From a virus, in the IMG/VR virus record IMGVR_UViG_3300042691_048607, positions 1 through 39,746 of that record: a stretch of DNA of 39,746 nucleotides; one strand, given 5' to 3'. The notes under the pieces are model-generated. The model did not search any database and was not told where the DNA came from. It worked only from the letters and a program-made list of their open reading frames with translations. Each line of letters starts with the position of its first letter. Position 1 is the stretch's first letter. Shown here in pieces: positions 1 through 39,746 of this stretch. The position numbers and the translations under genes were made by a program.

Positions 1-1241
1 CACAAATTACAGGAGCACAAGGAGCAGCAGTAACACAACAATTATCCCAATATCTTATTGATAATGCGGGGGTTATTGATGCAACTGCGATTGCAAACAT
101 AATCAACAACGCATTACCTCCTAATGAAAGATTAGGTGTAGCGAGTGGTGGTGTATTATCTCAAGGAATATTTAAGAAGTTTGGTGAATTTGATAAAATT
201 TCAAATAAAATTGAAGTTGTAACTGAAGGTTTATGGAGTAATGGAAGTGGTAGCTTAGATTCAACAATAGCAACTGGATCTACTTCAACAATTGCAGGTC
301 ATAGCGGTTCAGATGCATCTAAGTATTATATTAATGTTTATTTGACTGGTTCTAACACCGGTTCATCTGCACCAGTTGAGTTCGCTATTGCTTATGGGCA
401 TAAATATGGTAGTGGTTCAGTACAATTAACCACATCGGATTCCGCTTTATTACCAACAAAAGCTATTTATTCTCAGTATAGAATACTATTAAATGATAAC
501 TTTGAGGGTGAAGCAGATGAATTCTTTACAGTATATTCATCATCAATTGAAGATGGATATTCAATAGACCACGCTTATGTTATTAATTTAGCAAGAGCAA
601 GATATAGACAACAAGCTGATGCTGGAAACTTAACACTTTCAATTTCCGGTTCGACAAGAACAATTACATTAATTGATGATAGTGGTAAGAAATTTTCTGA
701 TAAAGAAGGTAAGGCAGGAACTGTATTTAATATAGTTTCCGGTTCAACTAATTTGGGAACTGAAGCGAGTGCAACTATCAATACATATACCGCATCAAAT
801 GCACAGGGATTTGGTAAATTTTATCCGAAATTGGGTATTATTTTGCTGAACCCAACTGCAATTGCAGCTGCAGCCGGTGATATATTATTACCATCGACAG
901 CATCTGCACCTTCTGTTGAAACGTATAATCATAATAAATTATTCAATGCAATTAAAGGTGGTGGTGATTTTGAAATGAGAAGAACTGAAAACGTATCAAC
1001 TCAACACTTCTTTGTAAGAGCAACAAATAGAGAATTTAACTTCTCTAATAATCCTACATTTGTAAGTGGTTCAGATGGTACATTTAGAGAACCTTCATTT
1101 GAATCTGATCCGAAAACATATATAACATCAGTTGGTTTATTCAACGATGCTAATGAACTTATGGCTGTGGCTAAAACTTCACAACCAATAGCAAAATCCT
1201 TCGATAAGGAGGTATTAATTAAGGTAAAACTTGATTTTTAA
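1..1241 (+). CDS. Virion structural protein, 5'-truncated
   Basis: The reading frame is open from the window edge (first full codon at position 3), so the gene begins upstream; the TTG at 342 is not a convincing start. About 412 residues are visible. The sequence is rich in Ser, Gly, Thr and Asn, typical of phage tail, neck or baseplate components. The C-terminal ~70 residues (an NFSNNP stretch, then a YITSVGLFNDANELMAVAK block and a closing KVKLDF) are clearly related to the end of the next protein (1315-2742). I recall this C-terminal block from uncharacterised structural proteins of T4-like marine phages, but cannot assign a T4 gene number. A strong terminator follows. Virion role is likely; the exact position in the particle is unknown. 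Confidence 0.7.
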   Translation, partial: QITGAQGAAVTQQLSQYLIDNAGVIDATAIANIINNALPPNERLGVASGGVLSQGIFKKFGEFDKISNKIEVVTEGLWSNGSGSLDSTIATGSTSTIAGHSGSDASKYYINVYLTGSNTGSSAPVEFAIAYGHKYGSGSVQLTTSDSALLPTKAIYSQYRILLNDNFEGEADEFFTVYSSSIEDGYSIDHAYVINLARARYRQQADAGNLTLSISGSTRTITLIDDSGKKFSDKEGKAGTVFNIVSGSTNLGTEASATINTYTASNAQGFGKFYPKLGIILLNPTAIAAAAGDILLPSTASAPSVETYNHNKLFNAIKGGGDFEMRRTENVSTQHFFVRATNREFNFSNNPTFVSGSDGTFREPSFESDPKTYITSVGLFNDANELMAVAKTSQPIAKSFDKEVLIKVKLDF

Positions 1242-1269
1242 ATTTAATTTTTAAACCTTAATTTTAAAT

Positions 1270-1293
1270 AACCCGCTTCGGCGGGTTTTTTAT
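1270..1293 (+). terminator. Rho-independent terminator, C(UUCG)G tetraloop
   Basis: A 7-bp stem AACCCGC / GCGGGTT (1270-1276 and 1281-1287) encloses the very stable UUCG tetraloop closed by C-G and runs into a T-tract (about 1286-1291). It lies between two structural genes and is by far the most GC-rich short stretch in its neighbourhood. It should end transcripts from the upstream gene, so 1315 probably has its own promoter or depends on read-through. Confidence 0.93.
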
Positions 1294-1314
1294 TATTGTA
1301 TATTTATAGGTGAT

Positions 1315-2742
1315 ATGTTTAAATCCATCCAAAAATCAGATATTACAATTAGACCATTTAAAGTCTATAAAAACTGGACTTTAGATCATACGACTGTTCC
1401 TATTCGTGCGGTTGAACATCTATCGGGATCTTTTGAAAATAATGAAAATAGAGAAGTAGGGGGGTTTAAAGAATACTCTTTATATAAGGGAGTAAAACAA
1501 CTTTTTTATTCAAATTCTGCAAAACAAGTAGGAGTTGTTACAAATTGGAATGCTAGAAAGCATAATGCTAATCAAATAAAAAGATATGAGATAAATCTAT
1601 CTTCTAATTTAGCAACACCTGTAACATCATCATATTCGAATTATTATTCTCAATCCGAAAGAAAGTATATAAATGAATTTCAGCAATTTTTAGACCAAAA
1701 CAATTATTATGTAAATGATACGGGTGTAATATTTGAGGGTAAATTTACCGATGTTACAAAGGTTTATGGTGTGATGGATAATTATGCTTCATACACAGAG
1801 AGGGTTTTGGGAGATAGATTTTTAATGTGGAGTATTCCTCAGAGGTATGTTGGGGAAGGTATAAAGCCTAATTCATTAAGAATACAAAACTATACCACGA
1901 ATGATTTAATTACAGATGATGGTAAGGGTAATTTAGTATTCGATGGTAAGAATTTTGTTGAAGTAACTGCAATTGATATTGAAAATGATACCATTACTTT
2001 TTTAATGAATGATGGTATATCCTATACAATGGATTTAATATCCTTTAATGCAGGTGATGAAGAAAGTAATACACCAGGAAGTTTTGTAGTAAGTTATAAT
2101 GGAAGTCCAAATGCATCAACTGAAATATTTAGTTACGATATTCAGAGTAATAATTTATATGCCGTAGGTACATTTAATTTTCCATTAGAATTAAGTAGAT
2201 ACAATGGAGCGAGTACAATAGGTAATATATTTTACTCAAATGGTATAATCATACTTACTTATGGGGTTGAAAGATATAGAGACACATTAGAAGAGGGTGA
2301 AAACTATAATTTTGGCGATGATGATAATTGGGATATGAGATTCCAATCTACTAAAACTATCTATGAAAATGAAGTATTTTTGGAAATAAATCCAAATGAA
2401 TTTAACTACTCAACTAATCCATCTGCAACTAAATTTTATAACGGAGATGTTTATGTAAGAAAATACATTCCATTTACACCAGGAAGTGTAACTTCTCCTA
2501 CTAATGAATATAATTTAGATTTTAGATTAGTATCTGATTTTGATGGTACTACTAAGATAGGGTTTGATGAATATGAATACAGCTCATCAATAGACCCAAC
2601 TGGTTCATATTTAGCACCTTATGTTACAACAATAGGTTTATATGATGAAAATTATGATATGGTTGCGGTGGCAAAAATACCATCTAAACCTAAATCAACT
2701 CCGGATTATCCAATCAATTTCGTTATTCGTTTCGATACTTAA
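1315..2742 (+). CDS. Virion structural protein
   Basis: A 475-aa protein starting at ATG 1315, 73 nt after the previous stop and just past the terminator; ATAGGTGAT directly before the ATG is a weak ribosome-binding candidate. It is rich in Asn, Tyr, Ser and Thr, with no signal peptide or membrane segment. Its C-terminal region (NEFNYSTNP near residues 361-369, then YVTTIGLYDENYDMVAVAK near 440-460 and a closing FVIRFDT) is homologous to the end of the protein encoded upstream, so the two share a terminal module on different N-terminal bodies. I infer a tail/neck/baseplate component of a T4-like virion. No catalytic motif is visible. Confidence 0.7.
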   Translation: MFKSIQKSDITIRPFKVYKNWTLDHTTVPIRAVEHLSGSFENNENREVGGFKEYSLYKGVKQLFYSNSAKQVGVVTNWNARKHNANQIKRYEINLSSNLATPVTSSYSNYYSQSERKYINEFQQFLDQNNYYVNDTGVIFEGKFTDVTKVYGVMDNYASYTERVLGDRFLMWSIPQRYVGEGIKPNSLRIQNYTTNDLITDDGKGNLVFDGKNFVEVTAIDIENDTITFLMNDGISYTMDLISFNAGDEESNTPGSFVVSYNGSPNASTEIFSYDIQSNNLYAVGTFNFPLELSRYNGASTIGNIFYSNGIIILTYGVERYRDTLEEGENYNFGDDDNWDMRFQSTKTIYENEVFLEINPNEFNYSTNPSATKFYNGDVYVRKYIPFTPGSVTSPTNEYNLDFRLVSDFDGTTKIGFDEYEYSSSIDPTGSYLAPYVTTIGLYDENYDMVAVAKIPSKPKSTPDYPINFVIRFDT

Positions 2743-2765
2743 TATTTATATAAAACAAAGACAAA

Positions 2766-2996
2766 ATGGCACAACTAATAGACTTGTACAAAGATTCAAA
2801 ACTTGCTGAAAAGAATGCACCAAACCAAAAAGTTGATTTTATTAAAACTAAGGTTGGAGGAGCAATCGCAGTAAAGGGATTTACTTCAAAAGCATTAATA
2901 GGTAATACAGACTATAATTTAGAAGAAAGAGTGTTATCAGCAGCAAGAAAGGGACAGGCTGACTTAACAAAATATACTGATACAATAAAACGATAA
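2766..2996 (+). CDS. Small hypothetical protein, probably structural
   Basis: A 76-aa protein, ATG at 2766, 23 nt downstream of the virion protein gene and in the same orientation. It begins MAQLIDLYKDSKLAEKNAP and contains many Lys and Asp residues; there is no membrane segment or recognisable catalytic motif. Its place directly after two structural genes suggests a minor virion or assembly role, but that is context only. I do not recognise a family with confidence. Confidence 0.6.
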   Translation: MAQLIDLYKDSKLAEKNAPNQKVDFIKTKVGGAIAVKGFTSKALIGNTDYNLEERVLSAARKGQADLTKYTDTIKR

Positions 2997-3015
2997 TAAT
3001 CGATACGGTTACGTT

Positions 3016-3459
3016 ATGTGGAAATACAAAGAAAGTATAATCTCTGATATATCTCAGATTCCTGAGGGAGCATTTGGGTTTGTATATGAGGTAGTATATC
3101 TCCCATCTGGGAAACGATATGTTGGTAGGAAACAACTTATATCAATAACCACAAAAGCATTGGGCAAAAGGGAGATATCAGAGCTTACTGATAAAAGAGC
3201 GAGTAAAAAAAAGAAAGTTCAAAAGGAGAGTGATTGGAAAACATACTATGGTTCTCACTCTGAAATTAAACAGCTTATTAAAGAAGGGAAACAGGAAGAA
3301 TTTGAGAGAACAATTCTTCAATTTGCATATTCTCCAAAGCATCTTACATACTTAGAAACAAAGTACTTATTTTCATTAGAAGTATTAGAAAATTCGGATT
3401 TGTATTTCAATGATAATATTTTAGGAAAATTTTTTAGAAAAGATATACCATCTAAATGA
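3016..3459 (+). CDS. GIY-YIG-like endonuclease
   Basis: A 147-aa protein. The N-terminal part reads GFVYEVVYLPSGKRYVGRKQL (about residues 19-39), matching the spaced G-x-VY...Y-V-G core of GIY-YIG nucleases, in which the two tyrosines and a downstream Arg and Glu act on DNA. A DWKTYYGS block (~75-82) and a Glu in YLETKYL (~112-118) fit the small phage subgroup I remember from T4-like genomes. It may be a free-standing homing or DNA-processing nuclease; I see no intron or intein near it. Its stop overlaps the next start (ATGA at 3456). The fold call is fairly sure, the biological role is not. Confidence 0.62.
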   Translation: MWKYKESIISDISQIPEGAFGFVYEVVYLPSGKRYVGRKQLISITTKALGKREISELTDKRASKKKKVQKESDWKTYYGSHSEIKQLIKEGKQEEFERTILQFAYSPKHLTYLETKYLFSLEVLENSDLYFNDNILGKFFRKDIPSK

Positions 3460-4280
3460 CAAACTTATTATTGAATTTTGGTTGTTCTTTTACCTATGGA
3501 GAGGGATTAGAGTTTCATTATTGGAAGGAAAATTATCCTAAAACCTTTGAATTATATAGAAATAAGGTAACATACTATCCATCGAGTTTAATAATGATTT
3601 CTTTGGAGGAATTGATTGCTTACCGAGAAAAAAATAGATATTCTGGCATTTTAAAGAATTTTTTAAACTTAAATTTATTAGGTAAAAGTGAGAATGGTGG
3701 GAACAATTATAGAAATATTGAAAGACTCGAACTTTTAATCAATTACTTAAAAATAGAAACTAATTATGTTCCAAAATATTGCGTGTTTCAGTTTACAAAT
3801 ATAATAAGGGATATATTAGAATTCACACATAATCCGCATGGATATGATATAGGAGATGATGGGGTGAAGTGGCTAGGTGCTGAAAAGAAAAAAGAGGTTG
3901 TTGAAAGTCTTAACTTATTAGATGACCCAATGCGAAGAACAAGTATAAATCAAACAGTGGCAGATGTATTCTTTGTAGTATTCGGTAGATTAATTGAAAA
4001 TTTTAGAGTATTGGAATCTATGGGGTGTAAGTGTGTATTTTTTATGGGATTAGAAGATTTCTATTCATATCATTTAGTGGAGAGTACTATAAAGACAAAC
4101 GAATTTTATATGCCAATTATTTTTAATGGACACGAATATAGAAGTTGGGATGCTATGAACAAAGATTGTTATCTAACCCTTAAGCAAAATATTGGAGTAA
4201 ATGATGATCATCCTTGTTTAGATTCACATAAATGGTTAGCTAACCAACTATATAAGAAATATCTTCAGCTTACAAAATAG
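3456..4280 (+). CDS. SGNH/GDSL-like hydrolase family protein
   Basis: A 274-aa protein coupled to the nuclease gene by an ATGA overlap. It opens with LLLNFGCSFTYGEGL, a block-I-like nucleophile motif with Ser11. Near the C-terminus are His252, Asp256 and His258 (DDHPCLDSH), a plausible catalytic Asp/His pair as in block V of SGNH hydrolases. Such proteins often sit beside phage glycan genes and may act as esterases or acetyl-transfer enzymes on surface sugars, but no substrate can be read here. The middle (residues ~60-230) is divergent and matches nothing I know. The next gene carries a similar N-terminal motif, so the two may be old paralogues. Confidence 0.55.
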   Translation: MTNLLLNFGCSFTYGEGLEFHYWKENYPKTFELYRNKVTYYPSSLIMISLEELIAYREKNRYSGILKNFLNLNLLGKSENGGNNYRNIERLELLINYLKIETNYVPKYCVFQFTNIIRDILEFTHNPHGYDIGDDGVKWLGAEKKKEVVESLNLLDDPMRRTSINQTVADVFFVVFGRLIENFRVLESMGCKCVFFMGLEDFYSYHLVESTIKTNEFYMPIIFNGHEYRSWDAMNKDCYLTLKQNIGVNDDHPCLDSHKWLANQLYKKYLQLTK

Positions 4281-4285
4281 TATAG

Positions 4286-4987
4286 ATGAAAAAACTTTAT
4301 CTATTTGGCGATTCTTTTTCAATGATAGATACAACCCTGAAAGAATATAACCAAAAATATTTGGAAGTTAATGCTCATTATTCAATTTCAAATGAGCATA
4401 TTATAAAATTAGCAAAGTTAAAATTAATAAAATTAATAAAAGAGGGTGCAAGAAATTGTAATATTCTTATTCAATTGACCGTGCCAAACCGTATGTTGGT
4501 TATCAGTAGTGATAAGTTAAAACATTCAATTACAAATCCAGCAAATCTTTCATATTCATACGACCATCTTCTATTTTCGGATTTAGATATCTTTGAAAAG
4601 GATATGTATTCAACTTTGTATCCATACACATCAATAGAAAAAGATTTTGCTTTTAAAAATTTATTTGTCCCATATCAAACCCTAATTGTAGAAAATAATC
4701 ATAGAAAACTAATTAAAGATTGGCAAACTGAATTAGAACTTTTAATTTTATTAGGTAAATCGAATGATATTAATGTTGAATTTTTTTATTATACAAATGA
4801 TTATGATGTGATTCTTAATAAATTTGAGGCCGGGTTACACATTAGATTCGGAGAATATCATAGTTTGGAAACTTTCTTAAAGAAAAATTTTGATTATTCA
4901 TATTTTTTTTCTAAATTAGATAAACATTTTAACCAAAATGGGATATTTTGGTATTTAAAGCTTCTTAAAGAAAGATATGATTTCTGA
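4286..4987 (+). CDS. Divergent SGNH-like protein
   Basis: A 233-aa protein starting 6 nt after the preceding stop. The N-terminal KKLYLFGDSFS has the GDS nucleophile motif of SGNH hydrolases (Ser10). Asp212 and His214 (DKHFNQNG) could complete a triad, since the HxNxxG-like pattern is common in block V. The rest is very rich in Leu, Lys and Ile, and block II/III Gly/Asn motifs are not obvious, so activity is uncertain. It overlaps the primase gene by 11 nt. It may be an esterase or a degenerate copy of the gene before it. Confidence 0.5.
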   Translation: MKKLYLFGDSFSMIDTTLKEYNQKYLEVNAHYSISNEHIIKLAKLKLIKLIKEGARNCNILIQLTVPNRMLVISSDKLKHSITNPANLSYSYDHLLFSDLDIFEKDMYSTLYPYTSIEKDFAFKNLFVPYQTLIVENNHRKLIKDWQTELELLILLGKSNDINVEFFYYTNDYDVILNKFEAGLHIRFGEYHSLETFLKKNFDYSYFFSKLDKHFNQNGIFWYLKLLKERYDF

Positions 4988-5903
4988 AATTGATAAACAA
5001 TTTGTAAAGAATAAAATTGATGATGTTTTAGGAGGTGGAAGAAATTTGGGCAAAGATGAGATTCAATATTATTGCCCCTTTTGCTCACACCACAAACCTA
5101 AACTGCAAGTCAATTTAGAATCTCAAAAATGGAGATGTTGGGTATGTGATTCCAAAGGTAAAAAAATATACACTCTTCTTCGTAAATTGCAAGTCGATAG
5201 AGAAGTAATAGTAAAGGTTAATACTATTTACAATGAAGCAAATATTGGTGGAGATGTAAGAGATGAAGAACAAATTGAACTAAAATTACCTTCTGAATAT
5301 AAAACCATTTTAGATAACCAGCACATTATAGAATATAAAGTTGCATATAACTATCTTAGAAAAAGGGGTATAAGTGATAATGATATTCTTAAACACCGAA
5401 TAGGTTATTGCGATAGTGGGTTATACAAAGGTAGGGTTATTATACCATCTTATGATTCAGATAGCAGATTAAATTTCTTTATAGCTAGAAGTATCTATCC
5501 CAATGAAAATATGAAGTATAAGAATCCTCCTGTATCAAAAAATATAATTGGATTTGATTCAACTATAAATTGGGATATGCCTATAACACTTTGTGAAGGG
5601 GCATTTGATGCAATTGCAATTAAAAGAAATGCAGTGCCTATTTTTGGTAAAACTCTTCCCAAAGTTTTAAGTGATAAGATTCTAACAAAAAAACCATCAG
5701 TTAATATTGTATTGGATAAAGATGCTATGGGAGATGCTGTTAAGCATTATCAATATCTAACTAATAATGGAATTGATTGTAAAATAATAACTCTGAATGG
5801 GAAAGACCCTTCGGAAATGGGATTTACCGAAGTAACAAAACAAATAGAAACAAATACAACTTCATCATTTGAAGATTTAATAAAACTTAAACTATCATTA
5901 TAA
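4977..5903 (+). CDS. DNA primase (T4 gp61-like, zinc finger + TOPRIM)
   Basis: A 308-aa DnaG-type primase of T4 gp61 size. A zinc-binding domain is visible at the N-terminus: Cys33-x2-Cys36 (YYCPFCSHH) and Cys54-x2-Cys57 (RCWVC). The TOPRIM catalytic core follows, with the conserved Glu207 in LCEGAFDAI and an Asp247-x-Asp249 pair in IVLDKDAMG; DPSEMG lies near the C-terminus. It would synthesise RNA primers for lagging-strand replication together with a gp41-type helicase, which is not in this window. The gene starts 11 nt inside its upstream neighbour. The function call is firm. Confidence 0.93.
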   Translation: MISEIDKQFVKNKIDDVLGGGRNLGKDEIQYYCPFCSHHKPKLQVNLESQKWRCWVCDSKGKKIYTLLRKLQVDREVIVKVNTIYNEANIGGDVRDEEQIELKLPSEYKTILDNQHIIEYKVAYNYLRKRGISDNDILKHRIGYCDSGLYKGRVIIPSYDSDSRLNFFIARSIYPNENMKYKNPPVSKNIIGFDSTINWDMPITLCEGAFDAIAIKRNAVPIFGKTLPKVLSDKILTKKPSVNIVLDKDAMGDAVKHYQYLTNNGIDCKIITLNGKDPSEMGFTEVTKQIETNTTSSFEDLIKLKLSL

Positions 5904-5904
5904 A

Positions 5905-6291
5905 ATGGATACTAATACATCGTATAAATTTGCATTGGGTACAATTCTAATCATAGGAATTATTGCAATTGCTTTAAGCATGAACCACAATAAAGAAAAT
6001 ATAACAACCGCTGAAAAAAGTTATTTAGTTAAATTGGAACAAATTGATTCTTTACAAGATGTAATTGATTCTCTACAAACTGAATTGAAATTTCAAGACG
6101 ATGGGTTTGATACTAAGGAAAATAGATACGAAGATATTATTAGTGAATATGAAATTGGATTATCTTATTTAAAAGATTATCATCCGGCTGCATATAAAGA
6201 TTTTCATCGTATAATTGGAATGAGAGAAAGATATAGTAGAAATTTGGATAGAGAAAATAAAGAAAGGTTAAAAATGAATAAAGATGAATAA
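5905..6291 (+). CDS. Single-pass membrane protein with coiled coil
   Basis: A 128-aa protein. Residues ~9-26 (FALGTILIIGIIAIALSM) form one hydrophobic membrane segment with few positive charges before it. Residues ~32-65 have a heptad-like pattern (LEQIDSLQDVIDSLQTEL) suggesting a coiled coil, followed by a highly charged helical tail. The layout resembles an inner-membrane spanin or superinfection/lysis accessory protein, but it lies between primase and thymidylate synthase and no partner outer-membrane lipoprotein gene is seen. Function unknown. Its end overlaps the next start by 8 nt. Confidence 0.6.
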   Translation: MDTNTSYKFALGTILIIGIIAIALSMNHNKENITTAEKSYLVKLEQIDSLQDVIDSLQTELKFQDDGFDTKENRYEDIISEYEIGLSYLKDYHPAAYKDFHRIIGMRERYSRNLDRENKERLKMNKDE

Positions 6292-7201
6292 CATAGATAA
6301 ATCATATCAAAATTTACTACAAGATATTTTAGATAATGGTATTCAGAAAGGTGATAGAACTGGAACTGGAACTATATCAGTATTTGGTAGACAGATTCGC
6401 CACAAAATGAGCGAAGGGTTTCCTTTGCTTACTACAAAGAAGATGGCATGGAAAACTATGGTGACAGAACTCCTATGGTTTTTAAGAGGTGATACTAACA
6501 TCAAATATTTAGTTGATAATGGGTGTCATATTTGGGATGGAGATGCATACAAACGATATGAAAGAGTTTGGAATTGGGATTTAGATGAACCCCTACCAAT
6601 GAAAGATTTTATTGAAAGAATAAAAACCGATGATGAATTCGCTAAGATATGGGGTGAATTGGGGCCAATTTATGGTAAACAATGGAGAGATTGGAATGGG
6701 ATAAACCAAATCCAAAACTTAATCAACGAACTTAAAACAAATCCTGATAGTAGAAGATTGATGGTAAATGCTTGGAATGTAGGTGAGTTAAACGAAATGG
6801 TTTTACCGCCTTGTCATTATGGATTTCAAGTTTATACAAGACCATCTACACGAGATGAGAAAATAGTAAATCCCGGTAAGTATCATACAATATCTTTAAT
6901 GTGGAATCAAAGAAGTGTGGATACATTTTTAGGATTACCATTTAATATTGCTTCTTATGGATTATTATTAGAAATGATTGCAGATGAAGTACAAATGATA
7001 CCCGATGAATTGATCGGTAATTTAGGTGATACTCATTTATATTTAAACCATATTGAACAGGCTAAAGAACAAATTAGTAGAACTCCTTATCAGTTACCAA
7101 CAGTTCATGTAAGAGGTGGAATGGAATCATTTATGCCAGATGATATTATTTTAGAAAATTATATATCACATCCAACGATAAAAGCACCCTTAAGTAATTG
7201 A
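6284..7201 (+). CDS. thyA: Thymidylate synthase
   Basis: A 305-aa classical (ThyA/T4 td) thymidylate synthase that methylates dUMP to dTMP with methylene-tetrahydrofolate, supplying nucleotides for phage replication. The whole family signature is present: RTGTGTISVFG near residues 22-32, WxxxxxELLWFLRGDTN (~50-70), RDW, the catalytic Cys177 in LPPCHYGFQVY, QRSVDxFLGLPFNIASYG, and NLGDTHLYLNH near residue 245. The ~305-aa length fits a form with the mid-size insertion (LDEPLPMKDF region). No intron is present, unlike T4 td. ATG 6284 overlaps the upstream gene by 8 nt. Confidence 0.97.
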   Translation: MNNIDKSYQNLLQDILDNGIQKGDRTGTGTISVFGRQIRHKMSEGFPLLTTKKMAWKTMVTELLWFLRGDTNIKYLVDNGCHIWDGDAYKRYERVWNWDLDEPLPMKDFIERIKTDDEFAKIWGELGPIYGKQWRDWNGINQIQNLINELKTNPDSRRLMVNAWNVGELNEMVLPPCHYGFQVYTRPSTRDEKIVNPGKYHTISLMWNQRSVDTFLGLPFNIASYGLLLEMIADEVQMIPDELIGNLGDTHLYLNHIEQAKEQISRTPYQLPTVHVRGGMESFMPDDIILENYISHPTIKAPLSN

Positions 7202-7202
7202 T

Positions 7203-7448
7203 ATGTTAATTCATATAACACCCGATGAATTAGAAGAGGAGTTTAGAGATAGTTGGAGAATGGGGTTTATATCCCAACCATCTATTGATTATGCTGATAA
7301 TGCAATCTATGCGGTGTTTGAAGGAAAACAAGTAATTATATTTAGATTTAAGAATTATGGTTTTATAAACGATAATCGATATAATACCTATGATATTTCA
7401 GCGGGTAAGGCCGGTATAACAATAAAAATAAAAAGGAATGGCATTTAA
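7203..7448 (+). CDS. Small hypothetical protein
   Basis: An 81-aa acidic-to-neutral protein starting one base after the thymidylate synthase stop and overlapping the cupin gene by 11 nt. It begins MLIHITPDELEEEF and appears mostly beta-stranded in its second half (VFEGKQVIIFRFKNYGF). There is no signal peptide, Cys/His cluster or known motif. The conserved-looking spacing and overlaps argue that it is a real gene in the replication/nucleotide operon. Function unknown. Confidence 0.55.
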   Translation: MLIHITPDELEEEFRDSWRMGFISQPSIDYADNAIYAVFEGKQVIIFRFKNYGFINDNRYNTYDISAGKAGITIKIKRNGI

Positions 7449-7809
7449 ACCAATCAAAGTAAATAAAAATTGGGGATATGAATTATGGATTCATAATGAT
7501 GAGCAGTATTGTGGTAAATTGTTAGTTTTTCCCAATGAAGGAAATCGATTCTCAATGCATTATCACATGATTAAAAATGAAACGTGGTATGTTCAGAAAG
7601 GAGCATTTGAATTTCATTGGATTGATACTGATGAAGCAAAACTACATAAAGAAATTCTTAATGTTGGAGAGTGTGTTTATATAGATAGAGGTAAGCCTCA
7701 TCAACTAATCGCATTAGAGCCTGAATCGATAGTATTTGAAGTATCAACTCAACACTTCGATGATGATAGTTACCGAATTTACCGAAATAATCCAAACGAT
7801 TTATTATGA
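7438..7809 (+). CDS. Cupin-fold protein (mannose-6-phosphate isomerase-like)
   Basis: A 123-aa single-domain cupin. Motif 1 is visible as MHYHMIKNETWYVQKG (His41, His43, Glu48, ending in G) and motif 2 as GECVYIDRGKPHQL with its His, giving the usual three-His-one-Glu metal site. The ordering and the ...KPHQLIALEP segment are like the C-terminal cupin of type II phosphomannose isomerases. In T4-like phages such genes are found with sugar-nucleotide genes, so a role in sugar-phosphate metabolism is plausible but unproven; other cupins are dioxygenases or binding proteins. Its stop overlaps the next small gene by ATGA. Confidence 0.8.
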   Translation: MAFKPIKVNKNWGYELWIHNDEQYCGKLLVFPNEGNRFSMHYHMIKNETWYVQKGAFEFHWIDTDEAKLHKEILNVGECVYIDRGKPHQLIALEPESIVFEVSTQHFDDDSYRIYRNNPNDLL

Positions 7810-7985
7810 CATACATAACAGCACACCTTCCATCATTAGAAGATTTAAAAAGGCAATTAGAACAAGATCCCGACAAATTAAGGATATATGCAAAATATAT
7901 GGGATATGAAGGCCCTTCGGAATCAATGGATTATTTAGAAGTTAAATTAAAAGAATATTTCGAAGCTAAAAAATTAGAAAAATAA
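7806..7985 (+). CDS. Small 59-aa hypothetical protein
   Basis: This short ORF is easily missed. ATG 7806 overlaps the cupin stop in an ATGA junction, the same coupling used many times in this window, and the frame ends at TAA 7983-7985. The product starts MTYITAHLPSLEDLKRQLEQ and is highly charged and probably all-helical (LEVKLKEYFEAKKLEK at the end). It fills the space up to the promoter before the recombination nuclease gene. No family recognised; the coupling and the lack of any other use for the interval support it as a gene. Confidence 0.6.
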   Translation: MTYITAHLPSLEDLKRQLEQDPDKLRIYAKYMGYEGPSESMDYLEVKLKEYFEAKKLEK

Positions 7986-8017
7986 TTTGGATATATCCCA
8001 TTTTTTTCGTATCTTTA
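7986..8017 (+). promoter_or_regulatory. Bacteroidota-type sigma-A promoter
   Basis: TTTG (7986-7989) and TATCTTTA (8010-8017) are separated by 20 nt. This matches the -33 TTTG / -7 TAnnTTTG promoter consensus of Bacteroidota, with one mismatch at the final base. The ATG of the recombination nuclease gene lies 16 nt further on, so the 5' leader would be very short, also usual for that phylum. It would let the host polymerase transcribe this gene early, as T4 genes 46 and 47 are. Confidence 0.68.
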
Positions 8018-8033
8018 CACTAAGAAATATACT

Positions 8034-11000
8034 ATGATCAAGTTAGATAATGTTAAATACATCTATCACTTAGCCGATTTGCATATTCGTAATCTAAAAA
8101 GGCATAAGGAGTATAGAGAAGTATTAAATAAATTTTTATCCGATGTGGATTCTCAAAATTTAGAGGATTCCATAATCTACTTAGCGGGTGATATTGCTCA
8201 CGCTAAAACTGAAATGTCTCCAGAATTAGTTAGAGAAATCACTTGGTTTTTTACTGAGTGTGCAAAAAGGAGACCTACATTTGTTATCACAGGAAATCAC
8301 GATTGTAACCTAAACAATAAAGACCGTTTAGATGTTCTTACTCCTATATGTGATAATCTTTCACTTCCAAATTTAGTTTATTTAAGAGATACCGGTGTAT
8401 ATCAAATCACCGATGATATAACTTTTACTGTTTACTCAATTTTAGATAAAAAAGAAAATTGGCCTAAAGGTAAAGATGTAAATGGTAATAAGAAAATTTG
8501 TTTCTTTCACGGGCCTGTTGATGCGGCAAAAACTGATATTGGTTATGTGGTATCTTCTCACAATTTCACACCCGATATGTTTGATGGGTTTGATATGGTG
8601 TTAATGGGAGATATTCACAAAAGACAAGTTGTTCAACAAAGAGATAAAGCAAATGGGAAACCGATAGTAGTTTATGCCGGTTCAACTGTCCAACAAAATC
8701 ACGGAGAATACTTAGAGAATCATGGTTATCTTCTTTGGAATGTAGAAACCGAAACATTTGAAGAATTTAACATTCATAATGATTATGGATATCTAACTAT
8801 TGATGTTGTAAATGGAGTGATTCCACAATGGGTTAAAGATGAAATTGGAACTAAATTACCTAAACAACCTAGATTAAGAGTTCGTTTCTCTGATACTGAA
8901 GTAAGTGATATTAAATTAGTATCAGCTGAATTACAACAAATGTTTAAGGTAAACGAAATTACAATTACCAAACAGGATACTCTTAATTCACTTAAATCAA
9001 AGAACCGAAACGCTAGAAACTTAGCGGGTAATGTTAAAGACCCAAATGTTCAGAATGGATTGATTAGAGAATATTTGGAAAGGCAGTTTTTATTAGATGA
9101 TCAAACATTGGATAAGATTGTTGAAATAAACAATAAGGTAAATCTTAAAATTACACATGAGGATACCGATAATATCCTTTGGATTCCCAAATCATTTGAA
9201 TTCAGTAATATGTTTTCTTATGGTGAAGGTAATAAAATAAATTTTGAAAACGCAAGGGGTATCATAGGATTATTCGCACCAAACACTCAGGGTAAATCAT
9301 CTCTATTTGATTCACTTTCATTTTGCATTTTTGATAAGTGTAGTAGAGCATTTAAGGCTACTCACATTATGAATAATCAAAAAGATACATTCAGTTGTAA
9401 ATTCAATTTTGAAATTGATGCAGTGGATTATTTTATTGAAAGAGAAGCTCATACTACAAAGGGTGGTAATGTAAAGGTAAATGTAAACTTTTATAGAATA
9501 GTGGATGGTGTAGAAGAATCTTTAAATGGTGAGGAGAGAAGAGATACAAATGATATCATTCGCAAATACTTAGGTACTTATGAAGACTTTGTAATGACGT
9601 CTTTATCATTGCAGGGTAATAATGCATTATTCATTGATAAATCGCAATCAGAAAGAAAAGATATTCTTGCTCAATATATTGGTGTAAATGTATTTGATAA
9701 GTTATTTGATGTAGTAAACGAAGATAACAAAGAGGCATCCATATTATTAAAGAACTTTAAGAAAGATGATTTTTCACAAAGATTAGCAGAATTAGAAAGT
9801 ACTATATCACAAGGAGAAAATAAATTCGATTTATTAGTTGAAGAGAAAGAAGATTTAGAATCTGATAAAACTGAAATAGAAAAAAAATTATCTAATTTAG
9901 AATCTCAAATTATACAAACAACTCTTACATTAGATTTAGATGAAGAAACTAAAAAATTAAACTTATTCACTTCATCGTTGGCATCTCATACCACTAAGTT
10001 GGAAAAGATGGAAACCCAACTTACTCAAGCGGAAGGTATAGTATTAGAATTGATAGAACAAGAAAAGATTTTATCTAAATTTACTATTGGAGACGACGTT
10101 ATAGATATTGAAACCGCTTATTCGGATTATAAATCTAAGAAATCCGATTTGATAGAAGCTGAGAAGGTTCACTCAAATGCTAAAATTTATTTGAATAGTG
10201 CAAATGAAAAAATTCAACATTTAGAAAATCACAAATATGATCCTAATTGTGAATTTTGTTGTGATAATGCATTCGTAAAAGATGCAATGAATGCTAAGAA
10301 TTCATTACCTCAATTAGAATTAATTGTAGAAGAGGCAATGAATGATGTAAGTGGTATTCTCCAAACATTACAAATATTGGATGGTATAGAAGAAGCATAT
10401 AAATCATACCAAACGAAAAATAAAGAAATAAATGATTCCAAAACATTAGTTAGTAGAATTAAAGAACAAATATCTAAAACTAAATTGGATATTAGGGATT
10501 GTGAAGATGGTATTAAACTATCAACTGCTAACATTGAGGAGTATCATAAGAATAAAGAGCAAATTGAAACAAATAAACAACTTCGTAAGAATATTGCTGA
10601 TACTAAACAAATAGTAGAGGGTATTAAGAAAGAGTTGAAAAGAAAGGGAGATGAAATATTAGATATCAATACTACTATTTCAAAAGCTAGACAGGAGAAG
10701 ACAACGATTGAAGATAATATCGCTAAGATTAAAGAATTAGAGGAAACCAATAAATTATACGAATACTATTTAGATGCGGTAAAAAGAGATGGTATTTCTT
10801 ATGAGTTGATTTCTAAAACACTCCCATCTATTGAAGGTGAGATTAATAACATTTTAGGTCAAATAGTAGAGTTCAGTATGAACTTACAAATGGATGGTAA
10901 GAATGTAAATGCTTATATCAATTATGGAGATAGTAGGAAGTGGCCTTTGGAGATGTGTAGTGGTATGGAGAAGTTTATTAGTGGATTGGCTATAAGGGTT

Positions 11001-11228
11001 GCATTAATCAATATTTGTAACCTACCACGTCCAAACTTCTTAGTAATTGATGAGGGATTCGGTACATTGGATAGTGAGAATTTACAATCACTATTTATGG
11101 CTTTTGCTTATCTAAAAACTCAATTTGAATTTGTGATTGTAATTTCACATATTGATTCTATGAGAGATGTGGTGGATACTCTTTTAGAAATTAAGAAAGA
11201 TAACGGATTTAGTTCTGTTAAGTTTTAA
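8034..11228 (+). CDS. Fused Mre11-Rad50 recombination nuclease (gp47-gp46 fusion)
   Basis: A single 1064-aa chain holds both subunits of the SbcCD/Mre11-Rad50 exonuclease that resects DNA ends for recombination-dependent replication. Residues 1-~340 are the calcineurin-like nuclease: Asp15-x-His17 (ADLHI), GD53xAH56, GNHD (87-90), FFHGP and MGDIHK. From ~375 on is the Rad50 ATPase: Walker A APNTQGKSS (415-423), a long coiled coil (~580-940) with a zinc-hook-like CEFC (Cys739, Cys742), ABC signature CSGMEKF from Cys975, Walker B FLVIDEG with Asp1006-Glu1007, and the VISHID switch His. T4 encodes these as two separate genes of about 340 and 560 codons. No frameshift or stop separates the halves here. 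It is driven by its own promoter and ends 11 nt inside the convergent gene. Confidence 0.94.
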   Translation: MIKLDNVKYIYHLADLHIRNLKRHKEYREVLNKFLSDVDSQNLEDSIIYLAGDIAHAKTEMSPELVREITWFFTECAKRRPTFVITGNHDCNLNNKDRLDVLTPICDNLSLPNLVYLRDTGVYQITDDITFTVYSILDKKENWPKGKDVNGNKKICFFHGPVDAAKTDIGYVVSSHNFTPDMFDGFDMVLMGDIHKRQVVQQRDKANGKPIVVYAGSTVQQNHGEYLENHGYLLWNVETETFEEFNIHNDYGYLTIDVVNGVIPQWVKDEIGTKLPKQPRLRVRFSDTEVSDIKLVSAELQQMFKVNEITITKQDTLNSLKSKNRNARNLAGNVKDPNVQNGLIREYLERQFLLDDQTLDKIVEINNKVNLKITHEDTDNILWIPKSFEFSNMFSYGEGNKINFENARGIIGLFAPNTQGKSSLFDSLSFCIFDKCSRAFKATHIMNNQKDTFSCKFNFEIDAVDYFIEREAHTTKGGNVKVNVNFYRIVDGVEESLNGEERRDTNDIIRKYLGTYEDFVMTSLSLQGNNALFIDKSQSERKDILAQYIGVNVFDKLFDVVNEDNKEASILLKNFKKDDFSQRLAELESTISQGENKFDLLVEEKEDLESDKTEIEKKLSNLESQIIQTTLTLDLDEETKKLNLFTSSLASHTTKLEKMETQLTQAEGIVLELIEQEKILSKFTIGDDVIDIETAYSDYKSKKSDLIEAEKVHSNAKIYLNSANEKIQHLENHKYDPNCEFCCDNAFVKDAMNAKNSLPQLELIVEEAMNDVSGILQTLQILDGIEEAYKSYQTKNKEINDSKTLVSRIKEQISKTKLDIRDCEDGIKLSTANIEEYHKNKEQIETNKQLRKNIADTKQIVEGIKKELKRKGDEILDINTTISKARQEKTTIEDNIAKIKELEETNKLYEYYLDAVKRDGISYELISKTLPSIEGEINNILGQIVEFSMNLQMDGKNVNAYINYGDSRKWPLEMCSGMEKFISGLAIRVALINICNLPRPNFLVIDEGFGTLDSENLQSLFMAFAYLKTQFEFVIVISHIDSMRDVVDTLLEIKKDNGFSSVKF

Positions 11229-11403
11229 CTCTTTCCGCCGGTAGTATATTTCTAACTTTTGAAGTGGTTCGTATTTTTTCTTTAATTAGATTAGATACGA
11301 ACCTACTCATTTTGTAACCTCTCTCATCACAATACTCTTTTAATGCAGTATGAACCTCTTTTGGGAGTTGTAACATAGCATATTGTTCTGATTTCTTTAT
11401 CAT
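11218..11403 (-). CDS. Ribbon-helix-helix-like small DNA-binding protein
   Basis: The only minus-strand gene I accept. ATG is the complement of 11401-11403 and the 61-aa product reads MIKKSEQYAMLQLPKEVHTA and onward, with a short strand (YAMLQL), helix (PKEVHTALKEYCDERG), turn and second helix (MSRFVSNLIKEKI). That is the layout of CopG/Arc-type ribbon-helix-helix proteins, followed by a basic tail. It converges on the recombination nuclease gene with an 11-nt tail overlap and diverges from the giant fibre gene, the usual place for a local regulator. Target and partner are unknown; autoregulation at the adjacent inverted repeat is a guess. Confidence 0.65.
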   Translation of the reverse strand: MIKKSEQYAMLQLPKEVHTALKEYCDERGYKMSRFVSNLIKEKIRTTSKVRNILPAERVKT

Positions 11404-11427
11404 TCTTTAGATTTCTTTAGTTTTTAC

Positions 11428-11445
11428 TTATATAAATACATATAA
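11428..11445. repeat. Perfect 6-bp-arm inverted repeat in the divergent intergenic region
   Basis: TTATAT (11428-11433) and ATATAA (11440-11445) are exact inverted arms around AAATAC. They lie between the start of the minus-strand regulator-like gene and the start of the fibre gene, and enclose the TATAAATA octamer. It could be an operator for the ribbon-helix-helix protein, but in such AT-rich DNA a short palindrome can also arise by chance. Confidence 0.35.
11431..11438 (+). promoter_or_regulatory. T4-type late promoter -10 element TATAAATA
   Basis: The octamer TATAAATA is identical to the T4 late-promoter -10 element used by a gp55-type sigma factor. It lies in the only divergent gap, 46 nt before ATG 11477 of the giant fibre gene, leaving a leader of about 30 nt. 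No -35 element is needed for this class. A second exact copy at 22786 has nearly the same distance to its gene start. The phage's own late sigma factor is not in this window, so usage is inferred. Confidence 0.6.
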
Positions 11446-11476
11446 GAGATATTTATTTTTGAATAAGAATTTAGAA

Positions 11477-14400
11477 ATGTCTAGAATAAAAAAAACTTCC
11501 CCACTACTTAATTTATCAAACTTTCAAACTTTTATAGTTGATAATAATCCCCTTTCTCAGTATTTTAAAATTTCCGAATTAGGAGATTTATTTACTGCGG
11601 GTAAAAATGGTTTTTTAATAGAGGGTTCTACATTTCTTAAACCATCTACTGAAATTAAAATTGAAGTATTAGATACCGAAGGTAATCCATTATTTGTTGA
11701 ACCAGGTGAAGGTATTCCAGAATATTATGAAGGGTTATCCAAATTAATTGGTGTATATGTTTACGAAGATACTCCAATTGGAATTGGTAAAATTACAATT
11801 TTAGGGGAATTAGATACGTGGTTAGATGAAAATGGATTTCCACAACCTATACCTGAAGATTGGGCTGGAATTTATAACGTTAAATGGGAGAGAGATATTA
11901 AAATTAATAAAAATATCCCCAACGAAACTAGAGTTAGGTTTGTAAGAAGACCTGAGGTAATTATTGAAGAATTAAATGAAAGTTTTTATTCTAGAAATTT
12001 AGTAAATGCAACTCAAACAGATGGATTAGTAAGAGGTATTGCTTTAACTCCAACAGAAGGAACTACTTTAAGAGGATATAGGGGTGGTATAAGATACTTA
12101 GTACAAAAACAAAGTGGTGGATTTTTTGATGGTGGAAATTTTATTTCAGTAACAGGAACAGGAATTCAAAACGCGGAAATAGTTGAATATCTTAATAGTA
12201 GCTCAGTTGTTGTAGCAACACCATTTACTTCATCAGATGGATTGGTTTCGAATTTTAGTGGTAAAAATTATTCATTATCATATCAGTATAATCAGAATCC
12301 AGTTGCATCATCAATATTAGGTTCGTTTGGTAGATTTGAAATTAATCAACTCCAAACTTTTGTAGGAGATGTAGAGAGAATAAAAGTATTTAAAAAATCA
12401 AGAGCATCGAATGTTGACTATGAAGTAATTCAGGATACTAGAGTTGAATCATCTGAAATACTCACTGCAATAGTTTCTGGTTCAGCGATTGATGTTGGTC
12501 ATTTTAGTGCATCTTATGAAAACGGTCAAAGTTGGAATTCATTTTGGACTACACAAAGTAATGCGGGGGATATATTAGATTCTTCAAAAATTTATAGAGC
12601 AGTAAAACTTAGAAATAATAGATTATCAACTAATTTAGGAGATGATATTAGATTAGAAAGTGGTAGTGAGTATGCATTAGAGTTTTACAACTATTACGAT
12701 ACTTCTTCAAATAATCCAAATGATAAATTAAATGTTTACCTAACAAGTACTCTACGAAGTGGAAGTGGTATTTCAAATTATTATCTAACACAAAGTTTAG
12801 CAGTCTTAACTGGTTCAAATGAATTTAGAAGTGCAAATAAAAGAGTATATAATTTTGTACCCCCTATAACTGATAATTGGGCAATAAATTTTGAATCATC
12901 TAATACAACTTCTAATTCATATTGGCATGTTGGAAGTGTTAGTTTAAAAGCTGCGCATGAATTAGGGTTTTCACCTGATGAATTCAATTTTATAATTCCT
13001 ATTGATAGAGATTTAGAAAGGGAAACTTTTGATTTTAAATTTGAGTTTTTCGATATTAATAACAATTATGTTCCAATTACGGTAACAAGTGCAAAAACAT
13101 TTCAAAGTGGTAATATTGGATTAATTGATAAAAATATAATAATCGACACCGATAAACAATTTTTTAATTTTTCATCATCACTAGAAGGTTCTCCCATAGA
13201 TCAAACAATTAATATTACCGGAACTAAAAACCGAATATTAGGAAATCTCTTAATTACATCACAGGCATTTGATACCGGAGGAATCGAAATACCTGCAGCA
13301 ACATATTCAAATGCAGGATACTCTTATCCAGGTGCATTATCAAATTATAACGAAGATATATATAGTTTGTCCGCATCTTTAAGTATTGCAAGTTTTACAG
13401 GCTCGCTTCATACATCTTCATTAGTTGATAGAATAACATATACATTAACGGAAGTTGAATCGGTTCAGCCATTTATTAAAAGATTTACAATTAATAGATT
13501 AGTAGCAGGAGCAAGTGGTGTAAATGGAGATGATGCAAGAATCTTGACTGTTTCTGCAAATACAAACCAATTTATTTATGAACCAACTGGGCCAGGATTA
13601 AAACCATCTGGTCAAATTATTCTTATAGATGTAAGAAAGCAAAATTTAGTTTCCGGTTCTTTAACCGTAAATTCTGGATCTGGAGTTCCTGCACTTACTT
13701 TATTATCTTCTGATGTAAATGGTGTAACTACATTTAGATTAAATGGAAGTGCATATTCACACTCATTAGGTGAAAGGATTTATGCGTTTACTGGTTCGGA
13801 TGAATTCTTAAATACTTATTCTGATTCAGTTAAAATTACACCCGTACTAAATTTTGATGGTATATCGGTTGTATTAACAAATGAATCATCAACCTTTCCT
13901 GCAAAATCAACTGGAGATATAATTCAAACCTCAGATTTAGCATTAGGTAGTGGTAGTGTAATAATGACAATTAATTCTGCATCTATTGCATATACTGCTA
14001 GTGCCCAATTAGGAGCTAATAGATTTACAATACTAAGCCAAACTGCTAGTGGAGTTACTGCAAATGCAATCTCATCAACATCGGCGAGTTATTCTATAAG
14101 TGGATTTCCAAACACCGCTGATTCTGGTTCATTGGAATTGGCAATACGATATAAAGCGGGTGATAATTCTACAACTGCTGATTTTAGAAAATTTGTAACA
14201 TATACTAAGGCAAAAAAAGCTGCTCCGGTATTAGAATTTATAATCGGAAATAATAATCAATCAACTGATGCAAAATCGACCGGTGAACAAATTGGTGCAT
14301 TTGCAAATTCTTCTTTGGTAGTAAAAGAACAATATAATGGAAGTGCTACTTTTTTAAATTTAGCGGGAGCTCCAACAATCAATAGTAGTTCTGCTTTTAC

Positions 14401-17047
14401 TACTATAACTAAAACCGCAACTTTACTTACCTATCCAACAATGGCAAGTGGGACTGATTCAGTTGAATTATCAGTTACGGGATCAGTAGTTGATTCAGAG
14501 GGAGTTAGTAGAACTGTTTTTGGAAATGTATCTTTAACAAAATTAAAAAAAGCGGCACCCGTTTTGGAATTTGTAATAAGCAATAATAATCAATCAGCTG
14601 ATGCAAAATCAACTGGAGTACAATTAACTTCGTTTAGTGACTCAACGCTTTCAGTAAGAGAAATATATAATGGTTCAACTTCTAACTTAACATTATCAGC
14701 TGCCCCAACAATTAATAGTAGTTCTGCTTTTACTACTATTACAAAAAGTGCAACTTTATTATCATATCCTTCAATGGCGAGTGGAACAAACTCGGTAGAA
14801 TTATTTGTGACTGGTTCAGTAACTGATAGTGAAGGAAGTAGTAGAATAGTATATGGAGGAGTTTCACTTACAAAAGTTAAAAAGGCCGCACCATCTGTTA
14901 TCCTTACTGCAACTCCTCAAACACAAACTGTTGCAGCAACATCTGCAAGTGTCCAAACAGGAAATCTTAATACAGTTGCCTTAGATGCATTAGAAGGAAC
15001 TACATCAGTATTTAATTCGGCATCCATATTGCTGAGTAATTTTACCGGTGGAAGTATTTCAACAAAGACATTAACATTAGGTACAATACCGAATGGTGTA
15101 CCGGCTGCATCTGCGAGTATAGGAATAAATTATACTGATACTGAAGGAACGATAACCAGTAAAACAATTAATGTATCGGCTGTTAAAGCATTGGCGGGAG
15201 CTAGTGGTTCGCAGGGAGATCCTGGTACAAATGGAACAAATGGATTGAGAACTGCTACGGGAATGGTGCATTATCAATTAACATCAACATCCGCTCCATC
15301 TAACCCAACCGCAACATCATATACATTTAGTAATGGAACATTTAGTGGATTAACTGCGAATTGGGGGACAGGTGCACCTACTTACGCGAGTGGTAATACT
15401 AACAAATATTGGTATTCATTTTTTACCGCTGTTGAAACATCTCCTGGATCTGGAGTTGGTAATGTAACTTTTGGTAACTCAACTCAAGCAATTGGTTTTA
15501 GTGGGTTAGTATCATTTACAGGAGCGAATGGGGTAAGTGATGGTTCTAATGCTCTTACTTTTGGGGTAGCTGGTACAACATTGATTAATGGTAGTAATAT
15601 ATCAACTGGAAGGATTACTTCAACGAATATATCTTTACCAGCTGGATTTAATTACGCTAATGGAAAATATGTAAATGCGGGGACTTTAATAAACTTAGAT
15701 AGTGGAAGTATTCATACTAAAAACTTTTTTATAAGTTCTAGTGGTGATGCGGAATTTAAAGGTAGATTAAGTGCGGTAGGCGGAACTTTTACCGGTGAGT
15801 TAGTGGCAGCGAGTGGATATTTTAGTGGTTCTATTGCGGCAACAGATGGTTATATTGGAAATTGGGTTTTGACTGGGCCAACACTATACGCTAGTGCAAA
15901 TAATAGAAAAGCTCAATTATCAGCAGTAATTCCCTCAATGGAATTTTATAGTGGAAGTAGTTTGGTTGTAGATATAAACGCTAATACTTCATTATCTCCA
16001 AAAACAGCTGCAACTATTACTCCATCTCCAACTTCTGCAAATCAAAGTACGGCTTTATCAAATCAAACCTATGCAGCGGTAGCAGGTACTGAATACTACT
16101 ATTCATCGGCAGAATTTTTAAGTGGAAATACTTCAACATTTTCAATAGGAGCAGGAAGTGCATTAATAGGTAAAACTTGCGCATTAAATGCAACTGTAGG
16201 AGGGGCGACTGGAAATAGCTTTGGTGCTTCCGGTGATGATGTTGTTCCTCCTAATAATTTATTATACCAAAGATTTAGTTTTAGTTATGGATTTAGAGTT
16301 ACTGGGCCTGGTGGACTTTCTCAAGATATTACAACTGCGTATGATGGGAGTACGGTTAGGGGTGGTATAGGGCCATACACTATAAGTCAAACATATACTT
16401 CCCAAACTTTATCAACTACGTTTGTTTTGGCTCAAGGTACATACACTATAACTCCAATTTTAACTGGCATATATGCGGGAGCTGTTATGCAAATAGCAGC
16501 TCCACCGGCTCTTTTTTCATTAAATATGACCAGTCCATCTTTAAGTTCTATTGAAGCCGCGATTCCTGTATCAAAAACTGAATTAGCTGCTGGAGGTATG
16601 CAGGTTGTATTTAGTAGTACAAGATTTATAGAAGTTCAAAGAGCTAACAACTCAGATTTCGTAAGTATTGGAGGTGGATTAACTTGTACAGGAGATGTTA
16701 CTGCAAATACTTCGGATAGGAGATTAAAAGAGGATATAAGAATTATAGATAGTCCATTAGAAAAAATAGAAAATATACGAGGTGTATTTTTTAAATGGAC
16801 AAATGAAGCTAAGAAAAAAACTGGAAATGAAACTGATGAGGAACAAGTTGGATTTATAGCACAAGAAGTTAGAGATGTATTACCTCATATTGTAAAACCT
16901 GCGCCATTTGATAAAGATATGTCGACTGGAAAATCAATAAGTGGGGAAAATTATTTGACAATCCAATATGAAAAAATAGTTCCGCTGTTATTAGAAGGGA
17001 TAAAAGAATTGAAAAAAGAAATAGACGAATTAAAAAAGAATAGGTAA
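11477..17047 (+). CDS. Giant tail fibre with S74 intramolecular chaperone
   Basis: ATG 11477 gives 1856 aa ([16 protein letters not shown]...); an in-frame TTG at 11459 would add six residues and is less likely. The N-terminal ~500 residues should attach to the virion. The middle contains Ig-like/beta repeats, including two nearly equal 111-aa tandem copies starting KKAAPVLEF, flanked by more diverged copies, then a short collagen-like [13 protein letters not shown] stretch. Near residues ~1450-1480 come the [10 protein letters not shown] and GDAEFKGRL motifs typical of fibre shafts. The C-terminal ~110 residues are a peptidase S74/endosialidase chaperone: [11 protein letters not shown] with the self-cleavage Ser at residue 1746, [13 protein letters not shown], and a closing coiled coil ([17 protein letters not shown]). 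The chaperone trimerises the fibre and then cuts itself off. TAATG couples it to the next gene. Confidence 0.93.
14213..14878 (+). repeat. Two in-frame 333-bp tandem repeats inside the fibre gene
   Basis: Copy 1 spans 14213-14545 and copy 2 spans 14546-14878, each exactly 111 codons and each beginning Lys-Lys-Ala-Ala-Pro. They share long identical stretches, for example the [14 protein letters not shown] segment. A further start of the motif (KKAAPSV) follows at 14879, and a diverged unit precedes at about 13840. Each unit is probably one beta-sandwich domain. Copy number can change by recombination, altering fibre length. Confidence 0.9.
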
Positions 17048-18369
17048 TGCCGATACCATCATCAGGAGCGATTAAAATGTCTGAAATACGAGATGCGTTG
17101 GGTTTAACTCCAGCATCTCCATCTGGTACGTCATTAAGAGAATATAATAGATTAGCAAAAATAGCAACTGGGTTAGCAAAATTTGATACTCCTGATGTAA
17201 TGTCGGATTTTTATAATTATTCAGGAGCACCAAGTCCTACTCCGAGTCCGACTCCTGCGCCAACTCCTACTCCGAGTCCGACTCCAAGCCCAACGCCATC
17301 ACCCACACCTGCGCCAACTCCAACTCCGAGTCCAACTCCGAGTCCAACTCCGAGTCCAACACCATCACCTACACCTGCACCAACTTATGCAGCGATAACT
17401 GTGACAAATGGAACGGTGACTTGTCTTGGTGGAAAGAGTTATTGGACAACTACTTGGAGTGGAGGTACTGGAAATATGAGTTGGATAGCAATAGGAACTT
17501 CTGAATCAAACGCAATTAGTGCAGTGAATGGTATAACTGGAACTAGAGTTAATATAGGTGGAGAACCAAATTATGCTTGGGGGCCAGTTGATAATGGTGA
17601 TTGGTGGGTAGCTGTTAAAGATAGTGCTGGAAATATCGGTATTAGTACAAAATTAACTCTCGCTTGTGTAGCTCCAACACCTGCACCGACACCTTCGCCT
17701 ACTCCATCACCGACACCATCTCCTACACCGGCTCCAACACCATCTCCTACGCCGGCTCCAACATACGCTGCAATTTCAGTTATTAATGGGGAACCTGATT
17801 GTATTGGTGGTTCAAACTATTGGACAACTACTTGGAGTGGAGGTACGGGAAATATGTCATTTATTGCTTTAGGTACATCTGAATCAAACGCTATTCAGAT
17901 AGTAAATGGATCTTTACCTGGAAGAATTAGTATAGGCGGTGAGCCAAATTATTCGTGGGGCCCTGTTGCAAACGGAGATTATTGGGTGGCAGTTAGAGAT
18001 AGCGCGGGTAATGTTGGATTGAGTTCTAAACTAACATTAAGTTGTGTGGCTCCAACTCCATCGCCGACACCATCACCGACACCATCACCTACGCCGGCTC
18101 CTTCTACAAATACATTCTTAGTGGCCATTTCAAATGACCTGAATAGTATATGTAGTGTATTAACAACTAGAAGTGTAAGAGCTGAAAACAATGCGGATAA
18201 TTTAGTAGATGCTGATGGATATGTGTTATATAGAATGCCTCAAAACATTGCATTGACGGGGTATAATTATGTAATGCAAATTGATAGTGGTCAAAGTCCA
18301 ATAACTAGTATATATAATTTAAATAGTGGAACTGGTGCTGTAAATGGTACTACTGGACAATTCTGTTAA
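17047..18369 (+). CDS. Pro-Thr-Pro-Ser-rich tail adhesin
   Basis: A 440-aa protein starting in a TAATG junction with the fibre gene. Residues 1-~60 ([35 protein letters not shown]) match the N-terminal module often seen on phage tail-fibre/adhesin proteins. Then come a 52-codon [10 protein letters not shown]-type linker, a 96-aa domain, a 30-codon linker, a second 96-aa copy of the domain (both with [27 protein letters not shown] and two flanking Cys), a short third linker and a distinct ~90-aa C-terminal domain. The linkers are extended, Pro/Thr/Ser-only rods like plant extensins or bacterial PT boxes. The gene directly after it encodes a prolyl-hydroxylase-like enzyme, which suggests the linkers are modified. 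Virion location is inferred from the N-terminal module and its neighbour. Confidence 0.78.
17230..18102 (+). repeat. Three Pro-Thr/Ser tracts alternating with a duplicated 288-bp domain
   Basis: Proline-rich tracts lie at 17230-17385, 17674-17763 and 18052-18102, built of CCN-ACN-CCN-(AGT/TCN) codons. Between them are two domain copies of exactly 288 bp each, 17386-17673 and 17764-18051, whose products are closely similar. The wobble bases vary within the tracts, so the coding repeat is conserved better than the DNA repeat. This fits protein-level selection for the rod plus occasional unequal exchange. Confidence 0.88.
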
Positions 18370-18382
18370 AAAACAAAGATTT

Positions 18383-19561
18383 ATGTTAATAAGAACAATT
18401 GATAATTTTTTGAGTGAAGAAGAGTGTTATCATATAATATCACTGATTGATAAAGAGAACCAAAAAAGTACGGTCGTTGGTTATGGTGATACCCCTAGTA
18501 TAGTAAGTGATTCTAGAACAAGTAGTACATCTAATCTATGTAATTGTGATAAATTAGTTTCTTCAATTAGAGATAGAATCGCGGCTGAACTGAAAATTGA
18601 TACAATGAATATGGAGCCATTGCAGGGGCAGATGTATAACGTCGGTCAGTATTTTAGAAAACACTATGATTACTTTAATGATAGTGATAGCAATCATATA
18701 GGAATAGCTGGAAATAGAGCTTGGACATTTATGATTTATTTAAATGATAATTTTAAAGGGGGTACTACTAATTTTCCAAATTTAGATTTAGAATTCACAC
18801 CAAAAAGAGGTATGGCAGTGATTTGGCAAAATATGGATAAAAAGGGTAAGTTATATGAAGATTCATTGCACGAAGGAACTGATGTCATTGAAGGTACAAA
18901 ATATATTATAACTGCTTGGATAAGAGAAAAAAGTATAATACCTAATGGTGAAATTAAAAAAAGCCAGTACGTTTTTAAAAATTTTAAAGATTTACATACT
19001 TTTACATCTAATGGATTTTCAAAAATTAAAATTCCACAAAAAAGTTGGGAAATAATACAGGAGATGTATAATAAAGTAAAGGAAAATAAAATACAAGAAA
19101 TATTTGAAGGAAAGGATAATATAATACCTTCGGATAATGAATCAAATTCATCCGATATTCTTTCAGTAGAAGCAGTTCCTGAATTAAAAAGATTATTGCA
19201 CAATGAATTATTAGATATTCATAAAGAATGGGCGGGTGCAAATATTGAACCTTCATTTATTTATGGAATAAGAAGTTATAATAAAGGAGCAAGATTATCA
19301 TTTCATAGGGATAGAATAGAGACACACCACATATCATCAATTGTGTGTGTAGATAAAGAACTGAAAGGTTCGGAAGATTGGGCACTAGATATACAAGGGC
19401 ATGATGGTGAATGGTATAAAGTTTACTTAAATCCAGGTGAAATGGTATTATATGAATCCGCAAAATGTGAGCATGGTAGGGGGGATGCATTTCAAGGAGA
19501 GTATTATAGAAATATGTTTGTACACTATAAGTTATTAGATTATGAGTTTTCAAATAGATAA
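18383..19561 (+). CDS. Tandem 2OG-Fe(II) oxygenase, prolyl 4-hydroxylase-like
   Basis: I favour ATG 18383 (392 aa, MLIRTIDNFLSEEEC...), because the family normally starts just before IDNFLS; an in-frame ATG at 18344 would overlap the adhesin gene by 26 nt. The first domain is P4Hc-like: NVGQYFRKHYDYF gives His94-x-Asp96, RAWTFMIYLND and FKGGTTNF follow, and SLHEGTD...GTKY gives distal His163 and the 2-oxoglutarate-binding Lys173. A second jelly-roll oxygenase domain fills the C-terminal part: FHRDR gives His308-x-Asp310, and CEHGRGD and YYRNM give His364 and Arg376. Both metal triads look intact. The first domain would hydroxylate peptidyl proline; the neighbouring PTPS-rich adhesin is the obvious candidate substrate. 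The second domain's substrate is unknown. Confidence 0.85.
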   Translation: MLIRTIDNFLSEEECYHIISLIDKENQKSTVVGYGDTPSIVSDSRTSSTSNLCNCDKLVSSIRDRIAAELKIDTMNMEPLQGQMYNVGQYFRKHYDYFNDSDSNHIGIAGNRAWTFMIYLNDNFKGGTTNFPNLDLEFTPKRGMAVIWQNMDKKGKLYEDSLHEGTDVIEGTKYIITAWIREKSIIPNGEIKKSQYVFKNFKDLHTFTSNGFSKIKIPQKSWEIIQEMYNKVKENKIQEIFEGKDNIIPSDNESNSSDILSVEAVPELKRLLHNELLDIHKEWAGANIEPSFIYGIRSYNKGARLSFHRDRIETHHISSIVCVDKELKGSEDWALDIQGHDGEWYKVYLNPGEMVLYESAKCEHGRGDAFQGEYYRNMFVHYKLLDYEFSNR

Positions 19562-20207
19562 TACTACTAGATTAATAGCCTTTGGTGATAGTTGGACAGC
19601 TGGACATGGAGTTGAGTTAGATATTCATTGTAAAGAAGTAATTTCTCCTAATTCATTTATAGATAATTTAAGAATTAGCAATGGTTGGCCTAAACATTTA
19701 GCAAATTTATTTAATATTCCTTTCGTAAATTTTGGTTGGTGTAATTTTTCAAATTTAGATATACTTCAAAAAATAAAAGAAAATAAAAATTATTTTGAAA
19801 AAAATGATTTAATAATTGTTATGTTAAGTTTTCCATATAGAGGAGAATCAATCCCTAAAAGAGATATTGGTGAAATTATAGGTTTATTAGAAGGATATAA
19901 TTACTTTTTAATAAATTCATTTTCTAAAAGTTTTTCAAACGAATTAGATGAGGATTTATCAGAATTAAAACTTGATAGATTTCTAGCAAAAGATTTAACA
20001 ATGAAAGATATTCTTATTGAATATGAAAAAGAATTCAATCAATCCGTATGGGAATATAATTTTAGATTTCCTTATGTGTGGCAATCTACTGATTATGGGG
20101 ATACTCATCCGAATCATAATGGATACAAAATTATAGCTAAAAAAATTTACGAACTAATATCAGAATATGATAACAATACCTGTAGCCGCACCAACAAACT
20201 TATTTAA
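19542..20207 (+). CDS. SGNH/GDSL hydrolase-like protein
   Basis: A 221-aa protein overlapping the oxygenase gene by 20 nt. LIAFGDSWTAGHG carries the block I nucleophile Ser17, and YGDTHPNHNGY near the C-terminus carries Asp187 and His189 (block V DxxHxNxxG-like). Between them, FVNFGWCNFSN is consistent with the Gly block and LIIVMLSFPYRGE with the strand leading to block III. An esterase or deacetylase acting on glycans is the usual role in such neighbourhoods. It sits between the hydroxylase and two glycosyltransferases, so it may edit the glycan they build; that is inference. Confidence 0.72.
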   Translation: MSFQIDNTTRLIAFGDSWTAGHGVELDIHCKEVISPNSFIDNLRISNGWPKHLANLFNIPFVNFGWCNFSNLDILQKIKENKNYFEKNDLIIVMLSFPYRGESIPKRDIGEIIGLLEGYNYFLINSFSKSFSNELDEDLSELKLDRFLAKDLTMKDILIEYEKEFNQSVWEYNFRFPYVWQSTDYGDTHPNHNGYKIIAKKIYELISEYDNNTCSRTNKLI

Positions 20208-21000
20208 GTGGCAAACAAGTCTTTTTCAATTTGCTCAACAATGGGTATATGGTGATGTAAAATCTTTTTATGAATCATTAATATTAATTGTTGATAGAAA
20301 TGATCATAAATTTGTAGTTAAGGAAATAGATTGGAATTTAAGAATCCCATATAAAATAGTAAGAGGAATTCATTCAATTTTAGATGAATCTGAAAACCAT
20401 CCGCATTTTGCAGCTGGTAACTTATTTTTTGCACTTAAATCGGTAATAGATAGATTTTATGATAATGAAGTAATTTGTATATTAGATGCAGATATTATTC
20501 CATTAAGAAGATATGATGGTGTATTGCCAGAAGAGAATACTGTAATAACTTGTAATTTTTATGAAGATTGGCATATAAGATGTAGTAGACCTGATAAAGA
20601 AAATTATAGAATAGTTGAACCATTTTTAAAGCATGATATTCATCAATTTATGGATGGTGGATTTGTTCCAATTTTAATAAGAGTAAAGACTTTAAAAAAG
20701 ATTTTGGATGAAGTATTGGATTTAAGTTTAGAAATAGTAAGAAAGCATTTAGGTACTCCTTTTGGATGGTGGATGCAAATGTGGGCATTTCAAATTGCGT
20801 GTCATAATAATCAAATAAAATGTTTAGGGCAAGATAATACTTATTTTCCACATCAAAACGAATTGGATTTAAGTAAACATTTTTTTGCACATTACTCATG
20901 TGATACAAAATTTAAAAAAGGAACTTTTCCTAATCATAACATAGAAGAATTTCCTGATAATGTATTTTATAACCTTTTAAGAGAATGGTATCATAGATGA
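20167..21000 (+). CDS. Glycosyltransferase, resembles HPAT/SERGT hydroxyproline-arabinosyl or Ser-galactosyl transferases
   Basis: A 277-aa protein with a GT-A-like metal motif ILDADII (Asp107-x-Asp109). From memory, the order of motifs resembles plant hydroxyproline O-arabinosyltransferases (GT95) and peptidyl-serine galactosyltransferases (GT96): an N-terminal FKWQTSLFQF, the DxD strand, a FxEPxK-like NFYEDWHI segment, then FGWWMQMWAFQIACH (from 199; plant FGWVLEMYA) and AHYSCDTKFKKG (His242; plant HYTYGCD...KG). Those enzymes modify extensin-like Hyp/Ser repeats. The gene lies two genes after a prolyl-hydroxylase-like enzyme and three after a PTPS-rich protein, which fits. The general glycosyltransferase call is good; the subfamily is a hypothesis. 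Start overlaps the SGNH gene by 41 nt. Confidence 0.6.
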   Translation: MITIPVAAPTNLFKWQTSLFQFAQQWVYGDVKSFYESLILIVDRNDHKFVVKEIDWNLRIPYKIVRGIHSILDESENHPHFAAGNLFFALKSVIDRFYDNEVICILDADIIPLRRYDGVLPEENTVITCNFYEDWHIRCSRPDKENYRIVEPFLKHDIHQFMDGGFVPILIRVKTLKKILDEVLDLSLEIVRKHLGTPFGWWMQMWAFQIACHNNQIKCLGQDNTYFPHQNELDLSKHFFAHYSCDTKFKKGTFPNHNIEEFPDNVFYNLLREWYHR

Positions 21001-21797
21001 TTTACGTTTTTATAGCTTGTAGATTAGATAAGGAAATAATTCCAACTTGTTATGATTTGATTCAAAAAGCAGAAAATCCTAACGATATTAAAATTGTTGT
21101 ATTCAATCAGGATAGACAACAAGATATGTTTTTTCAGGATTTGTTTCCACCGCAAGTTACATTAGTAAATGTAGATTATAGAAAATTTTCTAATATTTGT
21201 TGGGTTAGGTCAATGGCTTCGTATTTTATTGAGCCATCATTTAAGTATTACTTATGCATTGATTCTCACATGAGATTTGACAAAAATTGGGACACTCAAC
21301 TTATTAATACATTAAAACCAAATTCAATTCTTTCAGCATATCCACCGGAATATCAATTGTATGGTGAATTTAAAAAAAGTTATGGGCACTACACCAATAA
21401 TTTTAATAAGGAAAAATTAGGATACTTTCCATTTGTAACTGTTCATTTTGCTGAATCAGATTTAGATTATAGAAAATCAACTATTGCAGCTGGGTTTCAT
21501 TTTACAACAATTGATTGGCTCTATAAGGTGGGGTATGATAAATTATTATGCTGGGGATTTGAAGAAATAGATTTGACGTATCGAAGTATCGAAGCGGGAT
21601 ATGAAATAATTAATTACAAGCAGACACCAATTTATCACCTATACGATAAAAGAGCTAGGAAACAAGAAGACCATGCTGAAAGATTTTTAATGGATTGTAA
21701 AGAGAGAATGCGTTCTAAAATTAATGATGAAACTAATAGGAAAATAAGTAATTATTATGATATAGATTTTGATGATTTTATTAAAAGATTTATATAA
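20997..21797 (+). CDS. GlcNAc-transferase family (GT60/Skp1 Gnt1-like) glycosyltransferase
   Basis: A 266-aa protein starting in an ATGA overlap. It has the family pattern I know for Glycosyltransferase (GlcNAc), Pfam GlcNAc/GT60: IYVFIACRLDKEIIPTC, DLIQKAENP, ICWVRSMA, YYLCIDSHMRF with the Asp89-Ser-His91 metal motif, NWDTQLI, ILSAYPPEY, then GFHF and CWGFEEIDLTYRSIEAGY and HLYDKRAR. The best-studied member, Dictyostelium Gnt1, transfers GlcNAc to a hydroxyproline of Skp1. Its presence beside a prolyl-4-hydroxylase-like gene therefore suggests the same two-step chemistry. Substrate assignment is inference; family assignment is strong. Length is that of a minimal catalytic domain. Confidence 0.78.
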   Translation: MIYVFIACRLDKEIIPTCYDLIQKAENPNDIKIVVFNQDRQQDMFFQDLFPPQVTLVNVDYRKFSNICWVRSMASYFIEPSFKYYLCIDSHMRFDKNWDTQLINTLKPNSILSAYPPEYQLYGEFKKSYGHYTNNFNKEKLGYFPFVTVHFAESDLDYRKSTIAAGFHFTTIDWLYKVGYDKLLCWGFEEIDLTYRSIEAGYEIINYKQTPIYHLYDKRARKQEDHAERFLMDCKERMRSKINDETNRKISNYYDIDFDDFIKRFI

Positions 21798-21805
21798 TTA
21801 TAGGT

Positions 21806-22801
21806 ATGATAATAATGGTTACAACTTCCGCTGGAAATCAAATAATAGGGGGCGGGGATATATGGGTAAATAATTTTATTAGAGAAGTTATACCAACTTT
21901 ATCAGAAGAAGTACACCTAATAATTGATAACAAACGAAGTTCAAATCATATCGAATCTTCTATATCAATCCCTCATACATTTCGATTAGAAAATCCAAAA
22001 AAGACAGAAGAGTTATTAGATAAATGTAGTAGAATAATATTCTTACACCCACCATATTCACATAGAGAGTATCTAATGGAATATCAAGATAAATGGGATA
22101 CTATTTTTATTCAAGCATACGCAAAGGATATAACCGATTCCGGTACTGATTTTAAAATGTACCCAACCAAAATTGAATTAAGTTGGCAAAATCTTTTATT
22201 GAGAAAATGCAAAAAAAGAGTTTGGATAGGATTGAACCATTCACCTCTATTAGATGATTTTGAATGTATATCTATACCGAACTATTATACATTTACTGAA
22301 GATAGAAAATTGATAGAAGAGTGTTCTGATACAATTGGATATGCAGCCCGTTTTGAATCTCGTAAAAACCCACATTGGTTATCAAATCATTCGGCTAAAG
22401 TTCTTACTCACAAATATGATTATTACAATATATCGGAAATGTATAACTTCAAAAGATGTAAGTTCTATGAATTTGATATGAATATACATCGTAATTGGTT
22501 TGTAGATAAAAGTTGGCAAATATTTCACGGAGCATATAAAAATGAACCATTTGGGTATTCAATATTTGATGCCGTAAATTATGGTAAGTTACCTATCTTA
22601 CATAAAGATTGGGGTGTAGAATGCAACTATGAATATAGGGTTAATAATAAGGAGGATTTTGATGATTTAGTAAATGAATTAATCAATACACCTTATGATA
22701 AAAAAGTAAAAGAATGTAACAAATTAAAACAATATTTGTTACAATTTGCAGATAAAAATAAATGGGTAGAAAAAGTTGGAAATCTTATAAATAATTTGTA
22801 A
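21806..22801 (+). CDS. GT-B-fold glycosyltransferase (group 1-like)
   Basis: A 331-aa protein. The N-terminal GGGDIWVNNFI resembles the glycine-rich loop of GT-B enzymes. The C-terminal half has IGYAARFESRKNPHWL (the usual start of the nucleotide-sugar domain) and NEPFGYSIFDAVNYGKLPIL, equivalent to the EPFGxxxxEAxAxGxPVV donor-binding motif of GT4-type glycosyltransferases. Donor and acceptor cannot be read. It starts 8 nt after the preceding gene and its last codons contain a TATAAATA octamer that may start the next transcript. Likely extends or adds a glycan in the modification pathway. Confidence 0.78.
   Translation: MIIMVTTSAGNQIIGGGDIWVNNFIREVIPTLSEEVHLIIDNKRSSNHIESSISIPHTFRLENPKKTEELLDKCSRIIFLHPPYSHREYLMEYQDKWDTIFIQAYAKDITDSGTDFKMYPTKIELSWQNLLLRKCKKRVWIGLNHSPLLDDFECISIPNYYTFTEDRKLIEECSDTIGYAARFESRKNPHWLSNHSAKVLTHKYDYYNISEMYNFKRCKFYEFDMNIHRNWFVDKSWQIFHGAYKNEPFGYSIFDAVNYGKLPILHKDWGVECNYEYRVNNKEDFDDLVNELINTPYDKKVKECNKLKQYLLQFADKNKWVEKVGNLINNL
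22786..22793 (+). promoter_or_regulatory. T4-type late promoter -10 element TATAAATA
   Basis: A second exact TATAAATA lies in the last codons of the preceding glycosyltransferase gene, 47 nt before ATG 22833. The distance is almost the same as at 11431 (46 nt), and this is the only other intergenic space of note (31 nt) in the right half of the window. It probably re-initiates late transcription of the remaining modification genes. Chance occurrence in AT-rich DNA is possible. Confidence 0.5.
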
Positions 22802-22832
22802 TTTTATAGATTAGAATAATTATATTCAATAG

Positions 22833-23588
22833 ATGTTACAAGACTTAAACTACATAAAAAAATACCTCACAAACAATTTAGAGTTTGATTATAGAGGTGA
22901 AGAGGAAACAAATCCTGTACCATATCGTTGGTCTCATGGAGCTACTGATACTCATTTAGGAGATGGATTAATTATCTACTCTCTGATTCAATATATGAGA
23001 GCCAAAGTGTGTGTATGTTTAGGTAGTGGTGGTGGGTTTATTCCCCGCATAATGACACAGGCTCGATACGATTTACATAAACAAAACATCTTCGAAGGAA
23101 ATCCTGATTTTAATTATGGTGATATTGGTTCAACTTATATAGTTGATGCTATGAATGGCATCGGAGGAGTTGTAGATTGGTTTGCAGAAGAATCCTTTTT
23201 CAGAAGAACATTTCATCCTAGAATCATAAATTCAACTACCGAAGAGGCGTTTTATGATTTCTTTGTATTGCAAGATATTAAAATAGATTATCTTCACATC
23301 GATGCCGGACATTCTTATGAAAATGTAAAAGAGGATTTTGATTTATATTCTCAGATAATGAGTGAGAATGGAATTATATCAATGCATGATACCGACCCAA
23401 AATATCATGATAAGTTTATTGTAACGCAAGAAGTTAAAGATAGAAATGAACATGATGATTGGAGTGGGCCTATACAATTGGCAAAAGAAATAGATTCTGA
23501 TAAATGGGAAGTGTTTAATCTTTTTAATCATGGTATTGTGAAAAATAAACCATCTTCAACTGGATTAACTTTAATAAGAAGGAAATGA
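22833..23588 (+). CDS. Class I SAM-dependent methyltransferase
   Basis: A 251-aa protein of the Methyltransf_24/cephalosporin-hydroxylase-like group. VCVCLGSGGGFIP is the glycine-rich SAM-binding motif I, YIVDAM follows motif II, and DYLHIDAGHSYENVKEDF then GIISMHDTD is the characteristic post-motif pair with metal-binding Asp/His. Such enzymes methylate sugar hydroxyls or modify polysaccharide precursors. It is the first gene after the putative late promoter at 22786 and ends in an ATGA junction with an epimerase gene, consistent with sugar modification. Exact acceptor unknown. Confidence 0.8.
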   Translation: MLQDLNYIKKYLTNNLEFDYRGEEETNPVPYRWSHGATDTHLGDGLIIYSLIQYMRAKVCVCLGSGGGFIPRIMTQARYDLHKQNIFEGNPDFNYGDIGSTYIVDAMNGIGGVVDWFAEESFFRRTFHPRIINSTTEEAFYDFFVLQDIKIDYLHIDAGHSYENVKEDFDLYSQIMSENGIISMHDTDPKYHDKFIVTQEVKDRNEHDDWSGPIQLAKEIDSDKWEVFNLFNHGIVKNKPSSTGLTLIRRK

Positions 23589-24427
23589 AAATATTAGTTA
23601 CAGGTGGGTGTGGATTTATAGGGCATGCATTATGTAAGAGATTATTAGAGGAAGGGCATGAGGTTCATATAGTAGATAATCACTATATCGGAAGAGAAGC
23701 AAAAATAGCAGAAGGTGCTAAATTTGTTGGAGGTGATGTGAGAGCAATGGAAAATATAAGTGATAAACCTTATGATTGGATTTATCATTTAGCATCATTT
23801 AGTAGAGTTTGGCTATCATACGAGAATCAAAACTATACATTTTCAACTAATGTAGATGGTACAAAAAGTGTTTTAGAATATGCTAAAAGAAATGGGTGTA
23901 AAGTAATATTCGCAAGTTCATCATCTATTCACCATTCTATTTCACCATATTCAACATCAAAAAGAATGGGTGAAGAGTTATGCCGTTTTTATAGAGATGG
24001 ATTAGGAGTTGATATAACAATAGTAAGATTATATAATGTATATGGGCCAGGTGAATTAGTTGAATCACACATGGCAGCATTATTAGGAAGATGGAGAAAT
24101 CAAATAAATAATAATTTACCTATAACTTATCATAACTTAGGAACACATTTGAAACCATTTACACATATCGATGATACGATTATTGGTTTAATTAAACTTA
24201 TTAAAACAAAAGAGATAAATCGTAATGGGTGGGAATTGGGCAATGATATTTCTTATAGTGTGCATCAGGTCTATAAAATGTTTGAAGAAAGATTCCCAAA
24301 TATAAAAGTTGAAAAGATAGTAGATGTTTCGGGAGGATACTCGATTGTCAGAAGAAAAGATGATGAAGTTAGGAGATTAGGTTGGTTTCCGAAAGATAGA
24401 TTAAAGGAATATATAGATAGTTTATGA
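23585..24427 (+). CDS. NAD-dependent sugar-nucleotide epimerase/dehydratase (extended SDR)
   Basis: A 280-aa extended short-chain dehydrogenase. The Rossmann motif is GGCGFIG (residues 7-13), VDNHYIGRE fits nucleotide recognition, HLASFSRV replaces the usual HLAA, FASSSSI is the catalytic-Ser strand, and Tyr122-x3-Lys126 (YSTSK) is the catalytic pair. VRLYNVYGPGE and a C-terminal GYSIVRRKD follow the UDP-glucose 4-epimerase-like pattern. It would supply an unusual sugar nucleotide for the adjacent transferases. Coupled on both sides by ATGA overlaps. The sugar produced cannot be told from sequence. Confidence 0.85.
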   Translation: MKILVTGGCGFIGHALCKRLLEEGHEVHIVDNHYIGREAKIAEGAKFVGGDVRAMENISDKPYDWIYHLASFSRVWLSYENQNYTFSTNVDGTKSVLEYAKRNGCKVIFASSSSIHHSISPYSTSKRMGEELCRFYRDGLGVDITIVRLYNVYGPGELVESHMAALLGRWRNQINNNLPITYHNLGTHLKPFTHIDDTIIGLIKLIKTKEINRNGWELGNDISYSVHQVYKMFEERFPNIKVEKIVDVSGGYSIVRRKDDEVRRLGWFPKDRLKEYIDSL

Positions 24428-25275
24428 AACCTAAATTAGTTACAGTCACAGGGTATAGAACAAATACTTTGAGACAAATGTTATCACATTACAAAAAAGA
24501 TGTGAGTGAAATACATTTGGTTAATTACTATTCCACAAATGCGGATAATAAAAAATCATTTGAAGAGGCAAGAGAAATTGCAGAGGAATTTGGTTGTGTT
24601 TATCATGAAAGAAAAGAAAAAGTATTTAACTGGGAAGCGGTAACTGATTTCTATAATGAAATTAAATCCATTTATCCAAATGATTGGTGGATAGTATCAG
24701 ATGATGATGAATTGCAATTATATTGGGATGATATTGGTTCTATTATAGAAGAGTGTGAAGAAAATGGTTGGGAATTTGTAACTGGTGGATTTATAGATAA
24801 AATTGGTGAAGGGGGTGAATTTCCAATAGTAAATGGTGATACTGATTTATGGAAATCATTTCCTATTAGTTCATTTTTTAGATATCCTTTAAGTGGAGCG
24901 TGTCCAAATAAAGTTACTCTAATGAAAGGTAGAATTCATTTAACTCCTGGACAACATTATGCTTTGATTGAAGGGCAAACGACTTGGAAATGGCAAGGTT
25001 GGAATCACCCTTTAAGATATCCGGTAGAAAGGGGATTTACGCAGGTACATCACTTTAAATGGGATAGCACTTGTGCAGATAGAATAAGAGCAGTTGCAAA
25101 TGTAGGAGAACACTATTCGTTTTCAGATGAATATCGAAAGATGTATAAAGAAATCGCTAAAAATAGGTTTAAAATAAATTTAGAAGATTTTTCCGAATGG
25201 ACTTGGAAATCTGAAAAATCCTTTGTATCTTTCGGTAATTGGAATAAACTAACCAAACAAATAGTTTTAATATAA
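24424..25275 (+). CDS. Glycosyltransferase-like protein (GT2-type, DDD motif)
   Basis: A 283-aa protein. KLVTVTGYRTNTLRQMLSHY and IHLVNYYSTNADN resemble the first strands of GT-A family 2 transferases, and WWIVSDDDELQ supplies the acidic metal-binding triplet. PGQHYALIEG and VHHFKWD are like the conserved His motifs seen after the acceptor domain in related phage and bacterial transferases. It is shorter than processive GT2 enzymes and has no membrane segments, so a soluble single-sugar transferase acting in the cytoplasm is likely. It couples by TAATG to the first GT7-type gene. Confidence 0.68.
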   Translation: MKPKLVTVTGYRTNTLRQMLSHYKKDVSEIHLVNYYSTNADNKKSFEEAREIAEEFGCVYHERKEKVFNWEAVTDFYNEIKSIYPNDWWIVSDDDELQLYWDDIGSIIEECEENGWEFVTGGFIDKIGEGGEFPIVNGDTDLWKSFPISSFFRYPLSGACPNKVTLMKGRIHLTPGQHYALIEGQTTWKWQGWNHPLRYPVERGFTQVHHFKWDSTCADRIRAVANVGEHYSFSDEYRKMYKEIAKNRFKINLEDFSEWTWKSEKSFVSFGNWNKLTKQIVLI

Positions 25276-26765
25276 TGACAGGTGCTAAAATAGCAATAAT
25301 AGTTCCGTATAGAGATAGAAGGGAGCAGTTGGATACCTTCGTTCCACACATGACAGAATTCTTTAAGAATAAAGATGTGGATTACAAAATTTTTATAGTT
25401 GAACAGGCTGATGATAAACCATTTAATTATGGTAAGTTATGTAATATTGGATTCTCTTTATTCAAAGAAGGATTCGATTATTTCTGCTTTCATGATATTG
25501 ATATGTTGCCGGTAAGTGATGATTGTGATTACAATTATATTCACATTGGAGGTTATCCTGTACACATGGCTACTAAGGTATCTGCGCACACATTTAAACT
25601 CCCATATTTGGAATATTTTGGTGGAGTAGTAATGTTCTCTAAAGAAGATTTTGAAGCCGTTAATGGGTATTCTAATGAGTATTATGGATGGGGTTTTGCT
25701 GATTTAGATTTACTTCATAGATGTAGAATTAATGATATAGAGTTAGATGAAGAAATTGTTTTTCCTCGCATAGACTCGTATTATGAATTTGAGAAAATAA
25801 AAATAACCGATAAAAAGTATTCGGAAAGAGTAAAATACATAGATTTCAAAGATAATGATTTATACTTAAAAATATTTCCGAATAATCAGATAAAGGATTT
25901 AACAAAAGATAGTTTTAGTGTATCTCTTTGGTTTAGTAAAGATGAGATTGCTAAAGAAGAAGAATACTTAGTTAGTTGGCCTGGATTTAACACTGGTATA
26001 TCATTGCAAAATGATGGAACAATTAGAGTTAATGTTTATGATAATGATAGACAATACTGTTTTGCATACAAACGATATGAATTAGGAGTTTGGAATCATG
26101 TTGCAATGGTAGTTGATTACAATAAAGAGGTAGTTGAATTATATCTCAATAGTGTAAAAGTTCCATACACAGGCGACCAACAGCCATATATTGTTACACC
26201 GTTAATTGATTATAGTTATCAACCAATTTACATAGGATGTGCTAGTTTAAATTCATCTCCATATAAGGGTAAATTATCTAATCTTTTAATGTTTGATTAT
26301 GTTTTAGAACAAAGAGAAATTGATAATCTTTATTTAGAGGGCTATAATAATAAGAAACAAAATACCGATTTAGAGCCGGTTCTTAATATAAACTTCAATA
26401 AAATCTATCATGATTTTATATTAGATTCATCTTTGACAATGAATCATGTTAAGGTGCACTCTTTAGATTTTACCGAATACTCTAAATTCATAAAAGAAGC
26501 GGTTATTGAAAAAACATCAAAACTTTCAGTACCATCTAGAATTATGGGTAAATATCAATCACTTATCCACGATGATGATGATAAAATAACTGAAAAGTTT
26601 TATAGCTGGGATCCAGATATTGTTCAAAATTCTCAAATATACTTTGAAGAGGTTTTGACAGGAAAGGTGGATACTAAAAAGATAGGATTGAATTATTTAA
26701 ATTACAAAATTTTATCAGAAGACGAAATAAATGAAAATACAAAATGGATAAAGGTAGTTCTATAA
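25275..26765 (+). CDS. GT7-type galactosyltransferase with inserted LamG-like domain, copy 1
   Basis: A 496-aa protein. Residues 1-~170 follow the beta-1,4-galactosyltransferase (GT7) order: VPYRDRREQL, IFIVEQ, FNYGKLCNIGF, FHDIDMLP (metal DxD), YFGGVVMFSKEDFEAVNGYSN, WGFADLDLLHRC. A LamG-like jelly roll (~190-390; FSVSLWFS, GTIRVNVYD, WNHVAMVVDY, VELYLN, YIGCA) follows. Then the remaining GT7 segment resumes (~420-496): GKYQSLIH with His432 at the place of the metal-ligand His of animal enzymes, and GLNYLNYKIL near the end. The usual GEDDD is GFADLD here (Ala142, Leu144), so catalysis or acceptor choice may differ from the two later copies. Donor and acceptor unknown. Confidence 0.82.
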   Translation: MTGAKIAIIVPYRDRREQLDTFVPHMTEFFKNKDVDYKIFIVEQADDKPFNYGKLCNIGFSLFKEGFDYFCFHDIDMLPVSDDCDYNYIHIGGYPVHMATKVSAHTFKLPYLEYFGGVVMFSKEDFEAVNGYSNEYYGWGFADLDLLHRCRINDIELDEEIVFPRIDSYYEFEKIKITDKKYSERVKYIDFKDNDLYLKIFPNNQIKDLTKDSFSVSLWFSKDEIAKEEEYLVSWPGFNTGISLQNDGTIRVNVYDNDRQYCFAYKRYELGVWNHVAMVVDYNKEVVELYLNSVKVPYTGDQQPYIVTPLIDYSYQPIYIGCASLNSSPYKGKLSNLLMFDYVLEQREIDNLYLEGYNNKKQNTDLEPVLNINFNKIYHDFILDSSLTMNHVKVHSLDFTEYSKFIKEAVIEKTSKLSVPSRIMGKYQSLIHDDDDKITEKFYSWDPDIVQNSQIYFEEVLTGKVDTKKIGLNYLNYKILSEDEINENTKWIKVVL

Positions 26766-26989
26766 TAAAACAAATTATCAACAATGAAGAAATTGTTGAA
26801 AGGGCTGAAAAAATTGCAGACATATTAGAATCGTTTGAAGATAACAAGACGATTGATAATTTCTCATATATGATGCCTATTATATATTCTTCTTTGGAAT
26901 TAATGAGAGGATATTATGGGGGTACTCAATCACCTTTCCCAACAGGATTTTTCAAAAAAAGAACAGAAAATAAATTAAAAAACAAATAA
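26744..26989 (+). CDS. Small hypothetical protein
   Basis: An 81-aa protein whose ATG lies 22 nt inside the end of the GT7 copy 1 gene. It appears helical (IIKQIINNEEIVERAEKIADIL) with a basic C-terminus (FFKKRTENKLKNK). There is a moderately hydrophobic patch (YMMPIIYSSLELM) but not a clear membrane helix. It precedes two small paralogous genes. No family recognised. Position inside a tightly packed operon supports it as expressed. Confidence 0.55.
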   Translation: MDKGSSIIKQIINNEEIVERAEKIADILESFEDNKTIDNFSYMMPIIYSSLELMRGYYGGTQSPFPTGFFKKRTENKLKNK

Positions 26990-26990
26990 A

Positions 26991-27227
26991 ATGGCTACAT
27001 CAAAAAAACCCGAAACTTCAAATATTGATATTGAAGAAAGAGCAGTTAGAGCATTTGAAAAAATAGGTACATCGTTAGAAAACATTCAGGATTGGATGTA
27101 TGAGTTAGATACTAAAGGCTGGTCTGAAAGATTAGAATGGTATCTAAACGAATTCTATATGATTGCCAAAGCTAAAACCATTGGTAATACTGGAAGACCT
27201 GATAAATCAAATGAAAGACCTCAATAA
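26991..27227 (+). CDS. Small conserved protein, tandem paralogue A
   Basis: A 78-aa protein starting one base after its neighbour's stop (AAATAAAATG). It shares with the next protein the pattern ERAVRAFEKIGTSLENIQDW, then WxxRLEWYLNEFxxIxKAK and a C-terminal GRP...ERP tail. The helical WYLxEF core and disordered tail suggest a small adaptor or oligomeric protein. I recall similar small proteins near glycan genes in T4-like marine phages but know of no function. Probably arose by tandem duplication with 27234-27464. Confidence 0.65.
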   Translation: MATSKKPETSNIDIEERAVRAFEKIGTSLENIQDWMYELDTKGWSERLEWYLNEFYMIAKAKTIGNTGRPDKSNERPQ

Positions 27228-27233
27228 TAGATT

Positions 27234-27464
27234 ATGGCAGATCAAAAAACATTGGAAGAAAGACAAGTAAGGGCACTGGAAGATATAGCCTCTTCACTTA
27301 GAGATTTGAACGATTGGATGTTTGAAATCGATAAATCAGCTTGGGGTACAAGAGTAGAATGGTACTTACATGAATTCCACACAATTTTAAAAGCTAAAAA
27401 CTTAGGAAGTGTATCTCGACCTATGAGAGATTCTGAAAGACCTAATGATGAAAGACAACAATAA
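27234..27464 (+). CDS. Small conserved protein, tandem paralogue B
   Basis: A 76-aa protein, 6 nt after paralogue A. Shared positions include ER-VRA-E-I--SL---DWM-E-D and RVEWYLHEF--I-KAK-LG followed by RP and SERP. The end overlaps the GT7 copy 2 gene by 20 nt, so it is translated in the same operon. The pair sits exactly between GT7 copy 1 and copies 2-3, which hints that the duplication unit included these genes. Function unknown. Confidence 0.65.
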   Translation: MADQKTLEERQVRALEDIASSLRDLNDWMFEIDKSAWGTRVEWYLHEFHTILKAKNLGSVSRPMRDSERPNDERQQ

Positions 27465-28887
27465 GAAAGAACAAAAGAAATTAGCTGTTATAGTTCCTTA
27501 CAGAAATAGGGAATCACATCTTAATGTCTTTATTCCTTATTTAGAAGATTATTTAAACTCTAAGAAAATTCCATTTGAAATTTTTGTAATTGAGCAAAAA
27601 GATAACAAACCTTTTAATAGAGGTAAATTATTAAACATTGGATATAAAGAAAGTGGGAATGAGTTTGATTATTTTTGTTTTCACGATGTAGATATGTTAC
27701 CCATTAAGGTTGATTATTCATATTGTGATAGACCTACACACTTGGCCAATAAAGTTGATGGTGAAGAGAGTTTTTACAATTACTTCGGTGGTGTAACTAT
27801 TGTTAATAAATTGGATTTCAAAATAATAAATGGATACTCTAATGAATATTGGGGATGGGGATTTGAAGATGATGATTTACTTCAAAGATGTATTCAATGT
27901 AATCTAAGTTTAGATACCAGACCATTTGGGATTCAGAATGAGGAATATAATTTAAATTATTTTTATTTCAATGGTATAGATTCATTCATCAGTATTCCTT
28001 TTGAAAATTTTAAACCTATATTTGAAGATGAATTTTCTATTTCAATAAAGTTCAAACCAGATGATTTGGTGAATGATTTAAATAGAGATTATGATGAATA
28101 CACTATATTCTCTATTCCTGGTTTTAATTTCTCTTTATCATTTAATAGTTTTAATAGATTTAAATTAGATATTTGGGATAAAGATGAAAAATCTAAAAGT
28201 ATAGTTTCAGATATTAGTCCGGATATGTGGGTTCACGCAGTAATCAATCGTAACCCTCGTAATAAAATGATTGAGTTATATATCAATAACACTTACATTG
28301 GAGCCGAATATGTTGATGAACTTTATGATTACAAAGTAGAAGATTTCTATTTAGGGGTTGCAAATCCCGCTAAAAATTATGAAAACTATTATTTCAAAGG
28401 TTTTATGAATGAGTTTGCTGTATTTGATAAAACATTGGCAAAGACTGAAATAGAACAAATATATAAAGAATCTGCTAAGAAATCTTTACTTAATAATTTT
28501 GGTAAATATAAATCTTCAAAGTGGTTAAAACTTTATTATGATTTTAAACATTTTAGAAGAGATAAATTAATTGATTTAAGTGGAAATAGTTTTGATGCAG
28601 AGATTGTAAATTGTCAGAATAATACTTTGATGAATAAAAAGTTTTTAATTGAAGCGGTTGTTCCATATAAAAAAGATGGTTCTTTCAAATCATTAAAACA
28701 TAGTAGTAATAGTGTTGAAGGTAATCGTTGGGTACATGAAGAAACTAGACAAAATCAATTAAGATATAATTCATTGAAAAATGAAATGTTGTTCTATTCG
28801 ATAGAAGGATTGAACACATTGAGATATAAAAAAGTAGAAGAGAAACAATTAAGTGATAATACTAAATTCATTTCAGTAGAACTATGA
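27445..28887 (+). CDS. GT7-type galactosyltransferase with inserted LamG-like domain, copy 2
   Basis: A 480-aa paralogue of copy 1. Catalytic part one (~10-165): VPYRNRESHL, FVIEQKDNKPFNRGKLLNIGY, FHDVDMLP, HLANK, YFGGVTIVNK, YSNEYWGWGFEDDDLLQRC with a complete Glu141-Asp-Asp-Asp. The LamG-like domain spans about 170-390 (FSISIKFKPDD, FKLDIWDKDE, WVHAVINRNP, IELYINNTYIG, YLGVA, then a DLSGNSFDAEI segment). Catalytic part two (~400-480) restarts with GSFKSLKH (metal-ligand-like His419) and GLNTLRYKKVE. The active-site motifs look intact. Probable role: transfer of galactose or a related sugar from UDP-sugar to a phage or host glycan. Two consecutive ATGs (27445, 27448) are possible starts. Confidence 0.85.
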   Translation: MMKDNNKKEQKKLAVIVPYRNRESHLNVFIPYLEDYLNSKKIPFEIFVIEQKDNKPFNRGKLLNIGYKESGNEFDYFCFHDVDMLPIKVDYSYCDRPTHLANKVDGEESFYNYFGGVTIVNKLDFKIINGYSNEYWGWGFEDDDLLQRCIQCNLSLDTRPFGIQNEEYNLNYFYFNGIDSFISIPFENFKPIFEDEFSISIKFKPDDLVNDLNRDYDEYTIFSIPGFNFSLSFNSFNRFKLDIWDKDEKSKSIVSDISPDMWVHAVINRNPRNKMIELYINNTYIGAEYVDELYDYKVEDFYLGVANPAKNYENYYFKGFMNEFAVFDKTLAKTEIEQIYKESAKKSLLNNFGKYKSSKWLKLYYDFKHFRRDKLIDLSGNSFDAEIVNCQNNTLMNKKFLIEAVVPYKKDGSFKSLKHSSNSVEGNRWVHEETRQNQLRYNSLKNEMLFYSIEGLNTLRYKKVEEKQLSDNTKFISVEL

Positions 28888-30326
28888 AATTAGGAGTTTG
28901 CGTTCCATATAGAAATAGAGAAGAACATTTAGCACAATTCTCTCCGAGAGTTCATAAATTCTTAGAAGATAGAGGAATTGAGCATAAAATTTATTTTGCA
29001 CACCAATGTGATAACTTACTTTTTAATAGAGGTAAGATGAAAAACATTGCAGCGGATGTTGCATTTAAAGATGGATGTGATTATATTGTATGGCATGATA
29101 TCGATATGATACCGGAAGATGATAGTTGTGATTATAGTTATAATCCTGAATTACCACAGCATTTGGCGGTTCATATTTCACAAACTGATTATAATTTAAA
29201 GTATGAAGAATACTTTGGCGGAGCAGTTTTATTTACAAAAGAACAGGTTTATAAAACCAATGGTTACTCAAATGATTATTGGGATTGGGGTATGGAAGAT
29301 GATGACCTATTTTGGAGATGTGCTATTAATGGAATGGCAGACCAAACATATATCAGACCTAAAAATGAATTTGATATAGCAAATTTCAATGGAGAGAATT
29401 CTTTCATTGAAATCCCTCAGAGTCGTTCAATAAGATTTTTAAGTAATCGTTCACACACCTTATCACTTTTAGTAAAAGCACATCAACAAGAAGAAAAGAT
29501 ACCTATCTATCTAATTGGTGATAATGAAAGAAGATTTTGGGAATATCCCGTATTTAGAAGACCTGGATATGATTATGGTATTTCATATAATAATAGTAGA
29601 GCTTTTACTTCAATGTTATGGAACAACGAAGGTGAAATGCAATATATGTGGATGAAGAGATATGAGAATCTATGGACATGGGTTACTCTTAAAGTTGATT
29701 CGTATAATAAGCAAATTCATTTTTATTTAAATGGTAGAGAAACCGATGCAAGATTCGGAACAGGAGTTCAATCTCCTATGGAATATTCGGGTGATTTAAA
29801 AAGATATGGTAGTGAGAGTTATTATTTAGGAACATCTCCTTCAATAAACAAAACATTTCCAAATAAATTTTTTAAAGGGCAAATTGCGGAAGTGCGATTA
29901 TATGACAGATGTTTAACTGATAATGAAATAAAAAATATTCCATTTGAATGTGAACAAAGTGGATTACAACTTCATTATGATTTTAATTCTTTTAATGATG
30001 GACTATTAGAAGATTTAAGTGGTAATGAAAATAATGGTAAAATTACAAATGTTAATTTTACAAAAGAAAAAATAGAAATACCATCTACCGTAATTCCTCA
30101 TAGAAGAAATGGTAGATTTGAATGTTTACCACATCAAACCGAAGGGTTAGTTAATGGTAAATGGGCAAAGGGAGAAACTACTGCGCGAAATGAAAGAAGA
30201 TATATTTTAGAAATGCAGCAGGGTAAATATGATTGGAAAAACGATGGTATGAGTAATTTAACCTATGAATTACTTAATATAGAAGAAATAGGGAATAATT
30301 CAGTTTTAATTAATTGTAAATGTTAA
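28884..30326 (+). CDS. GT7-type galactosyltransferase with inserted LamG-like domain, copy 3
   Basis: A 480-aa third copy, ATGA-coupled to copy 2. Motifs: VPYRNREEHLAQF, FNRGKMKNIAAD, WHDIDMIP (His-Asp-Ile-Asp), HLAVH, YFGGAVLFTKEQV, NGYSNDYWDWGMEDDDLFWRC with Glu138-Asp139-Asp-Asp. The LamG-like insert runs from ~165 to ~395 (HTLSLLVKAH, WTWVTLKVDS, IHFYLNGRE, YYLGTS, AEVRLYDRCLTDNEI, EDLSGNENNG). The last ~80 residues carry GRFECLPH (His417), GKWAKGET and GMSNLTYELL, very like the C-terminus of animal beta-1,4-galactosyltransferases (GLNSLTYQVL). It has the clearest split-domain signature of the three. Confidence 0.86.
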   Translation: MKLGVCVPYRNREEHLAQFSPRVHKFLEDRGIEHKIYFAHQCDNLLFNRGKMKNIAADVAFKDGCDYIVWHDIDMIPEDDSCDYSYNPELPQHLAVHISQTDYNLKYEEYFGGAVLFTKEQVYKTNGYSNDYWDWGMEDDDLFWRCAINGMADQTYIRPKNEFDIANFNGENSFIEIPQSRSIRFLSNRSHTLSLLVKAHQQEEKIPIYLIGDNERRFWEYPVFRRPGYDYGISYNNSRAFTSMLWNNEGEMQYMWMKRYENLWTWVTLKVDSYNKQIHFYLNGRETDARFGTGVQSPMEYSGDLKRYGSESYYLGTSPSINKTFPNKFFKGQIAEVRLYDRCLTDNEIKNIPFECEQSGLQLHYDFNSFNDGLLEDLSGNENNGKITNVNFTKEKIEIPSTVIPHRRNGRFECLPHQTEGLVNGKWAKGETTARNERRYILEMQQGKYDWKNDGMSNLTYELLNIEEIGNNSVLINCKC

Positions 30327-31714
30327 ACGAACACTTTCAGGCAACAAAAGAAAAATTAAATGCAGTTGGTAAGGGTATGTGCTTGGCGAAATGGACTCAA
30401 GTTACATTACAATTACAAACTGGGCATAATCATAGTTGTCATCACCCGGTAACACATAAAATTTCGGAGATGGAGATTGCACAAAATCCATCTGCTCTAC
30501 ATAACACTTCTTTTAAGAAAAATAGAAGAAGAGAAATGTTAGAAGGTTTAAGGCCTAAAGAATGTGATTATTGCTGGAACATTGAAGATAATTCAACCGA
30601 TTTTTCAGATAGAATTTATAAATCAGCGGAGCCGTGGTCTTTACCACATTTCGATGAAGTATTAAAAACTAAGGGTATTAAAGATATAAACCCAAAATAT
30701 GTTGAGGTATCATTCTCTAACATTTGTAATTTTAAGTGTTCATATTGTGGGCCTGCATTTAGTTCCCAATGGATGGATGAAATCCAACAGCACGGTGCGT
30801 ATCCTACTTCAACTAATTTCAATAACTTAGATTATTTGAAGACAACTGATCAAATGCCTATACCACATAACAAAAGAAATCCTTATGTGGAAGCATTTTG
30901 GAAATGGTGGCCTGATTTATATAAGGATTTACATACATTTAGAATTACAGGTGGTGAACCTTTATTAGCCAAAGATACTTTTGATATTTTGGATTTTATT
31001 AATGAATCAAAGAATCCTAATAAGGCATTGAACCTTTCTATTAACACTAACTTAAATGCTCCTGAAAAGATATTCAATGAGTTTAGAGAGAAGATTAAAA
31101 AGTTAATGGATGAGGATAGAGTGAACGAATTTATCTTATTCACATCCTGCGATGCACATGGCGAGAGAGCAAATTATATTCGACATGGTTTTGATTATAA
31201 TTTGTTTATGGATAGAGTTAATTTATTATTATCGGAGAATCCAAAACTTACGATTATAATAATGAGTACTTACAATGCTCTATCAGTTTCTTCATATAAA
31301 GGTTTAATCAAAGATGTGTACCAAATTAAAAAAGAATACCATAGTGCGGAAAGATATTATGGTAGTTCGATTATATTAGATAGTTCATATCTTCGTTGGC
31401 CTCCACATCAAAGTGTAAAGGTATTAGATAATGAATGGATAGATGAGGTTTATTCTCAAGCTCAATTAATGGATTTTTATGAGCAAGTTAGAGTGGGAGA
31501 TGATGGGTATGGATTTACTGATATTGAAATCACAAAAGTAAAAAGAATTGCAGAATGGATGAAAAATCATGATGATGATTCCACTTTCTTGAAAAATCGA
31601 AAAGATTTCTTTATATTTGTAAGACATCATGATATGAGAAGAGGAACTAATTTCTTAGAGGTGTTTCCTGAATATGAAGAATTTTATAAAAAATGTAGAA
31701 AAGGTAAAGCGTAA
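30320..31714 (+). CDS. Radical SAM protein (twitch-type), paralogue 1
   Basis: A 464-aa protein. The [4Fe-4S] motif CNFKCSYC (Cys136-x3-Cys140-x2-Cys143) is canonical, followed by FRITGGEPLL (GGE motif) and strand motifs LSINTNL and FILFTSCDA. Upstream are NHSCHHP and ECDYCW, extra Cys/His groups shared with the paralogue that may bind an auxiliary cluster or metal. Its overall layout is that of the twitch-domain radical SAM proteins common in large phages and of unknown substrate. Radical SAM enzymes with such extras usually modify peptides or sugars. It overlaps the GT7 copy 3 gene by 7 nt and is TAATG-coupled to a LamG-like gene. Confidence 0.88.
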   Translation: MLNEHFQATKEKLNAVGKGMCLAKWTQVTLQLQTGHNHSCHHPVTHKISEMEIAQNPSALHNTSFKKNRRREMLEGLRPKECDYCWNIEDNSTDFSDRIYKSAEPWSLPHFDEVLKTKGIKDINPKYVEVSFSNICNFKCSYCGPAFSSQWMDEIQQHGAYPTSTNFNNLDYLKTTDQMPIPHNKRNPYVEAFWKWWPDLYKDLHTFRITGGEPLLAKDTFDILDFINESKNPNKALNLSINTNLNAPEKIFNEFREKIKKLMDEDRVNEFILFTSCDAHGERANYIRHGFDYNLFMDRVNLLLSENPKLTIIIMSTYNALSVSSYKGLIKDVYQIKKEYHSAERYYGSSIILDSSYLRWPPHQSVKVLDNEWIDEVYSQAQLMDFYEQVRVGDDGYGFTDIEITKVKRIAEWMKNHDDDSTFLKNRKDFFIFVRHHDMRRGTNFLEVFPEYEEFYKKCRKGKA

Positions 31715-32382
31715 TGATATTTTATATACCAAATAAATCTACTAATAGCACAAATATTAAGAATTTTTCATCTCTTAATGATGGATATTCTCTTAGGTTA
31801 AAAGGTAGTTATGATATTCAAAAACCGTTTGGTTATTTGTTTAGAAGAAATCTTTCTTCTGAAACACTTATAATCGAAGGAGGTAAGATTCACTTTCAAT
31901 ATAAAGTTGGAGATGAATACTTTTCAAATATAGTATGTGAAGTAGGTAATACATTTGATTTTTTTGTAAGGATAAACAATAGAAAACAAAAGTTTACCTA
32001 TACGGATTTAAATACTGAAATTGAATATGAATTCAAATGTAATTTTGAAAATGTTGTAAAAGAAGATAATTATTTTACTTTCTTATCAGATAATGTACAT
32101 GAGAAAACAACTGAAAAGAACATTTTAAATGGAGAGTTGGGCTTAGTTGTATTGTATGATAGATTGTTGGAAGATCATGAAATAAAATTTAATCTAAGAA
32201 CAACAGAAGTATTACAGGAAGATAGTTTGTTTAGTAGTTTAGATACTTCTGAAAAAACAAACTTTAAGATATTTGATAATAGTGGTAATGGTAATCACGC
32301 ATTTATATCAGAGCCAGTTAAATTTAAACACGATAAAATAATGGATTTTGTAGCAAAGTCCAGACCAAACAAATATGGATAA
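31714..32382 (+). CDS. Stand-alone LamG-like (concanavalin-type) protein, copy A
   Basis: A 222-aa protein without catalytic motifs, mostly short beta strands (GGKIHFQYKVGD, FDFFVRINNRKQKFTY, LGLVVLYDRLLEDHEI) and a C-terminal FDNSGNGNHAFI. LYDR-L---EI and DxSGNGNH are signature pieces of LamG/concanavalin-like domains, and the same pieces occur in the insert of the GT7 proteins. No signal peptide is present, so it works in the cytoplasm or as part of the virion. Coupled to radical SAM genes on both sides (TAATG before, 8-nt overlap after). Probably a sugar- or substrate-binding partner; that is inference. Confidence 0.66.
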   Translation: MIFYIPNKSTNSTNIKNFSSLNDGYSLRLKGSYDIQKPFGYLFRRNLSSETLIIEGGKIHFQYKVGDEYFSNIVCEVGNTFDFFVRINNRKQKFTYTDLNTEIEYEFKCNFENVVKEDNYFTFLSDNVHEKTTEKNILNGELGLVVLYDRLLEDHEIKFNLRTTEVLQEDSLFSSLDTSEKTNFKIFDNSGNGNHAFISEPVKFKHDKIMDFVAKSRPNKYG

Positions 32383-33760
32383 TACAGAAAGATATGGTGA
32401 AATAAGAAGAAAACTCAATTCAGTTGGAAGAGGATTTTGTTTAGCAAAATGGAAACAAGTCACTCTTCATCTTCATATTGGGCAAAATCACAGTTGTCAC
32501 CATCCAGGTATTCACAAAATTGTTCCAGAAGAATTAGAAAACAATCCATCTGCACTTCATAATACCAAATATAAAAAGGAATTAAGGAGAGAGATGTTGC
32601 AGGGGTTAAGACCAACTGAATGTGATTATTGCTGGAAGGTAGAAGATAATTCTAATGAGTTCTCCGATAGAACATTTAAATCTGCGGAAGAATGGGCATG
32701 GCCTCATTTTGAAGAAATTAAAAATTCATCTTATATGGATGATGTGAACCCTTCTTATGTGGAGGTATCATTCAGTAATGCATGTAATTTTAAATGTTCT
32801 TACTGCTATCCTCAATTTTCCACACAATGGTGGGAAGAAATTGAGCAATTTGGAGCTTACCCAACTTCAACTCGTCATAATGGATTAGACCATATTATTA
32901 AAGAAGGCAAACAACCCTTTAAACAAACCGAACATAATCCCTATGTAGAGGCATTTTGGAAATGGTGGCCAAACCTATATAAAGACCTTCTTAACTTTAG
33001 AATTACTGGTGGAGAACCTTTACTTCATAAAGATACATTTAAGGTATTTGATTATGTAATTGATAACCCTAACCAAAAATTAAAGTTGGCTATTAATTCA
33101 AATTTGGGAGCACCTGAAAAATTATACCAACAGGCAAAAGAAAAAATTAAAAGAATAAGTAGTGATGGATTAGTGAGAGAGTTTATCATTTTCACTTCGT
33201 GTGATGGTTGGGGTGAACAAGCAAATTATATTCGTAACGGATTTGATTACAATCAATGGTATGATAGATGTGCTGAATTACTAGAGGAAATACCAAAACT
33301 AACAATCTCTATTATGGGAACATATAATGTATTAAGTATCCCATCATATAAAGGATTAATTAAAGATGTATATCAATTGAAGAAAGAATTTACTAATCCG
33401 GATAGATATTGGTTTTATCCAATCGGGTTAGATAGCTCATATCTTAGACATCCATACCATCAGGCCGCTAACATTATTACTGATGATTGGCACAAAGAAG
33501 TATTTGAGCAGGCTCAATTAATGGATTTCTATGAAAGTTTGGGCACACAAAATCCAATCGGTTATACTGATGTTGAAATTCATAAATTAAGAAGAATCTA
33601 TGACGTAGTTGTGGCTCCAAAAGAAGAACATTCATTAAAAAGAGATAGAAAAGATTTTTATAGATTTTTTAGTGAGCATGATAGAAGAAGAGGAACTGAT
33701 TTTGTAAAAACATTTCCAGAGTTGGAAGATTTTTGGAACTTATGTAAAAGTATAAGATAA
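32375..33760 (+). CDS. Radical SAM protein (twitch-type), paralogue 2
   Basis: A 461-aa close paralogue of the 30320 product along its entire length. Shared features: the N-terminal GRGFCLAKWKQVTL, NHSCHHP, ECDYCW, the cluster motif CNFKCSYC (Cys137, Cys141, Cys144), YVEAFWKWWP, FRITGGEPLL, FIIFTSCDGWGEQANYIR and a C-terminal RRGTDF. High identity indicates duplication, together with the adjoining LamG-like gene, after which copies diverged. All cluster cysteines are kept in both, so both should be active. Substrate unknown; candidates are the phage's own fibre/adhesin peptides or a sugar nucleotide. Confidence 0.88.
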   Translation: MDNTERYGEIRRKLNSVGRGFCLAKWKQVTLHLHIGQNHSCHHPGIHKIVPEELENNPSALHNTKYKKELRREMLQGLRPTECDYCWKVEDNSNEFSDRTFKSAEEWAWPHFEEIKNSSYMDDVNPSYVEVSFSNACNFKCSYCYPQFSTQWWEEIEQFGAYPTSTRHNGLDHIIKEGKQPFKQTEHNPYVEAFWKWWPNLYKDLLNFRITGGEPLLHKDTFKVFDYVIDNPNQKLKLAINSNLGAPEKLYQQAKEKIKRISSDGLVREFIIFTSCDGWGEQANYIRNGFDYNQWYDRCAELLEEIPKLTISIMGTYNVLSIPSYKGLIKDVYQLKKEFTNPDRYWFYPIGLDSSYLRHPYHQAANIITDDWHKEVFEQAQLMDFYESLGTQNPIGYTDVEIHKLRRIYDVVVAPKEEHSLKRDRKDFYRFFSEHDRRRGTDFVKTFPELEDFWNLCKSIR

Positions 33761-34494
33761 TGAGTCATTTGTATTTTAATAAAGATATTAGTTATAAAGT
33801 TTGGGATCAATCAACCTTTAATACTTCAAAAAAACCAAATTTAAAAACTTTCTTTCATAAAGATTTTACAATTTATAGCAAATTTAAAATAGAAAGAACT
33901 GAAGATAGGGGTGATGCTATATATGGTATATTTTCCAAATGTGGTTTACACTCCGGTGTATTTGTAAATAAGGAAAATGATTTCTATGTTGTGAGTGCAC
34001 AACTGTGGATGAGTAAACCATTAGATGCAGAAAACATTAATATTACTTTTATTTATGATTTTGAAAGAGAATGGCAAGAAATATTCTTTTCAGTAGATTA
34101 TACAAACAAAATACTACGAGTAACTTATAATGGTGAATCAAAGGAAGCACCTATTACTTATCCAGTTGTGAGTTATGAAAATACCCCATTGTTTATCGGA
34201 GCCGCTGCTCCAAATTATATAGAACCGCATTTGCAAGAATTTAGTTGGTGGTATAAAGGGTGGATAGATGATGTTATTATTATGGAAAAAGTTTTAAACA
34301 AAGAAGAAATTGATTTGTTTAATTCTGATATAGTAAGAAGATTTACATTAGCAAAATATAAATTTACATTAGAAAATATAAATCGATTCAAAGTTTGGGA
34401 TGGGAGTGGAAACGGAAATCACGCTCTTCTATATCAGGATTTTAATGTAAATGATATTCAAAGCAACATTATTAATAAATTAGAAGGAGAATGA
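33760..34494 (+). CDS. Stand-alone LamG-like (concanavalin-type) protein, copy B
   Basis: A 244-aa protein in a TAATG junction with radical SAM paralogue 2. Strand motifs FTIYSKFKIER, EWQEIFFSVDYTNKILRVTYNGES, PLFIGAAAP, WIDDVIIMEKVLNKEEIDLF and a C-terminal WDGSGNGNHALL follow the LamG/concanavalin order seen in the GT7 inserts. It is paralogous to 31714-32382 but more complete in the central sheet. No catalytic residues or signal peptide. Likely a carbohydrate-binding or scaffold partner of the radical SAM protein; ATGA-coupled to the epimerase gene. Confidence 0.7.
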   Translation: MSHLYFNKDISYKVWDQSTFNTSKKPNLKTFFHKDFTIYSKFKIERTEDRGDAIYGIFSKCGLHSGVFVNKENDFYVVSAQLWMSKPLDAENINITFIYDFEREWQEIFFSVDYTNKILRVTYNGESKEAPITYPVVSYENTPLFIGAAAPNYIEPHLQEFSWWYKGWIDDVIIMEKVLNKEEIDLFNSDIVRRFTLAKYKFTLENINRFKVWDGSGNGNHALLYQDFNVNDIQSNIINKLEGE

Positions 34495-35456
34495 AAGTAT
34501 TAATTACGGGAGGAGCAGGATACTTAGGATCGGTTATTGTTGGTAAATTATTGAATGCAGGTGATGAAGTAGTTGTATTGGATAAATTATTATTTAATCA
34601 AACATCGTTATTACAATATACATCTAATCCTAATTTTAAGTTCATTTATGGTGATGTTAGAAACGAATCACTTTTAGAAAAATTGTGTAAGGAGGCGGAT
34701 GCAATTATACCATTAGCTGCAATAGTTGGGTTTCCAGCTTGTGCAGCGGATCCACAATTAGCAAAAGAAATTAATTTCAAACAAATAGTAAACATAGTCA
34801 GGTTTAGTAAAGGTAAGAAGATTTTATACCCAAACACAAATAGTGGGTATGGTATAGCGGAGGGACAAACTGAATGTACAGAGGAATCCCCTCTTACTCC
34901 AATTTCAGTATATGGGCAAACAAAATGTGATGCTGAGAACTTTTTAAGAACTTCAACTGATGCTATAACATTTAGATTAGCCACAGTATTTGGTGTATCA
35001 CCTCGTATGAGAACCGATTTATTGGTAAACGATTTTACTTATAAAGCAATTACCGATAAGTATATTGTTGTTTTTGAGAGAAATTTCAAAAGAAACTTTA
35101 TTCACGTTGAAGATGTTGCATCGGCTTTTCTTTTTATGTTATACGGTTATGACTTTTATAAGGGTGAAGTATTTAATGTAGGGTTGAGTTCAGCTAACTT
35201 ATCAAAGCAAGAATTGTTAGAAAAGATACAATCCCACGTGAACGATTTTGCGGTATCATATAACGATTATTATGAAGATCCTGATAAAAGGGATTATATT
35301 GTATCAAACGCAAAAATTGAGGAAACTGGATGGAAACCAGAGTGGGATTTAGATAGAGGTATAAAACAATTAATTCAGGGTTATCAAATGATAGTTCCGA
35401 AAATGGGTTCTGAATTTAGAAACGGATTTCCTTTAGGATATGCTAACAATACATAA
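34491..35456 (+). CDS. NAD-dependent epimerase/dehydratase (extended SDR)
   Basis: A 321-aa extended short-chain dehydrogenase. GGAGYLG (residues 7-13) binds NAD, VVVLDKLLF recognises the ribose, IYGDVRNE and IPLAAIVGFPAC follow, and Tyr141-x3-Lys145 (YGQTK) with the NTNSGYG strand forms the active site. FRLATVFGVSPRMRTDL and NFIHVEDVA are typical of sugar-nucleotide epimerases/dehydratases. It is a different subgroup from the 23585 product, so at least two sugar-nucleotide conversions are encoded. An AAGGAG-like sequence precedes its ATG. Confidence 0.87.
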   Translation: MKVLITGGAGYLGSVIVGKLLNAGDEVVVLDKLLFNQTSLLQYTSNPNFKFIYGDVRNESLLEKLCKEADAIIPLAAIVGFPACAADPQLAKEINFKQIVNIVRFSKGKKILYPNTNSGYGIAEGQTECTEESPLTPISVYGQTKCDAENFLRTSTDAITFRLATVFGVSPRMRTDLLVNDFTYKAITDKYIVVFERNFKRNFIHVEDVASAFLFMLYGYDFYKGEVFNVGLSSANLSKQELLEKIQSHVNDFAVSYNDYYEDPDKRDYIVSNAKIEETGWKPEWDLDRGIKQLIQGYQMIVPKMGSEFRNGFPLGYANNT

Positions 35457-35973
35457 TATAAATTTTGATAAACTTTCTAATAATGTATCTTTAGAAGGAA
35501 ATGCAGCTGAATACGATGAGCAAAATCAACAATATATAAAGGCTGGATTTACTGATAAAAATACACAATATTACCAATCATTTGATTTACCTGAGGAATT
35601 TCATAACTTTGCTAAGACAATTTTTACCGATTATTCTCTTAGTGTAATAAAACAAATGCCAGGACAAACAATACCGGAACACTTTGATACATTTTATCAA
35701 TTTTGTAAAAGAGTAAATTGTGATAAGTTTGATGTATGTAGATTAAATTTCTTTTTAGAAGATTGGAAATCTGGTCATTATTTTGAAATAGATAATGTAC
35801 CATATACAAAATGGTCAAAACTTAATTTTAAAGTAATTAGATATGGACAACCTCACCTTAGTGGAAATATGGGGATGGAGCCAAAATATACAATGCAAAT
35901 AACAGGTTTATATGAACAATTTAAGAGGAGCAAAACCTATACCGAACCCAAAAATCAAACAAGATATTATTAG
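35440..35973 (+). CDS. Asp/Asn-beta-hydroxylase-like 2OG-Fe(II) oxygenase
   Basis: A 177-aa protein. IPEHFDTF supplies His81-x-Asp83, VCRLNFFLEDWKSGHYFEID and VPYTKW form the next strands, and YGQPHLSGNMG supplies distal His139, ending in YTMQITGL. This spacing is that of the small aspartyl/asparaginyl beta-hydroxylase-type 2OG oxygenases often found in T4-like marine phages. It overlaps the epimerase gene by 17 nt and the aminotransferase-like gene by 62 nt. Substrate unknown: a protein side chain or a sugar-linked moiety are both possible. Confidence 0.7.
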   Translation: MLTIHNINFDKLSNNVSLEGNAAEYDEQNQQYIKAGFTDKNTQYYQSFDLPEEFHNFAKTIFTDYSLSVIKQMPGQTIPEHFDTFYQFCKRVNCDKFDVCRLNFFLEDWKSGHYFEIDNVPYTKWSKLNFKVIRYGQPHLSGNMGMEPKYTMQITGLYEQFKRSKTYTEPKNQTRYY

Positions 35974-36769
35974 TTTTGATAATTTATCCTGTGTTTACGA
36001 TGATAAGATTCTTACTAAATTTAAGAATAAATTTGTAGAGTGGATTTCAGAATCAAAATATAATAAATTAGAAGGGTTAGATTTTTATAAAAAAATTGAC
36101 TATGTTCATGGTACAATCCAAACATTTGATCATTTTTATCAACTTCAAAAGAAAAAAAGATTTCGTTTTTTTAAAGGAGAATTTTTTTATCACAAATGTT
36201 CTTTTCAACATGATTGGAATTGGGAATATATCGAAAACGATGAAATTAAAAACGGAGATGCTGTAATTTTAAGTGTACCATTTTCAGATTATGGTAAACA
36301 GCATCCACTTTTAACAGAGGAATTTTTGAATTATTGTGATGATAATTCTATTCCAGTATTATTAGATTTTGCGTATTTCCCTATGGCAAAGAATGTAAAT
36401 GTAAATCTAAGACATAAATGTATTCAGGCTGCAACTTTTTCATTATCAAAAGCATTTTATGGAATGGAGCATTTAAGAGTTGGTATTAGATTAGTGAATG
36501 AATTTAGGAGTTTAGATGATGGTATTGGAGCGTTTAATGAGCAAGAAATGGTAAATAGAGTAGGAGCTGCAGTTGGATATAAATTAATGAGTAAATATTC
36601 TGTTGACTATAATTGGGATACATTCGGTGAAAAATATTCACAAGTTTGTAAAGAAATGAATTTAGAAGAAACTGATTGTGTTATGTTTGGAATAGGAGGA
36701 GATGAATACGCTGAACTTAATAGGGGTTCAGAAAAAAATAGAGTTTGTATAAGTGACCTTTTAATATGA
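35912..36769 (+). CDS. PLP-dependent aminotransferase-like protein (fold type I)
   Basis: A 285-aa protein. VLLDFAYFPM carries the Asp (152) that normally contacts the pyridine nitrogen of PLP, and ATFSLSKAFYG carries the Schiff-base Lys180, in the correct order and spacing for class I/II aminotransferases. LRVGIRLV after the lysine fits the phosphate-binding strand. It is shorter than full aminotransferases (~380-400 aa): the N-terminal domain is reduced and the C-terminal domain is short. The 62-nt overlap with the upstream gene is long and the true start may be further downstream. It ends in an ATGA junction with the TPP enzyme, so the two probably act in sequence. Confidence 0.72.
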   Translation: MNNLRGAKPIPNPKIKQDIISFDNLSCVYDDKILTKFKNKFVEWISESKYNKLEGLDFYKKIDYVHGTIQTFDHFYQLQKKKRFRFFKGEFFYHKCSFQHDWNWEYIENDEIKNGDAVILSVPFSDYGKQHPLLTEEFLNYCDDNSIPVLLDFAYFPMAKNVNVNLRHKCIQAATFSLSKAFYGMEHLRVGIRLVNEFRSLDDGIGAFNEQEMVNRVGAAVGYKLMSKYSVDYNWDTFGEKYSQVCKEMNLEETDCVMFGIGGDEYAELNRGSEKNRVCISDLLI

Positions 36770-37395
36770 TAAAAAATTTAGAAAAATATCCAATCGTTAG
36801 AGATATTGATTGGACAGAAGAAAAATTAATTGCTTTTGAACAGGGTATAGTTGATATTTGGGAAGGTGGTAAAATCAGAGGGCCGGTTCATTTATCAAAT
36901 GGAAACGAATCTCAACTTATAGAAATTTTCAAAAGAATTGGAAAAGAAGATTGGGTATTTAGTACATGGCGTTCTCATTATCATTGGGCTCTAAAAGGGA
37001 TATCGATTGAGTATGCTACTGAATTAATAAAAGATGGTAAATCAATTACTATGGTTGATATATCTCAAAAATTTTATGCATCTGCAATAGTTGGTGGTAC
37101 ATTATCTATTGCATTGGGAGTAGCTATGGGATTAAAACAAAATGGTAGTGGGGAAAAAGTTTGGGTATTTGTTGGTGATATGAGTTTTGAAAGTGGATTG
37201 TTTTACGAAACGCATAAATATGCAAGAAACTTTGATTTACCGATAGTATTTGTAGTAGAAGATAATGGGGTTTCAACTTATACTCCAACTGAATCAACGT
37301 GGAATAAAAAAAGAGAAATACCTGAAGACGTAATTCATTATACATACAAATCAAAATATCCACATTACGGAAGCGGAAAATGGATAGCATTTTAA
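36766..37395 (+). CDS. Thiamine-diphosphate enzyme, E1-alpha/transketolase-like
   Basis: A 209-aa protein with the ThDP-binding signature GDMSFESG (Gly137-Asp138) through VVEDNGVS (Asn167), about 30 residues apart, as in E1-alpha subunits and transketolase N-domains. STWRSHYHWALKG and VGGTLSIALGVAMGLKQ are also standard. It is shorter than E1-alpha (~320-aa) and ends KYPHYGSGKWIAF, which I recall as the natural end of related short proteins from marine phages and bacteria, so it is probably not truncated. A partner beta (pyrimidine-binding) subunit is not visible in this window. With the adjoining aminotransferase-like gene it may build an unusual amino- or branched sugar. Confidence 0.78.
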   Translation: MIKNLEKYPIVRDIDWTEEKLIAFEQGIVDIWEGGKIRGPVHLSNGNESQLIEIFKRIGKEDWVFSTWRSHYHWALKGISIEYATELIKDGKSITMVDISQKFYASAIVGGTLSIALGVAMGLKQNGSGEKVWVFVGDMSFESGLFYETHKYARNFDLPIVFVVEDNGVSTYTPTESTWNKKREIPEDVIHYTYKSKYPHYGSGKWIAF

Positions 37396-38648
37396 ATTTA
37401 TTATTTGAAGAGTGGAATAACTTGGGGCCTACACCAAATGGTAACAGATTTGGTTGTAGGTTTCCTTATTGTAGTGAATACATAGATACAAATAATATAA
37501 GAATAGAAGAGATTGAATTGTATCAAAATATCTATTTTCCAATAGATTTGAACACCGATTTTTATTCAATTTTCAGAGAAGGTTTTTTTTCGGAACAAAT
37601 TTTAAATTTATTATTTGGTAAAAAAATAAAAATTTTACTACTAAGGGAGCATGAGGGTGGTGGCAATCATTTTGATTTTTTCCAAAAACTTTATGATTTA
37701 ATAAAAACACACAATTTAGATCCAACTTTATTTTACTTAAATTTTGCTAATAAAAATTTATTTTCATACTACAAAGATTCAATCGGAGATGTAGGTATGA
37801 ATATTAATATTTCTGACTGGTTGTTAGAGCATACGTCATTAGTTGTTCATAAAGCATTGGAATCAAATAAAATAAATGATTTAGGATATAGATTTGAGTT
37901 GCCGAATTTTGAACCTGAGATTGAAAGAAAATTTAAGTTTCTGTGTTTAAACAGAGTTCCAAAAGCACATAGAATTGCATTTTTAGCTAGATTATATAAA
38001 AATAAATCTATTTACAATACCGATTGGTCTTTATTATTTTCTCCTTATGAATTCACTACTTTATTTGGAGAAGAATCAGATGAAAATGGTAAAAACATTT
38101 TTAGTATAGAGCATTTTTCAGCTTATTTTAATAGAAATGAACTTGAAAATCATCATAATGAATTAAAATACTTTTTTTATACTAAAAAGAAAAGTAATTA
38201 TGAACCCTATTCAAAAAATTTATTTAACTTTTTTGGCGATACTAAATCAACTCATTACATAGAAACATATAAAAATTCATTTATTAGTTTAATAACCGAA
38301 ACTTCTTTTGAAAATAATGAAGAGCATATAAGTGAAAAAAGTTTGAAACCATTTGTTAATTTACATTTAGGTGTATTTTTGGCTCCATATAAACACTTAG
38401 AAAGAATTAAAAGTTTTGGATTTGAAACTTTTGATTCGTTGTGGGATGAGAGTTATGATGATATTTATGAGCCAATGGAAAGAATGGCGTTGGTAACTTC
38501 TCTCATTAAGGAATTAGATGGAATAAATTTAAATGAGCAATATAAAAAAGCAGAAGATATATTAAAACATAATCAATGCCACTTTTTAAATTTGTGGAAA
38601 AGGGAGAGTTGTAAAAAATACTTTAAAAAAATAGCAAATGGAATGTAG
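37380..38648 (+). CDS. Putative glycosyltransferase of an uncharacterised phage family
   Basis: A 422-aa protein. The C-terminal third has KFLCLNRVPKAHRIAFLARL, SFISLITETSFEN, EHISEKSLKPFVNLHLGVFLAP and a FGFETFDSLWDESYDD block near residue 345. The pattern (I)SEKxxKP...GF.TFDxxxDExYD is one I know from fucosyltransferase/exostosin-like GT-B proteins common in phages and in polysaccharide loci. The N-terminal half (IKILLLREHEGGGNHFDFF) is family-specific. The partial gene at the right edge looks like a relative. Glycosyltransferase assignment is moderate; sugar unknown. Overlaps the TPP enzyme gene by 16 nt. Confidence 0.6.
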   Translation: MDSILNLLFEEWNNLGPTPNGNRFGCRFPYCSEYIDTNNIRIEEIELYQNIYFPIDLNTDFYSIFREGFFSEQILNLLFGKKIKILLLREHEGGGNHFDFFQKLYDLIKTHNLDPTLFYLNFANKNLFSYYKDSIGDVGMNINISDWLLEHTSLVVHKALESNKINDLGYRFELPNFEPEIERKFKFLCLNRVPKAHRIAFLARLYKNKSIYNTDWSLLFSPYEFTTLFGEESDENGKNIFSIEHFSAYFNRNELENHHNELKYFFYTKKKSNYEPYSKNLFNFFGDTKSTHYIETYKNSFISLITETSFENNEEHISEKSLKPFVNLHLGVFLAPYKHLERIKSFGFETFDSLWDESYDDIYEPMERMALVTSLIKELDGINLNEQYKKAEDILKHNQCHFLNLWKRESCKKYFKKIANGM

Positions 38649-39462
38649 AGATAAAAGATATACTACAAGTTACAAATATTTCAGCAACGATAAGATTGCG
38701 TTTGTAACATCTGCAAAAGTTGGAAGTAGATTTATGAAATCAGTTTCAGATGAATTGCAGTTTGTAAATTACTACGAACCTCTTTCGAAAAAACTAGAAG
38801 AATCGGAATTTAATCATTTAATTTTTCCTAAGAGAGAACTTTTTACTTATCATGTTTACGATAATTTTTTTAAAGGTAAAGAAACCGTTTTTTTAATAAG
38901 AAATCCTATAAAAAGAATGGTATCTGGACTCACAACAAATTTATCTATAATTGAAAATAGGGCAATTGTTCAGAATGAAGATAGTAGTCAATTTTTAAGA
39001 CATTATTTTGATACCATTATTACAAATGAAAATTTACAAATTGGTGTAAATCATATAAAGCATTTAGTTAAAAGTTTTCTAAATACAAAAGATACCGATT
39101 ATTTAAAAGAATTTATAATCAAATATGTGCTACCGCAATCGATATATAAAGATGCACATGTTGAGTTTCATCATTTTATGGCATACAATTATATGAACGA
39201 TTTGAAAAAACTTGGAGTAAATTTAAAATATCTTAATATAACAGATTTAGATTCGTACTTTAAATCAAAAGAGATGACGGAATGGGGGTATGATGAAAAA
39301 ATGAATTCTTATAAGCAAACTGAAAAAAACAACATATTTTACAAATATCTCTCGGAAAAAATTCAAACTTGGAAATCTGAAATAAAAGAACTATCTTTAT
39401 ATTTGGATACTGAAATTGAATATTACAATAAAATCCAAAGCGAATATGAAATTTTATTATGA
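38638..39462 (+). CDS. Sulfotransferase-like protein
   Basis: A 274-aa protein. FVTSAKVGSRFM (residues 22-33) corresponds to the 5'-phosphosulfate-binding loop of PAPS-dependent sulfotransferases, where a Lys/Arg follows a TxPKxGxT-like motif; VFLIRNPIKRMVSGL (Arg88, Asn-Pro, Arg93, Ser96) is the 3'-phosphate-binding RxPxxRxxS motif. Both PAPS motifs are present in order, so transfer of sulfate to a glycan or protein is the likely reaction. It overlaps its neighbours by 11 and 17 nt. Host PAPS synthesis would be required. Confidence 0.76.
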   Translation: MECRDKRYTTSYKYFSNDKIAFVTSAKVGSRFMKSVSDELQFVNYYEPLSKKLEESEFNHLIFPKRELFTYHVYDNFFKGKETVFLIRNPIKRMVSGLTTNLSIIENRAIVQNEDSSQFLRHYFDTIITNENLQIGVNHIKHLVKSFLNTKDTDYLKEFIIKYVLPQSIYKDAHVEFHHFMAYNYMNDLKKLGVNLKYLNITDLDSYFKSKEMTEWGYDEKMNSYKQTEKNNIFYKYLSEKIQTWKSEIKELSLYLDTEIEYYNKIQSEYEILL

Positions 39463-39746
39463 AAATTTAGATTATAAGGTCAGGTCAAATGGTAAGCAAT
39501 TCTGTCACATTTCAAATTTGGATTGGAATTATGGACATAATAACCCGATTTTTGAATTAAATGATACCGATAATATTATTTGGAATTTTTCAATAATCGG
39601 TGAAATGAATTCAAATATCATAGATTCTAATAAAGATTATTTTGAAAGTGTGTTTGATAAGATAAAAGATAAACCCAATGTAAGGTTGGTTTTTTCTAAT
39701 TTTCATGAAGGTACTAATCAAACACCATTTATTGCTAGACTACTAT
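39446..39746 (+). CDS. Hypothetical protein, 3'-truncated, possible glycosyltransferase relative
   Basis: ATG 39446 overlaps the sulfotransferase stop by 17 nt and the frame stays open to the window edge (100 codons). The visible part starts MKFYYENLDYKVRSNGKQFC and contains NVRLVFSNFHEG near residue 80. This segment resembles IKILLLREHEG at the equivalent place of the 37380-38648 product, preceded in both by a short acidic stretch, so the two may be paralogues. The diagnostic C-terminal motifs lie outside the window. Real gene likely; function open. Confidence 0.6.
   Translation, partial: MKFYYENLDYKVRSNGKQFCHISNLDWNYGHNNPIFELNDTDNIIWNFSIIGEMNSNIIDSNKDYFESVFDKIKDKPNVRLVFSNFHEGTNQTPFIARLL

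What the first reader, a model, noticed from the sequence alone, without database searches (positions are those of the whole stretch)
17047..21797. Possible phage hydroxyproline O-glycosylation pathway acting on its own Pro-Thr-Pro-Ser adhesin
Within 4.8 kb and one transcription unit lie a PTPS-rich tail protein, a prolyl-4-hydroxylase-like enzyme (intact HxD...H and Lys), an SGNH hydrolase, a transferase resembling plant HPAT/SERGT enzymes, and a GT60/Skp1-Gnt1-like GlcNAc transferase. In eukaryotes each of these transferase groups acts on hydroxyproline or on Ser in Ser-Hyp repeats made by a P4H. Their co-occurrence next to an extensin-like substrate suggests a complete hydroxylate-then-glycosylate system protecting or tuning a receptor-binding rod.
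Basis: partly seen in the sequence, partly recalled or inferred. Interest (0 to 1): 0.86.

Follow-up and report, generated by a model that had tools for sequence, protein, structure and literature searches.

The report
Phage hydroxylase–glycosyltransferase cassette for proline-rich tails
Many uncultured phages carry a plant-like pair of genes, a prolyl hydroxylase and a hydroxyproline-type sugar transferase, beside the gene for their own proline-rich tail protein, which suggests that they coat it with sugar in the way plants coat cell-wall proteins; this has apparently not been described in bacteria or their viruses.

Summary
A Pro-X tail protein (three tracts, 50 Pro), a prolyl-4-hydroxylase (P4H) gene, an SGNH hydrolase, a Pfam-HPAT transferase and a GT60/PF11397 transferase overlap at 17047–21797.

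The core interpretation gains strong comparative support. 88 viral HPAT-like loci (39 clusters at 90% identity) have a P4H within 6 kb in 37/39 clusters and a Pro-X-tract gene in 33/39. None of 65 control loci has such a tract gene. All but one of the tract-less clusters lie in a separate deep HPAT clade. The tract proteins fall into seven groups unrelated outside the tracts. P4H domain 1 is closest to the algal P4H solved with (Ser-Pro)5. 11 of 85 tract proteins contain Ser/Thr-free Pro-Val runs, which could carry sugar only on hydroxyproline.

Weaker parts: GT60 often sits beside Pro-Thr tails with no 2OG gene, so it does not argue for hydroxyproline; SGNH is accessory; sugar, linkage and benefit are unknown.

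Best reading: a phage cassette that hydroxylates and then glycosylates its own Pro-X tail rods; nothing biochemical is shown. Partly supported, high interest.

The parts
17047..18369 (+). Putative substrate: 440-aa tail-associated protein with Pro-X tracts (X = Thr, Ser, Ala) between folded domains
   Evidence: lies directly after the fibre gene 11459-17047; the N-terminal ~48 aa are shared with L026 (79% identity)
17230..17385 (+). Pro-X tract 1 (26 Pro)
   Evidence: mixed synonymous codons
17674..17763 (+). Pro-X tract 2 (15 Pro)
18052..18105 (+). Pro-X tract 3 (9 Pro)
18344..19561 (+). Tandem 2OG-Fe(II) oxygenase, 405 aa; domain 1 = prolyl-4-hydroxylase
   Evidence: Pfam PF13640; PDB profile hits are all P4Hs, best E 2e-39; model domain 1 vs 3gze Z 25.6, rmsd 2.4, 185 aligned, 33% id; H107xD109, H176, K186 invariant
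19001..19534 (+). Second 2OG domain of the same protein (approx. aa 220-397), H321xD323...H377 invariant
   Evidence: PHROG 2954, 76.6 bits; weak PF13661
19542..20207 (+). SGNH/GDSL hydrolase (accessory); fused to the HPAT-like domain in L006 and L007
   Evidence: Pfam PF00657; fusion
20167..21000 (+). HPAT-like GT-A glycosyltransferase, 277 aa, invariant D107xD109, G164G165, H242-Y243-S244
   Evidence: PF23452 47 bits; 19/23 relatives match PF23452 at E <= 0.01; alignment A4; model pLDDT 94.7, GT-A fold
20997..21797 (+). GT60/PF11397 (GlcNAc-type) glycosyltransferase
   Evidence: PF11397 75.4 bits
21806..22801 (+). Conserved neighbour of unknown family (no Pfam or PHROG hit), kept next to the cassette in L005, L006, L007, L026
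11459..17047 (+). Large tail fibre protein; its C-terminus matches PHROG tail fibre / baseplate wedge initiator families

Best explanation
The phage modifies its own Pro-X tail protein in two steps. First, domain 1 of the tandem 2OG enzyme hydroxylates prolines in the Pro-Thr/Ser/Ala tracts, which it binds as an extended polyproline helix. Then the HPAT-like GT-A enzyme puts a sugar from a UDP-sugar on the hydroxyproline, or less likely on a neighbouring Ser/Thr. GT60, SGNH, the methyltransferase and other downstream enzymes extend or decorate that glycan in some phages. Shown here: the genes, their conserved linkage, catalytic residues and folds. Inferred: the substrate, the order of steps and the attachment residue. 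Unknown: the sugar and the benefit to the virion (rigid, protease-resistant or altered adhesin are possibilities).
For: (1) 37/39 HPAT-like clusters have a P4H within 6 kb and 33/39 a Pro-X-tract ORF; 0/65 control loci (1.09 Mb) have such an ORF. (2) A tree splits the HPAT-like proteins into clade A (35 phage rows incl. the window) and clade B (bacteria plus five tract-less phage rows) at 100/100 support; 33 of 34 clade-A clusters are tract-linked (Fisher p ~1e-25, related sequences). (3) Tract proteins fall into 7 groups with no similarity outside the tracts, so the tract, not a shared fibre, is the common factor. (4) In L006/L007 and L248/L249 the tandem P4H is replaced by a distant P4H while HPAT and tract gene stay. 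(5) P4H domain 1: closest solved structure is the algal P4H with (Ser-Pro)5, Z 25.6 against ~17 for PHD2 and EF-Tu P4H; residues equivalent to Glu127, Arg161, Trp243 (named in PMC5684110) are invariant as E91, R125, W192. (6) 11/85 linked tract proteins have Ser/Thr-free runs of Pro with Val/Ala/Ile/Leu against 0/94 unlinked ones. (7) HPAT is fused to a Cupin_8/JmjC oxygenase, to GT60 and to SGNH in relatives.
Against: No biochemical data. L252-L254/L258 have P4H+HPAT+GT60 but no Pro-X run in contigs up to 122 kb. L002 has HPAT and a Pro-Thr fibre but no PF13640 gene in 83 kb. Most Pro-Thr tails lack the cassette (0/92 loci with the local HPAT profile; 1/50 records by Pfam), so such tails do not need it. 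Tyr140 of the algal P4H, the conformational switch (PMC9676403), is Phe here (F104). Single-domain phage 2OG proteins without tracts also hit P4Hs in the PDB, so the P4H label alone is not specific. In chloroviruses hydroxyproline was sought in virions and, from the text seen, apparently not found (PMC7019647).
Confidence: 0.68

Rival explanations
1. The transferases glycosylate Thr/Ser in the tracts directly (mucin-like), and the P4H only stiffens the chain or primes it; the sugar is not on hydroxyproline.
For: Thr and Ser fill two thirds of X positions. GT60 holds Thr/Ser-acting enzymes (PMC8724618) and 8/10 GT60+Pro-Thr records lack PF13640. GT95 is related to GT96, whose member SGT1 acts on Ser in extensin (PMC8012813).
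Against: 37/39 HPAT-like clusters have a P4H within 6 kb; 11/85 linked tract proteins carry long Ser/Thr-free runs against 0/94 unlinked.
Confidence: 0.22
2. The enzymes act on something else (host surface glycan, another protein, DNA) and sit beside fibre genes because that region collects cargo genes.
For: The window downstream of 21.8 kb is a long island of sugar, methyl and radical-SAM enzymes. L252-L254 lack tracts. Clade-B HPATs occur in bacteria, mostly without tract genes nearby.
Against: Order and linkage persist across seven unrelated tract scaffolds and different phage backbones; 0/65 control loci have tracts; the P4H is of the polyproline-binding type.
Confidence: 0.08
3. Only hydroxylation matters: the P4H rigidifies the polyproline rods and the HPAT-like gene is a decayed or unrelated enzyme.
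For: Some tract loci carry P4H without HPAT in the sequence held (L028, L029, L199, L222, L223).
Against: HPAT-like catalytic residues are invariant across 23 relatives; the gene is kept even where the tandem P4H was replaced.
Confidence: 0.02

Closest known systems
Plant/green-algal hydroxyproline O-arabinosylation of extensins (P4H + GT95 HPAT, related GT96 SGT1)
   Same: Algal-type P4H, a Pfam-HPAT transferase and a Pro-rich rod as apparent substrate
   Different: Phage-encoded; no membrane anchor seen (the GT domain starts at residue 1; plant enzymes are Golgi type II membrane proteins, PMC8012813); alternating Pro-X not Ser-Pro4; no UDP-Araf pathway identified; tandem 2OG enzyme; fusions with SGNH, GT60 and oxygenases
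Skp1 prolyl hydroxylation/GlcNAc pathway of protists (PhyA + GT60 Gnt1)
   Same: P4H plus a GT60 enzyme, in a cytosolic setting
   Different: Skp1 is modified at one Pro; here tracts of dozens; GT60 is only occasional and also occurs with Pro-Thr tails lacking PF13640 genes
Chlorovirus PBCV-1 prolyl 4-hydroxylase
   Same: Virus-encoded P4H reported to act on Pro-containing peptides (Eriksson 1999, cited in PMC7019647); solved structure 5c5t, Z 21.9
   Different: Algal virus; role unknown and hydroxyproline apparently not found in virions (PMC7019647)
T. cruzi / Dictyostelium mucin-type polypeptide alpha-GlcNAc transferases (GT60)
   Same: Same family; act on Thr/Ser of mucin-like stretches (PMC8724618, PMC6939170)
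   Different: No hydroxylation step required

Membership tests
Prolyl 4-hydroxylase (algal/collagen type) | Fe ligands HxD...H and 2OG-binding Lys | tested here: met
   H107, D109, H176, K186 invariant in the alignment
Prolyl 4-hydroxylase (algal/collagen type) | Fold and sequence nearest to P4Hs rather than other 2OG enzymes | tested here: met
   PDB profile hits are P4Hs only, best E 2e-39; 3gze Z 25.6, rmsd 2.4, 185 aligned vs PHD2 ~17
Prolyl 4-hydroxylase (algal/collagen type) | Substrate-positioning Glu127/Arg161 and Trp243 (residues named in PMC5684110) | tested here: met
   E91, R125, W192 invariant
Prolyl 4-hydroxylase (algal/collagen type) | Switch tyrosine Tyr140 (PMC9676403) | tested here: not met
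   invariant Phe (F104) in the phage alignment; so the claim is 'P4H-like, works like a P4H', not certified membership
Prolyl 4-hydroxylase (algal/collagen type) | 4-hydroxylation of prolyl peptides | not testable with these tools
   needs assay
HPAT (PF23452; GT95) | Match above Pfam's curated cut-off | tested here: met
   47 bits vs 23.9 for the window; 19/23 relatives match at E <= 0.01; control genomes 0/14
HPAT (PF23452; GT95) | GT-A fold with DxD | tested here: met
   D107xD109 invariant; model pLDDT 94.7; LgtC Z 15.2, rmsd 3.8, 233 aligned; glycogenin 14.9
HPAT (PF23452; GT95) | Placement inside GT95 as against GT96 in a tree with plant sequences | not testable with these tools
   no plant sequences on hand; no solved HPAT in the PDB sequence search
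HPAT (PF23452; GT95) | Transfer of L-arabinofuranose to hydroxyproline | not testable with these tools
   needs assay
GT60 (PF11397) | Pfam GlcNAc match above cut-off | tested here: met
   75.4 bits vs 21
GT60, Skp1-Gnt1 type | Acceptor is hydroxyproline | tested here: inconclusive
   8/10 GT60+Pro-Thr records have no PF13640 gene, so Thr/Ser acceptors are as likely
Hydroxyproline O-glycosylation system | P4H, hydroxyproline transferase and Pro-rich substrate encoded together | tested here: met
Hydroxyproline O-glycosylation system | Glycosylated hydroxyproline present in the product | not testable with these tools
   needs mass spectrometry

The most novel reading that the evidence does not exclude
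Phages encode a working hydroxyproline O-glycosylation system, the first outside eukaryotes, that turns their own Pro-X tail proteins into extensin- or arabinogalactan-like glycosylated rods; this is one of the missing roles of the abundant viral P4H genes, and related bacterial proteins (HPAT fused to an oxygenase or to GT60) point to a wider prokaryotic chemistry.
Probability: 0.55. Interest if true: 0.9.

Novelty: new variant of a known kind. Interest (0 to 1): 0.82.

Why it matters
P4H genes were among the most widespread auxiliary genes of Baltic Sea viruses, and their use was called cryptic (PMC9301287). This cassette offers a concrete, testable substrate and a second step. If true it moves a plant hallmark modification into prokaryotic viruses, adds a new way to build glycosylated tail rods, and provides soluble single-domain HPAT-like enzymes that may express well in bacteria, for a family with no solved structure found in the PDB sequence search.

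Tried and rejected
P4H label by PDB hit alone: rejected as proof, since tract-less single-domain phage 2OG proteins also hit P4Hs, and phages with such genes (S-SCSM1, Mel-JY01, Erwinia Y3, Sen-NF) show no tract within about 6-8 kb. Pro-Val DNA pattern as a reverse probe: mostly out of frame; the 8 in-frame loci have no cassette, so Pro-Val runs alone are not diagnostic. GT60 as a hydroxyproline marker: rejected. SGNH as core: rejected; 48 SGNH loci have no tract gene. No HPAT relative by tblastn in the 50,697 phage records, so no laboratory phage was found. HPAT/GT95 had no PDB sequence match, and no HPAT structure was listed among the fold matches, which does not exclude one. Promoter and terminator scans were at chance level. 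The library searches found no paper describing a phage or bacterial HPAT; the library is partial. Bacterial distribution of PF23452 could not be surveyed (tool handle limits).
Full report
WHAT IS THERE. The window is an IMG/VR virus record. Genes 17047-18369, 18344-19561, 19542-20207, 20167-21000 and 20997-21797 are on the + strand and overlap one another. The first follows a large fibre gene by a one-base overlap; that fibre's C-terminus matches tail-fibre and baseplate families. The 440-aa protein has three Pro-X tracts with 50 Pro, X being Thr, Ser or Ala apart from one Ile elsewhere. Shuffled residues never give even four such units in a row (0/200). Codons inside the tracts are mixed, and Ser comes from both codon families, so the protein sequence, not a DNA repeat, is kept. 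Pfam assigns 2OG-FeII_Oxy_3, Lipase_GDSL, HPAT and GlcNAc above their cut-offs.

The hydroxylase is two 2OG domains in tandem. In 20 relatives, H107/D109/H176/K186 of domain 1 and H321/D323/H377 of domain 2 are invariant. PHROG 61 covers the first half and PHROG 2954, labelled 'ferrochelatase', the second; that label looks wrong.

DOMAIN 1 IS A P4H OF THE POLYPROLINE-BINDING TYPE. The alignment's profile finds only prolyl hydroxylases in the PDB (B. anthracis E 2e-39, Chlamydomonas 3e-27, PBCV-1 6e-25). The model (pLDDT 86.9) is nearest to 3gze, the algal enzyme with (Ser-Pro)5: Z 25.6, rmsd 2.4, 185 residues, 33% identity; PHD2 and the EF-Tu hydroxylase lie near Z 17. Glu127 and Arg161, which position the substrate, and active-site Trp243 (PMC5684110) correspond to invariant E91, R125 and W192; Tyr140 (PMC9676403) is Phe (alignment; residue mapping read by hand). 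Control: a tract-less phage 2OG protein also hits P4Hs in the PDB, so the label alone proves little.

THE HPAT-LIKE ENZYME. 23 relatives share D107xD109, GG164-165 and HYS242-244; 19 of 23 match Pfam HPAT at E <= 0.01 and no other family is widely matched. The model (pLDDT 94.7) is a GT-A fold close to LgtC (Z 15.2, rmsd 3.8, 233 aligned) and glycogenin (Z 14.9). These are retaining enzymes, and so, from general knowledge, is HPAT. A shared fold does not show function. Placement within GT95 could not be tested for want of plant sequences.

THE LINKAGE TEST. Scans of IMG/VR with the HPAT-like, P4H and SGNH alignments gave 88 HPAT-like rows in 39 clusters at 90% identity. A Pro-X-tract ORF (30-aa window, at least 10 Pro, at least 26 of P/T/S/A/V) lies within 6 kb in 33 clusters, often the very next gene; a P4H lies within 6 kb in 37. 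Controls: 0/17 loci with single-domain 2OG genes and 0/48 with related SGNH genes have such an ORF. By whole record, Pfam HPAT occurs in 0/50 controls, and a Pro-X DNA pattern in 3/50. Sequences are related and the controls are other kinds of phage, so p-values (about 1e-21 to 1e-25) are only descriptive.

WHY IT IS NOT JUST SHARED ANCESTRY OF ONE FIBRE. With tracts masked, representative tract proteins fall into seven groups with no detectable similarity. The gene order also differs: in L018 the order is tract gene, P4H, NAD-sugar epimerase/dehydratase, unknown, HPAT, second tract gene; in L003 the tract gene follows HPAT. In L006/L007 and L248/L249 the hydroxylase is a distant P4H, yet HPAT and tract gene remain.

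THE EXCEPTIONS ARE INFORMATIVE. The HPAT tree splits at 100/100 into clade A (35 phage rows, the window included) and clade B (six bacterial rows plus L031, L274, L275, L278, L281). Five of the six tract-less clusters are clade B; the sixth is L252-L254/L258 (P4H+HPAT+GT60, no Pro-X run in contigs up to 122 kb). The tract link thus belongs to clade A: 33 of 34 clusters. Several rows of clade B have long branches, so its inner order is unsure. Clade B includes HPAT fused to a Cupin_8/JmjC-type oxygenase (L284; L288 and L289 are of similar length), to FkbM-GT60 (L283) and to a methyltransferase (L281). Fusion of HPAT with an oxygenase and with GT60 independently couples these activities.

HYDROXYPROLINE OR SER/THR? 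Between prolines the linked tracts have T 53%, V 22%, S 13%, A 6%; unlinked Pro-Thr tracts have V 2%. 11 of 85 linked proteins contain at least 16 residues of Pro alternating with Val/Ala/Ile/Leu without Ser/Thr; 0 of 94 unlinked ones do. The unlinked set was picked by a Pro-Thr/Ser pattern, so this comparison leans my way. Such runs could be glycosylated only through hydroxyproline, but neither these runs nor the Pro-Thr ones are shown to be modified at all.

GT60. GT60-family genes are in 10/50 records with Pro-Thr tails and 2/50 controls (p 0.03), and 8 of those 10 have no 2OG-FeII_Oxy_3 gene. So phage GT60 goes with Pro-Thr tails, but not with hydroxylation; direct Thr/Ser glycosylation is equally likely there. 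GT60 includes both a hydroxyproline-specific enzyme (PMC6939170) and Thr/Ser enzymes (PMC8724618).

REVERSE DIRECTION. Among 92 IMG/VR loci with in-frame (P[TS])6, 5 have a P4H-like and 8 a GT60-like gene against 0 and 0 of 120 background loci. L199 and L222 pair a tract gene with a P4H and other sugar genes but no HPAT. Most Pro-Thr tails have none of these; the cassette predicts a tract, not the reverse.

CONCLUSION. The most economical reading is a phage cassette that hydroxylates and then glycosylates Pro-X rods of its own tail. Chain of steps: genes and linkage shown; P4H fold and residues shown; substrate inferred from linkage; attachment residue inferred; sugar and benefit unknown. Viral P4H is abundant and of 'cryptic' use (PMC9301287); in chloroviruses its role is unknown (PMC7019647). 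I found no paper on a phage or bacterial HPAT in the library searched, which is partial.

Noticed in passing
window 21806-39462: A long same-strand island follows: methyltransferase, two sugar epimerases, three GT7-LamG fusions (25275, 27445, 28884), two radical-SAM proteins (30320, 32375), further LamG-like ORFs. It may build the glycan or modify other virion proteins.
   Followed up: partly
window 35440-35973: Unassigned ORF that by eye has an HFD...H pattern of a 2OG oxygenase; not tested.
   Followed up: no
L284:9968-11929, L288/L289:9980-11929: Gammaproteobacterial MAG proteins of about 650 aa; in L284 the HPAT-like domain is fused to a Cupin_8/JmjC-type oxygenase.
   Followed up: partly
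L283:3405-5798, L287:7106-8812: Planctomycetaceae MAG proteins that fuse GT60 and HPAT-like domains (with FkbM methyltransferase in L283); the L287 contig also has a Pro-Thr protein.
   Followed up: partly
L208, L188, L129, L167: GT60-family genes within about 3 kb of Pro-Thr tail genes in large phages; these records have no 2OG-FeII_Oxy_3 gene: a possible separate, mucin-like tail glycosylation.
   Followed up: partly
L423 (Synechococcus phage S-SCSM1, 100204-110301): An isolated cyanophage interleaves four 2OG oxygenase genes with an annotated protein O-fucosyltransferase and GDP-fucose synthesis genes, a culturable place to test hydroxylation plus glycosylation.
   Followed up: no
window 18344-19561; PHROG 2954 and 3531: PHROG families named 'ferrochelatase' match the second 2OG domain; the name is probably a misannotation.
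   Followed up: no
L006:9383-10837, L007:9383-10840: SGNH hydrolase and HPAT-like transferase fused in one protein, hinting that SGNH edits the same glycan.
   Followed up: no

Follow-up and report, generated by a model that had tools for sequence, protein, structure and literature searches.

A LamG/pentraxin-like jelly roll splits GT7-type glycosyltransferases of an uncultivated virus where the lid hinges at its N-terminal side

In polypeptide GalNAc-transferases and GnT-IVa, the catalytic domain is complete and a lectin domain follows it. These enzymes are described as combining a GT-A fold with a domain that binds carbohydrate and tunes either activity or the use of acceptors (PMC4432651, PMC9296478), and PGAP4, of family GT109, is described as a GT-A catalytic domain split by a foreign segment of two transmembrane helices (PMC5785973). 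As a rule, GT-A enzymes evolve their acceptor recognition in loops that project from the core (PMC7185993). In the animal enzymes B4GalT1 and B4GalT7 (CAZy GT7) the catalytic domain is contiguous, and when the lid of human B4GalT1, residues 338-365, closes, Met340 and His343 arrive at the Mn site (PMC6198961). Among phages, the closest likeness to the genes described below is the pelagimyophage host recognition cluster, in which tail fibres occur with glycosyltransferases and radical SAM cassettes; the main text of that paper contains no occurrence of LamG, laminin or galactosyltransferase (PMC7029224).

The window analysed is the 39,746-nucleotide stretch of the IMG/VR record IMGVR_UViG_3300042691_048607. 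Three open reading frames on its (+) strand, p1 (25275-26765), p2 (27445-28887) and p3 (28884-30326), each match the Pfam families GT7N, GT7C and Laminin_G_3, in that order and above the curated cut-offs, and the reading of these frames in the first-pass annotation as GT7 enzymes with a nested LamG domain was correct in its coordinates and agrees with this order. The N-terminal GT7 parts comprise residues 1-161 of p1 (25275..25757, with the DxD at residues 74/76 and an ADLD motif), 1-159 of p2 (27445..27921) and 1-157 of p3 (28884..29354, DxD at 72/74 and EDDD at 138-141). The LamG-like inserts with their linkers follow as residues 162-423 of p1 (25758..26543; Laminin_G_3, 8.1e-17), 160-410 of p2 (27922..28674; 2.8e-11) and 158-408 of p3 (29355..30107; 2e-11). 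Their lengths of 262, 251 and 251 residues, most of which form a LamG/pentraxin-like jelly roll, are somewhat greater than the roughly 200 residues originally estimated. The C-terminal GT7 parts are encoded at 26544..26765 in p1 (His432, a helix at 447-460 and the last strands), 28675..28887 in p2 (His419, assigned by sequence) and 30108..30326 in p3 (His417, helix 431-444), and the three metal-ligand histidines sit exactly where they had first been placed. The (E)DDD motif that had been assigned to all three proteins holds for p2 and p3, but p1 reads A-D-L-D.

AlphaFold (AF2) models were made for p1 and p3 (pLDDT 95, pTM 0.90-0.91), and p2 was placed by sequence. Both models contain a complete GT-A fold, including the strand of the C-terminal metal-ligand His (C-His), the lid and the last strands. 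The p3 model (range 1-480) matched B4GalT1 (1tvy_A) with a Z score of 27.9 and the p1 model (range 1-496) with 27.8, each over 214 aligned residues at an rmsd of 1.9-2.0 and with a sequence identity of about 31% over those 214 residues; the Foldseek alignment to B4GalT1 covered only about 150 residues, and the joint match of the N- and C-terminal parts comes from a second aligner. The likeness to B4GalT1 and B4GalT7 thus extends across both parts and takes in the DxD, the xED motif, the C-His, the lid and the last strands, but in p1-p3 251-262 residues separate the xED helix from the C-His strand. Taken separately, the LamG part of p1 matched PAPP-A, 4dqa and PTX3 (Z 19-22.5) and that of p3 matched 4dqa, PAPP-A and PTX3 (Z 18-22), so that membership in the Laminin_G_3/concanavalin A-like group is indicated by profile for p1-p3 and by fold for p1 and p3.

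These models bear out the structural prediction made from the sequence, that the two terminal parts would form one GT-A fold like that of B4GalT1. In both, the C-terminal part does not fold independently but is packed against the N-terminal one, and the N-terminal part on its own has neither the metal ligand nor the lid and so is not a complete GT7 domain. The last 70-73 residues resume GT7, as had been proposed, and a C-terminal profile built from the nested family recovered 52 of 54 contiguous cellular GT7 tails at E<=0.01 and none of 1080 shuffled tails. We conclude that p1-p3 are GT7-type GT-A enzymes interrupted, at the hinge on the N-terminal side of the lid, by a LamG/pentraxin-like jelly roll. 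They do not share the layout of the GalNAc-transferases, because the C-terminal GT7 part comes after LamG, nor that of PGAP4, a member of another glycosyltransferase family whose insert is transmembrane, whereas theirs is a soluble, lectin-like beta jelly roll. The statement that no enzyme with such an architecture has been described stands for nested GT7-LamG in the papers searched, but PGAP4 is a precedent for a split GT-A domain.

The insertion point is the same in p1-p3, between the xED helix and the strand of the metal-ligand His. The last residue of the insert lies nine residues ahead of the His equivalent to that of the B4GalT1 lid, which places the insert directly N-terminal to the lid and supports the earlier view that the break falls just before the mobile-loop equivalent. 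A ligand of LamG might therefore shift the hinge and switch the lid between open and closed states; as it is position alone that speaks for such allosteric gating, we regard it as improbable.

Equivalents of the DxD, Asp318 and His347 of B4GalT1 are present in all three proteins, and p1 has Ala at Glu317 and Leu at Asp319. Across 279 alignment rows, representing 276 distinct full-length sequences plus three second copies of the window proteins, the DxD residues are kept in 276/279 and 275/279, the C-His in 261/279, the catalytic Asp in 268/279, the Tyr in 267/279 and the lid Asn in 279/279. Judged from this alignment, the catalytic residues are near-invariant in two of three paralogue groups, with the catalytic Asp in 118/118 p2-like and 116/116 p3-like proteins and the His in 116/118 and 116/116. 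The first-gene group is degenerate, having lost Trp314 and Glu317 and, in some members, Asp318 or His347, and for this reason some p1-like proteins may be weak or inactive.

The nested arrangement turns up in many other uncultivated phage fragments, beside their tail-fibre genes. No match to p1-p3 was found in 50,697 phage records, and a BFVD search returned contiguous GT7 proteins of viruses along with LamG proteins, with a local aligner that could overlook a nested protein. The nested GT7-LamG enzyme is a large viral family and not an oddity of one window. GT7 relatives that have the common C-terminal part and no LamG were found among bacteria (among L189-L239) and at two viral loci, L180 and L181; the median gap between N- and C-terminal matches is 3 residues in these contiguous relatives versus 245 in the nested family. 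Such relatives indicate that the GT7 fold does not need LamG, as would be expected if the domain were a passive insert, kept for stability or as an evolutionary relic, without a catalytic function. We consider this highly improbable, given that LamG is retained across all three paralogue groups, and among viral-locus ORFs with both GT7 parts 284 have LamG and two do not, a ratio skewed toward the nested form by the nested queries used to retrieve these loci.

Mean pairwise identity is lowest in LamG (0.23), compared with 0.30 in the C-terminal and 0.49 in the N-terminal part, and LamG divergence tracks that of the N-terminal part (Spearman 0.56; permutation maximum 0.11). Together these point to a domain that is inherited vertically and changes fast, which is how a part that recognises acceptors would be expected to behave. 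A single insertion event cannot be taken as established: a careful tree of N+C columns, built from the 44 nested and 36 contiguous rows kept after thinning and excluding the long rows L176_1737 and L134_4210, gave two label changes (bootstrap 5-95% range 2-3, with one change in 4% of bootstrap trees), and a quick N-only tree with long branches gave five. Starred branches of the careful tree are compatible with one origin, which is possible, and L180 and L181 could be either sisters or reversions. Seven contigs labelled cellular also encode a nested enzyme; in five of these, nearly all ORFs match viral loci (12/12, 6/6, 10/11, 5/6 and 2/2), and these five are likely viral. The other two, L185 and L186, with 1/4 and 1/15 such ORFs, contradict a purely viral enzyme; in L186 the neighbouring genes, for GT2, ABC transporter and HlyD proteins, are of cellular type, with no tail genes in view.

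In the viral loci, the enzymes belong to a conserved cassette of a methyltransferase, a glycosyltransferase-like protein, two or three GT7-LamG enzymes and radical SAM proteins, usually 3' of a tail-fibre gene, with all cassette genes co-oriented in 112/112 groups. Where a contig has an S74 tail-fibre domain, it lies upstream within 13 kb (<=13 kb) in 37/44 cases; in the window, this is a tail-fibre-type protein with a C-terminal S74 chaperone (11459..17047, +). Downstream of it on the (+) strand are a 331-aa protein (21806..22801; homologues in 68/115 relative groups), GT4-like by eye from an E-P-F-G-x-S-I-F-x-A stretch, for which we found no Pfam family and only two insignificant PDB matches; a methyltransferase (Methyltransf_24; 22833..23588; 101/115); and a 283-aa protein with a D-D-D-E motif (24424..25275; 105/115), by eye a probable GT-A-type protein, with no Pfam family or PDB match. 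Two twitch-domain radical SAM proteins follow p3, the first (NF033640) at 30320..31714 (+; 104/115) and the second at 32375..33760 (+; 104/115, a count that includes cross-hits with the first). Next to a Ser/Thr/Ala-Pro repeat protein, the window also holds genes for a prolyl-hydroxylase-like 2OG oxygenase and for HPAT-like and GT60-like proteins. Just 1/50 contigs has a match to HPAT, and likewise 1/50 to GT60, which marks them as a local addition outside the conserved cassette and led us to reject hydroxyproline-linked glycans as the main structures that the nested enzymes extend.

Directly upstream of p2 are two tandem copies of a small protein, of 78 aa (26991..27227, +) and 76 aa (27234..27464, +), the second overlapping the p2 start. 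In relatives, too, members of this family (60-80 residues; counts cover frames of 50-130 aa that begin with ATG) are encoded immediately 5' of p2-type genes. The family has no match in Pfam or PHROGs and is undescribed. The recurrence of this gene, the tandem pairs or triplets of GT7-LamG enzymes in 50/50 contigs searched, and the LamG-only proteins inside the cassette (33760-34494 in the window; 32/115 groups) could all be accommodated if LamG were a docking or scaffold domain that brought together a complex for glycan building and made no contact with the acceptor, its putative partners being the sister enzymes, the small protein, and the radical SAM or LamG-only proteins. LamG is the fastest-evolving part, unlike a fixed interface, and this explanation seems to us unlikely, if still worth serious consideration.

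On balance, we lean toward p2- and p3-type proteins being active inverting Gal/GalNAc-transferases in which LamG serves to dock the acceptor where the lid hinges, and which decorate a tail fibre or a host glycan. By analogy with B4GalT1, and in p3 numbering, Mn2+ would be held by Asp72/Asp74 and His417, UDP-Gal would be selected by Tyr110, and Asp139 would be the catalytic base, predicting inverting, beta-1,4-type transfer. We infer the docking role and the substrate: the putative acceptor bound by LamG would be either a glycan still being extended or a polypeptide that bears glycan, kept next to the lid so that sugars could be added sequentially. The three enzymes may act at successive or alternative steps, p1 perhaps with altered acceptor chemistry, and the target of the cassette would most likely be a virion protein, whether the tail fibre or one that neighbours it, or alternatively a glycan of the host surface. 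Against acceptor docking, LamG/pentraxin folds also have proteins or Ca2+ as ligands, or none known. The possibly weak or inactive p1-like proteins and the cellular context of L186 were also counted against the docking and decoration reading. A far more elaborate system, modelled on lactose synthase, would have LamG couple acceptor recognition to lid closure, the small protein upstream of p2 bind GT7 as a specificity subunit, comparable in role but not in ancestry to alpha-lactalbumin acting on B4GalT1, and the tandem enzymes build a programmed tail-fibre glycan; we regard it as very unlikely.

Placed where the lid of a well-studied glycosyltransferase hinges, a lectin-like domain is a natural test of the coupling between acceptor recognition and lid closure, and the nested GT7-LamG layout offers a pattern for engineering. 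The enzymes also point to a glycan-building cassette, undescribed and widespread next to phage tail fibres and linked to a small protein, which bears on the ways in which phages of aquatic habitats decorate themselves or their hosts.

Three GT7-type genes lie on the plus strand of this 39,746-base IMG/VR virus record: p1 (25275-26765), p2 (27445-28887) and p3 (28884-30326), open reading frames of 496, 480 and 480 aa, with overlaps of a few bases between p2 and p3 and between p3 and the radical SAM gene. Each protein had Pfam matches above cut-off to GT7N, then GT7C, then Laminin_G_3, and a PDB sequence search matched the N-terminal parts of p3 and p2 to B4GalT1 and B4GalT7. None of the three had a match in a phage collection of 50,697 records. 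In a profile built from 103 family members, positions 425-474 aligned with B4GalT1 chain residues 221-268, collinear with the N-terminal match (weak when taken alone, i-Evalue 6.6).

The first-pass annotation had proposed that the protein tails beyond the LamG-like domain resume the GT7 domain, and this was borne out: a C-terminal profile built from the viral set matched 52 of 54 cellular LamG-less GT7 tails at E ≤ 0.01, versus 0 of 1080 shuffles, and among 901 cellular-locus ORFs no C-terminal match fell outside GT7 proteins. AF2 models of two of the three proteins, p3 (mean pLDDT 94.9, pTM 0.90; alignment A2, 103 rows) and p1 (mean pLDDT 95.4, pTM 0.91), also align over their whole length with B4GalT1 across 214 residues: in VIA-align, p3 1-480 fitted 1tvy_A 180-398 (Z 27.9, rmsd 2.0, 31% identity) and p1 1-496 fitted 1tvy_A 177-398 (Z 27.8, rmsd 1.9). 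The top matches were mostly liganded B4GalT1 entries, gaps of less than 1 Z being ties. The LamG residues of p3 and p1 matched PAPP-A and pentraxins as well as 4dqa, an entry whose annotation is a putative carbohydrate-binding protein (Z about 18-22.5).

The contiguous viral GT7 proteins L180 and L181 match B4GalT1 along nearly their entire length. In the alignment, p1, p2 and p3 carry all their extra residues (262, 251 and 251) at a single position, after the xED helix/strand ends and before the G-x-F/Y-x-S/C-L-x-H strand. An excerpt of PMC6198961 gives the lid of human B4GalT1 as residues 338-365; when it closes, Met340 and His343 move into place to build the Mn site, and residues 354-361 become the acceptor helix. 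This puts the insert at the N-terminal hinge of the lid, in agreement with the proposed break before the mobile loop. The variable regions described in the GT-A scheme, as excerpted from PMC7185993, are HV1, HV2 and HV3, the last being the C-terminal tail; we read the insert as placed after the xED helix and ahead of the C-His, where HV3 starts or just before that.

Three viral scans, the first represented by the best 80 of 225 relatives, gave 178 loci, which form 115 groups without any identical 300-mer in common. Scoring 182 loci (four from the window itself) with profiles for the GT7 N-terminal part (N), LamG (L) and the GT7 C-terminal part (C) yielded 282 N-L-C, 2 N-L-L-C, 6 N-L, 2 L-C, 2 N, 2 N-C, 64 LamG-only and 1 L-L ORFs. 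Each of the 50 contigs of at least 74 kb carried two to three GT7C matches scoring above cut-off, and almost all of these matches lay in open frames roughly 430-570 aa long. A cellular scan of one genome per species (84,980 species) gave 58 loci. Seven contigs carried 10 nested ORFs, of which nine were N-L-C and one was N-L-N-C; another 45 ORFs were contiguous N-C, and the others were fragments, had LamG alone or lacked a C match. Two nested genes on cellular-labelled contigs were L186:4941-6428, which adjoins GT2, ABC transporter and HlyD-type genes, and L185:409-1881, which adjoins a weak GT2-type match.

The nested label changed twice on the careful tree (shuffled mean 27) and five times on the quick tree (shuffled mean 46), so insertion events were few, possibly one. 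The nearest relatives of p1, p2 and p3 on the careful tree are in other contigs rather than one another, and the three are therefore old paralogues, not recent duplicates. Divergence of N, LamG and C was correlated (0.56-0.73), which speaks against free domain swapping.

Catalytic residues were scored in the 279 rows whose N part was complete, using bovine B4GalT1 numbers placed on the family by alignment; 276 of these rows are distinct, and the other three repeat window proteins. The DxD aspartates were kept in 276 and 275 rows, the Tyr289 equivalent in 267, the catalytic Asp in 268, the C-His in 261 and the lid Asn in all 279. When each row is assigned to the window protein closest to it, the 118 p2-like and 116 p3-like rows retain the catalytic set with hardly any exception. 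Among the 45 p1-like rows, Trp314 is Trp in 17, Glu317 is Glu in 18, Asp318 is Asp in 34 and His347 is His in 29, and Asp is not among the four commonest residues at the Asp319 position. Of the three proteins, p2 and p3 are most likely active GT7 enzymes, with p1 less certain. By analogy, the tyrosine at the Tyr289 position suggests that UDP-Gal may be the donor; the equivalent human B4GalT1 Tyr285 is named as a donor-specificity residue in the excerpted PMC6198961.

The surrounding cassette is also conserved. Homologues were found across the 115 groups for the methyltransferase (101), GTx (105), radical SAM (104 and 104, with cross-hits), a GT4-like 331-aa protein (68), an epimerase (50) and LamG-only proteins (32). 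The commonest order was methyltransferase, GTx, two GT7-LamG genes and radical SAM (43 groups), or that order with one more GT7-LamG gene, and cassette genes were all on one strand in 112 of 112 groups with a GT7-LamG gene. GTx (24424-25275), 283 aa long and strongly conserved, contains a D-D-D-E stretch, matches nothing in Pfam or PDB and is probably an undescribed glycosyltransferase family. A 60-80-aa protein family, covered by no Pfam or PHROGs family and present in the window as two tandem copies (26991-27227 and 27234-27464), occurs in 102 of 115 groups, directly upstream of p2-position GT7-LamG genes; in the 154 cases in which a GT7-LamG gene comes next, it starts at most 100 nt away in 153. 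An 81-aa ORF between p1 and these small proteins (26744-26989) has homologues in 8 of 115 groups and no clear Pfam or PHROGs family.

Elsewhere in the window (17047-21797), a Ser/Thr/Ala-Pro repeat protein resembling plant arabinogalactan glycomodules adjoins 2OG-Fe(II) oxygenase, hydroxyproline arabinosyltransferase-like (HPAT) and GT60-like genes. A Pro-repeat protein lies near HPAT in all four viral HPAT loci (L244, identical to the window, L245, L246 and L241), with a 2OG oxygenase match in three of the four records, and none of the 2093 ORFs in loci L001-L182 had a run of at least six Ser/Thr/Ala-Pro dipeptides. This suggests phage-encoded hydroxyproline glycosylation. A 1064-aa protein (8034-11228) fuses SbcD-like and SbcC-like parts, its nearest phage match being Microcystis phage Mel-JY01 (39%).

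GT7 and LamG are each already known; the novelty is one nested in the other, an arrangement that the first-pass annotation had thought undescribed and that did not appear in the literature searched. PGAP4 is similar in that its GT-A fold is split by an insert (excerpt of PMC5785973), as in p1-p3. We favor acceptor docking as the LamG role over gating of catalysis or scaffolding, given where the insert sits, how fast LamG diverges and its lectin-like fold. An S74 tail-fibre domain was present in 44 of 50 contigs, and in 37 of these 44 it lay on the same strand no more than 13 kb upstream of the first GT7-LamG gene (median 6.3 kb). Glycosylation of DNA by these enzymes is the less favored reading of their target; the tail-fibre neighborhood favors decoration of the virion or host surface.
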